NCBI RefSeq assembly: GCF_026151205.1
Contig: NC_087077.1
Location: forward strand, 5,976,483-6,040,482
Length of the DNA stretch: 64,000 nt
Origin: Bolinopsis microptera
Taxonomy: Eukaryota > Ctenophora > Tentaculata > Lobata > Bolinopsidae
Direction: 5' to 3'
In this document: positions 1 to 64,000 of the stretch, piece by piece
Position numbering within the stretch: position 1 is the first letter of the stretch
Layout: every line of letters starts with the position of its first letter
Program-made: the position numbers and the translations under genes
Notes under the pieces: model-generated
What the model saw: the letters and a program-made list of their open reading frames with translations, nothing else
Told to the model about the DNA's origin: nothing
Database searches by the model: none

Positions 1-1512
1 GCCCATCCAATCACTTTTGAGAAGTATGCTGAGGCAATTAATGAGTCATTTAGTGGGAACAAATACATAAGTTCAATAGGACAAGGTATTGTGACTCCTC
101 TACAGAAGCCCGGTAAATCTAAGGGTCCCCTCACAAGCCTCAGACCACTTACACTGTTAAACGGATCGAGGAAGATGCTCACTCAAATTGCCTTAAAACG
201 GGTTGAGAGTAGAATTGACATCTACACCATGCCATGGCAGAGTGCTTACAAGAGAGGTAGGAGCTGCTCTGACATTGTGTGGGCTCAGAGAATGCTCATA
301 TCTGTTGTGATGAGGAAGAAATGGACATTTAGCAAAATGGGTATTGATATGAGTAGAGCTTTTGATACCGTAAAAAGGGATACTATCATCAATGTTTTGA
401 AGGATGCTGGTTGTTCGGAGGACGACATTCGCTTATAGTTCAATACCTTCTATCGAATACTCTCCTTAGAGTTCGTGTTAACTCCTCACTGTCGGAAGAG
501 TTTGAAAGTTTACTCGGAGCCTTTCAAGGTGACAGTTTATCTTGAAAACTGTTCACACTTATTCTTGCAGCAGCCTTACACCACCTCAGAGCTGTATCCG
601 GGAGACCAAACCCACCAGTATCAGAACTAGGTTTTCCAACTGAGTGGGAATATTCAGACGATTGTGACTTTGCTGACGAGGACATCGAGAAACTGAGAAT
701 TTTCCTTCCTACAGTGAAGGAGATTCTCAAAGACTGGAACCTCCAAGTAAATGAAAGTAAAACTGAATTCAGTACCTTCTACCTGGCGAAAAAATCTGAT
801 AAAGACACAAACGGTCAGCCATTAGCTAATAACGAACCATGGCGAAGTAACAAGTCACTTTGTTCCTTACTCTGCACTGAGAAGGACATTCAAAGAAGGA
901 GAATCCTAGCTGAGATCGCTTTTAAGAACTTTGGAAAAGTATGGTTGTCCGGTAAGAAAATTTCCCTTGAAAGAAGGCTGAGGTTATATGATGCTCAAGT
1001 TGTATCTGTATTGATTTACAACTCAAATAGTTGGAGTCTTAAGAAAGCAACCATGGAGAAAATGGACACACTCCATCGTAGACACCTCAGGTCCATTTTA
1101 AACATCAAATGGCCTAAAGGTATGATAAGCAACAAAGCATTGTATGAACGGTGCAAAGTTGAAAAGTTATCCAAGCGTATAGAACACCAGCGGTGGAAGA
1201 TGTTTGGACACATTCTCAGGAGTATGGAGAACACCCCAGCCCAAACGGCTCTCTCTTTTGCAATTGAATCAGATAATTTATTCATTGGTAGATTGGGGAG
1301 ACCTAGAATGAACTTGTTATCGGTTTTAAGAAGTGATTTAAGTAGTAGAAATTTGCAAATGGACAACTTGCATGAATTGAACGAAATTAGAGATATAGCT
1401 GCATGCAACAGATGTTGGGAAAATCTTTTTCAAGGGTACAGTTTACCGCATTAAGGTATTTTTAAGAATCATTTTTGTCGGTAAGATCCTGTTTTATAAT
1501 AATAATAATGAA
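1..1512 (+). mobile_element. 3' part of a decayed non-LTR retrotransposon (LINE reverse transcriptase)
   Basis: The reading frame is open from the first base of the window to the stop at 436-438, so the element is cut by the window edge. It shows the reverse-transcriptase block RPLTLLNGSRK and motif A (DMSRAFDTV). A frameshift near 435 moves the protein to another frame, which reads GAFQGDS and then hits a TGA near 539. The same frame continues with EYSDD at the place of the YxDD catalytic box and runs through 714-1454. The tail, with HRRHLR, RW and GHILR, is the usual C-terminal region of endonuclease-reverse transcriptase LINEs. A short (TAA)n tract near 1495-1509 probably marks the 3' end. 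The frameshift and stop show a dead copy. The exact clade is not certain. Confidence 0.85.
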
Positions 1513-1809
1513 TATCTATCAGATTCAAATCCGTATTCACACTGAAATTTAGGCTTTTTCCTTGTGAGGAATGGAAACTGTCAAGTAGTTTCAAATGAAT
1601 CAAACATCATTTAAATGTTAGAATATCAATTAAGTGTTTACCACGTCAAATCAAGACTGACCTATGGAGACGAAGAACGCATTAAGACTGGACATAATGC
1701 AGCAGATAGATATTACAACATAAACCAACACGTGGGCCTGCTTTTGTATTCCTACTCGGTGGTATCCCCAGATCACCAAAAATGCAAACATCACTCCGAA
1801 CACCTGTGT

Positions 1810-2520
1810 GTGATATCAAGGTAGAAAGGTAGGGAGCGCTATTAGCTGGGTGTGATATCAAGGTAGAAAGGTAGGGAGCGCTATTAGCTGGGTATGATAT
1901 CAAGGTAGAAAGGTAGGGAGCGCTATTAAGTATTAGCTGGGTGTGATATCAAGGTAGAAAGGTAGGGAGTGCTATAAGCTGGGTATGATATCAAGGTAGA
2001 AAGGTAGGGAGTGCTATAAGCTGGGTATGATATCAAGGTAGGAAGGTTGGGAGTGCTATTAGCTGGGTATGATATCAAGGTAGAAAGGTCGGGAGTGCTA
2101 TAAGCTGGGTATGATATCAAGGTAGAAAGGTAGGGAGTGCTATAAGCTGGGTATGATATCAAGGTAGAAAGGTCGGGAGTGCTATTAGCTGGGTATGATA
2201 TCAAGGTAGAAAGGTAGGGAGCGCTATTAGCTGGGTGTGATATCAAGGTAGAAAGGTAGGGAGCGCTATTAGCTGGGTATGATATCAAGGTAGGAAGGTA
2301 GGGAGTGCTATTAGCTGGGTTTGATATCAAGGTAGAAAGGTAGGAAGTGCTATAAGCTGGGTATGCTATCAAGGTAGGAAGGTAGGGAGTGCTATTAGCT
2401 GGGTGTGATATCAAGGTAGAAAGGTAGGGAGTGCTATAAGCTGGGTATGATATCAAGGTAGAAAGGTAGGGAGTGCTATAAGCTGGGTATGATATCAAGG
2501 TAGAAAGGGAACGTTATAAG
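1810..2520. repeat. 42-bp minisatellite, about 17 copies
   Basis: The unit contains GATATCAAGGTAGAAAGGTA and starts at 1812, 1854, 1896 and so on, with a 42-bp period. One unit near 1925 is longer by a few bases. Because 42 is a multiple of three, long open frames run through it on the minus strand, reading SYPAYSTPYLSTLI-like repeats. They have no flanking coding evidence and are treated as chance. Confidence 0.95.
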
Positions 2521-2576
2521 CTGTGTGAAAAAATGAAAAAGAAAAGTGCTGCATTGTAAATAATTTGTAAAACCAA

Positions 2577-2740
2577 TCAATCTCGAATCATTAAAAGTAA
2601 AAATACCCCGACAGCCAGCATGATAATAGCTAGTACGTAAGGCAACCCATCAACCTGGAGGATTCCCAGGTTTGCAGTCTGCGTGCCTGACATCTTCTTC
2701 TCCGTCACCAAGTACCCAGGTAATAAGTTTGTACTGAGAT
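2577..2740 (-). CDS. Possible last exon of a small membrane protein
   Basis: On the minus strand, an acceptor-like site (pyrimidine-rich stretch ending CTGCAG at 2746-2741) is followed by 54 codons including a stop. The C-terminal part reads LPYVLAIIMLAVGVFLLLM and then IRD, a convincing single transmembrane helix with a very short tail. An internal ATG at 2693 would give a free-standing 38-residue peptide. I do not recognise the family. It could be the last exon of a minus-strand gene whose earlier exons lie at higher coordinates, perhaps including the frame at 4783-5112. It could also be chance. Confidence 0.3.
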
Positions 2741-2946
2741 CTGCAGTTTAGAGTTTAACTAACCACCACATTTAAACATTGCTTAATATCGTTCACTTCG
2801 TGTTCATGTTATCCTATTAAAAGTGATTTTATTATTTCTTGACTTGACTACAGCTGAGAGAAATGACCGAGTAACTTACTGTTTCAATGTGTAAAAGTTA
2901 CACTCCTCAGCAGCGTAGAAGCACAATTTTAAACAATAATCTCAGA

Positions 2947-3229
<283 letters not shown>

Positions 3230-3230
<1 letters not shown>

Positions 3231-3420
3231 GTAATTTCCGAGCGGATTAATCAAGAAAACGGTAAGAGTTAAGGAACTGGTGTTTTCGGTATAGTTTCGA
3301 CAAAACTCAGACGAAGCCAAATGATAACGGTTTTTAAATCGGTCGGTGGTAAGTGGTTTGATTAATGGTTTTGTACCACAAAAATTGCTCTCTTTTTCTC
3401 CCTCCTTGCTTTCTCTCCCA
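3230..3420. repeat. Dispersed repeat, copy 1 (related to 62291-62475)
   Basis: The stretch from GTGTAATTTCCGAGCGG through the ACGGT, CGACAAAACTC and GGTGGTAAGTGGTTTGAT blocks to a pyrimidine-rich end matches 62291-62475 over about 180 bp with scattered changes. No open frame of note. Confidence 0.8.
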
Positions 3421-4755
3421 TTACTGCATGTGTAGCTGCATATGTAACGTTGGTACATGAATCATAATTGGGTTAGCCGCGTAAGATTCACTGTCATGTA
3501 GTACTATAAGCTTGTTAGGGGAGGGGGCACTCATTGCGGTCTGTTTGGACTGTAGAGAGAGTTCATACTTTCTTTCATACAACAATGTTATGCGTGCTTT
3601 CAAATATAATAGGCGGGTTTATACTTTTGCATTTCAACTGCGATAGTGAAGTCCCGGCCGTAGGCACGGGTTACACTAGTAAACTTATAATTTAATAAAA
3701 TATGATTTGTTAATACATAATAAGCATTTATTTTATTAAGGCTATGAAAATTTCGGCTGTCATACTATATAGAATTAGAAACTAAGAAAGCGCAAAAATA
3801 AAAACACAAACATAATCTGTCTAAAAATTAAAAATTAAACCGTTTTGATATTTTTTAAAAGGTTGCACAAAAATGTTTCTCAGATTTTTATAAATTTGGT
3901 CGATTGAAAGACCTGAAGGCCACCCATAGGGGCTTTTGAGCAGTATACAAAATGTATTATAAACAAAATAAATCCCTGGAAATTAAACGACCTGCACCTA
4001 CTTACAATTAAAGCCAGACCCGCCTTGCAAGGACTTTCAGTCCTGCAAGCTCAACGGATCATGGCTGACCTAAATATTATAGTCTTATGCCTTGACCTTA
4101 ATATAGTAAAATATGAGCCACAGTTCATTCTGCCTAAATCTCCACACAAAATCCTGCATCGTAAAAAAACTTGTTAAAAATGGTTTATAGAATACATCGG
4201 CTACAACTTACACTAAGTACAAACTAATTACTTCCTTATTTGAACACTGGAGGCCCTAACTCCTAACGTTCATCTTAATGTCCGTTCAAATAAAGTCCGT
4301 TCATTTAAGGTCCGTCCAAGTAAAAGTCCGTTGCATTTTTTTCAAACATTTTTCACTTCGAACTTTTTGTCCAGATTATGACAACTATGAGAACTTTATT
4401 GTGCCGTAAGTTAACGACGGAAAGGTTCTCCCTGATCTTCCGGAGGTACAGAAAACTTTACTTGTATATGATGTTGTTTTCAAGGGTCACTTGGCGGAAC
4501 AAGTCAACGAAATTATTACACGTACAGCTCGATTTATGGTAAATTTACATTATTCACACTTTGAGGCAACTTTTGGTACCAAAATACCAAATTTATCAAA
4601 TCGGAGTCAACAACTTCTTTACCAACTGACAACGCATGGTGTTTATTACACTGATTAGTAAACAATCAATAATTTTCGTAAACATTTTATGGGAATTTCT
4701 AGAAATTTGTAGGTTGGTCGAATAATTGTAGAAGTAGAAACTTCTACTGTTTTTT
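3421..4755. other. Gene-free AT-rich stretch
   Basis: No coding exon, RNA gene or clear repeat was recognised here. It contains only short unrelated open frames. Confidence 0.5.
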
Positions 4756-4889
4756 GAGTTAGGAGAATCTTCATCACTTCCATTATTGATTGATGGTTGA
4801 GTTAGGAGAATCTTCATCATTTCCATTATTGGTTGAGTTAAGAGAATCTTCATCACTTCCATTATTGGTTGAGTTAGGAGAATCTTCAT
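4756..4889. repeat. 36-bp tandem repeat, about four copies
   Basis: Units start with GAGTTAGGAGAATCTTCATC at 4756, 4799, 4835 and 4871. The first is 43 bp and the later ones 36 bp. On the minus strand the 36-bp units keep frame and give DEDSPNSTNNG-like peptide repeats. Confidence 0.9.
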
Positions 4890-5112
4890 CGTCTATTCGG
4901 TCACCTGAAGTGCCCGAAGTGGAGATTGAAGAAATCTGTTCATCTACAGCTCTCCCTGCAGCTCGAGTTTCGTGATCTTTTATTCGTTGCAACAGATGAA
5001 GCGTAATAGAGCTATTGAAAAGGATGCAGATGCATGCAAACCGGAGAATAATCGTCATGTCCGTGTTATCTATCGCCATGGCAACCGTGACTGAGTTTTT
5101 GGAATCCATCAT
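4783..5112 (-). CDS. Hypothetical open frame with a hydrophobic N-terminal segment and DEDSPNSTNNG repeats
   Basis: A 109-codon frame starts with an ATG pair. It has a hydrophobic stretch around residues 19-42 (TIILRFACICILFNSSITL) and then an acidic, Ser/Asn-rich tail made by the 36-bp tandem repeat. It has no recognised family. If the small membrane exon at 2577-2740 is real, this could be an earlier exon of the same minus-strand gene, but no splice link was established. A chance frame over a repeat is equally possible. Confidence 0.2.
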   Translation of the reverse strand: MMDSKNSVTVAMAIDNTDMTIILRFACICILFNSSITLHLLQRIKDHETRAAGRAVDEQISSISTSGTSGDRIDDEDSPNSTNNGSDEDSLNSTNNGNDEDSPNSTINQ

Positions 5113-5369
5113 TTTGTCACTCTACGTGGTTCACAGAGCGTGAGTCACTGATAAACTAAAGCACGAATAACAAAAGTGTAAAACGATAGCGGGATGAATT
5201 AATACAACAATAAATTAAGTTGATGAAAGTACACTGACGGATCATGTAAAAAATACAATACTTGTTGGCATCCACCGGTCTGAAAAAAATTGCTGACTGG
5301 ATCAAAAGTGTAAACATTTATAAAACTACGAGTTAATCATGTGCTATTGCTAAATTTATAAATATATAT

Positions 5370-5640
5370 ATATCAACGCAGCCTAGCGGACGGAAAGATA
5401 TATCGCTGTTAGCAGCAGTCAGCAGCAGTCAGCAGCAGTTAGTACTAGTAGCAGTTAGCAGCAGTTAGCAGCAGTTAGTAGCAGTTAGCAGCAGTCAGCA
5501 GCAGTTAGCTGTTAGCAGTAGTTTCTTTGCACTATAGTGTAAGATAGCCTGGAGGACCCGTTGGGCCCGAGTGTTATACGACACTTCCGCCTGCGAGGCG
5601 AGTATGATATGTATTATATCCACAAGTGGGCGTTTATCAC
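5370..5640. repeat. Dispersed repeat copy carrying a GCAGCAGTTA-type tandem core
   Basis: Its start (TATCAACGCAGCCTAGCGGA) and its later block (GCCTGGAGGACCCGTTGGGC, then GAGTGT) match the two ends of a shorter copy at 11093-11200. Between them, 5405-5520 is an irregular array of GCAGCAGTTA/GCAGCAGTCA units that the other copy lacks. Confidence 0.7.
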
Positions 5641-5790
5641 AAAGCTTCAGTTTCCAACAATCATAGCAAATTAAAGTAAAAGATTTTAGACTAAAGTTGC
5701 AAATTTACGAACAAAAATCATAGAGTTATTGTTTAAGATGCAGAACAGAGCAAAATTACTGACTATAGAACATAAATATAATAGAGTAAC

Positions 5791-6158
5791 GAGCGTGCTA
5801 AATCACTCTACAGTCGACCTTCGAGATTTTTCTAAAAGGTCCCCTGACAGTTGAAATCTACTTAATCCGATGTATTTTCGCACGCTGATTCCGAATCACC
5901 CCACATGACATAGGGTTAAAATGCTCCCCTAGCGAAATATCGGCGAAAAACTGTCTCGATCACGTGATATGACCATATAAGGAAGTTGGTCTAATTTCAC
6001 GTTAGGGTTTCAGCATATGCTTCAGTTAGGGATTGGGTTAGGGTTAGGATCAGATTAAATGGTTAGGGTTTCGAATAATCAATCACAGCCACCTAGAGGA
6101 CGTGTTTAAAAAGTCACGTGACACTGACAGTCGAGTGTAGAGTGATTAATCATCATCC
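5791..6158. mobile_element. Miniature inverted-repeat transposon, copy 1, with 10-bp target duplication
   Basis: The 368-bp non-coding element starts GAGCGTGCTAAATCACTCTA and ends with the imperfect inverse, GTGTAGAGTGATTAATCATC and then ATCC. The 10 bp ATAGAGTAAC occur directly outside both ends (5781-5790 and 6159-6168). The interior carries TTAGGG-like stretches and CACGTGA motifs. A 10-bp duplication suggests a Mutator-like parent, which is inference. Copy 2 is at 8216-8594. Confidence 0.88.
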
Positions 6159-6168
6159 ATAGAGTAAC

Positions 6169-7046
6169 CCACGAAAAACCGGCCGCTATCAAACAATTTT
6201 TGAGCTCATTGTTTCATGTAAACGATGCGATCAAAATATAGGCACTTGCTGCATGAGTGTGAGTTTGTCAACTGTAAGCATCTACTCGACTAAAGTTGCC
6301 AGGAGAGTTTGAAACGGAGAAAACAGAAAACATGAGAGTAGAACGTAAAATTCGCAACGGCAAAAACATAACTTTACTGGCGGTGTCAAAACGGGGCAAG
6401 TTTCTATTTTGGTACACAATATACTTGTATTTACAAGTACAAAACCGGCCTAAATATAAAAAAATTAACTCAGCTTATAGGTTATACCATCAAAAGGAGT
6501 GAACTTACTACAGCGTGGCCCAAAAGTAACTGCCCACACGCAACCCTTCAATAACTCACGCGTAATTCTTCTTAGAATTGCACAGAAATTGCAGAAATAA
6601 TAGATATGGGTCAAACTTACATTTCCTGAAAGTTTCATCAAATTTAATTAATTACAGTGGGTGTGGTACGCCAATCTCTTTTTTCCGCTTTGTCGCCATA
6701 AAGTGAAACGCTTTCAGTTAGGAACCTCAACGTTTCTAGACATATTTGGTTTCATAATTGAAGTGCTTTCCCAAAATTTCAAGTTGGTTGTTCACAATTT
6801 ACCCGAGTTATGACCCTTTTAAGATATTGCAGATACGTGATCTCGGCACTTAATCAGTGATTTCGTCACCCAATCAGTAATCTCATCGGGAGCTATTTGC
6901 TATCGGGATCTGATCACTTTGAGTGAGAACTGATAGTGACGATCCATAAAACCGAAGAAATTCGCTTTATAGCGCTTCGGTTGCTGTCCTATAATCCGTC
7001 TCCAACCAATCAGGGCATTGATTGAGTGAAGATATCACTGATTACG
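6169..7046. other. Gene-free stretch with short internal palindromes
   Basis: No gene was recognised. Short palindromic segments such as GAAATTCGCTTTATAGCGC near 6957 and repeated AATCAGTGAT/AATCAGTAAT strings suggest old miniature-element debris. Confidence 0.4.
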
Positions 7047-7512
7047 CGCTCCTACTAAATCGCTCGCCCAAATTTTAAGAAAATTCTTGTGAAAAGGCCC
7101 TTTGGGTGTGAAATTGATCTGAATCGGTGTATTTTTGGACGCTGATTCCGAATCACCCCACATGGGCTCTTACTAAATCGCTCGCCCAAAAATTTCACGG
7201 GACTTTGGTTTTTTTGGTTTTGCAGCCTTACAAAACGGTTTTACATAAACCCTAATCCCAACCCTAACCCTAACCATAACCCCGAAGCTATCCATAATCT
7301 TAACCACAATCCTAACCCTAACCCGAGCCCTAAATAATCGAATTCACGTTTTACTAGCCTGTCACGTGACCAAAACGGATTTTAACCCTACGTCATGGGG
7401 GTGATTCGGAATCAGCGTTCAAAAATACACCGATCTAAATCACTTTCAAGCCTAAAGGGCCTTTTCACAAGAATTATTTCTTAAAATTTGGGCGAGCGAT
7501 TTAGTAGGAGCG
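7047..7512. mobile_element. Foldback element with long inverted ends
   Basis: The left arm (about 7047-7165: GCGCTCCTACTAAATCGCTC through CTGATTCCGAATCACCCC) is present inverted at about 7390-7512. A second partial start, CTCTTACTAAATCGCTCGCC, lies at 7168. The terminal CTAAATCGCTC resembles the CTAAATCACTC end of the 368-bp miniature elements, so the families are probably related. CCCTAA-type telomere-like tracts fill the centre. Confidence 0.75.
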
Positions 7513-7737
7513 CTTCCACGGAGAGTTATGGGCAAAAAACCGTTTTGGTCACATGACAGGCTAGTAAAACATGAATTCAATTGTTTAGGGCTCAAGTTAG
7601 GGTTAAGATAGGCCATGCAGGGGGTGGACGATAAAAATAAACTTGCTCGGATTTTACAAATTTTTGTACCGTTGTTTTCTTAACGGGTGATACTCGTAAA
7701 ATATTTGTCCAACTCGGCGCGCGTCCTGGTAGGTTTA

Positions 7738-9025
7738 AAAGGGAAGTGATATCTATTTGCTACTTTTGCATTTTGGTCCCATGGAAAAATATTGTTCCTA
7801 GACGAAATGACTACCGGTCAAAGGTCAGCGCTCATGTGTAAATCAAATTATCAGATTTTGCAATTTAACTCAGCGCGCAACTCTTGTAGCGCATACGTCA
7901 CTTTTTTATTGTTAGTTGGCGTTCACGTGATCTTTTGCACGGCTGTAATTTGTAATTGGTTCTGAACGATCACGTGAATGCGAGTCACATGCGCTCTAAC
8001 ATCCCATGAGCACTCGCACTTTTTTCAGGGCGATGGAAATCGTAATTCACTCAGCCCGAATAAAGATTCGGCGGAATGACAAGCTATGCTAAGCGCCGCC
8101 CCGTAACAATCGCGCGCCCTGAAAATCGAGTCTAAAAATTTATCTTCTCCTACATTTTTTAGCAATCACCTTGAAACTTTAAAATATGTCCTAAGGACCA
8201 TTTAGAAGATTTCACGAGCGTACTAAATCACTCTACAGTCGATCTTCGAAATTGTTCTAAAAGGGCCCCCGACAGTGCAGTTGAAACCAACTTCAATCGA
8301 TGTATTTTCGGACGCTGATTCCGAATCACCTCCCATGACATAGGGTTAAAATGCTCCCCTGACGAGATATAGGCGAAAAACTGTCTCGATCACGTGATAT
8401 GACCGTATAAGGAAGTTAGTCTAATTTCTCGTTAGGGTTAGGGTTTCAGCATATGCTTTTGTTAAGGATTGGGTTAGGGTTAGGGTTGGAATCAGATAAG
8501 AGGGTTAGGTTTTCGAATAATCGTTCAGGACCAGCTAGAGAACGGGTTGAAAAAGTCACGTGACAGTCGAGTGTAGAGTGATTAATTATCATCCAAGATT
8601 TCACTCTTTTTTAAATTTCGAGATAGGCCTTTATAAAAATTTTTATTCAATTTTGAAAGTCTTGCTGTTGCTTGGACCTCTTTTTTTGACGATTTTTCCA
8701 GGTCCAAGATTTTCAAAATGGAATAAACAATGTTTAAAGGCCTATCTCAAAATTCTAAAAAGAGTGAAATCTTCTAAATCATAAATGGTCCTTAAATAAC
8801 ATATCCTAAAATAAAAGTTTCTGCAAGGTGATTGCTAAAAAAATGTAGGATAAGATAGATTTGTAAACTCGATTTTCTATATTCAGGGCGCGTGATTGAA
8901 AATCGCTCGCGCAATACAATTACACATGAGCGCTGACCTTTGACCGGCAATTATTTCTTCTAGGAACAATATTTTTCCATAGGACTAAAAGTAGCAAATA
9001 AATATCACTCCCCCTATTAAAAACA
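7738..9025. mobile_element. Large foldback element with a younger miniature element nested in it
   Basis: The left arm (about 7738-8208) and right arm (about 8757-9025) are inverted copies. For example, CAAAGGTCAGCGCTCATGTG at 7819 returns as its complement near 8927, and the TTTTTTAGCAATCACCTTG block near 8156 returns inverted near 8827. The left arm has about 250 bp with no partner. A second inner inverted pair flanks 8600-8775. The 8216-8594 element interrupts it. Confidence 0.75.
8216..8594. mobile_element. Miniature inverted-repeat transposon, copy 2, with 10-bp target duplication
   Basis: Clearly homologous along its whole length to 5791-6158. It starts GAGCGTACTAAATCACTCTA and ends ATCATCC. 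The 10 bp AAGATTTCAC flank it directly at 8206-8215 and 8595-8604, so insertion into the larger foldback element is visible. Confidence 0.88.
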
Positions 9026-9347
9026 ACTATAAAATCAGTTTCGAGAAAAATTTCATGAAGACCCCCCTGCCCCCTTAACAGCGTGTATATTTGATATTGA
9101 TGAAATACAAGCTTGACGGAGGCTAATCGTCTAAATTTCTTCGAAGTAACGCCAAACGCGCGCCGGGCCAGACCATTAACAATGGTCAAATACAAGCGCG
9201 CTAGCTGCTAGCATACTTGGATCATTGCATTTAATTTTAAATCAAATTTATTCGGATATATATTTATTGATTATGTATTGAATTGGTGATAAATAATAAA
9301 ATTGTCTTTTCTCAAAAATTGTATTTTCTCTATAATATATGTATGTA

Positions 9348-9876
9348 TGTATTATATATTTGACCGAAACCCATAATCATGGGTAGAGTGGACCGTTGCC
9401 AGTGTCTCTCTTTCCCAAACAAGTAGATAATATTAATTTGAATGACCATCTGCAAATGCAAAATGATACCTGGAATGAAATCGTTCGCTCGCTTTTCCCA
9501 TTCATTCACGGCATACGAATTGTAATAAGTTTCGAATAATTGCATTAATCACATGCTGTAAAAATCTCTTTGGGTTGCTACCTAGTATTTTGGGATAAGG
9601 GCGGTATAGTTAGTGTCAAATTAGCTGATGTTTATTCATTGTTGAATCTTTATTGATGAGTGCAGCTGCCTTCATGTAGTTCTTTTTAATATATTACAAT
9701 TGTAATTGTAAATGAATGGGAAAAGCGAGTGACCGATATCATTCTCGGTATCATTTTGCATTTGCAGACGGTAATTCAAATTAATATATCATCTACTTTT
9801 GTTTGGGAAAGAGAGACACTGTAGCGGTCCACTCTACCCATGGCCATGATTATGGGTTTTGGTCAAATATCATCTC
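9348..9876. mobile_element. Foldback element with about 180-bp inverted arms
   Basis: The left arm (ATTTGACCGAAACCCATAATC at about 9358 to GTAATAAG at about 9530) is inverted at about 9694-9876. The arms share the blocks AGTGTCTCTCTTTCCCAAAC and TCTGCAAATGCAAAATGATA with few changes. The central 160 bp is AT-rich. No clear target duplication was found. Confidence 0.8.
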
Positions 9877-10900
9877 TTTTTTATTATAATGTCAAGGTAC
9901 TTTACAAAGTCGAGTGGAAGATTAGTTCGGCAAATGCAGCCATGGGTTCTATTGATCACTGCGTGTGGTCCAACCCAGCATTAACTGACATCAAGTCCAA
10001 ACTTTGGAACAATCATCTTATTGATAAGGGAATATTTTACATCTCAGATTTCCTTTCTATAGACCAAAGTACACTCCTTAACTACGATATGTTCATTAAC
10101 AAGTGGGAGCTGTCACCGAATACGATTTCCAAAATTGATTACTGTAACATTATCATGGGGATACGGAGATATAACTGCCCCACTATTAACTCAAGCTCAA
10201 GGAATATCGTATTTGGCTTTAGGTAGGGTGCCCCGCTAAAAGAACTGGATTCTTCCAGGAAGCATCCCGTGCACAGAGCTTAGTCTACATATATATTAAA
10301 TTATTAACCATTCACTCTGTATGTGCACGAAAATTTATTTCAATCAATATCGAATTTGTTGACCCAAATATAAAAATTCAATTTTTACATTCTTTTACTG
10401 GGCAGGTGAAGGGAAGCAAAATTTGGGATAAAATGTATGATTCTATCTGCACAAACGAGCTGTCTCCATTACGTCAATGGGTTATCGACTTAAATAGTCA
10501 TTCAATCGATTGGGTGGTCGTTCTTAGCAACCTTTTTTTTCTTAGTCTCTAAAAAATTTAAGCTGATTCAATTTCAATACAAACTTTTGATGAGGATCTC
10601 AACTTGTAGATACATGAGACATAAAATGAAAATTTTTGCGGATACTCCCATGTGTAGCCTTTGTAACACTTACTTAGAAACTATTCCTCATATTCATCTC
10701 CATTGTATTCACACAAATAGCTTCATTTTTTATCTAGACACTTTTTTTACTTCGGAGTATTCCAACAGCCATATTGTTACACAAGTGCAACCAGCCAATT
10801 ACAGGAAGCCGTATCAAAAGGAAAGTCGTAAAGTTTGTAATCACACTTCACAAATCATAAACTATTTTAATAAAGATTTCAGGCAGGGGAAATGCTGATC
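9877..10900 (+). mobile_element. Degenerate LINE C-terminal region (L1/Tx1-like)
   Basis: Open frames at 9840-10226 and 10587-10898 read KLWNNHLIDKGIFYISDFLS, then FQYKLLMRISTC, then a zinc-knuckle-like CSLCNTYLETIPHIHLHC. This order (connection region, RNase-side linker, CxxC...H...C with an ET..H signature) is typical of the end of L1/Tx1-type ORF2. Frames are broken between the pieces and the reverse-transcriptase core is missing. The left foldback element may have replaced it or be inserted next to it. Confidence 0.7.
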
Positions 10901-11092
10901 TGGCAGGGGTATATCAAATTACTTTTAAGCTTTCACTAACAGGAGACAAAATAGGTCACAAAAGTTCTATTGTGTCGATCTTGGTCGATTAGGGCTAAAT
11001 ATCCACTCCATTTATATTGCTGTCTAATTATGTGGTATTTAATTAAGTGGTATTCCTACCACTTGTAAATATTTAGAATTGACGATATATAT

Positions 11093-11200
11093 ATAGATAT
11101 CACCGCAGCCTTGAGGGCGGTACTAAATATTGCACGCGCGTGCGCGGAGATATTTCCGTATAGCACGGAGGCCCAACGGCCCAAGTGTAGTTGTAATGCC
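11093..11200. repeat. Dispersed repeat copy without a tandem core
   Basis: TATCACCGCAGCCTTGAGGG and GCACGGAGGCCCAACGGCCC, then AAGTGT, match the two flanks of the array-bearing copy at 5370-5640. A GC-rich self-complementary stretch (GCACGCGCGTGCGC) lies between. Confidence 0.65.
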
Positions 11201-11888
11201 AATTAGATGATCATTTACTAAGTTTTATAAACCACATGCGTAGTTTTATAGCCGTTGCCAAAAACAAATTTTACATTTTGCAGTTGAGTATTACATTTTT
11301 GAATTCCTCAGTCTCAGGAATAAGGAGAATAAATGAAACATTTTAATTTCACAAGGTTAAGCAATTCATATCAAGGTCAGGTGAAATCACAAAACAATTC
11401 TATTGAAGTATTGATCATGAACCTTTCAGCAGTTTAAAAACAATCATTTCTACCAGCTAGTACGGGGATCAAGTCAAACATTTTAAACAGTTCGGCAGTT
11501 CAGTTTAACATACGGGTAAGGATAAAGGTAACCAGAATAACGATTAAGATGAGGGCAATGGTTAACATTCTCTCTCGATAGTCTCTAGGGCTGTCCAAAG
11601 TGAAAATCTGTGACACTCTAGCCACATTTTTGGTGAGACCAGGTCGCTTTACATTGGGCTGCGAGAGGTCAGAAGACAAAATATAGCCCGCTGGTGGATA
11701 TATTATGATCTAATAGTAAATTTTACAAAGCTGGCTTTGGATTTAGGTAAGATTATAATTTATTTTAAAAAAACCACGGATAGTTTTAAGTTTAATTCTA
11801 TTTGTCGTATAATCATAAACAAGTGAATCCTGTTTTCAAGAATGCGCGGCTTTGGCGGCCAGTTATTGACTTATACATTAAATTGAAC
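11201..11888. other. Gene-free AT-rich stretch
   Basis: No coding exon, RNA gene or clear repeat was recognised. Confidence 0.4.
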
Positions 11889-14126
11889 TTTAAGGTCATT
11901 GTCAATTTTGCTTTGCCCATTTTGCTTACTTTTTGATTTAAATTTTTGAGCAGGTTGATAAAGAGCAATTTAATCCTTTCTGATATCATTTTCATCTGAA
12001 GATTCCGAATTTTCTGAATTCTTTGGAATGAAGTTTCTATCTCATGTGGAGCAAAAGTTATGACCTGGTTTTCAATGTGGAGCAAAAAAGTGTGGAGCAC
12101 CCCAATAAAATCTATGCTTTTTGACTATTTTGATCGCCATTTAACAAATAGATCCTGGACGTTAATTGCAAAATATTTTCACTGCCAAATCATAAAATGG
12201 ACCTCAGCCAGTGTGGAGCAGTCGAAATATCCTCATATTTTTCGTCTCAACCAGGGGTAAACATTACAGTAGAATCTCCGTCTTTTCACAAAATCTTAGT
12301 TTAAAGGAATACGCACCAGATAACATTATCAATAATGGTAAACCTTGCTCAACCGATGCGGAGCACGAAACTATTATACCTTAGTTGGGAATACTGATTG
12401 GGAAGAAACTGAGTTTTGAAAGTGAGTGTGATTAAAAACGATAAATACATCTAATCAGGCCATAAAAATATCATTTTTTCTTGTGATTATGTTCAGACCC
12501 CCTGACTCTATTCTTTGGAACTGCTGATAAACCTAGTAATGCTCAACCATGTGGAGCAGAGGACTTTTACTGCATAACATGACTCCTCATCGGCTGATAT
12601 GACTTGGATGAGAAATTAGAATGAGTATTTTAGCTTTTACAATAAATTACTAGCAGAACAGATTGAAAAATTGTATTTAATAGGCTCAACCAGAGAGGAG
12701 CAGAATGGAATGATAGATTGATAACACAACTATTTGTAAGGATCAGTGTTGTTATATTAGGATAAAGGAGGAATGATATCATCAATACTTAAGAAGCTGT
12801 TGATGTATGTAGTACTGTGTCCTTTAAAGAGAAATATGCCACCATAGAAAAAGACAATATGCTCAACCGTGAGGAGCAACAGGCTTTTCTACGGTAAAAA
12901 GAGTCTCCATGATGGTCGATCTGTAGCCAATTTGTACGTAATGCAATTTAAAGTTGACTGATATACTTTAAATACTTTTCTTACCATGATTGGGCCATGA
13001 TTGATGTTCCAGAACTGTTCAGCCAGAGTGGAGCAGAGCTAGAAATGACATGTCATGTACGGGATTCCTCAACTGCCTAACATTTGATGAAGATCTCTCT
13101 TGCATGCGGCTGTAGAATGAAGTAGTGAGCTTCGAAAATCTAATACAACAGAAATCATCTCTGCTCCACACAGGTTGAGCACTGAATAGTTCCCGTGAAG
13201 TAAGTTTATTGACCAATATTATAACATATTTTCTCTAGAATGAATAAAAATAATATCCCATGAAGCACTTAAAAGTTGTCTCGATTGATCAAAAGGAAGA
13301 CCTCTTTTTGCTCCACATGGTTGAGATAGGCTGTTCTCAACTAAAGAGTCTGCATCAACGGTGAAAATATAGATACAGGAGTCAAGATGTAAATCACAGA
13401 AGTCACTTTATCTCAACCCAGAAAGAATTTAAAAGTTGGCAAATTTTTAACCATTTTGGGCTCCACAGGGTTGAGAGAAGTGTACTGAATATAAATATCC
13501 GTTTCAGTACTCAAAATAGAGTTAGTAAGAGTTACCAAGCTAAAAAAATCTTACAGATCTAAACAAAAGCATTATGAAAAGCTAATAAATTAAAAATTTA
13601 CAAATTTCTACATTGCCAAAACCTCGCTCCACGTCGGTTGAGACATGGTGTGTTATCGCAAATAGTCAAAAACTCTTGAGAGGGGTTTCAGCTAAAAAGT
13701 TCATAGAGTTTCAACCAAAAACTTGACTGTTTAGCGTATGATTTTTGGTCTTGAAAATTGCCTAACTTTCAAGCTACTGCTCCACACAGGCTGAGCATTA
13801 AAAGTTGTCTCAACCGGGGCTTTCTGTGTAGATGGGACCTTTTTCTGAGAGTCTCAACCTGTTTTGACTGCCAGATTCAGTTACCAACAAGATTGCAAAA
13901 AGTTTTAAAATGTCACTTTGAAGCACTGATATGCTCCACATTGGCTGAGTAACACATATAGATTACATGTTAAAGTGTCCAGTGAACATTTGTTTCCATC
14001 TGGGTGAAATATTAACAAAGGGTGAACACCAGGTGGCATGCTAGCTCACTAAATAGCTCAACCGGTCAAATTGTACCAATTTTGGCAGTCAAATTTGGGC
14101 AAAGCAAACTTTACAATGACCTTAAA
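11889..14126. mobile_element. 2.2-kb non-coding inverted element with repeated dyad motif
   Basis: About 31-bp imperfect inverted ends (TTTAAGGTCATTGTCAATTT at 11889 and its inverse ending near 14126) enclose at least 14 copies of a motif. On the left half the motif reads GCTCAACC-n3/4-GTGGAGCA (for example 12203, 12348, 12541, 12684, 12861, 13017). On the right half it is inverted, TGCTCCAC-n3/4-GGTTGAGC (13162, 13309, 13459, 13625, 13778, 13931). The switch falls near the centre. Each motif is itself an imperfect dyad. There is no meaningful open frame. A non-autonomous DNA transposon with sub-terminal binding sites is the best guess. Confidence 0.65.
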
Positions 14127-14182
14127 TAGAAATGTGAATATATTAAAATTTAAAACTTTCAAAACGGAGGCTTATAAATATT

Positions 14183-14258
14183 TTTTTACAATCATAATAT
14201 AATTTTTTTTTAAATTGAATTTTCAAATTTTAAAAAAAATTATATTATGATTGTAAAA
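14183..14258. repeat. Hairpin-forming inverted repeat
   Basis: TTTTTACAATCATAATATAA at about 14183 is mirrored by the complementary TTATATTATGATTGTAAAAT at about 14238, with A/T-rich spacer. Confidence 0.8.
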
Positions 14259-14776
14259 TAAAGGATAAAATTTTAAATTTGTTTCACTAAAATTTGTTTC
14301 ACTTCTAACCATCTTATAATTTTTTAGTAAAAAAAGTTGATGGAAAAAATTTGAAGCACAAGTATAACTTTGCCGTTGTGGTACATACGAAAGCAAATAG
14401 CAACAGTGCCTCTTTGCCCCGTCAACTATCAGTCCATCAGTCTATCTGCAGTATGACTGGTATGCAAAAATTATCCTAAATTGCTTTCCTTTAGCTTTGT
14501 AAAGATTTCCAATAATAATGTATAAAATTAGCATCAAATTGATAACTTGGTTTTATTGATAACTGGATAGCAATAAAGCTGAAATTGTTGACTACGATAA
14601 ATTTGATGTTGATGTGAATAAAAAAACAGTTTCATCCACATTTAGCTATTCCAATTTTGACAGTTCCGGCGGCATACCTCTAATTCTACTGGTGTCTGAT
14701 TCTTTTTATTTCAATACCAATTATTATGTGCATGTGAAAATAATGTTTGAAATCTTTTTCTTAGAATGTGGAAATT

Positions 14777-14904
14777 ATGAATTCCAGTGACGAATTCACA
14801 AGTCCCATTGCAACCTCGACTGTTTGGAAAAAGAAGAAACCTCCAGGCTGGAATCAAGAACCCAACACAACCTTCCAAGAACATCATGAACAATCTGTGG
14901 CAGG
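14777..14904 (+). CDS. CEP192: CEP192-like, first identified coding exon
   Basis: The ATG at 14777 follows an acceptor-like TTTTTCTTAG about 12 bp upstream, so a 5' untranslated exon is likely. The 42 codons include [16 protein letters not shown]. The exon ends GCAGG before GTTTGT in phase 2, which matches the single leading base of the exon at 23658. Linkage across the 8.7-kb intron is inferred from phase and reading sense only. Confidence 0.6.
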
Positions 14905-17900
14905 GTTTGTTTTCTTAAATGATAAATAATAAATTTAATAAACGGGGTTTTAAACACAATCCGGATTTTACACTAATCGACACTTATATTTTATTCTCAG
15001 TAGTGTGAAAAGAACTATTTAGGGGTCGTTCACATATATTATGTAATCAATATTTTAGCAATTTTTACCCCCCTCCCCCCTCCATAATCAACCGTAATCA
15101 AGACCCAACCCCCCCCCCCCCCTCCTGACAGCAATATTACGTAATCATGGCCTGACTTTTGACTTTTTTCCCTGGAAACACTTTTCTTTACGTTTGATGC
15201 TACCCTGATTAGGAACCGACCGGATTGGGGTTTTGGCTGCCGGACCGGATTCAGCCGGATTTGGATCTCAAATCCGGCAAGCCGGATTTTGCCGGACCGG
15301 AACCGGTGGTTTCAGAGTGAAATAAAAGGCAGCCGGATTTTGCCGGTTTTTGCCGGATGTTGCCGGAAAATTTCCTTCCTTTCCACGCCTAATCTTCATC
15401 GAGCACTTCTTGCAGCTTGCATAAGGGATCCCATTTTCTTCTGAGTAGATCAACCAGACGGACGATGTTTTAGATTTACTACTACTCGACTCGACTTAGG
15501 GCGGCTTCAACGTCCGAACAGATATAGTTTTTTTACAAATCTTCCTATCTACTACTAGACATTGCTTAAACAAGCAGTACGTAGCAGACACAATGTAACA
15601 CGAGTAGACACGAGTCACGACACTAGACGAGTAATACTCAGAAATGATATCTAATTGGCATATGCTGCCAGACCCCTGATTGAGCGCGTTTGTGCGAATT
15701 CCCTTTTTTTCATGCAAGTCTGAGTATCATTGGGTCACGTGACTTACAACCAGAGGTGCTTAATAAGGTTGTTCGCAAGCAGGCACTGTCTAGTACACTA
15801 CTAATCACCGTCTGGCGTCTAGAGCTGAGTCACATGATTGCGGTAATGAGCTGATTGATTGATTGATTGAGGAGCACTACCCAGAGGCATTACTCGGCAC
15901 TAACGCCTTAAAATCTTTAATTACAATCAAATATAAATATATGCACACAATGCAATGTATAAAATATGAATAATGTATAAAATATGATTACGCTATTAGC
16001 AAATTTGAATAGTACTACTATTAAGAATTTCTAAATAACTCTTATCTCTTGACATAAATTTAGAACAGCGACACAGGGTCTGAAGAATGCGCGGTGATAT
16101 TTTTGTTTTGTAAATGACAGTGAAATTGCGCGGTAGCGATAGCATTGTAGAAAATGCTCGAAGATAGTCATATTTCGTTATGAGGTTAAAGTTTTGTTGC
16201 TCGTTATTATCAACGTATGTTGTACCAAATTATTTAAATTTCTAAAAGTACGAAATTTGAGTTGTTCCAGTCCTTGTCATCCGGGTTAAGTGCTTGTGCA
16301 GTAAGCACATGCTTGCTGACTGTAGACTTGAATGAATTTAGGAATTTGTCTTGTAGGCAAGTCGTGACATATTTTATGTCCTTGTTAATAATGTTGACTG
16401 TTTTGTTATATAACTTAGGCCCAATGTAAGAAATGCTCTTGTCTGAATTACATAAACGGTTAAATGGTACTGCAAAGAACTCAGGTTCTCTTCTAGGTGC
16501 GTTTAAGTTTGAAACAGTGAACATTCTTATAATATTTGGTGGTGCAGTGTTAGAATAAACTTTGTGCATTAAGCATAATATACATTTAGCTATCACGTTC
16601 GGTAAAGCTAATACTTCTAGTTTATTGAAAATTTCCTTTGTGTGTGAAGGTGTACTGTTCAGATCTTTGTCATAAAAATAGCGGTGGTATTGGTTATCTG
16701 CAGCGCGAATGCCCTTTTTCTGGGCCGAGAAGACTCTTTTAACGGAGTTTAGCGATCTTGTTCCCCAAACTGTGCAGCAGTAGTACAAGTGAGACTGAAC
16801 AAAGCTGTTGTATATCAACTTGAGTGCTTTGTTAGGTACAGAGCCTTTGAGTTTGTAGAGTATGCCCGCATTTCTAGATACTTTAGTGGCTAAATGTCTA
16901 ATGTGGTGGGCCCAATTTAGCTTGGTATCAATGATCACGCCAAGAAACCTTTCGTGATCACTTTGCTTTAATCGTTCACCTCCCATGTAAATTTCTATAT
17001 CCTCAGTTTTCTTATTTGTAAAGATCATATATTTAGTTTTGCTAGCATTTAATTTAAGCCCGTTATTAGTAGCCCAATCAATTATCAAAGTCAGAATCTC
17101 ATTCACCATTGCATTAAGTTGTTCAAATGTATCTGTACTTATTATTAGGTTTGCGTCGTCAGCGAAATAAATATGTTTAGCTAAATTACTAATCTGAGGA
17201 AGGTCGTTGATGTAAATTATGAACAGAATTGGTCCGAGAATGGAGCCCTGTGGTACTCCGTAGTTAAGTTTGAGGTGAGAGGACTTGCAGTTGTTGACGC
17301 TCACGTATTGCTCTCTATCGGTAAGATATGAGTGAAACCAAGATAAAGCCAATCCCCGAACTCCATAGTGCTCAAGTTTTCTCAGAAGAATACTGCTGTC
17401 AACCATGTCGAAGGCCTTGCTGTAGTCCAATAGAAGCAGTGCTGTGACCTGCTTTTTTTCTAGTGCCCTGTGGATATGGTTTTGGGCTTCTAGTAAAGCA
17501 TGTTCACAGCTATGTCCAGCTCGAAATCCGTATTGAGAGTCAAATAGGATTTTCTCTGTCTTTAAGTGATCTAATAGTCGCGCTTGCATAATTTTTTCAA
17601 AGATTTTTGAGAAACACGAAAGTAGTGAGATTGGTCGATAGTTTGAAACTTCAGCACGTGACCCACCTTTGTGAAGTGGAATTACTTTCGCGATTTTCAA
17701 TTTATGTGGAAACTTCCCCTGATGTAGAGACGCAGAGACTAGGCAGCTAAGCACTGGCGCAAGTATATTGCTCACTTTTTTCAGGGGAAGTATACTCATA
17801 TCAGAAGTCGACTTAATCTTCAGACCCTTAACTATTTCAATTATTTCTGATGCGGACGAGTCTTCGAGATTCATGCTCCGCTGGCATTTGCTATCTTGAG

Positions 17901-20900
17901 TTTCTGTTACGATAGTCCGGCCCTCGGAGCATACGAGACCATTTTCTCTCTTAAGAGTCTCAGCTATATTGCAGAAATAGTCATTGAAGCTATTCGCAAT
18001 TTGCTGAGAATCTGTTATCTCGCTCCCATTATAGTTAATTTTGTTTATCTTGATTTTGCCTTTTTTCTTTCTGTTTAACAAGTTATTAACCATTTGCCAT
18101 TGTTTTCTGCTGTCGCTAGAATATTTTGTAAAGTATGCGTTGTAATATTTGTTTTTGGCCTTATCCACGTGTTTATTCACAAATTTCTTCATTTTCTTGT
18201 ACCTAATATCATTTTCAGTGGTCGGGTTTGTGACAAAATCTTCATAAAATTTATTTTTGCGATCACATGCGCACCGTAACCATTCTTGGATCCACGGCTT
18301 TGTGTTTTTACGGCGGCCTGGTTTACTCTTTTTTGCCTTCATTGGGAAATTTCGGTCGTATAGTTCACTATATTTTTTCTCGAAAGCCTCAAATTTTTCA
18401 TCTGCAGAATCATAGTTATTAACCAAGTTCCAGTCTACGGCAGAAATGTCGTTCTCGAACTTTTTGATGCTGTCATCGTTTATTACTCGAGAAGATGTAT
18501 CTTCTTGAAGTTTACAACTGAGCCTATTCTGATCAACCATAATTGTGACAAAAGTTGCCAAGTGGTCAGAGATTGATTCAGAAATTACTCCCGATTTTGT
18601 AACAGCGTGGCAATTATTGACGAAAATATGGTCAATGATAGTCGCACTGTGATCTGTGACTCTAGTTGGTCTTGATATCACAGGAGCGAATCCGTGCTCT
18701 GCTAAAGTGTCCACATACTTAGTAACAGAGTCTATTCTCCCGTAATCTAGTAGGTCTATGTTAGTATCACCGGCCAGTATGATATTTTTGTTTCGATGTC
18801 TTGCTAAGTTACGGAGGAAAATTTTCAATTGTTCAAGGAAACCATTCAAGTCCCCACTTGGAGAGCGATATATATTACAGATTAACGCGTTTTTGTGCCC
18901 TTTCAAGGTAAGTTCTGCAACCAAGAATTCTCCTATCTTAGGATTATCGTGGCAACATAGAGCGCTCTTAACGTTTATGTCAGATAATTCACATAGTTTT
19001 TTGTTAACATATATGACTAATCCTCCACCACGATTTGACGCTCTAGCGGGAGTCTGAACATACGGTGGATAGAAACCGTCTAGTTCGAGCTCCTCTCCCT
19101 GAAAAGGCAAACATTCCGTGTTACAATTTGTTTCATTGAAGCAGAGAACGTCGTATTTTGTGTATTGATCTATATTCTCCCGAAATTCTTCAATTTTCCC
19201 ACTGAGTGACCTAACGTTTAGCGAGAAAACTTTCAATTCATACTCCTTCGTATTTTTGATCGCGTTCGCGGTATAATATTTGCAGTTATTTAGAAGACTA
19301 GACGTTGTTTCCCATGGATTCAAATCAGCATCAGTATCATCATGATCACCTATTTGATTTGATAGGTGGTCGCGATTAAAGGGGTTAAACCTAATAGTGT
19401 TACTGAAATTTATCATGTGAAGCTGTCTAATGGAGACATCGTATGCTGGGAAAATTTTTCTCAAGCATTCTTTGCAGCCTGTTGAGCCAGCAGAACATCT
19501 TGTGTGGGATAGGTTGTCACAGTAGCAACATTTGGTCATTTGTCTTATATTCCCAATTTTTGTGCAAGTGTGACATTTTTCTCGTTTATTGGAGACTTGG
19601 ATTTGTATAGGCCGTGATGGTGATAGAGGCATGACGGCACCCACTGGAAGAATTTCTGAAATGCAGCTGTAGCAAGACCATTCTCCAGTAAGTTCAGTTA
19701 TGTCGCTAGGTGTTAGGTGAGCACATTTTGGGTGATATGTCGTATAACAAATACTACAAGTGATGCTTACCTTGTGTGAGACTAGGCGCTTTGCACAGGC
19801 CTTACAGCTATTTTTACTACTTCGGATAACTACCATTTTTTAGCTGTAAATGATACTCTTGTTTAAATGTAGATATAGGTTTGCTACTTAATATAATATA
19901 ATAAAGTACACGGAAAACAGTCACTGAAAGTATCTACTCCAGATGAGTGAGCCAAGAAAATGGGGCCAGGGAAGAGTGAGAAAACGTGCGAGGTTTTGTG
20001 AACACTCTGTCCGGGTCCCTAACTTCAGCTTCTAACTAGAGAAATCAATTCAGTGAAGTGTTGTTCTGTGGGAATAAGTTTAAAAAGTTAATTGAAGTAT
20101 GTGAAATGTGAATGTGACTTGTATTCTGTATTTGTAACTTGTAAGTGTATGTACTTAGTGGTCTGATTACGTGGTTCAACTTAGTAAAGATAAGATTTCG
20201 ATTAGCCGTAAGCTGGTGCAGATAAGACATGGTTCGTATACTGTACGATTCTTAGTAGATTAATAATTTTGTCCAAATTTTCGTTATAGTATGTTTGCCG
20301 ATTGTATTGCTGTTCTAAGGTCTGCCCAATGAAGAAACATACTCCCGTCTTAGCGGCCAGTGTTTTCGAATTAAGTAGCTGCGCCCCATAAATTCTTTGA
20401 CACAGGTAGCAAGAGAGCGAGCTATCTCTCTCTTGGACATGACTGTTAGGTGGATTCCGTTTCCACCAGGATCTACAATGACCTCTCTTCTCTGGTATAA
20501 AACAGTACAAATATGGTGCGAGTCAAAGAACCATAGCTTGGACACTCTATTGCTTAGTTCAAAAATAAAGCTGTTAAAATGCTTAACTTCCTCATTAAGC
20601 CACGAGAAACGTGTGAGAACTAAAGAATTAAATATAAAAGTCGTGTTAGGATATTTCTCAATTAGATAATCAATATTTCTCTTAAAATCACATGAAAGGG
20701 AGTGGTGGTGGTGGTCATAGCGAGATAAATCGTTTATACCAGAAGAAATTATGACAATTTTAGAGCCAGAAATATATTGTTCGTGATCTAAAATTTTGGA
20801 TAACTGGTACATTTCGCGTTTGATGCAGTGTACGTTAGGAGGGTCAAAAGGGACATCTCTGAGAAGCGAGTCCGTCAAGAATAATAGACGCTCCTTAGGT

Positions 20901-23900
20901 TGAGACTGCTCAGTAACCGTAGGCTTATGAATCGGTTCGTGGATCCTCGGGATTTTTTTGCGATGGGGGGTATTCTGAGAGAGGCGTCTGAACGTAAGCG
21001 ATATTCTGCAGTCCTGAGTTTCTGGTTGTGGCAATATACCATGCTCCCAGAAATTCTGTGATTCACGTGTCATCACATACACACATCCATGGTCAAGTTT
21101 GTGGATCTGTTGTTTGACCGGACCGACTTTGCTACGAAATACTAGGTCTCTAGAGGCCCCAAGACTGAGTGTAATGATGTCACCAGTGACCTCATTTTCA
21201 TCATCACTGTGGAAGGGTATGTGGCACTTGCCGTTTTCATATTTGGTGATTAGACAAGTTACCTGCTCCTTATTAAACGTAGGGTCATCTAATGCATTCG
21301 AAATGTTTGTAAAAATGTGGTCAATAACGGAGTTCTGAGGATAGTTTCTGGAATGATGCACGGTCGACCCATAGCGGTAATCTGTTGCTCCAAAGTACTG
21401 TACGGATCGGGATGCGATTCTGCGGAAGTTCATGCTCTTGCAGATGTCCATCCAATTAATGTCATTAAAGTTCACACTTAGATTACATACCGGAGTAGGT
21501 AGAGCTGCGGAGGGTGGGCTAATCACTAACTGTTGTGGGGCTGGAGCAGAAGGGAGTGCGCTGTTTCCGATGCAGTCTGCGGTTGTTCTCCGAACTTCTG
21601 TCTTGTAGTCCTCTAGTGTTGTTTCTGCCTTCTCCAGCAAACCGGAAAAATGGTTCATTAATGAATCTATTTTGGCAACATCTACCGTAAACGAATTGAT
21701 AAAGTTAGCATTTTTACAATCGTTCTCCAGTTTTTGTTTCAATAGAACTTTACGTTTTGAAACCTTAGTGTTGGATTTAATCCCTAAATCAATTCCCAGT
21801 GAATTGTTGTAGGAGATTTCGTGCGCCATGTGCTCATCCTTAACGTGCTCGAACAGATCGAGGCATAGTTTAGGTGACAGGGTAGGAAGCCACTGTCCAA
21901 ATGTTATGTCTGTTTGAGTACTTATAACGCACATACCGGGTGTGGTAGGGGGTGCCAGGCAGTGTTCTGTAGAGGTAGTGGTATGGGCACCACTACCTGG
22001 CAGCCCGGAGTCCGAAGAGATGAAGTCCATATTAGGAGTTGGTTGGATGTTCATGTGTTGTAAATTTGAGTGTAAGGCAGTCTTATCAGCACCAGCCCAC
22101 AATCTATCGGCGGCTTATCAAACTATACTAGCGAGTTAAAAGCATGCGTAATACATAAAACTATTTGATGAATTAAGTAGCTACCCAGACCCTGAACACG
22201 TGACCTTAACATTTCGTATTTCATAATCAGAAGATTAAATACTGCCAATTTTGCGATTATAGCCGGGGGCTAGCCCAGGGAGGTGGCCCAAAATATTTTC
22301 CGGTTTTTTCTAAGTCCGCACCTACCATGCCACTCGATACACTATTCTGTATTCTGGACTCAAGGTTTCCCCCGGTAATGCAATCTCGGAAGGCAGGCCT
22401 CCCCTTTGCAACACGAGCTCGGAAGCGGGAGCTCTCGATACAGGAGGTACGTCTCGAGAACGACTCGGACCGAAAACTTCTAAGTTAAAATTTTTCGAAG
22501 TTTTTCTGAAAACCACTTTTTTCCACGATTCAGGCTACCCTGTTCATTATTAGCCGAAAATATTTTTCCGGTTTTTCGAAGTCCCCACCTACCCCTCGAT
22601 ACACAATTCTGGACTCGAGGTTTCCCCTGGTAATGTGATCACGGAAGGCAGGCCTCCCCTTGGCAACACGAGCTCGGAAGCGGGAGCTCTCGATACAGGA
22701 GGTACGTCTCGAGAACGACTCGGACCGAAAACTTCTAAGTTAAAATTTTTCGAAGTTTTTCTGAAAACCACTTTTTTCCACGATTCAGGCTACCCTGTTC
22801 ATTATTAGCCGAAAATATTTTTTCGGTTTTTCGAAGTCCCCACCTACCCCTCGATACACAATTCTGGACTCGATGTTTCCCCTGGTAATGTGATCACGGA
22901 AGGCAAGCCTCCCCTTTGCAACACGAGCTCGGAAGCGGGAGCTCTCGATACAGGAGGTACGTCTCGACAACGACTCGGACCGAAAACTTCTAAGTTAAAA
23001 TTTTTCGAAGTTTTTCTGAAAACCACTTTTTTCCACAATTCAGGCTACCCTGTTCATTATTAGCCGAAAATATTTTTTTGATTTTTTTTTGGTAAAAAAA
23101 AACTGAAATCCGGCAAATTTTTTTCCAGCCGGAGCCGGAACCGGAACCGGATTTTGAAGCCGGATATCCGGCCGGAACCGGATTCAGCCGGATTTCCGGT
23201 CGGTTCCTAACCCTGATCATGAGCCGGAATTATTGTTATTATGTATAATATATATATCCGGCCAAGCACCTTTCAAACTACTTACTTTAGCAGCCGGATT
23301 AGATAGGGGGCCAACGGCATAAAATTGAGAATTTAAAATAAACAGAACCCAATTTTTTACAAAATTTACTAGTAAACGGACGAAATAATTTAAATAAAAT
23401 ATTCATCTAGAATCTAAATATCATTTCGAACACCTAAAAGATAATTGTTTGCCTTTTTATCGTATTTCGACCTTCAACAATTTTACAGATCGAACACAAG
23501 CTTGTATAAATTTTGTAAAATATTGTGTTTTTCAAATATAATAATATCATAATTTTGGTACTAAACGTTTTGCCTTTCCAAGCTAAAAACAATCCAGTAA
23601 AGATGTTTCCAAAGTTTATTAAGTTTTAAATTTCGTGCATATCACTACTATTTCCAGAACATTGGACGACAAGGAAAATGTTGACACAAACAGCAATGTG
23701 ATAGTTTCTAGTGAAACAACTTTGAACTTGTGGAAGTACATTGTTCCTCCCCATCCTGGCGAGCTTGAAGAGGACAGCTTCATTGTCGATAACATGGTAT
23801 GCATTCAAGGAATTTTAACATCATTTGGATTAGTTGTTCTTCTTACATGTATAATTATTAAGGGTAGTTGGTAGTCTTATGAATTGAAGGCTCAGTTTAA

Positions 23901-26900
23901 CAACCAATGATACATTTTGCAGGCGTATAACCTAGATGGAAGCACACCAAATGATGTAGATCAAAGAGAATTCTCTGAAAAGATGGCTGAAGATCTGGCC
24001 AGCCTAAATATACTGGCTAAGGAATTGAATGTTGAGGCATCTATTACAGAAAATTCAGAATTCCCTCAAAGAATATGCGAACAATTTTCACCTATACCTG
24101 GATACATTGTTACAGAAAATAATGTCATAATGCGAAGACATTCGTCAACAAACTGCCAAAAAATGGTTGCAAATGCAGATAAGGAAGATGCAGATGGTAT
24201 CAGGAAAATGTTAAGTGCACCTCCTTCAATGACTATCATGGATGAACCAAAACAAGCACATAACGACCTGGATGCAGAGGTGGCTGCATTGACCTCAAAA
24301 AATGCTGTCGATTTCTTTGATTACATAGAGGTCGAGGAAGATCTCGTTAATGAATCGTTTTCTAAATACTTTCTTCAAGAGGATATCATAACATCTCAAG
24401 ATATACCCAATATTAACAAGGAAACAGAAGATAAGATTGATCAAATGGCCCTTCAAATGAGCAAGCCTATGGATCAATTGTTGGGATCCGATCGCGATAG
24501 TCCCATTGATAATGTTTTGTTGCAAGGTCATGGTTCAAAAAATGCATATGAATTAGAGTTCGATACTAAAAACAGTGCTCGTTACTCCCTTGGATCTCTG
24601 AACACTGTAACTTATATTGATCCAGAGAATTCTATGACTACTGAAGCTCTCCAAACTCCTGGGCATGTTGACGAAACCGAGTTTGATGTACCTAGTGACG
24701 AGGAGTCATATGATGAAGATGAGGAACTAGAAGACAATATGCCTTCTGAGCTTAAATTGAAAGAACAGATAAAATAGCATTAATGAAGATAACTCGAGTT
24801 CAGAGAAGTTTGATTATGTGTCAAGTGAAGAGGAGTTAGACACTGGCAATGTTAATTTGGAAACTGATTGTGTGTCAAGTGATGAAAACAATTTGAGCAC
24901 AGTGAACTGTGATGACGGAAATATGGCTCCAGATACTGACCATGGTGAAGTTGAGAGACATCCATCATTCAATAATAGTCTTGAAATTATGCACCATCAT
25001 TCGATTCTCGACAGGATACTTAAAGATGACTTTGCCCCTCGAAACAAATTGTCATCTCTCCCAGCTATACCCTAGAGCAACCTTGTGCTGTGGGTATAAC
25101 AAAGAAATTTCCTGTTATGATAGAAAACAAAACTGATCTATGGGTCCAGTGCAGTATATCAGTTGATGAAGTCGGAAAGATGAATGGCTTTAGTTCCCAA
25201 AACCGTCTGATAATTCCCCCCCTTGCAAAGGAGAGTTTGCCCGTATGCCTGTCTGCTAAACAAGACGGTCTGTGTCTGGGGACCGTGGAGGTGACTGTAA
25301 ATTCTGTGATAAGTGGCATGTTACATGAACAACACCATAGCTGCAAAATAACTGCCATTGCTGAGCTACCTGGCCTCAGCATGCTTCCCAAACAAATACA
25401 ATTCAACATCCAAGTAGAAAACAAAGAGGCGTCGTACGAGCTTAAAAATGCTTCAGACTATGAACTGCCTTTGAAAGTTGTGCTTCATTCTGAAGGCCTG
25501 GATGAAGTCTTCTCGCTTTCCGATCCTATGTCAAAGTACCCTACTGCTGTCTTTGCACTTATCCTACCGCCTCACCAGCTATTTGTTGGGCACATCGAGT
25601 TCTGCCCTTACGAACAATACAGCGTTTGTGAAGGTAATTAGTGGGGTTAGTGGGGATAAGTAGGATTAGTGGGGTTAGTGGGATTAGTGGGGTTAGTGGG
25701 ATTAGTGGGGTGAGTGGAATTAGTGGGATTAGTGGGGTTGGTGGAGTTGGTGGGGTTGGTGGGGTTAGTGGGGTTAGTGGGGTTAGTGGGATTAGTGGGG
25801 TTAGTGGGATTAGTGGGGATAAGTAGGATTAGTGGGGTTAGTGGAATTAGTGGGATTAGTGGGGGTTAGTGCGGTAAGTGGGGATAAGTAGGATTAGTGG
25901 GATTAGTGGGATTAGTAGGATTAGTGGGATTAGTGGGATTAGTGGGGTTAGTGGGATTAGTGGGAGTAGTGGGCTTAGTGGGCTTAGTGGGATTAGTGGG
26001 ATTAGTGGGATTAGTGGGATTAGTGGGATTAGTGGGGTTAGTGGGGTTAGTGGGATTAGGATATTGAATTATGCAGCTAAACTGAATGAAAAAGGAAAGT
26101 TATATATATATATAATGTATCATAAAGGTGATATTATGTTACGTAAAAATTAAGGGTGAAATGTGCAATTGCTATCTCGCTGGGTATCAAGTGTTGTATT
26201 ACACACAGCATATTACACAAAATGACTTACATCCCTATTTCATGAACTATACATATATATTATATCATATCATGACTCTCCTCACTTTACAGCCAGTTTG
26301 AGAGTGTACGTGGATAGTCCTAACGGCGCACTGCTAGCAGAGACTGATGTTTTGGGAACAGTTGGTCATTATAAAGTGAGGATACCCACAGACAAACACT
26401 CTCTTTCTTTCCATTCCAGCCCAGGGGACCCACTCACCACTGACATCACCTTAATTAACACAGGTATAAATATTACAATTTTAAGGTTTGAAACTTCAAA
26501 TCTTTCTTCATCATGCCGAGTATGTAACTTGTATGATGAAGACTCATCTCTTATAAACTATACCCTTCATTAACTTAATCGCTCATGGACGACTTAATAG
26601 TTATGTAATCGAAGCTGTGCAGTATGAATTCAGTTTATAAGATGTGTATGTAACGATGTAACTCTGCAGGCAACATGGCCACCACAATTACTCTCGATGT
26701 GACGCGCCCCTTTTCTGTATCTCCTCCTTTTATTGGCTCCTTGGTTCCGGGAGAGGAGGCTACCTGCCAGGTGAGCACTAGTGGGGTTAGTGGGAGAGGA
26801 GGCTACCTGCCAGGTGAGCAGTAGTGGGGTTAGTGGGAGAGGAGGCTACCTGCCAGGTGAGCACTAGTGGGGTTAGTGGGAGATGAGGCTACCTGCCAGG

Positions 26901-29900
26901 TGAGTACTAGTGGGGTTAGTGGGAGAGGAGGCTACCTGCCAGGTGAGTACTAGTGGGGTTAGTGGGAGAGGAGGCTACCTGCCAGGTGAGCACTAGTGGG
27001 GTTAGTGGGAGATGAGGCTACCTGCCAGGTGAGCACTAGTGGGGTTAGTGGGAGAGGAGGCTACCTGCCAGGTGAGCACTAGTGGGGTTAGTGGGAGAGG
27101 AGGCTACCTGCCAGGTGAGCACTAGTGGGGTTAGTGGGAGAGGAGGCTACCTGCCAGGTGAGCACTAGTGGGGTTAGTGGGAGAGGAGGCTACCTGCCAG
27201 GTGAGCACTAGTGGGGTTAGTGGGAGAGGAGGCTACCTGCCAGGTGAGCAGTAGTGGGGTTAGTGGGAGAGGAGGCTACCTGCCAGGTGAGCACTAGTGG
27301 GGTTAGTGGGAGAGGAGGCTACCTGCCAGGTGAGCACTAGTGGGGTTAGTGGGAGAGGAGGCTACCTGCCAGGTGAGCACTAGTGGGGTTAGTGGGAGAG
27401 GAGGCTACCTGCCAGGTGAGCACTAGTGGGGTTAGTGGGAGAGGAGGCTACCTGCCAGGTGAGCACTAGTGGGGTTAGTGGGAGAGGAGGCTACCTGCCA
27501 GGTGAGCACTAGTGAGGTTAGTGGGAGAGGAGGCTACCTGCCAGGTGAGCACTAGTGGGGTTAGTGGGAGAGGAGGCTACCTGCCAGGTGAGCACTAGTG
27601 GGGTTAGTGGGAGAGGAGGCTACCTGCCAGGTGAGCACTAGTGGGGTTAGTGGAAGAGGAGGCTACCTGACAGGTGAGCACTAGTGGGGTTAGTGGGAGA
27701 GGAGGCTACCTGCCAGGTGAGCACTAGTGGGGTTAGTGGGAGAGGAGGCTACCTGCCAGGTGAGCACTAGTGGGGTTAGTGGGAGATGAGGCTACCTGCC
27801 AGGTGAGCTGTAGTGGGGTTAGTGGGAGAGGAGGCTACCTGCCAGGTGAGCACTAGTGGGGTTAGTGGGAGAGGAGGCTACCTGCCAGGTGAGCACTAGT
27901 GGGGTTAGTGGGAGAGGAGGCTACCTGCCAGGTGAGCACTAGTGGGGTTAGTGGGAGAGGAGGCTACCTGCCAGGTGAGCACTAGTGGGGTTAGTGGGAG
28001 AGGAGGCTACCTGCCAGGTGAGCACTAGTGGGGTTAGTGGGAGAGGAGGCTACCTGCCAGGTGAGCACTAGTGGGGTTAGTGGGAGAGGAGGCTACCTGC
28101 CAGGTGAGCACTAGTGGGGTTAGTGGGAGAGGAGGCTACCTGCCAGGTGAGCAGTAGTGGGGTTAGTGGGAGAGGAGGCTACCTGCCAGGTGAGCACTAG
28201 TGAGGTTAGTGGGAGAGTAGGCTACCTGCCAGGTGAGCACTAGTGAGGTTAGTGGGAGAGGAGGCTACCTGCCAGGTGAGCACTAGTGAGGTTAGTGGGA
28301 GAGGAGGCTACCTGCCAGGTGAGCTGTAGTGGGGTTAGTGGGAGAGGAGGCTACCTGCCAGGTGAGCTGTAGTGGGGTTAGTGGGAGAGGAGGCTACCTG
28401 CCAGGTGAGCTGTAGTGGGGTTAGTGGGAGAGGAGGCTACCCGCCAGGTGAGCTGTAGTGGGGTTAATGGGAGAGGAGGCTACCTGCCGGGTGAGCACTA
28501 GTGGGGTTAGTGGGAGAGGAGGCTACCTGCCAGGTGAGCAGTAGTGGGGTTAGTGGGAGAGGAGGCTACCTGCCAGGTGAGCACTAGTGGGGTTAGTGGG
28601 AGAGGAGGCTACCTGCCAGGTGAGCAGTAGTGGGGTTAGTGGGAGAGGAGGCTACCTGCCAGGTGAGCAGTAGTGGGGTTAGTGGGAGAGGAGGCTACGC
28701 CAGGTGAGCACTAGTGGGGTTAGTGGGAGAGGAGGCTACCTGCCAGGTGAGCATTCCGGGAGAGGAGGCTACCTGCCAGGTGAGCACTCTCCACAACACA
28801 ATAAACTCTCGTCACTTATTCTCAGTTTGAGATGTTGGAATAACTACAACATGGGATAACATGGTCACATTTACTACTTTCTTTTTATATTTCTCCTTTT
28901 TCTTTTTTGAGAGAGGCTGGATGGCTCCCCACTGTAACACATCTAAATTGTCAGGTGTCCTATTTCCCAGTGGTAACGGAGCACGTGACTGGGCTGCTCA
29001 CCCTCAGTCTGGAGGCAGATTCTGTTGTTTACCAGGTATCAAGCCTTAAAAAATAATATTTTATTTCTTAGTAATGGACAAATTTTCAACAAAGTGCTTA
29101 AATTTGTGTTTCACTGTGAGCACTAGTTAGTGGGAGGCTACCTGTCAGGTTCCTAAATCCACAGACTGTCTGCATAACTCGGCCAATTTCAGCCTCTTAT
29201 GTTTTGTCGATAACTCGGATAATAAGCTTTTTTTGGAGATCAACTATAATAAATTTTATACAATTTTGGCCACTGAAAATGTTGTGCAAACCAATAAATA
29301 GCTGAAGGCACTTTGCGTCTTGGAAACTTATTAGGACTGTAACTATAAAATGAATATGTGATAAGTGCGCTATAGGAACCGACCTAATATTCGACTGAGT
29401 CCGCTTCCAGCCCGATATATTATGGACACGTTCATTGAAATTTGAGGATATTGGTAAATTTAAAAAATAGCGTTTTCAACGATAGTGGCTTAATTTTAGC
29501 ATCTAATAATCTAGCAAGTTCAGAAGTTTTTATAGTGTGACAATGTTAGCATCTCACTGCTGGCCGAATTTAAGCGATATCTTATCATCTGATAAAGATA
29601 TCATTATGTGACAAAGTTTACCTAGAGGATGAGACGATTATCCTAACCATGGAGGGTTTTTATAGTTTTATAGTGCGACAAATTTTACCTCATCGTGTCA
29701 TTTAATAGGGCTACTAACAATGAACGTGTGCATATATAATTATACAGTACTTCTCGATTCCTGATTGTTGATTTAGCTATTTAGGAACGTTTATTCAAAA
29801 TGTTTTGCACTACACAACTACAAGGTACCGATCGAAGGACGGAGCACAAAGAACAAATCAAACGTTGCAAATACCACGTGTCCCTATTCGCTGCTGACCA

Positions 29901-32900
29901 GTAAAAGTATTGTTAACTTTGGGGGATCTGAGATTGGTTAGTCAAATTAACAGTCTCTACTCTCTTTTACAGAATAGATTCCGCGATCAGTTCAACTTGT
30001 ACAAATAATGAATTCTAGTTTTCATAACACGCTTCGACGATACAACATACCCCAAAAAGATGAATACAGTAACCCCGATTTACCACGGAGTTTGGGGAAA
30101 GGAAACATCAGCGGTAAATCGGATTTCGCGGTAAATCGGGGTTTTGTTTGTTTACATTATGCATGTTAAGCCCTATTTGGGGGAAATGAGATGGCTGCGG
30201 TATATCGAGGTTGCAGTAAATCGGGGCGCGGTAAACACTTATACTATGCACCTTATAAATCTAATTATATAACTACCAGCCTATCATACTAAATTCATAA
30301 GAGACCCACTATGTTGCACACTTACAGTCATGTTATGGAAACATAGAGGTAGCCTAGTTCATAATTATTAAATTAGAATTATTAAACTAATTAAAATTGA
30401 CCAGGCAGACAGAAGGAAGACACTATAGTGCTACAGAACGATTCACCCACTGAGTTAATGTGTCTGGTGCTGAGAGTGATCAGTCCTAGCCGCTCATTCT
30501 ACATCCTCAACGACAACTCCATAACGTTTACACATTTCTCGTTTATTTTTATAATAGTGGATTAGTTGGTATGTTTGTAATATATATTTAAACGTAACTT
30601 TTGAATATTTAACATCACGTACTATCTGATTTGCAGGTTAAGCTGTGATATGGTGTTACCAGCAGGGACCTCTCAGACGCTCAAGTTGGGTTACACACCA
30701 CTACACAGCCAACAGCATGTGGGCGAGTTGCTCGTTAAAACCAAGAAGAATAACCTTTCCTTTAATATTTCTCTATCTGGGCACGGTGGTCTTAGTAAGG
30801 TACAGTCCCTAATTGTTATGATTTTACGTTATGATGCAACCTCAGGTGGTAATCCTAAACTAAATAAACATGATATAACTCTAACTCCTGCAGATAACTA
30901 TGATGCAACCTCAGGTGGTAATCCTAAACTAACTAAACATGATATAACTGTAACTCCTGCAGATAACTATGATGTAACCTCAGGTGGTAATCCTAAACTA
31001 ACTAAACATGATATAACTCTAACTCCTGCAGATAACTATGATGTAACCTCAGGTGTCAATCCTAAACTAACTAAACATGATATAACTCTAACTCCTGCAG
31101 ATAACTATGATGTAACCTCAGGTGGTAATCCTAAACTAACTAAACATGATATAACTCTAACTCCTGCAGATAACTATGATGTAACCTCAGGTGGTAATCC
31201 TAAACTAACTAAACATGATATAACTCTAACTCCTGTAGATAACTATGATGTAACCTCAGGTGGTAATCCTAAACTAACTAAACATGATATAACTCTAACT
31301 CCTGCAGATAACTATGATGTAACCTCAGGTGGTAATCCTAAACTAACTAAACATGATATAACTCTAACTCCTGCAGATAACTATGATGTAACCTCAGGTG
31401 TCAATCCTAAACTAACTAAACATGATATAACTCTAACTCCTGCAGATAACTATGATTTAACCTCAGGTGGTAATCCTAAACGCACAACAGAGCTCCTCCC
31501 GTCTCTGGGTAGACATGGGAGACATCTGCCCAAACACTCGCAACACCGCGCGTATCACCCTTAACAACACCGGCTCCAGGGCAGCCTTCGTATCAGGAGT
31601 TCTAGAAGACGAGGAGGGGTACCCCTTACCCTCCACTCTGGCCTGGATCAACCCCACCACTTTTGTGATCCCAGATAACACTACACGTGAATTGTACGTG
31701 ATCTACGAGGCAGGGGCTGATAAAGAGGCGGGAGTGAGCAGGATAGCTCTCCTCAAGTTGTACTGTGGTGACGAGATCTCCAGGAGGAGGTTCTGCAACG
31801 TTCTCAACATTCTTGACAGGTATTTTACTTTTACAAAATTAAGTTACCTAAGGTTTATCGGGAGGGGGGGTGGACTGATTTGTTAACAAGGGTCGAATGT
31901 GTCCATCATAAATCATAATAATGCTCTATGCTTCAGGCCGGTGGAAGATCAGGACCTCCCGTTTGACCCTGCTGTGGAGTACCTGACACCAGGTGAAATG
32001 AAGAGAGAGGGTGAGCTGAAAGTACCTCATCTCATGCAGGCCGATATGGCCTTGGAGAGAAAGCTCTTCGGAAGTGGACTATATCAACTCTTTATCAGGT
32101 TAGCTAATTTGGTTACGCCTGGGGGCAAAATGGAAGAATTTACCTGCTTACAAGTATATCCATCTGTTCCTACATCCCTCCTGTTCCTACATCCCTCCTG
32201 TTCCTACATCCCTCCTGTTCCTACATCCCTCCTGTTCCTACATCTTTCCTGTACCTACATCCCTCCCGTTCCTACATCCCTCCTGTTCCTACATATCTCC
32301 TGTTCCTACATCCCTCCTGTTCCTACATCCCTCCTGTTCCTACATTCCTCCTGTTGCTACATCCCGCCTATTCCTACATCACTCCTGTTCCTACATCCCT
32401 CCCGTTCCTACATCCCTCCTGTTTTTACATCCCTCATGTTCCTACATCCTCCTGTTCCTACATCTTTCCTGTACCTACATCCCTCCCGTTCCTACATCCC
32501 TCCTGTTCCTACATATCTCCTGTTCCTACATCCCGCCCTCCTGTTCCTACATCCCTCCTGTTCCTACATCCCTCCTGTTGCTACATCCCTCCTATTCCTA
32601 CATCACTCCTGTTCCTACATCCCTCCCGTTCCTACATCCCTCCTGTTTTTACATCCCTCATGTTCCTACATCCCTCCTGTACCTACATCCTTCCCGTTCC
32701 TACATCCCTCCTGTTCCTACATCCCTTCCGTTCCTACATCCCTCCTGTTCCTACATCCCTCCTGTTCCTACATCCCCCTGTTCCTATATCCCTTCTGTTC
32801 CTACATCCCTCCTGTTCCTACATCGCTCCTGTTCCTACATCCCTCCTGCTCCTACATCCCTCCTGTTCCTACATCCCTCCTGTTCCTACATCTATCCTGT

Positions 32901-35900
32901 TCCTACATCCCTCCTGTTCCTACATCCCTCATGTTCCTTCATCCCTCCTGTTCCTACATCCCTCCTGTTCCTACATCCAGGGGTGTAGGAAGCGGGGGGC
33001 AGGGGGGGGGGGGGGCATCGCCCCCCCCCCCCCCATGAAATCTGGCCAAGGGGCCAAAAAGGGCCAACTTTTTAATTTAGGTTTCTACAAAGTCAAAAAT
33101 TTTCAAAGTTTTCTTGGAAACTACTTTTGTTCATGTTTCATGCTTCCCTGATCATTATGAGCCAAAAATATTTTTTTCGGTTTTCGAAGTTCAATATACG
33201 ATTTTGGACTCGAGGGTTCCCCTTTGTAATGCGATCTCGGAAGGCAGGCCTCCCCTTCGCAATCCGAGCTCGGAAGCGGGAGCTCTGCTTTCAGAGGTAC
33301 GTATCGAGAATGACTCGGACCGAAATTTTTAAGTCAAAATTTTTCTGGAAATTACTTTTTTTCATGTTTCATGCTACCCTGATCATTCTGCGCCGAAAAT
33401 ATTTTTTTCGGTTTTCGAAGTCCGCACCTACCCTTCGATATACTATTTTGGACTCGAGGGTGCCCCTTTGTAATGCGATCTCGGAAGGCAATGCAGGCCT
33501 ACCCTTCGCAATGCGAGCTCGGAAGCGGAAGCTCTGCTTTCAGAGGTACGTATCGAGAGACGAGAATGACTCTGACCGAAAATTTTCTAAGTCAAAATTT
33601 TTCAAAGTTTTCCTGGAAATTACTTTTGTTCATGTTTCATGCTACCCTGATCATTCTGAGCCGAAAATATTTTTTCGGTTTTTTGAAGTCCGTTCCTACA
33701 ATCGGAAGGTTGTGGATGTGATACTGAATGGTTTCATGTACTATTACTAATTAGTTAGTTAGTAGTTAGATAGTAGGAGACGGAAGCTTTCTAAGCTTTC
33801 CGTAGTGCCCCCAACCTGCTATTACTAATTATAGAAAACGTGATATTTGGCCCACAGATTTGAAGGAAAATACGCGAATTTGGTCCTCAGATTTAAAGGA
33901 AAATGCGCAATTTGACGCGGAGAACTGAAAAATCGCGATTTGTTGTGAGGCCAGGATTTAAAAATCGCGATTTGTCGCGGCCCGGCAAAGGTGAAAAATT
34001 GCGATACCGCACATGCTGCAATTTCATTTTGTCCTTACCCTCGAAATTCAGGCTTTGGCGCTTCGCGCCAAAGCCTGAATTTCGAGGGTAAGGACAAAAT
34101 GAAATATTTAGAATTTGGCCCCCTCCATGAAGAAAATCATTCCTACACCCCTGCCTACATCCCTCCTGTTCCTACATCCCTCCCACTCCCGTTCCTACAT
34201 CCCTCCTGTTCCTACATCTCTTTGTTCCTACATTTCTCTGTTCCTTTAGCTGTGGACACCTTGTACGTTTTTAAAAAATGATAAAAGTTTGTTATTTATA
34301 ACTTAGAATAATGATAATTTAAATTTGTTCAGAAAAAAAAGGTAAATTGAATTTTATACATCCTAACACGTGATGAACCTTATATATAATATATTATAGT
34401 GTGATGGGAAGAAAGGGCGGTCCACCAGCTCGCAGATCGCTGGTTACCTTGACCAGACAAGAAGTTTCGGCCAGATCAGGCAGCTCTGATAGTACTATCT
34501 CAGCTGGTAACCTATCACAGGGTGCTACACCCCGGATTAGCCTGACTAATCCTAAAGCCAAGGTTAGGGACCTTTATTAGTTAATACTCTTCTAGACAAT
34601 TAGTTAATACTCCGCTAGAGTACTAGGAAGGTTAGGGATCTTACTACTTTACTAGAGAACGGAATAAGGTTAGAGACCTTAGGAGAGGGAGAGACCTTAG
34701 GAGAGGGATAGACCTTAGGAGAGGGAGAGGGAGAGGGAGAGGGAGAGGGAGAGGGAGAGGGAGAGGGAGAGGGAGAGGGAGAGGGAGAGGGAGAGGGAGA
34801 GGGAGAGGGAGAGGGAGAGGGAGAGGGAGAGGGAGAGGGAGAGGGAGAGGGAGAGGGAGAGGGAGAGGGAGAGGGAGAGGGAGAGGGAGAGGGAGAGGGA
34901 GAGGGAGAGGGAGAGGGAGAGGGAGAGGGAGAGGGAGAGGGAGAGGGAGAGGGAGAGGGAGAGGGAGAGGGAGAGGGAGAGGGAGAGGGAGAGGGAGAGG
35001 GAGAGGGAGAGGGAGAGGGAGAGGGAGAGGGAGAGGGAGAGGGAGAGGGAGAGGGAGAGGGAGAGGGAGAGGGAGAGGGAGAGGGAGAGGGAGAGGGAGA
35101 GGGAGAGGGAGAGGGAGAGGGAGAGGGAGAGGGAGAGGGAGAGGGAGAGGGAGAGGGAGAGGGAGAGGGAGAGGGAGAGGGAGAGGGAGAGGGAGAGGGA
35201 GAGGGAGAGGGAGAGGGAGAGGGAGAGGGAGAGGGAGAGGGAGAGGGAGAGAAAGAGGGAGTCAATTCGTTCCTCGGAGGAGGTTTCAGGTTGAAGTGCC
35301 CTGTTCTTTGAGTTGCTCAGTGCTCTCAAGACAGTGCAATTAGTTTATAATTTCACTGTTTTTCGAGCAGCTAACAACACAGTCCGTGCGATTATAAACT
35401 AATCGCACTGATTATAACACCAGAAGCGTGGAGTTATATAATACGAATATAAATGCATGTATAATATGATTTCACCAGTTATTGCACTCGGCTGCGCCTC
35501 GTGAAATAACTGCAATAATCGAACTCGTGCAATTAATAGTGTAATTGCATTATACGCAGTTAAATTAGCGTATATACTACTATAGTTATAGTACTATACT
35601 ATAGATATTATATAATATACACTAGTGTATAGTCTATTTATCTATGATCACCGTCCACTGGTATTTTCAGTCCTCCAAAGAAGAAAACAAAGAAACATGT
35701 TGGAGTTTTAGCGTTGATGAATTGAATTTCAGTAAACCAACCGTCTTCCACGTGGTTAACGAGAGTACCAAGTAAGATAGATATTAGATATATTAACCAC
35801 TCATTTTACACCCCCTCTTCATGTTTCTAGCAGTGGTCAACGCTGTATATTAAATACAGCTCTTTGATGTTAAGGATCATGTTTGGTCCAAGTTGGTTGT

Positions 35901-36906
35901 CAGTAATGCGAGTTACTAGTCTGTTTAAAAGATATTTTATATTGAGATAATGCACCATTACAGATCGCTATTGTATGATGTTTCTTATGAAGGGACCCTG
36001 TACGATGTGACACCGAAAGCAGGTTGCATTCCACCGTCTGGGTGCACAGAGATCAGCGTCCGACCACGTGTTTCTTCTTCACCCTTCTTATCAACACTTC
36101 TTGTCACTGCTGGAGGAATTGAGAAGACTCTAAAACTATCTTACACCCCTGCTCAGTCTGAAAATGTTCGATTGAAGTGTCCTTTAAGTACATCTGGTAA
36201 TACTGACAAACCTCTGTCAGTCCCAGCTAAGGTCAGTTTCCAAACAATCCCTATTAATACAAGCTGCTCTGCCTTGTTCGAGTTTAACAACACGCAGACT
36301 GAAGTTTTACAGTGGCGGCTCTCCTCCATTGCTCCAGCTTACCGCAAGGTGGACAGTTCGGACCCCATCAGAGTTCCATATTCTGCTTTCTGTGTAGACA
36401 TGGTGAGCGGAGTGACACCTGCAGGTTGTCGGGAGTGTATACCCATCACCTTCTATCCTAAACATACCGGACACTTCAGTCAGTGCTGGAATTTTGTTTG
36501 CTTTAAAGGCTCTATCAAGAGTCTAAAGCACAGCCAAAGAGTGATATTAGAGGGAAGTGCTACAGCATCTACAATACGCACAGTCGATAATCGTCCCAAA
36601 GATAAAGTCTTCATCAGAATAAAAATCCTCGAATTCTCCGCTGGCATCAATGGTTGTCAATCTCTCTCATTTAAAGTGGGTAACCCTCTGAAGGTAGCCA
36701 GTAAAGTGAGACTGTCCGTTCTTCTTCCTCCCTTTTATTTGAAGTATAAAGAAGTCCTTGTCGAGGCAGGACACTCTGCACGCATTCCTATCAAATACAA
36801 ACCCACTATTTTTGGTGAGTTTAAAGAATTTCTGAAGATCGATACTGACCATGGAGTCCTCACACTTGAACTTCAGGGAACTGTTACAAACCGTAAAAGT
36901 AAATAA
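14777..36906 (+). CDS. CEP192: CEP192/SPD-2-like centrosomal scaffold protein, at least 13 coding exons
   Basis: Joined exons: 14777-14904, 23658-23796, 23923-25633, 26293-26463, 26670-26770, 28955-29035, 30413-30525, 30637-30799, 31491-31819, 31937-32098, 34400-34562, 35671-35771, 35964-36906. Every junction has GT and AG and matching phase. The product is about 1,430 residues, shorter than the vertebrate protein of about 2,500. The acidic N-terminal half (SSEEELD, DEEDEELED-type runs) has no clear fold. The C-terminal half has repeated PapD/ASH-type beta domains ([60 protein letters not shown]), and its last 300 residues fit the CEP192 C-terminus closely. CEP192 builds pericentriolar material and recruits Aurora A and PLK kinases. 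Exon 3 carries two compensating frameshifts (see findings). A possible polyadenylation signal lies at 37064-37069. The start exon is tentative, and more 5' exons may exist. Confidence 0.88.
16234..19836 (-). CDS. LINE ORF2: tandem PHD-like fingers, APE endonuclease, reverse transcriptase (1200 aa)
   Basis: Residues 11-58 form a PHD finger (C11 C14 C27 C30 H35 C38 C55 C58). A second PHD-like cluster follows (C88 C91 C103/C104 C106 H111 C114 C121 C124). An APE-type endonuclease begins near residue 200 ([11 protein letters not shown] with the catalytic Asn, then an ET Glu, NIYRSP, GDTNID, IDHIF and SDHL). The reverse transcriptase follows ([19 protein letters not shown], motif [28 protein letters not shown]) with the long C-terminal region of CR1/L2-type elements. 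It nicks target DNA and copies the element RNA in place. All catalytic motifs are present. The PHD cluster is unusual in being at the front of ORF2; PHD fingers are known in CR1-like elements, mostly in ORF1. Confidence 0.95.
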   Translation of the reverse strand: MVVIRSSKNSCKACAKRLVSHKVSITCSICYTTYHPKCAHLTPSDITELTGEWSCYSCISEILPVGAVMPLSPSRPIQIQVSNKREKCHTCTKIGNIRQMTKCCYCDNLSHTRCSAGSTGCKECLRKIFPAYDVSIRQLHMINFSNTIRFNPFNRDHLSNQIGDHDDTDADLNPWETTSSLLNNCKYYTANAIKNTKEYELKVFSLNVRSLSGKIEEFRENIDQYTKYDVLCFNETNCNTECLPFQGEELELDGFYPPYVQTPARASNRGGGLVIYVNKKLCELSDINVKSALCCHDNPKIGEFLVAELTLKGHKNALICNIYRSPSGDLNGFLEQLKIFLRNLARHRNKNIILAGDTNIDLLDYGRIDSVTKYVDTLAEHGFAPVISRPTRVTDHSATIIDHIFVNNCHAVTKSGVISESISDHLATFVTIMVDQNRLSCKLQEDTSSRVINDDSIKKFENDISAVDWNLVNNYDSADEKFEAFEKKYSELYDRNFPMKAKKSKPGRRKNTKPWIQEWLRCACDRKNKFYEDFVTNPTTENDIRYKKMKKFVNKHVDKAKNKYYNAYFTKYSSDSRKQWQMVNNLLNRKKKGKIKINKINYNGSEITDSQQIANSFNDYFCNIAETLKRENGLVCSEGRTIVTETQDSKCQRSMNLEDSSASEIIEIVKGLKIKSTSDMSILPLKKVSNILAPVLSCLVSASLHQGKFPHKLKIAKVIPLHKGGSRAEVSNYRPISLLSCFSKIFEKIMQARLLDHLKTEKILFDSQYGFRAGHSCEHALLEAQNHIHRALEKKQVTALLLLDYSKAFDMVDSSILLRKLEHYGVRGLALSWFHSYLTDREQYVSVNNCKSSHLKLNYGVPQGSILGPILFIIYINDLPQISNLAKHIYFADDANLIISTDTFEQLNAMVNEILTLIIDWATNNGLKLNASKTKYMIFTNKKTEDIEIYMGGERLKQSDHERFLGVIIDTKLNWAHHIRHLATKVSRNAGILYKLKGSVPNKALKLIYNSFVQSHLYYCCTVWGTRSLNSVKRVFSAQKKGIRAADNQYHRYFYDKDLNSTPSHTKEIFNKLEVLALPNVIAKCILCLMHKVYSNTAPPNIIRMFTVSNLNAPRREPEFFAVPFNRLCNSDKSISYIGPKLYNKTVNIINKDIKYVTTCLQDKFLNSFKSTVSKHVLTAQALNPDDKDWNNSNFVLLEI
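20315..22102 (-). CDS. LINE ORF1: AlkB-like 2OG-Fe(II) oxygenase plus SGNH esterase-like domain (595 aa)
   Basis: Residues 1-205 are low-complexity with a probable coiled coil at about 141-175. Residues about 206-374 read as an AlkB dioxygenase: iron ligands H298-x-D300 (FHSDDE) and H354 (FWEHGILP), the [13 protein letters not shown] strand, and the closing RISLTFR (R366, R372) that binds 2-oxoglutarate in the family. Residues about 404-575 are SGNH/GDSL-like: [12 protein letters not shown] (S412), SSGINDLS (N457), and NGIHL with H551. The Asp of the usual DxxH is Asn548 here. Esterase domains are known in CR1-like ORF1; an AlkB domain is not something I can place as routine. It would remove alkyl groups from nucleic acid, perhaps the element's own RNA. 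It is separated from ORF2 by 478 bp. Confidence 0.85.
   Translation of the reverse strand: MWAGADKTALHSNLQHMNIQPTPNMDFISSDSGLPGSGAHTTTSTEHCLAPPTTPGMCVISTQTDITFGQWLPTLSPKLCLDLFEHVKDEHMAHEISYNNSLGIDLGIKSNTKVSKRKVLLKQKLENDCKNANFINSFTVDVAKIDSLMNHFSGLLEKAETTLEDYKTEVRRTTADCIGNSALPSAPAPQQLVISPPSAALPTPVCNLSVNFNDINWMDICKSMNFRRIASRSVQYFGATDYRYGSTVHHSRNYPQNSVIDHIFTNISNALDDPTFNKEQVTCLITKYENGKCHIPFHSDDENEVTGDIITLSLGASRDLVFRSKVGPVKQQIHKLDHGCVYVMTRESQNFWEHGILPQPETQDCRISLTFRRLSQNTPHRKKIPRIHEPIHKPTVTEQSQPKERLLFLTDSLLRDVPFDPPNVHCIKREMYQLSKILDHEQYISGSKIVIISSGINDLSRYDHHHHSLSCDFKRNIDYLIEKYPNTTFIFNSLVLTRFSWLNEEVKHFNSFIFELSNRVSKLWFFDSHHICTVLYQRREVIVDPGGNGIHLTVMSKREIARSLATCVKEFMGRSYLIRKHWPLRREYVSSLGRP
22262..23065. 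repeat. 255-bp tandem repeat, about three copies, inside the hAT-like element
   Basis: The GCTACCCTGTTCATTATTAG landmark recurs at 22534, 22789 and 23044, giving a 255-bp period. Units share ACACGAGCTCGGAAGCGGGA and GTACGTCTCGA. A related array lies at 33120-33690 in a second hAT-like element. Confidence 0.9.
23658..23796 (+). CDS. CEP192: CEP192-like exon 2
   Basis: Acceptor CTATTTCCAG, donor ATG|GTATGC. The exon begins with one base completing the previous codon and ends in phase 0. It contains [20 protein letters not shown]. Confidence 0.7.
23923..25633 (+). CDS. CEP192: CEP192-like exon 3, with two compensating frameshifts
   Basis: Begins after ACATTTTGCAG in phase 0 and ends GAAG|GTAATT in phase 1. 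The frame is open to a TAG at 24775, shifts by one for 24776 to about 25035, and returns to the original frame ([20 protein letters not shown]) to the end. The shifts map to an A run (24771-24774) and a C run (25035-25038). The middle part is acidic ([10 protein letters not shown]). The last part begins the beta-domain region. Confidence 0.72.
25634..26062. repeat. Intronic (TTAGTGGGG/A)n array, 9-bp unit, starting at the donor
   Basis: The intron starts GTAATTAGTGGGGTTAGTGG and continues as a 9-bp TTAGTGGGR array for about 430 bp with a few irregular units (GGATAAG). Open frames reading GISGVSG-type repeats here are artefacts of the 9-bp period. Confidence 0.95.
26293..26463 (+). CDS. CEP192: CEP192-like exon 4
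   Basis: Acceptor CACTTTACAG, donor CACAG|GTATAA. The phases (in 1, out 1) fit both neighbours. It encodes a beta-domain start, [20 protein letters not shown]. Confidence 0.85.
26670..26770 (+). CDS. CEP192: CEP192-like exon 5
   Basis: Acceptor CTCTGCAG, donor TGCCAG|GTGAGC at 26771. It encodes [20 protein letters not shown] and ends GEEATCQ in phase 0. Its last about 21 bp are part of the downstream tandem unit. Confidence 0.88.
26750..28785. repeat. 43-bp splice-donor minisatellite, 46 units plus one 33-bp unit
   Basis: Each unit is GTGAGCACTAGTGGGGTTAG followed by TGGGAGAGGAGGCTACCTGC and CAG. Donors run from 26771 to 28747 with a 43-bp period (one unit is 2 bp short), then 28780 after a 33-bp unit. 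The unit contains the last about 20 bp of exon 5. The final unit matches the exon further back (TTCCGGGAGAGGAGG) than the others do. Unique intron sequence (GTGAGCACTCTCC) follows. Confidence 0.97.
28955..29035 (+). CDS. CEP192: CEP192-like exon 6
   Basis: 27 codons, [20 protein letters not shown] then ADSVVYQ. Acceptor AAATTGTCAG, donor CCAG|GTATCA, phase 0 at both ends. It continues the beta domain begun in exon 5. Confidence 0.85.
29036..30412. other. CEP192 intron with remnants of a CAGTAAAACCCCGATTTACC-ended element
   Basis: Mostly AT-rich with no exon recognised. 30066-30236 holds ACAGTAACCCCGATTTACC, GCGGTAAATCGGG and related strings, which match 48988-49075 and, inverted, 40378-40405. 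These look like a pogo/Tigger-type inverted-end element. Confidence 0.55.
30413..30525 (+). CDS. CEP192: CEP192-like exon 7
   Basis: Starts after GGCAGACAG in phase 0 ([20 protein letters not shown]) and ends ATAAC before GTTTAC in phase 2. The acceptor choice was made by phase; CCAG and GCAG sites lie 8 and 4 bp upstream. Confidence 0.75.
30637..30799 (+). CDS. CEP192: CEP192-like exon 8
   Basis: Acceptor GATTTGCAG, donor AGTAAG|GTACAG. It encodes [20 protein letters not shown] and [11 protein letters not shown], the end of a beta domain. In phase 2, out phase 0. Confidence 0.85.
30820..31485. repeat. 69-bp intronic tandem repeat, about 9.5 units
   Basis: Units contain GATGTAACCTCAGGTGGTAA and CTAACTCCTGCAG. 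The period of 69 is a multiple of three with no stop, so the frame from exon 8 stays open through it ([10 protein letters not shown]...). At the next exon this frame disagrees with the conserved one, so the array is read as intron. Each unit carries a pyrimidine-rich, acceptor-like CTCCTGCAG. Confidence 0.93.
31491..31819 (+). CDS. CEP192: CEP192-like exon 9
   Basis: Acceptor CACAACAG, donor GACAG|GTATTT. It encodes [20 protein letters not shown] and [18 protein letters not shown], a clear ASH-type domain. In phase 0, out phase 2. Confidence 0.88.
31937..32098 (+). CDS. CEP192: CEP192-like exon 10
   Basis: Acceptor GCTTCAG, donor ATCAG|GTTAGC, phase 2 out. It encodes [18 protein letters not shown] and [12 protein letters not shown]. 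Confidence 0.82.
33120..33690. repeat. Tandem repeat related to the 255-bp unit at 22262-23065
   Basis: The landmark TGCTACCCTGATCATTCTG (or a close variant) recurs at 33142, 33373 and 33641. Units share GCGATCTCGGAAGGCA, GAGCTCGGAAGCGG and GAGGTACGTATCGAGA with the other array. Confidence 0.88.
34021..34105. repeat. Perfect 41-bp-arm hairpin, 3-nt loop
   Basis: 34021-34061 and 34065-34105 are exact reverse complements, with loop TTC. The stem tip is GGCGC/GCGCC. Confidence 0.98.
34400..34562 (+). CDS. CEP192: CEP192-like exon 11
   Basis: Acceptor ATATTATAG, donor GCCAAG|GTTAGG. It encodes a basic, Ser-rich linker ([20 protein letters not shown]), out phase 0. Confidence 0.75.
34670..35265. 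repeat. (GGGAGA)n hexanucleotide array
   Basis: A run of about 540 bp of GGGAGA, nearly pure, begins near 34720 after degenerate GTTAGGGACC/CTTAGGAGAGGGA units that start close to the exon 11 donor (34563). Minus-strand SPSPSP and LSLSLS frames are artefacts. Confidence 0.98.
35671..35771 (+). CDS. CEP192: CEP192-like exon 12
   Basis: Acceptor GTATTTTCAG, donor ACCAA|GTAAGA, in phase 0, out phase 2. It encodes [20 protein letters not shown], the start of a beta domain. Confidence 0.85.
35964..36906 (+). CDS. CEP192: CEP192-like terminal exon 13
   Basis: Acceptor CCATTACAG. 314 codons to the TAA at 36904. It holds three beta-domain segments ([55 protein letters not shown] then [20 protein letters not shown]), matching the order at the C-terminus of CEP192. 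Confidence 0.92.
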
Positions 36907-38777
36907 ATTTGACACTGAGCTATCGACATCGGGATGGTTCTCTTTAAATATTATAATATCTTGTATTACTAAAATATTATGATGCTGAACTAATATTTGA
37001 ACACTGAGGCTAATTGCGCTGTGCACTTACGTTCAAGTAATGTTTAATAATGGTAGTAGTAACAATAAAGCAATAATGGTGTGAAGTGCTCGATGAAAAG
37101 TTGGCCAAATTCTGACGCGAAAGCACACAGCGTTTTAGGTAGAAATTATAACAAAATAATTTTATTGAATATTTTGAAATTTGTACGAAGTTTACATAAC
37201 TTAGTTGTGTTATTATATATTTGTTGTTATATACGTAATAAGTATCGCATGTGTGAATATCACTAAGCATAGCCAGTTCTATGTACATTTTATATTATGT
37301 TCTGGCAGGGAATGTTTTTAACGCACTTTTAATCTGCATTTTTATGTGACGGAATGATTTTATACTTTATAGTTATAGCAACCACAATATTTAATTATTA
37401 TCCAGGGTGTCCCAACAAATAACAACCAAGTTTTTGTTAATCACCTCAGATTTAATCTAACGACTAATACACTACTAACAACAGTACACTACTAACAGCA
37501 GTACACTACTAACAGCAGTACACTACTAACAGCAGTACACTACTAACAGCAGTACACTACTAACAGCAGAACACTACTAACAGCAGTACATAAAAATGAG
37601 AGATATCAGTAAATTTGTAAAATAGCGTCACAAGGCTGTCACACCACAGAATAAACTTTAAGTCTGATTTTTTTTCGGACTCCGGAGGTTACACGCTATA
37701 GCCTCTGTAAATTATAAATGGCGTTCTTAAACCGTTAAAAAAATTTAATCTCTTGGTTGCTTATTTTGGACACACTGTATTTGTGTATTTATGAAGCATT
37801 TTTACCATATTATTTGAGATTTATATATTGTTTAACATAGTAGTATAGTATTTAATGGCTCCACTACCTACTTATATAATAATATGTTGTAATTAATAAG
37901 ATGTGCTATAGTTTTAAATTACACTCGTGTCCAAATATATCGTGGTGTTTCCTTGCAAGGGGGGGGGGGGGGGGGGGGGGGGGGGGTCGTAGATTCCTCT
38001 ACAGGGTCATCGAATAGTTCGACCGCCCTTGTTTTACAATACACTATATTGTAGATGTTCTGAAGGAGTAACCTAAGAATTAAGATTCATGATCTTTTGG
38101 CACAGGCACCCCTCCTCATTTAACCCTCAATCAAGTTTCCTATCATTCGGCTGAAGTGATCGCGAATTTGGTACTAAACGTTTTGCCTTTCCAAGCTAAA
38201 AACCATCATGTACCTAAAAATATTTCCGAAATTTATTAGTTTTCATGTTGCATATAGCATGTAGCATGTATGTTTCTTCCAGTGTTCATGTTACCCTGAT
38301 CATTATGAGCCGAATTTTTTTTTCAATAACGACAACGTTGTAAATATTAATTTTGGATTCCCTAAACGATATTTTTTACCGCATCAAAAATATCAATCAC
38401 AACCAAAGTTATGAATAGTCATACCGTGAGCGTAAATGTGAGCTAGTCATGACGTAACATAAAGCATGAAAACGCGCATTGACAATCGGTGCTTGCTCAC
38501 TCACATGCAATTTTTTGAGGTTGCTACGCAACGTCGCAGTTTACCTTCGATAAAATAACAAGGTTTCAACTCCATTTGCGAGCTGAAATTGGTCAGAACA
38601 AAGGGTCGGTTTTTGGTCAATTTTCAGTGTTTTTTGTCCCCGTTGCCGGGGAGATTTCGTCAAGTTTAAAATTTAATATAGAAATATATTCAGCTTATAG
38701 AGTATTAGGAATATTTATTTAAATGAGTGAAATTATGCCTAATTTATTCCATTGTTTTACATAACAATTTTGCAGGG
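36907..38777. other. Intergenic region with a 17-bp array, a G-run and repeat fragments
   Basis: 37468-37590 is a CAGTACACTACTAACAG-type 17-bp array of about seven units. 37961-37986 is an uninterrupted G-run followed by TCGTAGATTCC. 38280-38325 carries the ACCCTGATCATTATGAGCCG string found in both hAT-like elements. A likely 5' untranslated exon boundary (ATTTTGCAG) lies just before the ARSG start. Confidence 0.75.
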
Positions 38778-40268
38778 ATGTTTCTATCAGGGATCACCCT
38801 CTTTACTATTCATCTCCTTTGCGGTGTCAGCTCCTCTCCCAGACCCAATATTGTGTTGATAATGGCAGATGATCTAGGTTGGGGGGACGTGGCCCCAAAC
38901 AACCCTGACATTAACTACACACCCAACATAGCTAAGCTTGCATCACAAGGAGTACGCTACACAGACTACCACAGTGCTGCTTCAGTCTGCACTCCCTCTC
39001 GAGCAGGACTACTGACCGGCAGGTTGGGGCAGAGGACTGGGGTCATACATAACTTCGGTGTTTACGCGAAAGGGGGCTTGCCACTTAGTGAGCACACTAT
39101 GGCAGATTATTTGAAAAGTGTGGGTTACAAAACTGGGATAATCGGAAAGTGGCACTTAGGTCACACTCACAAATACCACCCCCTGTCTCGAGGCTTTGAT
39201 TACTATTTTGGGCTCCCTTACTCAAACGATATGGGGTGCCTCAACAAATCATCTCCCGTCTACAACATCAAAGTGGATCCATATTGTGGAGCCAACATAA
39301 GGAACCTTTCTCTGCCACTTTTTGAAAATAGGGATATTATTGAGCAACCTGTAGATTTGATAACTCTAACTGAACGATATGCTAAGAAAGCTCTGCAGTT
39401 CATTAGTACCTCTTTAGAAGAAAAGAAACCCTTTTTTCTTTACATTCCAATGACCCACGTGCATGTTCCTTTATACTTTGCTAAACAGGAAACTGGAAAT
39501 CACTTTATCGACACCGTTATTGAAATGGACCAGTATGTAGGTAAGCTGATCAATTTTTTAAAGCAAAACCAACTCGAAAAGAACACAATCGTCATTTTTA
39601 CTTCAGACAACGGACCTTGTGAATTCAAATGTGACCTTGCAGGAACTTCAAAACCTTATTTGGGAGAGTGGCAGAAAACGAAGGGAGAGGGTGGATCGTC
39701 CAGTAAGATGACCACATGGGAAGGAGGTCACAGGGTCCCATTCGTGGTATCTTGGCCCGGAGTCATACCTAAGGGGCAGGTCAGCGGGGATTTGGTGAGC
39801 GCCTATGATATTCTCCCTACGTTGGCTCAGATATCAAACTTTTCCCTGCCAAATGACCGAGTGTTCGATGGGATTCCTTTGCCATTTGTTGTTCCACATG
39901 AAGATACCCGCACTCTCTTCCACCCGGATGTAGACCTCCTGGAGCTCTGGTCAGTTAGATACGGCAAGTACAAGATTTACTACGCTACTTACCCTGATCA
40001 CGACTGTGAGAATAACTTCGGGACAGGGTTCCTGTACCACAACCCAGCTCTGGTGTTTGACCTGGACAATGACAGCAGCGAGAGCTCTCCGCTCAGTCTA
40101 CAAGAGGTCCCGGCAGGTCTTTATCACAAGATAGAGTCTTTAAAGAAGAGAATGAGAGACAGTATTTACACCAGTTTTAGGTCCACAGTGAACTGGAAAA
40201 CCGATGAGGATGTGGCAGCTTGTTGTAACAAACATAACAAGTACTGCGCCTGTTCAGTGGTCCATTAG
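38778..40268 (+). CDS. ARSG: Arylsulfatase G-like sulfatase, single coding exon (496 aa)
   Basis: The ATG at 38778 is chosen because it follows an acceptor (TTTTGCAGGG) and opens a signal peptide (MFLSGITLFTIHLLCGVSSS). Metal-binding D31-D32 (MADDLGWGD) are followed by CTPSRAGLLTGR, with C71 the residue normally converted to formylglycine. Then come K124 and H126 (GKWHLG), H227 and H229 (MTHVHVP), and D277-N278 (SDNGP). The AGTSKPYLGEWQ, MTTWEGGHRVPF and terminal CC...C.C patterns fit arylsulfatase G better than A or GALNS. ARSG is a lysosomal enzyme acting on 3-O-sulfated glucosamine in heparan sulfate. All catalytic residues are present. The coding part has no intron, unlike CEP192 and TMEM104. 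A possible AATAAA lies at 40618. A longer start at 38727 would cross the acceptor and is unlikely. Confidence 0.92.
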   Translation: MFLSGITLFTIHLLCGVSSSPRPNIVLIMADDLGWGDVAPNNPDINYTPNIAKLASQGVRYTDYHSAASVCTPSRAGLLTGRLGQRTGVIHNFGVYAKGGLPLSEHTMADYLKSVGYKTGIIGKWHLGHTHKYHPLSRGFDYYFGLPYSNDMGCLNKSSPVYNIKVDPYCGANIRNLSLPLFENRDIIEQPVDLITLTERYAKKALQFISTSLEEKKPFFLYIPMTHVHVPLYFAKQETGNHFIDTVIEMDQYVGKLINFLKQNQLEKNTIVIFTSDNGPCEFKCDLAGTSKPYLGEWQKTKGEGGSSSKMTTWEGGHRVPFVVSWPGVIPKGQVSGDLVSAYDILPTLAQISNFSLPNDRVFDGIPLPFVVPHEDTRTLFHPDVDLLELWSVRYGKYKIYYATYPDHDCENNFGTGFLYHNPALVFDLDNDSSESSPLSLQEVPAGLYHKIESLKKRMRDSIYTSFRSTVNWKTDEDVAACCNKHNKYCACSVVH

Positions 40269-41416
40269 TGGAGACTGGAGGTACATTACGTTGTAATGTT
40301 ACAAACAGTACTTCACTATCTTATGAAGGCTTTGTTTCTCGAAGTTACATTTACTGTGGCTGTTTTCTTTCTCACAAACTCCACGGTAAATCAGGGTTTT
40401 ACTGTATATTGGGTATATTGTATAATATCGGTGATGCTTGCACCTGGAATTATAGATGATAGGTGATCTAAGCTATCTGAAATTGGGTTAAATCTTTTTA
40501 TTATTGTAATTATGATTTTTTGCGATTTTCTTACAAGTCTTGATTTTATTAATATTTTCATATTTATTTATAAATAATTGACTTTTAAAAACAAAATTAA
40601 AGAGGCGTTTATTTCTTAATAAATGCAGAGAAACTAGCGGGCTGCGATGAATGGTGACGTGCCACCTGGCCACCATGGCAACATTAACTGTATTGGCTCT
40701 GTTACATCGCTTCCTGTTAAACGTAATATAAAGCTCTGGAACATAAAAAGGGTTCGAATTAAAGGTATTTATAAATTTCACAACTCTCGCCGTAATTCTT
40801 ACAGAATTCAACAAAATCCGAAAATGGGGAAACTAATTACAACACTACAAATCTATTATATTTATTGAGGACGTTACAGAAGGAATTAATTTAATGTAGT
40901 TTGAGGGGTCCTAAGTCTCCTCACGTCCAAAAATGGCGTTTCTCTTGTCGCTAATATAAAATAATAATAAAAACATTTGAATACAACTACAATTACTAAT
41001 AAAAAACAGCAAGCCCCAAAAAAGTGCAACGAAGCACAAAGTACAATTAATCACAAACAATGAAGTATGCGACTGGACAGAGATAAGAAGCCCAATATAC
41101 ACTACTTTACTACATATGTAGTGACTTCATGTATACATGAAGTCACAAACTGTGAAATTGTGCCAGCGTTTGAGAGTACATGCTGGTTGATTATTAAATA
41201 AATGTTTAAAATATTTATACAATCTGACCTTCTTTTCAAAATTCTAAAATCAGTCACAACAAGTGAAGAGGATTTGTATATATCCTATCACTAATTACCT
41301 GTCTGTAAATCACACCTCGGTCCTCGAAACATAACATAAATAATATTAAGGAGGAATCTTCATTTTAAGTTTGTCTCGATACGAACAAATAAATCAAATA
41401 AATTAGTACTGACACT
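40269..41416. other. ARSG 3' region and intergenic repeats
   Basis: 40378-40405 is an inverted CAGTAAAACCCTGATTTACC end. 40625-40740 matches 62065-62165 (GCCACC, CCATGGCAA, CATCG, TTCCTGTTAA blocks). 41121-41146 is a perfect 26-bp palindrome centred on GTATAC. 41147-41187 matches 62910-62952. No gene was seen. Confidence 0.6.
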
Positions 41417-41420
41417 ACTT

Positions 41421-41588
41421 AAGGCATCATGTAGCCGGTGGGCCCGACATGATACAACATATCTCGACACGTCGGGGTTTGTCGGGGTCTGTCGGGATAT
41501 GTCGGGGTTTGTCGGGGTTTGTCAGGGTTTGTCGGGGTGTGTCGGGGTTTGTCGGGGTTTGTCGAGCCTGGAGGCTACATAATGCCTT
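41421..41588. mobile_element. Miniature element with a 10-bp GTCGGGGTTT array as its core
   Basis: Inverted ends AAGGCATCATGTAGCC (41421-41436) and its near-exact complement (41573-41588) are flanked by ACTT on both sides (41417-41420 and 41589-41592). The interior, about 41464-41565, is roughly ten units of GTCGGGGTTT. Confidence 0.75.
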
Positions 41589-42347
41589 ACTTAGTTGCCA
41601 GTTGTTTCTTGTAATTATGTAAGTCAGATTTAAAAAATAGTCCCAAAAATAGGAAACTTATTCTTTTAAACTGGTTCAATAAAACCTTTCTTGAATAACT
41701 TCTAAGCTTCTTATTCTAAACAATATTAACATCACCAGTAATTATATGCCTACACTCGGCCTCGGTATAATAAAATTACTATCAAAGTTATAAAAATAAT
41801 AAACATTAGAGATAGGCTCATTACTTAAAAAGTGAATTTTAATTAATAATTTCAGAACAAATTGATGTTTGTTAATTTTTTAATTGATTATTGTTTTATG
41901 TATATTCTGAAAAGGTTTTTTATTTAGATGTTATCATGGAGCTTACTACTACATTTTACTCAGTTATTAAACTACCAAGTGTTTTGATGTGAAACTTAAT
42001 TCATTGTGTTTAAAAATTTAATTTGATCAATTTCAAGATCTGGTATATTATTATTTATTATGAAATAAACATTTGTGTAAGTAGATAAATAAATTCTAGT
42101 ATTTATAACACGCTTCGACTGAGAGAAAAACCCCAAAAAGATAATATATATTTTATCAAGATTATAATATTCAGTATTCATTCGATAATATATTTAGATG
42201 ATCAATTTTGTTTGGCATCAAATAAATTCACCTTGTTTTTCAGGATGAGTCCAGCAATAGCTACTGAATGATGAACTAAGATAATGGAAACGATTCAAAT
42301 TTAGCTGTTCAGTTCAGCTCACCATTTATTTTCTTGATGGAGGATTG

Positions 42348-43991
42348 ATGGACCTGACGGACCGGGAGAAACAGTTTATGTTAGAGCGAGACCAACTGGC
42401 AGCAGAAAAGCAGAAGATTCTTGAAGACAAACACCGTTCGGAGGAAGAGTTTGGGAAGATCCGAGCAAAGTTCAAGGATCTGTATCTACAAAGGGAGGCC
42501 GAGATAGTCAAACTAAGTGACGAGAAGAACAGGATAGAATATGAGATATCAGACGTACGCACCGCTGCGATGGTCTCTCAATCGACGGCTCAGGAAGAGT
42601 TGGATGGACTAACAAGGAGGTACAACGAGGAAGTGAGAACGTATAAACAACAGTTGCTAGAAGCGAGGGACAGGTTGCAACAGAGTAGAGTAAGAAACGA
42701 CAACGATATAAGCGAGGTGGAGAACCTGGAGAGTAGCATGCTTAAAGCACAGAAAGACACGGAAATGTTGAAAGAGATAATAGTGCCTCTGGAGACGGAA
42801 CTGAAGGAGGTAAAGCTGCAATGTCAGCAACTTATGGCGGAGAACATGAAACTTCGTGAGCAGCAAACCAAGGACTGCAGACCCCAACCTACGGTCGACA
42901 TGTTGCTTGATCTGGACGGAGATATAGGAGGAACAGAAGTTGGAGTTGAGGTGAACTCCAGGGAACAGGTGGAAGAACTGGAGAGGGAGCTGGAGGAGGA
43001 GACACAGAAGAATGCGAGTCTAAAGGAGCTGGTGCGGTTGCAGGAGCAGCAACTTGGTGATTACAGGAAACGAGACGAGGAACTGACAAAGCAGAACTCC
43101 GAGCTCCAGGAGGAGTCCGGAATGAAAACAACAGAACTAGATGAGTTCAAACGGAGTGTACAGACAACTGAAACTAAGTGGACGGATCTTACTGAGAGGT
43201 TCACTGAGAAGGTGGATCACGTGACTGAGTCTTTTACAATCCTCCGGGATTCTTACAAAACTGCAGAGTCAGATCTCAGCATTTTCAAGAGCAAGAATAC
43301 CGTTGAAATGAACGATTTTGAAAACTACAAGAGAAAGCTGATCGACGACTTTGAGAAGCTGAAAAATAAGTTGAGCGATGAGAGGAAAACGCACGAAGAT
43401 GCACAAGCTCTACTTACTGATTCCTTAGAGTCATGCAGGCAAGAAATTCTTAGGTTGGAGGGTATTTCAAGCGAACTGCAAACCAGTCAGGAGCTCTGTC
43501 AAAAACTGCAGAATGATGTCGTCAACGTTACTGACAAGTTAAATGAGTCTCAGAGAAAAAGTAAGGATGTAATCTTGGGCTTACAAAAACAAATCCTTGC
43601 AGCTACTTCAGAAAAAGAAGAAAGTGTTGCGAGAATTGCTCGACTCGGCAAGGAACTCAGCGAGAGCCTCTCAGTGCGGGATGAACTAGCGGTTCAATCC
43701 TCCGAGCTGCAAGTTCAGTTGGAATCTCACCGTGAACTGCTGAAGAACATCAAGTGGGAACACGAGGACGATGTGGCTAATTGTCGGGGGTGCGAGGTGG
43801 CTTTCTCAATGACAAAGCGGAAGAGCCACTGCCGGAAATGTGGTAGGATTTTCTGCACTGAGTGCTGCAGCAGCACGATAGAGTTTGGAGTCAACAAGCG
43901 ACAGTATAAGGCGTGTGGGGAGTGTGTTAGTAGGCACAGGGCTGAGCAACCTACCGAGTATCATACTGTTACCGTACCTAAAAGTACTTAA
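42348..43991 (+). CDS. RABEP1: Rabaptin-5-like coiled-coil protein with C-terminal FYVE finger (547 aa)
   Basis: The ATG at 42348 is the first in frame after an upstream stop. A likely 5' untranslated exon starts at 42245 after GTTTTTCAG. Residues 1-465 are almost entirely coiled coil, with rabaptin-like blocks EEEFGKIRAKFKDLYLQRE near the start and MLKEIIVPLETELKEVK further on. The last 80 residues are a FYVE finger: W471 (KWEHEDD), zinc ligands C480 C483 C496 C499 C504 C507 C524 C527, and a basic KRKSHCRKCG patch that binds phosphatidylinositol 3-phosphate (numbers count from a codon one before the ATG). Such a protein would act as a Rab5/Rab4 effector on early endosomes. Vertebrate rabaptins are longer (about 860) and lack this finger. 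EEA1 or RUFY-type proteins are the alternative. The coding part is a single exon. Confidence 0.8.
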   Translation: MDLTDREKQFMLERDQLAAEKQKILEDKHRSEEEFGKIRAKFKDLYLQREAEIVKLSDEKNRIEYEISDVRTAAMVSQSTAQEELDGLTRRYNEEVRTYKQQLLEARDRLQQSRVRNDNDISEVENLESSMLKAQKDTEMLKEIIVPLETELKEVKLQCQQLMAENMKLREQQTKDCRPQPTVDMLLDLDGDIGGTEVGVEVNSREQVEELERELEEETQKNASLKELVRLQEQQLGDYRKRDEELTKQNSELQEESGMKTTELDEFKRSVQTTETKWTDLTERFTEKVDHVTESFTILRDSYKTAESDLSIFKSKNTVEMNDFENYKRKLIDDFEKLKNKLSDERKTHEDAQALLTDSLESCRQEILRLEGISSELQTSQELCQKLQNDVVNVTDKLNESQRKSKDVILGLQKQILAATSEKEESVARIARLGKELSESLSVRDELAVQSSELQVQLESHRELLKNIKWEHEDDVANCRGCEVAFSMTKRKSHCRKCGRIFCTECCSSTIEFGVNKRQYKACGECVSRHRAEQPTEYHTVTVPKST

Positions 43992-45208
43992 TCTTTCGTG
44001 CGATGAAATTACCTTAAGAACGAAATAATATTTAGTCTACCATAAATTTGGTCAAATTTTTGACTGAAGTTGTTTTAAGTCACATTTAATTAATGCGACT
44101 ATTTGAACCTTTAACTAATTAAAAAGCGAACTAAAATTTTGGTAGAGTATAAATCATTACAGATTAAGAGTTAAGACGTAATATCGTTGATTTTGACTTT
44201 GAAACTGTTGTCGACCACATCTACTCATTCGTACTCAAAGTTACAAGTCGAAATGTTAAAATTGTGCTTAATTAGCTTACTTTTAAGTTAAATTACACGA
44301 AAAATCAAATAAATCGAAGAAAAATCACGAACAAATGGACTTAAAGTTTGCAACATTTCTAACTAAAATATGGGTAACCAATTTTTTTTGTATCAAATAA
44401 TGGAGTAGTTCGCTGTTTACTAGTCTCATGATTGAAATCCTGATAGTTGGATAATATCCGGTTGGAAGAGACAAGGACAAATGAAACAGGAAGTTAGGAA
44501 TGTAGGCAAATTTTCGGCGTCAACGCCATCTTCAGGCTTAAATTGGTAGTACAAATGTTAGTATACAGTTATTATCCAACTATCAGAATTTGTTTTGTAA
44601 CAAATTTTATTTTAGCCCAAATCTTTGGGACTTACTAAAGTATCAATTTGTTAATTTCCGAGTTGGAATTTGTTAATTTGTTAATAACATAAAATATGGT
44701 AACCTACGTATAAAATACTTCACTATAAATCACATATTATAATATTAACGAGGTCTGATAGTCATCTTCTTACAGCGTTCGATGTCTGTGTGAAGGTAAA
44801 ATGGTGACATCTTCTGGAAAATGCAGGAAAATTTTGTCTCCTTCACTCGCTAATGTTAATTTTAATCCGATTAAACAGCAGACACTAAAGTTTTTCGCCA
44901 GTATTATTTTGTGATTTTATTAGACTGACACGTCTTCAATGGTAGTAGTAGTACAGCTATAGTCCCTATAGTAATACTATATTATAGCATACTATAATAA
45001 GTTATATACTTTATGTTAACACGTATTCTTCTCTCTTCTTCTCTCCCGGGTTTGAGTACAATATTTGATTCATTCTTTATTTGCTGTATTACTTTTGTTT
45101 GATATAAATTTCAGAGTTGTTTCGTCATGCGTCTTAGCTGTGTCACCCAATGTTCAGATTAATTCGTACGATTTTTAGATTTACATTTACTTGTAATTTC
45201 TGCAATAA
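43992..45208. other. Intergenic, AT-rich
   Basis: A possible polyadenylation signal for the rabaptin-like gene lies at 44308-44313. Nothing else is recognised except short direct repeats. Confidence 0.5.
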
Positions 45209-45430
45209 GGGGTCGTTCACATATTACGTAATCAATATTTTAGAAACTTTTACCCTCCTCCCCACCTCCGTAATCAACCGTAATCAAAACCCAACCCCCC
45301 CCCCCCCCCCCCCCCCCCTTGACTTTTTTGTTCATGTTACCCTGATCATGCTATCATGATGAGCCGAAATCAATGTTATGATATCCGGCCAAGCACCTTC
45401 TAAACTACTTACTATCTTACTATATATAAA
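45209..45430. repeat. Uninterrupted copy of the repeat split at 15022-23300
   Basis: Starts GGGGTCGTTCACATATTACG, has a C-run (45296-45317), GTTACCCTGATCATG at 45335-45349, and ends with TCCGGCCAAGCACCTTCTAA. The ACCCTGATCATG string is continuous here, showing the pre-insertion state of the hAT-like element's target. Confidence 0.82.
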
Positions 45431-45745
45431 GCGAGACGATATATATATATTTATCTATGCCATTTTACTGACACCACGGCATCAACTTTCACGCGAATTT
45501 CTGCAAAAAAAGTCAAAGATATACAACTGAAACTTTTTTGACTGGGTCAAATGCTTTAATGGCCTCCAAATCAGCATGAAAAAATAAAAAATTGGCCAAG
45601 AAATAGGAGTTTTAGAGCCCAAAATTTGGTACCCCAAGTGGTGTCAAAAACGCGAATTAAATAGGTAATAATTGTTTTAGTCTCTTGAGTCTTGACACCA
45701 TTTTAGGGTTAGACGGGTTCCTGCTAGTTATAATAGTGTATAGCC
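45413..45745. repeat. Dispersed repeat, about 300 bp (copy at 49735-50195)
   Basis: TACTATATATAAAGCGAGAC, GCCATTTTACTGACACCACG, CCAAATCAGCATGAAAAAAT and GACGGGTTCCTGCTAGTTAT occur in the same order in both copies. The second copy has about 120 extra bases after the first block. Confidence 0.85.
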
Positions 45746-45829
45746 GGACATTCGATCAATTTCTAAATTTTATCACTATCAGAGTGAAATTGAGTGGAAT
45801 TTGAATTAAAATATTGTCATTTAATTGTT

Positions 45830-45970
45830 ATTATTCTAGAGGGTAAAAAAGAAAATTTTGATTACGTAATCAATGACCAAACCCCCCTCCCTGTAATCAA
45901 CCGTAAGCATTTGGAAACCCCCCCCCCCCCCCCTCGGCTGATTATGTTATATGTGTACACGACCCCTAAG
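45830..45970. repeat. Fragment of the GGGGTCGTTCACATATTACG family, inverted end
   Basis: GATTACGTAATCAATGACC, GTAATCAACCGTAAGC, a C-run and GTACACGACCCCTAAG resemble the interior and inverted end of the family. Confidence 0.6.
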
Positions 45971-46520
45971 TGGAGATTAAACAGATATACAGTCAATGTT
46001 TATCAAAGGTAAAGATGTACGAGCCAGCTACATACCGCTCTCACGTCTTTACCATTGCATGTTCCTGGCAATTAGTTCTTGTGAATTTTGATCAACATTA
46101 CTCGACATTTTGGCGAACTTCCCTTGTTAAAAATTATCAGCTTTATCGGTTTAATGATTTATCTAGATAAACCCTAAATCGTTATCTGTTTTAAATTTGG
46201 ATAAAAGATTTCATACCGATAATGGATATCCAGGTTTTGAGTTATTTTCAGATAACTATACTCAAAATTGAATGATTGATATTTCAATCAAAAGAATGTT
46301 TTTTTAAGTAACATTGACAAATTTTTGTTTTTCTAAATTTGCGCTACAATACTATTTGTACATCACCTATGTCCTATATGAACATTATACTTGTTCGCAT
46401 ATTGATTTAGTTTGTAAGAATGTTCTTTTGTATTAATTTCCCTGATTCGTAGCTTGTGAGAGAGATAAAGACAATATTGTTTGCAAATAGATCAGATCAC
46501 AGTATAGCTACTAGTGTGTA

Positions 46521-46583
46521 ATGTCAGGTAGAAACAGCAACATGGCAAGTCACACTGATGTGGGTTCACAGATGTCCTCGCCG
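46521..46583 (+). CDS. TMEM104: TMEM104-like exon 1
   Basis: 21 codons from ATG, ending TCGCCG|GTAAGC in phase 0. It joins the NLLLGAGALALP exon, the usual N-terminal arrangement of the family. A 5' untranslated exon may precede it. Confidence 0.72.
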
Positions 46584-49500
46584 GTAAGCTACTAGTGAAC
46601 CTAGTGAACCTAATGAAGCTAGTGAACCTAGTGATACTAGTGAACCTAATGAACCTAGTGATCCTAGTGAACCTAATGATCCTAGTGAAGCTAGTGATCC
46701 TAGTGAACCTAGTGATCCTAGTGAACCTAGTGATCCTAGTGAACCTAGTGATCCTAGTGAACCTTGTGATCCTAGTGAAGCTAGTGAACCTAGTTATCCT
46801 AGTGAACCTAGCGATCCTAGTGATCCTAGTGATCCTAGTGATCCTAGTAAACCTAGTGGGGGGGGTCAAAAGTCAGTGCACATACGTTGGCCTTTGTAAG
46901 CTCAGTCACTGAGTGCCGGATTGAGGTATAGTAATTCTTTCTGGTATGACTTACTATCACCACTCATTCGAGGAATATGTCAAATCAACAAAATTTGTTG
47001 TTATTTAATATTCATGTTTTAATTGTTTTCAAATAAAGGTTCATTATCGCATTTATTTGATAGTTCTGATAATTTTTTAATTGGATTGTGTTTGGAATTC
47101 GAATTAAATTTACCCTAAAAAATGAAAGTTTGTCAGATGACTGAGATATGAAGCATAATTAGAATTTTAATTAGAATTAGAATCAAATTTACACAGCCAG
47201 CAATATAATAAAAATACCATACGGTAACAAGGTTATTCATTACGTGTGATCAGGTGATTGGGTTGGCACTATGGGAATCCTGCAGAGAGCCCAATTACGG
47301 TGTCGTAGCACGCAATCACATGATTTCCCAATCAATTTTGCTAACGAGATAAACAAATTGCTTGATAACTTCGTCATTTTGAATCCATTTGGCGCCATAT
47401 CTTCAGATCAAACCTAGATTTAATTACCTATTGGCTATTGCAATATTTTACAATGAATTTTCTAGCATGTTCACAAACACGAGTATATGCAATTCAATGT
47501 TTGATTGGGCGTGGCCTCTAAAAACCGAATTTTCAAATTTTGGCGACAGAATCCTCGAATGAGTACTGATTAGGCCCTGTATTATAATAGTGCACCTACT
47601 GAACATTAATCTCTTGTTTTTCAGATGGCGTTTATCTTTGTGTTCAACCTGCTTCTTGGAGCAGGTGCTCTAGCGCTTCCTGCAGCATTTGCTGACGCGG
47701 GCTGGCTTGTAAGCACTGTTCTTCTCGTTATTCTGTGCTTTGCGAGGTTTGTCTACTGTGAACTTATGAAGGGATGGCTATCTCTTTAATCTTCTCAGTT
47801 TCGTTTCAGCCTCGTTCATGTGTGAATGGATGGCTATCTCTTTAATCTTTTCAGTTTCGTGTCAGCCTCGTTCATGTGTGAAGGGATGGCTATCGCTAAC
47901 GTGCTCCAGAACGTGGCCTGTCCTAAGAAAAACGACAATGTGACAGAAACAGAACAGTTATTGGCTGGAAGCGCTAATGTGAGTATACTTTCTCTTATTC
48001 GTACATAATATATACAGGGGGGGGGGGGGGGCAAAAGTTAGTGCACATAAATTGGGTCTTATACCACCGCCGTGTTTTATATTTGAGACTTGATGCTTTG
48101 CAGATGACATGCTGTTATGCTGTACCTACTCATTCGAGGATTTTGTCGCCAAAATTTGATAATTCGGTTTTTAGGGGCCACACACAATCAACATTGAATT
48201 GCTTATACTCGTGTTTGCGAACATGCTAGAAAATTCATTGTAACATATTGCAATAGGTAATAAAATCCGGGATTTGATTACCTATAATTGATCTGAAAAG
48301 ATGGCGCCAAATGGATTAAAAATGACGAAGTTATCAAGCAATTTGTTAATCTCCGTTAATCTCGTTAATCTCATTAGCAAAATTGATTGGGTAATCATTT
48401 GATAGGTTGCTCCGACACCGTACATGGGCTCTCGGCACGATTCTCATAGTAGTATAGTGCCAGTGCCCAGTTCCCAATCACCTGATCACACGTAATGAAT
48501 AACCTCGTTATGCTTCATATCTCGGTCATCTGAGAAGCTAGAACTCTAGAATTTTTTTCAGGGAAAAAGTTATTTGAATGGCCAAACACAATTCTATACA
48601 ATTTGGCTCGATCCGATTGTTAAAACTATCAAATAAATGCGAAAATGAACCTTCATTCAAAAAAATGAACATGAATATTCTTTGAGTTGACATATTCCTC
48701 GAATGAGTGGTGATAGAAAGTCATACCAGAAAGAGTTATTTCAATCGGGCACTCAGTGACTGAGCTATAAATGCCAACGTATGTACACTGACTTTTGCCC
48801 CCCCCCCCCCCCCCCCCCTTCTATTATAGTAGCTTCAATGTCAAGATACTTAGATAATTTCAACTAATTTTTAAAAGGTTTAAATTGTTGTGAAATAAAA
48901 AAATATGCCACTTACCTTATCGGACCTTATTTGGACGGACATTAATTGAACAAATATTGATATGTTTATAATGAGGAATTTAAATCAATACAGTAAAACC
49001 CTACGCCACGATTTAACACAAACCACGATTTACCGCGGCCATATCATTCCCCCAAATAAGTATTTACACTCACAGACATAATTTCGGCACTTTTCGACGC
49101 TTTTTAAACGCATTTTTACACCTTTTTGGCGCTTTTGACATCTCTTTGACTTGGACTACTATACTATATATAGTAACTGTAGTAAATGTAGTAACTGTAG
49201 TAACTGTAGTAACTGTAGTAACTGTAGTAACTGTAGTAACTATAGTAATTATAGTAGCTGTAGTAACTATAGTAACTATAGTAACTATAGTAACTATAGT
49301 AACTATAGTAACTGTAGTAACTGTAGAAACTATGGTAACTGTAGTAACTATAATAGTAACTGTAGTAACTATGGTAACTATATAGTAAATATAACCTATG
49401 CTCTGGATCAGGGTCTACAATTGCTTAAGTACGAGTTTTCGGACTACGAGTCTGATTCGGTAAGATCCTGCTGAGCTCAATCCTGCTCCATCGCTGTGTT

Positions 49501-52500
49501 TTAGAGTTACACTGTTATATTTACATAGGGATTGGAAAGTTGATTCCTATGTAAAGGTAAAATCTTTATAGCATTATAGCAGCAATATATTGTACAAATA
49601 ACTATATAATATATCTATACTAAATAACAAATGAAACAAAGTTGCCTCTGAACTTTGTTTCATTTGTTATTTACTTTGCTCCTTGACATCAAGTTGAGTA
49701 CTGCAGAAGTGCCGATAAATAAAATACGCCCATATCTTACTATATATAAAGCGAGACGATATATATATATATTTCATGGCTGGACTTCTACACAATAAAA
49801 GAAAGCGGTTGTGATTAGATCTTCGAAAGTCTTTGCATCGTTTATTTACATCAATTCTCAAATTATTTGTTATATAGTAGTGTTGAAAGTATTAAAACTC
49901 ATATATATATCTGTGCCATTTTACTGACACCACGGCATCGACTTTAATGCAACTTTCTGCAAAAACCGTAAAAGATATACAACTGAAACTTTTTTGGCTG
50001 CTTCAAATGCTTTAATATCCTCCAAATCAGCATGAAAAAATAAAAAATTGGCCAAGGAATAATGATTTTAGAGCCGAAAATTTGGACCCCCAAGTGGTGT
50101 CAAAAACGCCAATTAAATAGGTAATAATTATTTCAGTATCTTGAGTCTTGACACCGTTTAGGGTTATATTTCACGGGTTCCTGCTAGTTATATATAATCT
50201 ACGTATATAGTACTATAGTATTTTAAAGTTGACGAAATCTCCCCGGCAATGACATAAAAACAGAAAATTTACCAAAAGAGCAAAAGGTGAACCTGCGTTG
50301 AAAACAATTTTAGCTGAGTTAGCTGAGTTGTAAAACATCATTATATATAATGCTGCTATTATAGTATTTTTAGAATTTTGATTTATATTTCTTTCAAACA
50401 AAGTGAGGGAAAATAGAAAATATGTTTTGGATGATATAAAGCTAAGTTTTGCTGGGGGGGGGGGGGGGGGGGGGTGGTCAGATCAACAGACCAGTCCAAC
50501 CTAAGTTACGTGTTACAGGCTGTTTAAAACTGTATTACGACATCAATTGAATTGAATCTTTCCGAAAATAATCATCTTCAAAAAAGGTATCGCCCGATTG
50601 ACACAAAAAGTACTACTACCACTATACCAGATTGCTTAAAGCAGGACTTTATAAACGGGTAAAATCTACGGTTACAAAATGTAACCGTAGCTTAATTAAG
50701 ATAAGTCGTTTATATTTAAAATAAATTCTAATATGAGTATTATTGCCAGGATACAGAATACTACAGTAACCTGAGTTTACAAATTTCTCAGTCCCAAGCT
50801 TCCCTAGGTTTGTTCACTGTCACAATTTTCAGATTTTATCTTCGTATTAACTTGACATTCTTTTATCTTAAAAAGGGAAAATAGCAGTACTCTAGTAGCA
50901 GAGTGTAACTAACTAGAGTACGGGGCAACTTATTACCTCATTCCTCAATAACTTGATACCATTGCATTGCCAATAAAAGTGAATACACTTAATGCTGAGA
51001 TACATTTGGCGCTATTTTTAGAACTTTGCTTAAAAGTACTGATTAGATTATACCGACAGGATATTTATCTTAATTATAATTTTAGTGTTTATTAATGAGA
51101 AATTAGGGTTTTATCAAACGTAACTTGGTGATACTAATTACTGCATTACACAGGGGGCTCCAGGTACAGCTTCAGGATCAGTAAAAGAATAGAAATGGTA
51201 AGAAGTTTTTGAAAAGGATAATTTAATATTATAAGTGTTAAAAATATCTAGTAATCACGTAAGTACTAAAAAGAAAACTGTCCCTTTTAGCGAATTGTAG
51301 ATCGCCAATGTTTCGATCTAACTGACTTAATAACTACACCCTCCCTGCTACTGGAGCAAAAGCTCTGATTTAAATTTTATGTTCTGAGTTTTCGATTAAA
51401 ATATTTTTAGAATGAACATGATTGTACTCACATTGAAACGTTGACACTTATCTAGTGAGAGGTACAGTGTGTAGTCACCACTCTCACTAGATAAGCAGTT
51501 TCCTTTTTCCTATCTACGTAATTTCAAATTTTGAAAAAAATGCGACTAATAAATAATGTTCCTGTCACTGATTATATAAAGTGAAGTTCCCTAAACCTGC
51601 CTCAAATGTACTGATTATATAAAACACCTGTTTTTTTTGTATCATCACTGATTATTTACTGTTTTGTGAATCTTTGCAGATTGTTGAAGCTTCAACGCTG
51701 AAAAGTCACGGAACACGGTTACCTCTCATTTATTCGTTAATGCATATTTTTACCCGTAGATTTTTTCAGGCGGAGATGGCGGAGATATTTTTCAACAAAG
51801 GTAGGTGTTTTATAGATGATAATATATAATGTATATTTATGATATAGTTTTAATTACATTTCTCATCGGAAGATAAAATAATGACAATAAAATCTAATAA
51901 CATTTGTAAATCGTAAATATCATTTACCTCTCCTCACTGGCATGTGAATTGTGAATTTTGTTAGCATGTTTGTGCGTAAACTGTCGTTATCGTGCATAAC
52001 AAGTTTCGCGCCTCTAATCTCCTCGTCCTTCAAATTGTGAAACGGTTTGCATTTGGCTGTAACAATCACTTTATCACCCCTTTATCATCGAAATGGAAAA
52101 CGCGTAAATATTTTTGAAGGGTTTGTACACGCACGTACGAATAAACTACGCGCACGGTAGATTATCCAAACTTCATCATAAAGTATCGATCGAGTGTTTT
52201 ATGTCTCCCCATATCTATTATCTACCCATGTCTCCCAAAGCATGTAGATAGGAATCACTTATCAGGATTATAATTTAATAATAGGCCCAGTCCACTATCG
52301 TGAACCGTCATAATTGTGTACAATTAGATAAAAATATCATCCAAGTTGGTTTGAAATCAGAGTCAATGTAATGACCACGGTTGACGGTTAACCTTACGAC
52401 CTTACTTCAGAATAAATCGCGAAGTTTTCACCAAAATGATAGTAATATTGATTTCTCTTGGAGAATTTCTCTTTAGACTCTTAACTTGCGAACAAATTGA

Positions 52501-55500
52501 AGCAGCAAACTTTAGGCTAGAAACTTTATTGAATTGAAATAATCATTCCACGTAACAACGTCTTCTTCAGTTCTCAAATTATTTGTTATATAGTAGTGTT
52601 GAAAGTATTAAAACTGGTATAATATTGTTAAGGTAAAAGGTCAAACGTATTTGTGAAGCATCAAACAAGTACTATTTGACACTACTTGAAAATCTAATTT
52701 CAGTTGGTGTGGTGTTGTTTTATGTGGCAGTTATAATATACCTCTACGGGGATCTCGCTATTTACACAGTCGCAGTGCCTAAATCCCTTGCTAATGTCAG
52801 CTGGTGAGTACAGTTGCAGTGCCTAAATCCCTTGCTAATGTCAGCTGGTGAGTACAGTTGCAGTGCCTAAATATATTGCTAATGTCAGCTGGTGAGTACA
52901 GTTGCAGTGCCTAAATATCTTACTAATGTCAGCTGGTGAGTACAGTTGCAGTGCCTAAATCCCTTGCTAATGTCAGCTGGTGAGTACAGTTGCAGTGCCT
53001 AAATCCCTTGCTAATGTCAGCTGGTGAGTACAGTTGCAGTGCCTAAATCCCTTGCTAATGTCAGCTGGTGAGTACAGTTGCAGTGCCTAAATATCTTACT
53101 AATGTCAGCTGGTGAGTACCGTTGCAGTGCTTAAATATCTTGCTAATGTCAGCTGGTGAGTACAGTTGCAGTGCCTAAATCCCTTGCTAATGTCAGCTGG
53201 TGAGTACAGTTGCAGTGCTTAAATATCTTCCTAATGTCAGCTGGTGAGTACAGTTGCAGTGCCTAAATCCCTTGCTAATGTCAGCTGGTGAGTACAGTTG
53301 CAGTGCCTAAATATATTGCTAATGTCAGCTGGTGAGTACAGTTGCAGTGCCTAAATCCCTTGCTAATGTCAGCTGGTGAGTACAGTTGCAGTGCCTAAAT
53401 ATCTTGCTAATGTCAGCTGGTGAGTACAGTTGCAGTGCCTAAATATCTTGCTTATGTCAGCTGGTGAGTACAGTTGCAGTGCCTAAATCCCTTGCTAATG
53501 TCAGCTGGTGAGTACAGTTGCAGTGCTTAAATCCCTTGCTAATGTCAGCTGGTGAGTACAGTTGCAGTGCTTAAATATCTTCCTAATGTCAGCTGGTGAG
53601 TACAGTTGCAGTGCCTAAATCCCTTGCTAATGTCAGCTGGTGAGTACAGTTGCAGTGCCTAAATATCTTGCTAATGTCAGCTGGTGAGTACAGTTGCAGT
53701 GCCTAAATCCCTTGCTAATGTCAGCTGGTGAGTACAGTTGCAGTGCCTAAATCCCTTGCTAATGTCAGCTGGTGAGTACAGTTGCAGTGCCTAAATATAT
53801 TGCTAATGTCAGCTGGTGAGTACAGTTGCAGTGCTTAAATATCTTCCTAATGTCAGCTGGTGAGTACAGTTGCAGTGCCTAAATATCTTGCTAATGTCAG
53901 CTGGTGAGTACAGTTGCAGTGCCTAAATATCTTGCTAATGTCAGCTGGTGAGTACAGTTGCAGTGCTTAAATATCTTCCTAATGTCAGCTGGTGAGTACA
54001 GTTGCAGTGCCTAAATCCCTTGCTAATGTCAGCTGGTGAGTACAGTTGCAGTGCCTAAATCCCTTGCTAATGTCAGCTGGTGAGTACAGTTGCAGTGCCT
54101 AAATATCTTGCTAATGTCAGCTGGTGAGTACAGTTGCAGTGCTTAAATATCTTCCTAATGTCAGCTGGTGAGTACAGTTGCAGTGCCTAAATCCCTTGCT
54201 ATGTCAGCTGGTGAGTACAGTTGCAGTGCCTAAATCCCTTGCTAATGTCAGCTGGTGAGTACAGTTGCAGTGCCTAAATCCCTTGCTAATGTCAGCTGGT
54301 GAGTACAGTTGCAGTGCCTAAATATCTTACTAATGTCAGCTGGTGAGTACAGTTGCAGTGCCTAAATCCCTTGCTAATGTCAGCTGGTGAGTACAGTTGC
54401 AGTGCTTAAATATCTTCCTAATGTCAGCTGGTGAGTACAGTTGCAGTGCCTAAATCCCTTGCTAATGTCAGCTGGTGAGTACAGTTGCAGTGCCTAAATC
54501 CCTTGCTAATGTCAGCTGGTGAGTACAGTTGCAGTGCCTAAATCCCTTGCTAATGTCAGCTGGTGAGTACAGTTGCAGTGCCTAAATATCTTACTAATGT
54601 CAGCTGGTGAGTACAGTTGCAGTGCCTAAATCCCTTGCTAATGTCAGCTGGTGAGTACAGTTGCAGTGCCTAAATCCCTTGCTAATGTCAGCTGGTGAGT
54701 ACAGTTGCAGTGCCTAAATCCCTTGCTAATGTCAGCTGGTGAGTACAGTTGCAGTGCCTAAATCCCTTGCTAATGTCAGCTGGTGAGTACAGTTGCAGTG
54801 CCTAAATCCCTTGCTAATGTCAGCTGGTGAGTACAGTTGCAGTGCCTAAATCCCTTGCTAATGTCAGCTGGTGAGTACAGTTGCAGTGCCTAAATCCCTT
54901 GCTAATGTCAGCTGGTGAGTACAGTTGCAGTGCCTAAATCCCTTGCTAATGTCAGCTGGTGAGTACCGTTGCAGTGCCTAAATCCCTTGCTAATGTCAGC
55001 TGGTGAGTACAGTTGCAGTGCCTAAATCCCTTGCTAATGTCAGCTGGTGAGTACAGTTGCAGTGCCTAAATCCCTTGCTAATGTCAGCTGGTGAGTACAG
55101 TTGCAGTGCCTAAATATATTGCTAATGTCAGCTGGTGAGTACAGTTGCAGTGCCTAAATATCTTACTAATGTCAGCTGGTGAGTACAGTTGCAGTGCCTA
55201 AATATCTTCCTAATGTCAGCTGGTGAGTACAGTTGCAGTGCCTAAATCCCTTGCTAATGTCAGCTGGTGAGTACAGTTGCAGTGCCTAAATCCCTTGCTA
55301 ATGTCAGCTGGTGAGTACAGTTGCAGTGCCTAAATCCCTTGCTAATGTCAGCTGGTGAGTACAGTTGCAGTGCCTAAATCCCTTGCTAATGTCAGCTGGT
55401 GAGTACAGTTGCAGTGCCTAAATATCTTGCTAATGTCAGCTGGTGAGTACAGTTGCAGTGCCTAAATATCTTCCTAATGTCAGCTGGTGATTACAGTTGC

Positions 55501-58500
55501 AGTGCCTAAATATCTTGCTTATGTCAGCTGGTGAGTACAGTTGCAGTGCCTAAATATATTGCTAATGTCAGCTGGTGAGTACAGTTGCAGTGCCTAAATA
55601 TCTTCCTAATGTCAGCTGGTGAGTACAGTTGCAGTGCCTAAATATAGCGCTAATGTCAGCTGGTGAGTACAGTTGCAGTGCCTAAATCCCTTGCTAATGT
55701 CAGCTGGTGAGTACAGTTGCAGTGCCTAAATATATTGCTAATGTCAGCTGGTGAGTACAGTTGCAGTGCCTAAATATCTTCCTAATGTCAGCTGGTGAGT
55801 ACAGTTGCAGTGCCTAAATATAGCGCTAATGTCAGCTGGTGAGTACAGTTGCAGTGCCTAAATATCTTGCTAATGTCAGCTGGTGAGTACAGTTGCAGTG
55901 CCTAAATCCCTTGCTAATGTCAGCTGGTGAGTACCGTTGCAGTGCCTAAATCCCTTGCTAATGTCAGCTGGTGAGTACAGTTGCAGTGCCTCAATCCCTT
56001 GCTAATGTCAGCTGGTGAGTACAGTTGCAGTGCCTAAATCCCTTGCTAATGTCAGCTGGTGAGTACAGTTGCAGTGCCTAAATCCCTTGCTAATGTCAGC
56101 TGGTGAGTACAGTTGCAGTGCCTAAATATATTGCTAATGTCAGCTGGTGAGTACAGTTGCAGTGCCTAAATATCTTCCTAATGTCAGCTGGTGAGTACAG
56201 TTGCAGTGCCTAAATCCCTTGCTAATGTCAGCTGGTGAGTACAGTTGCAGTGCCTAAATCCCTTGCTAATGTCAGCTGGTGAGTACAGTTGCAGTGCCTC
56301 AATCCCTTGCTAATGTCAGCTGGTGAGTACAGTTGCAGTGCCTAAATCCCTTGCTAATGTCAGCTGGTGAGTACCGTTGCAGTGCCTAAATCCCTTGCTA
56401 ATGTCAGCTGGTGAGTACCGTTGCAGTGCCTAAATCCCTTGCTAATGTCAGCTGGTGAGTACAGTTGCAGTGCCTCAATCCCTTGCTAATGTCAGCTGGT
56501 GAGTACAGTTGCAGTGCCTAAATCCCTTGCTAATGTCAGCTGGTGAGTACAGTTGCAGTGCCTAAATCCCTTGCTAATGTCAGCTGGTGAGTACAGTTGC
56601 AGTGCCTCAATCCCTTGCTAATGTCAGCTGGTGAGTACCGTTGCAGTGCCTAAATCCCTTGCTAATGTCAGCTGGTGAGTACAGTTGCAGTGCCTCAATC
56701 CCTTGCTAATGTCAGCTGGTGAGTACAGTTGCAGTGCCTAAATCCCTTGCTAATGTCAGCTGGTGAGTACAGTTGCAGTGCCTCAATCCCTTGCTAATGT
56801 CAGCTGGTGAGTACCGTTGCAGTGCCTAAATCCCTTGCTAATGTCAGCTGGTGAGTACAGTTGCAGTGCCTAAATATATTGCTAATGTCAGCTGGTGAGT
56901 ACAGTTGCAGTGCCTAAATATCTTACTAATGTCAGCTGGTGAGTACAGTTGCAGTGCCTAAATCCCTTGCTAATGTCAGCTGGTGAGTACAGTTGCAGTG
57001 CCTCAATCCCTTGCTAATGTCAGCTGGTGAGTACAGTTGCAGTGCCTAAATCCCTTGCTAATGTCAGCTGGTGAGTACAGTTGCAGTGCCTAAATCCCTT
57101 GCTAATGTCAGCTGGTGAGTACAGTTGCAGTGCCTCAATCCCTTGCTAATGTCAGCTGGTGAGTACAGTTGCAGTGCCTAAATCCCTTGCTAATGTCAGC
57201 TGGTGAGTACAGTTGCAGTGCCTCAATCCCTTGCTAATGTCAGCTGGTGAGTACAGTTGCAGTGCCTAAATCCCTTGCTAATGTCAGCTGGTGAGTACAG
57301 TTGCAGTGCCTAAATCCCTTGCTAATGTCAGCTGGTGAGTACCGTTGCAGTGCCTAAATCCCTTGCTAATGTCAGCTGGTGAGTACAGTTGCAGTGCCTA
57401 AATATCTTCCTAATGTCAGCTGGTGAGTACAGTTGCAGTGCCTAAATCCCTTGCTAATGTCAGCTGGTGAGTACAGTTGCAGTGCCTAAATCCCTTCCTA
57501 ATGTCAGCTGGTGAGTACAGTTGCAGTGCCTAAATCCCTTGCTAATGTCAGCTGGTGAGTACAGTTGCAGTGCCTAAATCCCTTGCTAATGTCAGCTGGT
57601 GAGTACAGTTGCAGTGCCTAAATCCCTTGCTAATGTCAGCTGGTGAGTACAGTTGCAGTGCCTAAATCCCTTGCTAATGTCAGCTGGTGAGTACAGTTGC
57701 AGTGCCTAAATATCTTCCTAATGTCAGCTGGTGAGTACAGTTGCAGTGCCTAAATCCCTTGCTAATGTCAGCTGGTGAGTACAGTTGCAGTGCCTAAATA
57801 TATTGCTAATGTCAGCTGGTGAGTACAGTTGCAGTGCCTAAATATCTTCCTAATGTCAGCTGGTGAGTACAGTTGCAGTGCCTAAATATATTGCTAATGT
57901 CAGCTGGTGAGTACAGTTGCAGTGCCTAAATCCCTTGCTAATGTCAGCTGGTGAGTACAGTTGCAGTGCCTAAATATCTTGCTAATTTCAGCTGGTGAGT
58001 ACAGTTGCAGTGCCTAAATATCTTCCTAATGTCAGCTGGTGAGTACAGTTGCAGTGCCTAAATATATTGCTAATGTCAGCTGGTGAGTACAGTTGCAGTG
58101 CCTAAATATATTGCTAATGTCAGCTGGTGAGTACAGTTGCAGTGCCTAAATATCTTCCTAATGTCAGCTGGTGAGTACAGTTGCAGTGCCTAAATATCTT
58201 GCTAATGTCAGCTGGTGAGTACAGTTGCAGTGCCTAAATATCTTGCTAATGTCAGCTGGTGAGTACAGTTGCAGTGCCTAAATATATTGCTAATGTCAGC
58301 TGGTGAGTACAGTTGCAGTGCCTAAATATCTTCCTAATGTCAGCTAGTGAGTACAGTTGCAGTGCCTAAATCCCTTGCTAATGTCAGCTGATGAATACAG
58401 TTGCAGTGCCTAAATATATTGCTAATGTCAGCTGGTGAGTACAGTTGCAGTGCCTAAATATCTTCCTAATGTCAGCTGGTGAGTACAGTTGCAGTGCCTA

Positions 58501-61500
58501 AATCCCTTGCTAATGTCAGCTGGTGAGTACAGTTGCAGTGCCTAAATCCCTTGCTAATGTCAGCTGGTGAGTACAGTTGCAGTGCCTAAATATCTTCCTA
58601 ATGTCAGCTGGTGAGTACAGTTGCAGTGCCTAAATCCTTTGCTAATGTCAGCTGGTGAGTACAGTTGCAGTGCCTAAATATATTGCTAATGTCAGCTGGT
58701 GAGTACAGTTGCAGTGCCTAAATATCTTACTAATGTCAGCTGGTGAGTACAGTTGCAGTGCCTAAATCCCTTGCTAATGTCAGCTGGTGAGTACAGTTGC
58801 AGTGCCTAAATCCCTTGCTAATGTCAGCTGGTGAGTACAGTTGCAGTGCCTAAATCCCTTGCTAATGTCAGCTGGTGAGTACCGTTGCAGTGCCTAAATC
58901 CCTTGCTAATGTCAGCTGGTGAGTACAGTTGCAGTGCCTAAATATCTTCCTAATGTCAGCTGGTGAGTACAGTTGCAGTGCCTAAATCCCTTGCTAATGT
59001 CAGCTGGTGAGTACCGTTGCAGTGCCTAAATATATTGCTAATGTCAGCTGGTGAGTACAGTTGCAGTGCCTAAATATCTTACTAATGTCAGCTGGTGAGT
59101 ACAGTTGCAGTGCCTAAATATCTTCCTAATGTCAGCTGGTGAGTACAGTTGCAGTGCCTAAATATATTGCTAATGTCAGCTGGTGAGTACAGTTGCAGTG
59201 CCTAAATATATTGCTAATGTCAGCTGGTGAGTACAGTTGCAGTGCCTAAATATATTGCTAATGTCAGCTGGTGAGTACAGTTGCAGTGCCTAAATATCTT
59301 CCTAATGTCAGCTGGTGAGTACAGTTGCAGTGCCTAAATATATTGCTAATGTCAGCTGGTGAGTACAGTTGCAGTGCCTAAATATATTGCTAATGTCAGC
59401 TGGTGAGTACAGTTGCAGTGCCTAAATATCTTGCTAATGTCAGCTGGTGAGTACAGTTGCAGTGCCTAAATCCCTTGCTAATGTCAGCTGGTGAGTACAG
59501 TTGCAGTGCCTAAATCCCTTGCTAATGTCAGCTGGTGAGTACCGTTGCAGTGCCTAAATCCCTTGCTAATGTCAGCTGGTGAGTACAGTTGCAGTGCCTA
59601 AATATCTTGCTTATGTCAGCTGGTGAGTACAGTTGCAGTGCTTAAATATCTTCCTAATGTCAGCTGGTGAGTACAGTTGCAGTGCCTAAATATAGCGCTA
59701 ATGTCAGCTGGTGAGTGCGGCTTCGTTTAAACCAAAGAAAGTCTAGATCGAACATTTTAGTAGTAAAATGTAGTGTGAATATTACCAATTTGTCTCTATT
59801 TATCTAAACCGTGTTGTTTGCAGTATACCAGATCTCCGTGATGAACACAATGTTACGCTATGTTGGAACGGAGTCTCCCACGACGCAGCCTACAGAATAT
59901 TTGTTGTAAGTTAGTGCTCCCTACTAAACATTGCAACGTTGTAAGTTAGTGCTCCCTACTTAACACTGCAACGTTGTAAGTTAGTGCTGCCTACTAAACA
60001 CTGCAACGTTGTAAGTTAGTGCTCCCTACTAAACACTGCAACGTTGTAAGTTAGTGCTCCCTACTAAACACTGCAACGTTGTAAGTTAGTGCTCCCTACT
60101 AAACATTGCAACGTTTTAAGTTAGTGCTCCCTACTTAACACTGCAACGTTGTAAGTTAGTGCTCCCTACTAAACATTGCAACGTTGTAAGTTAGTGCTCC
60201 CTACTTAACACTGCAACGTTGTAAGTTAGTGCTCCCTACTAAACATTGCAACGTTGTAAGTTAGTGCTCCCTACTAAACTCTGCAACGTTGTAAGTTAGT
60301 GCTCCCTACTAAACACAGCAACGTTGTAAGTTAGTGCTCCCTACTAAACACTGCAACGTTGTAAGTTAGTGCTCCCTACTAAATGGAAAAATTAAGGCAC
60401 TAATGCCAAAAAGGCTACTGTTTTGTTTACCAATATCCTCAAATTCAAATAGACATGTTCATATTATAGTAGTGGTAAAAGTATAACAAATAGTTGTACA
60501 AATATGCTATTCCGATTTAATATGCCTTCAGTACTTTTTTATTTACGTTGATTTTAATTTCAGCTTATCTATGTCTTGTGTATAGGCCCCTTTGTGTTTT
60601 TCAACGCTCAAAAAACGACACTTCTGCAGATTTTTAGCTCTATCCTCAGACACACATGTAAGTAAATAGCCTACAAATACTAATACTATCAAAGCCCAGA
60701 TAGCAATTAATTATTTGCTTTAAAGCTTTAACACATCTATTAATTTTGATTAATTTGACTTATTTTGAACGCAAATAACCGCAGCATTCTTCATTATGGT
60801 AGTTATCGCCATTGACCGCATCATGAAACACAAACACGGTGTCCCAAAACCACAAGATGTAAAACCAGTCATCTTCGACAAAATACCAGATTTCATAGGT
60901 TTGTCATTTCTCATGTTGGATATTTTAAGAAATTGAAAGTCTTTTCAAATATAACGCACACAATGCGATTTAGACAATTAAACGACCTCTAAATATCTTT
61001 TATGTACAGGGGGGGGGGGGGGGGGGCCAAAAGTCAGTGTGCAAACGTTGGGTCTTTTACATCCGCCGTGTTTTATATTTAAGATTTTTTGCTTTGCAGA
61101 TGGAATTATGTACTTACTTGTTCGAGGATTCCGTGGCAAAAATTTTAAAATTCGGATATTTTAGACCACGCCCATTCAATATTAAAACGTCTTTATTGTT
61201 CTCTCTGAACAGGCTGGACAGTGGACACCTATTGTTTTCAGAGACGGTAGATTATTAAGTGTTGCATCTGATCTGAAAAAATGAGGCAACACAGATTAGA
61301 AATGATGAAGTTATCAAACTTTTGTGTATCTCGTTACTAAAGTTGACTGGGTTATTATGTGACACCGTGACACGACACCTTAATTGGGCACCCTCAACAA
61401 TTCCCGTAATGTTTAACGGGGTGGTTAACGGGGTCACCTAATCACGTGATTAGGTAAACCAATCACTTTGTGGATATTGAAATAGATTTCAAATTAATCT

Positions 61501-63880
61501 GACTGCATCTAACTCAATTTAAATTATATTCACTTACGAAGGAAATTATTAACTGCTTTTGGTGAACTATCTGAACAAAATACAATTGAACAATGTGTTA
61601 CTTTACAGGAGTGAGTGTCTACTGTTTCATGTGCCAGCACTCTCTTCCTTCCTTCATAACTCCCATGAAGAACCAGAACAGAGCCACTCCCGTCCTCCTC
61701 TCTGCCTTGGCTGCCTGTCTCGGTATCTACGCTGTCGTCTGCTATACGGCTACTTTCTCCTTTGAAAACCTTGAGGTTTGCAAGGAGTACAACAAATTTA
61801 AATACTGTGAAAAATCGTTTTTCAAAACATCTTTGCCAGCAATTCCCATCGTATCAGTGTTTATTTAATTTGATCGGTGTTTATTTAATTTGATATCCGA
61901 GTCCAGCATCACTTTCAATTCAACAAATTTGCAAATACGTTATAGACTTACAGATTTACAGTGGTTTGCGTTCTCAATTTTTTCCCGATCCATGACTCAA
62001 GTGCCGTAGGCACAAAAGAGTCAACAAGGGTTAGCGAACGAGGTTTTTTTTTGTATATTAGGATGCAATGAAACTATCGGACTACGATGAATGGGGACTT
62101 GCCACCCCATGGCAATATTAAAATATATCGACTTTGTGACATCGTTTCCTGTTAATATAAAACTCCGTTACAAACTGAACTGGGATCTGGTAATACTACA
62201 CCTCAAGTCAATAAAATATGATAGGGTGATGTATTTAGACTCATGCAAATGTTTATGTAATCTATTCTAATAATCTCGAAATGTCCGTATGTGTGTAATT
62301 CCAGAGCGGCTCAATCAAGAAAACGGTTAAAGTTATGGGACTGGTTTTTTTCGGTATAGTTTAGACAAAACTCTGACGAAGTCAATAAGCAAAGCTTTTC
62401 TAAATCAACCGGTGGTAAGTGGTTTAATTGATGGTTTTGTACCCCAAATGTGGTAATATTACTGAAGTGTCTCACTTTTTTTTCACACTCTCTCTCTCTA
62501 ACACTATCCCTCCCCATTTACAGCTCCCCTAATTCTCTAATTACAGCTCTGGTATATAATTAGGTAATTTGGCATTAGAGCCAGAAGCCGCAAGTTTGCC
62601 TATTAAGTATTACTATTGGATACATGTTGTGCGCTCACTAAATACGCGAATTTTGGCAAAAATTGTTGCTTCAAATCAATTTTATTAACATTAACAATAA
62701 AACTTCGCTAATTTCCTTAATATAAGTACTTCGGTGAACTGTCGAACTCTGTTCAAATCAGTCACACACTAATTTCCCCTGCATACAAGTACTGCACCCC
62801 CGTCGGCATTTCGAATTCTATACGGGGGAGGGGTCTGGCAAATGCTGACGTCATTAGGGGTCGTTCACATATTATCAGAGATAAAATAATAAAAATTACC
62901 ATTTTTCACCACAACTGTGAAATTATGCCAGTGTCTGAGAATACACGCTGAGGATATATGGTAGCTTGCGTCTGTAAGGGAGCGCAATTTGATCGCTGGC
63001 CCGTTTAGTTTCTATGGTATTGGTAATTATCTTAGAACATTTATTTTGCGCGTTATTTTGGATTAATTGGCTGTCGGTCACGGTGCGCGCAGATATGTAA
63101 ACATTTTGACCTTTTAATTTCGAGTTAGTATAACATAAAGTATCATGCACAGATCCGTTTCAGCTTGCTTAAGCAATATTAGCATAGGCCTAGGCACTAG
63201 GGTTACATAGAATTAGAAATAAAAAATTGTTTTCATAATCAACATGGCCATGGGATATAATATTAATATGAGACGCCATCATGGATCGGGAAATTGAGCG
63301 GCCATCCACTTAAGAAATACGGCCGCATTTCTTGTTTTACAGTTACATTGGAACGAGAGGCTATTTGATCATGATGAGTTGACTTTGCCGATATCATGAT
63401 TATTTTGGTGGCAAGAAATAAAGAGACTTTCAGAGGAATCCAACGTAAATGTTCACCCTTTTCAGGACGTTTACACGCTGAATTTTGCAAACTTTGGCGT
63501 GATACCTATCCGATATTTTTTGGAGCTGTACCCGGTGTTCTGTCTGACCGCCAGCTACCCGATCATCGGTATCACACTCAGGAACAATCTCAAAACTCTT
63601 TTTTCCAAAGAAGAATATCCCTGGCTCGTTGACAGGGTGAGTTCATAAGCCTTGCAAAATCGAAGACTAATTTATTAACAAAATTGAAACACTTTACGGT
63701 TTTTTAGTTCTTACACGAATCCCTCAGGTGGTATTTCCACTCCTGACGATAATCCCACCGACTATTATTGGTATGTGTACGGAGAATGTGGAGTTCCTGG
63801 TCTCGTACACGGGTGCGTTTAGTGGTGCGGCCATTCAGTACATCATACCTGCCTGCTTCGTCCTCCTCGGCAGGATTAAG
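46521..63880 (+). CDS. TMEM104: TMEM104-like multispanning membrane protein, at least 11 exons, 3' end outside window
   Basis: Joined exons: 46521-46583, 47625-47746, 47855-47978, (49412-49459 possible), 51770-51800 or 51680-51800, 52704-52803, 59824-59905, 60564-60657, 60785-60898, 61609-61775, 63466-63636, 63728-63880. All phases agree. More than 400 residues are covered, against about 496 in vertebrates. Recognisable blocks in order: NLLLGAGALALPAAFADAGW, ASFMCEGMAIANVLQ, AEMAEIFFNK, YLYGDLAIYTVAVP, AYRIFV, VYCFMCQHSLPSFITPM, YPIIGITLRNN, YTGAFSGAAIQYIIPA. TMEM104 belongs to the amino-acid/auxin-permease-like transporter group; its substrate is not established. Introns hold a 6.9-kb donor minisatellite, a 35-bp donor array and two G-run-ended transposons; a third copy and a 9-bp array lie in intron 1. 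Confidence 0.92.
46584..46857. repeat. Intronic (AGTGAACCT/AGTGATCCT)n array, 9-bp unit, starting at the donor
   Basis: The array begins within 10 bp of the donor (GTAAGCTACTAGTGAACCTA) and runs into the G-run of the next transposon. Confidence 0.94.
46858..47575. mobile_element. G-run-ended transposon, copy A (truncated)
   Basis: Starts with eight G then TCAAAAGTCAGTGCACATAC. Its sequence runs inverted relative to copy B (48017-48818) and stops about 120 bp short of the other end, at CCTCGAATGAGTA. Confidence 0.8.
47625..47746 (+). CDS. TMEM104: TMEM104-like exon 2
   Basis: Acceptor GTTTTTCAG, donor GCGAG|GTTTGT, out phase 2. It encodes the first transmembrane helix region (FNLLLGAGALALPAAFADAG, WLVSTVLLVILCF). 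Confidence 0.93.
47772..47883. repeat. 56-bp duplication of a 3' splice site and exon start
   Basis: Two 56-bp units (from 47772 and 47828, partial third from 47884) each contain CTTTTCAG/CTTCTCAG acceptor and the first about 30 bp of exon 3. Only the second acceptor keeps the reading frame. Confidence 0.92.
47855..47978 (+). CDS. TMEM104: TMEM104-like exon 3
   Basis: Acceptor ATCTTTTCAG, donor GCTAAT|GTGAGT, out phase 0. It encodes FVSASFMCEGMAIANVLQNV and TETEQLLAGSAN. Confidence 0.93.
48017..48818. mobile_element. G-run-ended transposon, copy B (full length, 802 bp)
   Basis: Begins with 15 G then CAAAAGTTAGTGCACATAAA and ends with GTACACTGACTTTTG then 21 C, so the ends are inverted repeats with homopolymer tips. 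No protein-coding capacity. Confidence 0.88.
48988..49140. repeat. Fragment of CAGTAAAACCC-ended dispersed element
   Basis: ACAGTAAAACCCTACGCCACG and ACCACGATTTACCGCGGCC match the strings near 30066 and the inverted piece at 40378-40405. Confidence 0.55.
49160..49390. repeat. Intronic (GTAACTGTA)n array, 9-bp unit
   Basis: About 25 units of GTAACTGTA/GTAACTATA, in the TMEM104 intron upstream of a possible exon at 49412. Confidence 0.93.
49412..49459 (+). CDS. TMEM104: Possible TMEM104 exon
   Basis: ATCAG|GGTCTACAATTG to GATTCG|GTAAGA, 16 codons (LQLLKYEFSDYESDS), phase 0 at both ends and so compatible with the flanking exons. It lies in a variable loop of the family and has no direct homology support. 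Confidence 0.4.
49621..49673. repeat. Hairpin with perfect 23-bp arms
   Basis: 49621-49643 and 49651-49673 are exact reverse complements, with loop GCCTCTG. Confidence 0.95.
49735..50195. repeat. Dispersed repeat copy (see 45413-45745)
   Basis: The same ordered blocks as the other copy, with about 120 extra bp near 49776-49905. Part of that extra piece (TCTCAAATTATTTGTTATAT) also occurs at 52574. Confidence 0.8.
50196..51679. other. TMEM104 intron, no clear gene
   Basis: G-run at 50454-50474. Hairpin with 15-bp arms at 51447-51461/51481-51495. A 27-bp phase-0 exon is conceivable at about 51153-51179 (ACACAG|GGGGCTCC...GGATCA|GTAAAA) but has no support. Confidence 0.5.
51680..51800 (+). CDS. 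TMEM104: TMEM104-like exon 4 (start uncertain: 51680 or 51770)
   Basis: The certain part is AEMAEIFFNK, ending CAAAG|GTAGGT in phase 1. The acceptor TTTTTTCAG at 51769 gives a 31-bp exon. The frame also stays open back to TTTGCAG at 51679, giving 121 bp. Both keep phase. Confidence 0.8.
52704..52803 (+). CDS. TMEM104: TMEM104-like exon 5
   Basis: Acceptor TAATTTCAG, donor AGCTG|GTGAGT at 52804, in phase 1, out phase 2. It encodes VGVVLFYVAVIIYLYGDLAI and YTVAVPKSLANVS. Its last 38 bp are the source of the downstream array. Confidence 0.94.
52766..59716. repeat. 44-bp splice-donor minisatellite, 157 units
   Basis: Each unit is GTGAGT followed by ACAGTTGCAGTGCCTAAATC and CCTTGCTAATGTCAGCTG. 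The first donor is at 52804 and the last at 59711. The distance of 6,907 bp equals 157 units with one 1-bp deletion (near 54200). Variants at fixed places (TCCCTTG, TATCTTG, TATATTG, TATCTTC, TATAGCG) define unit types that recur in blocks, showing higher-order duplication. A few donors are mutated (55491, 58394). Confidence 0.98.
59824..59905 (+). CDS. TMEM104: TMEM104-like exon 6
   Basis: Acceptor TGTTTGCAG, donor TTTGTT|GTAAGT, in phase 2, out phase 0. It encodes IPDLRDEHNVTLCWNGVSHD and AAYRIFV. Confidence 0.92.
59906..60385. repeat. 35-bp splice-donor array, 13 units
   Basis: The unit is GTAAGTTAGTGCTCCCTACT then AAACACTGCAACGTT. Donors run from 59906 to 60361 (455 bp = 13 x 35). It starts exactly at the exon 6 donor, and every unit begins with GTAAGT except one mutated copy near 60115. 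Confidence 0.97.
60564..60657 (+). CDS. TMEM104: TMEM104-like exon 7
   Basis: Acceptor TTAATTTCAG, donor CACACAT|GTAAGT, in phase 0, out phase 1. It encodes LIYVLCIGPFVFFNAQKTTL and LQIFSSILRHT. Confidence 0.9.
60785..60898 (+). CDS. TMEM104: TMEM104-like exon 8
   Basis: Acceptor TAACCGCAG, donor TCATAG|GTTTGT, phase 1 both ends. It encodes FFIMVVIAIDRIMKHKHGVP and IFDKIPDFI. Confidence 0.9.
61009..61465. mobile_element. G-run-ended transposon, copy C (truncated)
   Basis: 18 G then CCAAAAGTCAGTGTGCAAAC, continuing parallel to copy B through the GCCGTGTTTTATATTT and AATGATGAAGTTATCAA blocks, with deletions, until about 61465. Confidence 0.78.
61609..61775 (+). CDS. TMEM104: TMEM104-like exon 9
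   Basis: Acceptor ACTTTACAG, donor CTTGAG|GTTTGC, in phase 1, out phase 0. It encodes VSVYCFMCQHSLPSFITPMK and AVVCYTATFSFENLE. The frame continues open into the intron, but family alignment and the next exon (DVYTLNF) support this end. Confidence 0.93.
61776..63465. other. TMEM104 intron with dispersed repeat fragments
   Basis: 62065-62165 matches 40625-40740. 62291-62475 matches 3230-3420. 62857-62880 is an end of the GGGGTCGTTCACATATTA family. 62910-62952 matches 41147-41187. No gene was seen. Confidence 0.65.
63466..63636 (+). CDS. TMEM104: TMEM104-like exon 10
   Basis: Acceptor CCCTTTTCAG, donor GACAGG|GTGAGT, phase 0 both ends. It encodes DVYTLNFANFGVIPIRYFLE and SYPIIGITLRNNLKTLF. 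Confidence 0.94.
63728..63880 (+). CDS. TMEM104: TMEM104-like exon 11 (last in window)
   Basis: Acceptor AATCCCTCAG, donor ATTAAG|GTAACC, phase 0 both ends. It encodes VVFPLLTIIPPTIIGMCTEN and YTGAFSGAAIQYIIPACFVL. The remaining exon or exons lie beyond the window. Confidence 0.93.
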
Positions 63881-64000
63881 GTAACCCATACCACATACGC
63901 AGGGGCGGGGGCTTTACCGGTCATTATGAAATTTTACTTCACGAGGAGGGCGATGATTTCTCTTTAATTATTTGTAAATCAATCATTATAAATGGGGTGG

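Follow-up and report, generated by a model that had tools for sequence, protein, structure and literature searches.

Mirage repeats and the TMEM104-like array

Minisatellite-like repeats that lie across exon/intron boundaries are known from amphioxus as mirages; they have been described in the Adh, globin and troponin C genes, with similar duplications in PGBD5, and they are reported to leave splicing undisturbed (PMC3087553, PMC3902484). Length instability between alleles or cells is a further mark of mirages. A related process is intron gain by tandem genomic duplication, in which exon sequence holding a splice signal is duplicated and turned intronic (PMC4974935, PMC2891723). The new intron is then expected between the duplicated copies of an exon that was once continuous. 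The array reported here lies in a 64-kb window (the whole stretch of DNA analysed, to which all positions refer; the features described are on the + strand) and is of a kind already known, the amphioxus mirage being the closest known system. The tandem unit in both hosts holds an exon end with its splice signal, the boundary copy escapes homogenisation (here at the 5' end only) and the units are of similar size, 44 bp here compared with 10-72 bp in amphioxus Adh and 150-160 bp in globin. The host differs, being a ctenophore rather than a cephalochordate, and so does the scale, with 158 units over 7 kb against the 6 and 3 units given for two haplotypes of one amphioxus globin gene; globin is also described as showing both boundaries, whereas in the present genome the donor motif is strongly favoured over the acceptor motif. 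A glutamate receptor of this genome has ML032222a, a Mnemiopsis protein, as its best PDB match, which makes amphioxus an unlikely host; mitochondrial COX1 gave no match in the assembly. Iso-Seq reads have been produced for Bolinopsis (PMC10232365). With intron gain, as described, the array shares the tandem duplication of exon sequence bearing a splice signal and the conversion of exon sequence into intron, but here an intron body with its own acceptor lies 3' of the array and the 5' boundary alone has been amplified. With ordinary intronic minisatellites it has in common its 44-bp tandem units and the local spread of some unit types, but this array starts inside an exon and repeats the boundary in every unit.

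The array (52766..59716) is a single tandem repeat with a period of 44, 158.0 copies and 95% matches by TRF, and falls within the range of a minisatellite (units of roughly 10-100 bp arranged head to tail). Cut at the donor, it resolves into 158 head-to-tail units of 21 types, 157 of them 44 bp long and one 43 bp. Unit 1 directly comprises the final 38 nt of a 100-nt TMEM104-like exon (52704..52803), whose open frame crosses the junction, followed by GTGAGT, and the tally is one exonic unit and 157 intronic ones. The unit spans the boundary and its copies carry the splice signal, as in a mirage, with CTG|GTGAGT complete in 155 of the 158. The three altered donors score 6.9, 6.7 and -4.6 (the last without GT) against 10.4 for the intact form, on donor and acceptor tables of approximate metazoan frequencies. 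The exon copy is unlike all intronic copies: at unit position 6 it has C where 157 of 157 intronic units (156 full-length units in the donor scoring) have T, a synonymous difference (GTC/GTT, Val). The initial annotation had proposed 157 tandem copies of an exon end with its 5' splice site, a unit made of the last 38 bp of the exon (with one C-to-T change) plus the donor, about 158 near-identical donors in a row, and the splice junction itself as the amplified sequence; TRF, unit splitting and donor scoring bear out each of these points. A search of the 64-kb window against Rfam gave no match at gathering scores.

A further claim, that unit variants recur in blocks, holds in part. Type F (nine units) is found solely in units 74-102, a tightness equalled in 0 of 5000 random placements, and type C shows mild clustering (P 0.008). 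Against this, five of the eight commonest types (B, D, E, G and H) are unclustered at P 0.05 and the unit-space autocorrelation stays within the shuffle range (0.28, 95% limit 0.287); repeated blocks of at least four unit types were sought in the unit order and none was found. The final 16 nt of the unit contain no variant common to several units, and private changes number four in the donor (in three units) compared with three in the remainder of the unit. Exemption from homogenisation is confined to the boundary copy at the 5' end, where the exonic C stands against T in the 157 intronic units; the type of the last unit recurs twice inside the array.

Intron phase and the consequence of later donors

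The array-bearing intron (52804-59823) is 7020 nt long, and with a single donor 113 nt would be left, namely the last donor copy, the rest of the intron and the acceptor TTTGCAG (59711..59823; acceptor score 6.4). The frame resumes after a phase-2 junction in the following TMEM104-like exon (59824..59905, 82 nt), and the exons, once joined, give a match to Pfam Aa_trans (E 1.7e-20) in a gene that we take to be TMEM104. In this phase, retention of the first unit opens TG|G TGA, a stop, and donors 2-8, those tested, all stop at one and the same codon; of the eight donors tested, the first (52804..52809) alone preserves the frame. Because the phase-2 intron makes TGG TGA, frame-preserving isoforms from donors 2-8 are ruled out. 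The initial annotation had noted an in-phase gain of 132 nt with each third donor, which is correct as arithmetic and fails in its effect, given this immediate stop at donors 2-8; its view that use of the first donor must be enforced, or else transcripts would be very heterogeneous, survives in the form that the first donor must dominate if protein is made. From the sequence we infer that donor 1 is the donor used. Each 44-bp unit contains an acceptor-like CAG 3 nt 5' of the donor that scores 2-6, compared with 2.8-9.6 for the five, out of seven, real acceptors of the gene that were placed correctly (three of seven real donors were likewise set aside as misplaced), which makes splicing inside the array possible.

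Boundary arrays in the window and across the genome

The donor-spanning array is no one-off, as others of different sequence occur in the following intron of the TMEM104-like gene and in an intron of CEP192. Besides the 44-bp array, the window holds two donor-spanning arrays, two whose first base lies 3 or 8 nt inside an intron, and a further one across an acceptor, as read from TRF and from the sequence itself. A 35-bp array of 13.7 copies (59903..60383) begins 3 nt 5' of the donor GTT|GTAAGT of the 59824-59905 exon. In CEP192, assigned by Pfam matches on neighbouring exons, a 43-bp array of 46.7 copies (26749..28753) has a unit of 22 nt of exon end plus GTGAGCACTAGTGGGGTTAGT, and a 9-bp array of 46.6 copies (25637..26059) begins 3 nt inside the intron after GAAG|GTA. 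Another 9-bp array, of 29.7 copies (46592..46858), begins 8 nt inside the intron after CCG|GTAAGC, the exon concerned being the one before the 47625 exon, and the same gene carries a 56-bp array of 2.3 copies (47767..47894) that covers an acceptor (CTTTTCAG|TTTCGTGTC..) together with the start of the exon.

Genome-wide, pairs of AGGTRAGT spaced 5-35 nt apart number 2643, compared with 279 for the reversed motif, a 9.5-fold excess, while single sites number 19232 against 15615 (1.23-fold). The acceptor motif TTTTCAG shows a weak excess on pair counts alone (1544 pairs against 735 reversed, 2.1-fold), and among about 100 places listed for it some five are small tandems. Apparent coding exon ends underlie 5 of the 11 donor arrays read on C1 and none of the four arrays drawn from the reversed-motif list. 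For three of the five (L037, L041 and L042) the first donor is also where the gene finder placed an exon end; at L036 it ran into the array and at L048 it made no exon call, the exon end in both being called by eye from the open frame. The unit at L041 was likewise read by eye, the TRF period there being 24. L036 and L037 have sushi Pfam matches below the cut-off (E 0.025 and 0.0025), and a sushi domain was read by eye at L048; the gene names IFT140 and dynein heavy chain, where used in this analysis, are our assumption. Across 70 local array consensuses the donor motif was barely above the reversed motif (Wilcoxon P 0.08).

With gene models the preference for donors comes out as modest. Arrays that span an intron start or begin at most 9 nt inside number 13 of 115 (3.8 expected, P 5e-5), 5 of the 13 coming from the window, which was picked for its array. 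Outside the window 8 of 100 arrays, counted from 1.9 copies up, lie at donors (2.7 expected, P 0.003), while those of at least three copies there show no significant donor excess (2-3 seen, 1.1-1.8 expected). Acceptors have some excess of array ends as well (8 of 115, 3.8 expected, P 0.024), and base-level repeat cover around 168 introns has no donor peak, with 3% at donors against 10% over whole introns. These counts depend on a home-made gene finder, with 2116 codons from the window as its training set, that places visible false exons inside arrays; its 286 introns were reduced to 177 by exon quality and to 168 by a length filter, and one was replaced by 12 hand-read window introns to give 179 in total, 155 of them outside the window. 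The survey for donor-overlapping arrays that had been suggested at the outset was run in part. In the annotation-free test tandem arrays carry donor motifs far above chance; in the gene models outside the window the excess is significant when arrays from 1.9 copies up are counted and not significant from three copies up. Taken together, the loci suggest boundary minisatellites at scale, far from amphioxus.

A proposed origin and its alternatives

We consider it probable that a duplication across the exon's 5' splice boundary was tolerated as the first donor stayed in use, and that copies accumulated as intron for this reason. The 44-bp array would be a minisatellite born by that tandem duplication: the first copy would remain joined to the exon, with its donor used, further copies would land wholly in the intron, free to expand and be homogenised, and the exon copy would stay outside exchange among the intronic ones. 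The simplest explanation for the choice of donor 1 may be exon definition together with transcription order, as this donor would close the 100-nt exon and be made first. Splicing from a later donor by mistake would meet TGG TGA at once and give a truncated RNA, probably degraded. The outermost 5' donor would win, whereas a duplicated acceptor region would splice at the wrong, upstream copy; tandem donor motifs far in excess of tandem acceptor motifs are as expected under such a rule.

That these are instead ordinary intronic minisatellites, some of which start at a donor by chance and without preference, gains some credit from the abundance of tandem repeats (about 10% of bases in 168 introns; arrays of at least four copies, about 11% of 264 kb) and from the lack of a significant donor excess among arrays of at least three copies outside the window. 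We nevertheless regard chance placement as unlikely in view of the 9.5-fold excess of donor-motif pairs beside 1.23-fold for single sites, the excess of just 2.1-fold for acceptor-motif pairs, and the apparent exon ends found under 5 of the 11 donor arrays that were read outside the window. The donors could also be kept by selection, as a field of U1 snRNP sites that either protects so long a transcript against early polyadenylation or raises transcription, and the 155 of 158 intact donors and the absence of multi-unit variants from the final 16 nt of each unit would fit. Recent homogenisation, however, also predicts intact donors, private changes do reach the donor (four in three units, against three elsewhere in the unit), and an intron that is 113 nt without the array needs no protection, all of which makes selection quite improbable.

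Use of several donors, or of acceptors inside the array, to give mixed transcripts or stepwise (recursive) splicing appears more improbable again. Donor scores are equal and a CAG stands 3 nt 5' of each, but the later donors tested (2-8) stop immediately, and such splicing would call for 3-nt exons inside the unit and, from one unit to the next, for introns of 41 nt, a length that is very short for an animal. The amphioxus arrays are likewise reported to leave splicing undisturbed (PMC3087553, PMC3902484). Least credible of all is an assembly artefact, either an inflated copy number or the collapse of another locus into the array. The copy number of such arrays is indeed hard to assemble, and the assembly offers one haplotype only, the commonest unit being present 64 times, all on C6, with a second haplotype not found; yet 21 unit types stand in irregular order, type F is restricted to units 74-102, and unrelated arrays have identical anatomy.

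Beyond an origin by tolerated duplication, we tentatively raise a broader and rather doubtful reading, that minisatellites arise by preference at 5' splice boundaries in this ctenophore lineage, where a donor-tied process would trigger local re-copying, exon ends would be amplified into introns again and again, and introns would grow from the donor side. Possible triggers include an R-loop, a stalled polymerase or nascent RNA retained where the exon ends. If this were true, thousands of exact decoy donors would be tolerated and the spliceosome would pick the outermost donor by rule. The asymmetry of donor over acceptor offers a handle on exon definition and on intron lengthening, and the locus itself amounts to a natural experiment in how a 5' splice site is chosen, with 155 identical donors in one intron and a stop codon as the read-out of error. 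Further such loci across the genome extend this experiment. At the 35-bp array in the next intron of the same gene, simple read-through hits a stop at the third codon.

Anatomy and history of the 44-bp array

The 44-bp array (52766-59716; 158.0 copies, 95% matches by Tandem Repeats Finder) extends from exon 52704-52803 of a TMEM104-like gene into the following intron and, when cut at the 5' splice site (donor), resolves into 158 units, which fall into 21 types and are 44 bp long in 157 cases and 43 bp in one. Unit one consists of the exon's final 38 nt plus GTGAGT, and CTG|GTGAGT is intact in 155/158 units, two of the remaining donors being weaker and one lacking GT, which confirms the initial annotation's reading of the array as a repeated exon tail with its donor. 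If the intronic copies are removed, the intron measures 113 nt. Exons 52704-52803 and 59824-59905 join in frame at a phase-2 junction, and the protein from several joined exons of the gene matches Pfam Aa_trans (E 1.7e-20); from its residue pattern, we take the gene to be TMEM104.

All 157 intronic units carry a T where the exon copy has C, a synonymous change, and we infer from this that the exon copy has stood outside homogenisation since that change arose. Private changes are few and affect both the donor and the remainder of the unit, and the type of the last unit also occurs within the array. The claim that variants recur in blocks holds in part: one type (9 units) is restricted to units 74-102, a tightness equalled in 0 of 5000 random placements, but the order of units shows no significant periodicity.

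Predicted donor choice and its precedents

The exon before the array finishes two bases into a codon, and a retained unit opens with G TGA, giving Trp and then a stop. Translation stops at the identical codon for each of donors 2 to 8, and donors beyond the eighth should therefore stop likewise, since each would keep the first intronic unit. The in-phase series proposed earlier, in which every third donor adds 132 nt, is thus without effect, because the retained unit stops at once.

Use of the first donor is most likely because it would be the only route to protein, because tandem runs are far commoner for donor motifs than for the acceptor motif, and because amphioxus is reported to behave in this way. 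We suggest that exon definition combined with the order of transcription would be the simplest cause of such a choice. The amphioxus repeats, known as mirages, share their anatomy with the 44-bp array and, in two accounts (PMC3087553, PMC3902484), reportedly leave splicing undisturbed. A search of the main texts of open-access papers found no report of boundary minisatellites or intronic tandem repeats in ctenophores, and a word search of passages from ctenophore papers found no mention of boundary arrays; one of these sources puts tandem repeat at 13% of the Hormiphora genome (PMC8527503). A glutamate receptor encoded in the assembly finds its best PDB match in ML032222a, a protein of the ctenophore Mnemiopsis, the alignment being good though well short of identity, in keeping with a ctenophore host.

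Tandem arrays at donors across the assembly

In an annotation-free survey of the whole assembly (264.65 Mb, 232 contigs), AGGTRAGT was followed by a second AGGTRAGT at 5-35 nt 2643 times versus 279 for the reversed motif, pair counts that score long arrays repeatedly, while single sites numbered 19232 versus 15615. The reversed control is conservative, because several of its clusters themselves hold GTGAGT. Counted by listed place, the initial 3.54 Mb of contig C1 has eight donor clusters, compared with nine reversed-motif places over all of C1 (26.2 Mb) plus the first 13.5 Mb of contig C2. For the acceptor motif TTTTCAG, raw counts give 1544 pairs against 735 reversed, and about five small tandems lie among the roughly 100 places listed, the others appearing isolated.

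For the gene-model test, a small gene finder, trained on exons from the window, was run over the surrounding 264 kb and over five myosin loci identified by Pfam match. It placed 286 introns; filtering, with some introns added by hand reading, left 179 for the count. The arrays counted number 115 (copies at least 1.9, period at least 6). Of these, 13 either cross the start of an intron or begin no more than 9 nt from it, where 3.8 would be expected from intron length (P 5e-5); with the window left out, 8 of 100 do so (2.7 expected, P 0.003). Array ends fall at acceptors in 8/115 cases (3.8 expected, P 0.024), base-level repeat cover has no peak at donors, and array consensuses score slightly better for the donor motif than for the reversed motif. 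As to whether arrays overlap donors beyond chance, the motif test points firmly to an excess, but that in the gene-model test is modest and, for arrays of at least three copies outside the window, not significant (3/52 at donors, 1.8 expected).

We read the 5' flanks of 11 donor arrays on C1, comprising the eight clusters just mentioned, all from its initial 3.54 Mb, and three further listed clusters. Five (loci L036, L037, L041, L042 and L048) lie at what appears to be the end of a coding exon, their unit running across exon and donor; L050 probably does so, L039 and L040 are ambiguous, and L035, L038 and L049 do not. The gene finder places an exon end at the first donor in three of the five (L037, L041, L042), those of L036 and L048 coming from hand reading of sushi-like open frames. 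Among four arrays drawn from the nine reversed-motif places, an exon end was seen at the start in 0/4; the array at L047 starts beyond the stretch read and that at L045 lies inside a predicted open exon. At eight further donors that bear arrays, simple read-through runs into a stop within four codons in five cases and at codons 10 and 18 in two others, and meets none in the sequence stretch examined at L036.

Several of these loci have features of their own. L036, L037 and L048 (C1:400000-434700) are three sushi-like exons, each with its own boundary array of differing unit, and lying within 35 kb they may belong to one gene. L035 and L038, 0.7 Mb apart on C1 and neither at an evident exon, share one 32-bp donor-bearing array, which has the appearance of a dispersed minisatellite. 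Directly upstream of the L041 boundary array, a 171-bp duplication (460-786; 1.9 copies, 100% match) lies in an exon that is presumably dynein heavy chain, its match to Pfam AAA_9 (E 0.014) being below the cut-off. At L018 (7625-7943; C6, minus strand), a 20-bp array of 15.9 copies contains a polypyrimidine stretch with CAG and then GTAAA, so that its consensus sets acceptor-like and donor-like sequence back to back.

Other arrays in the window

The next TMEM104-like exon has a 35-bp array of its own, which begins 3 nt short of the exon's donor, and a 43-bp array (46.7 copies) spans by 22 nt a donor of CEP192, a gene assigned by Pfam match. Two 9-bp arrays lie just inside introns, one beginning 3 nt into an intron of CEP192 and the other 8 nt into an early intron of the TMEM104-like gene. 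At the other end of an intron, a 56-bp array (47767-47894; 2.3 copies) runs across one of the TMEM104-like gene's acceptors; the array's upstream copies likewise end in TTCTCAG or TTTTCAG, making upstream acceptor use possible. No exon was seen at the start of the window arrays at 1804, 5408, 41471 and 49171.

A 69-bp array (30830-31481) lies away from the boundary, starting 30 nt into a CEP192 intron that it fills almost wholly, and its units, open in one frame, include branch-point-like sequence and acceptor-like sequence that is mostly CTGCAG. The CEP192 frame shifts twice at 24760-25075 without an evident intron, reflecting sequencing errors or damage. A LINE-like element with a PHD finger, an endonuclease and a reverse transcriptase occupies 16234-22114, together with an adjoining ORF that bears a 2OG-Fe(II) oxygenase domain.
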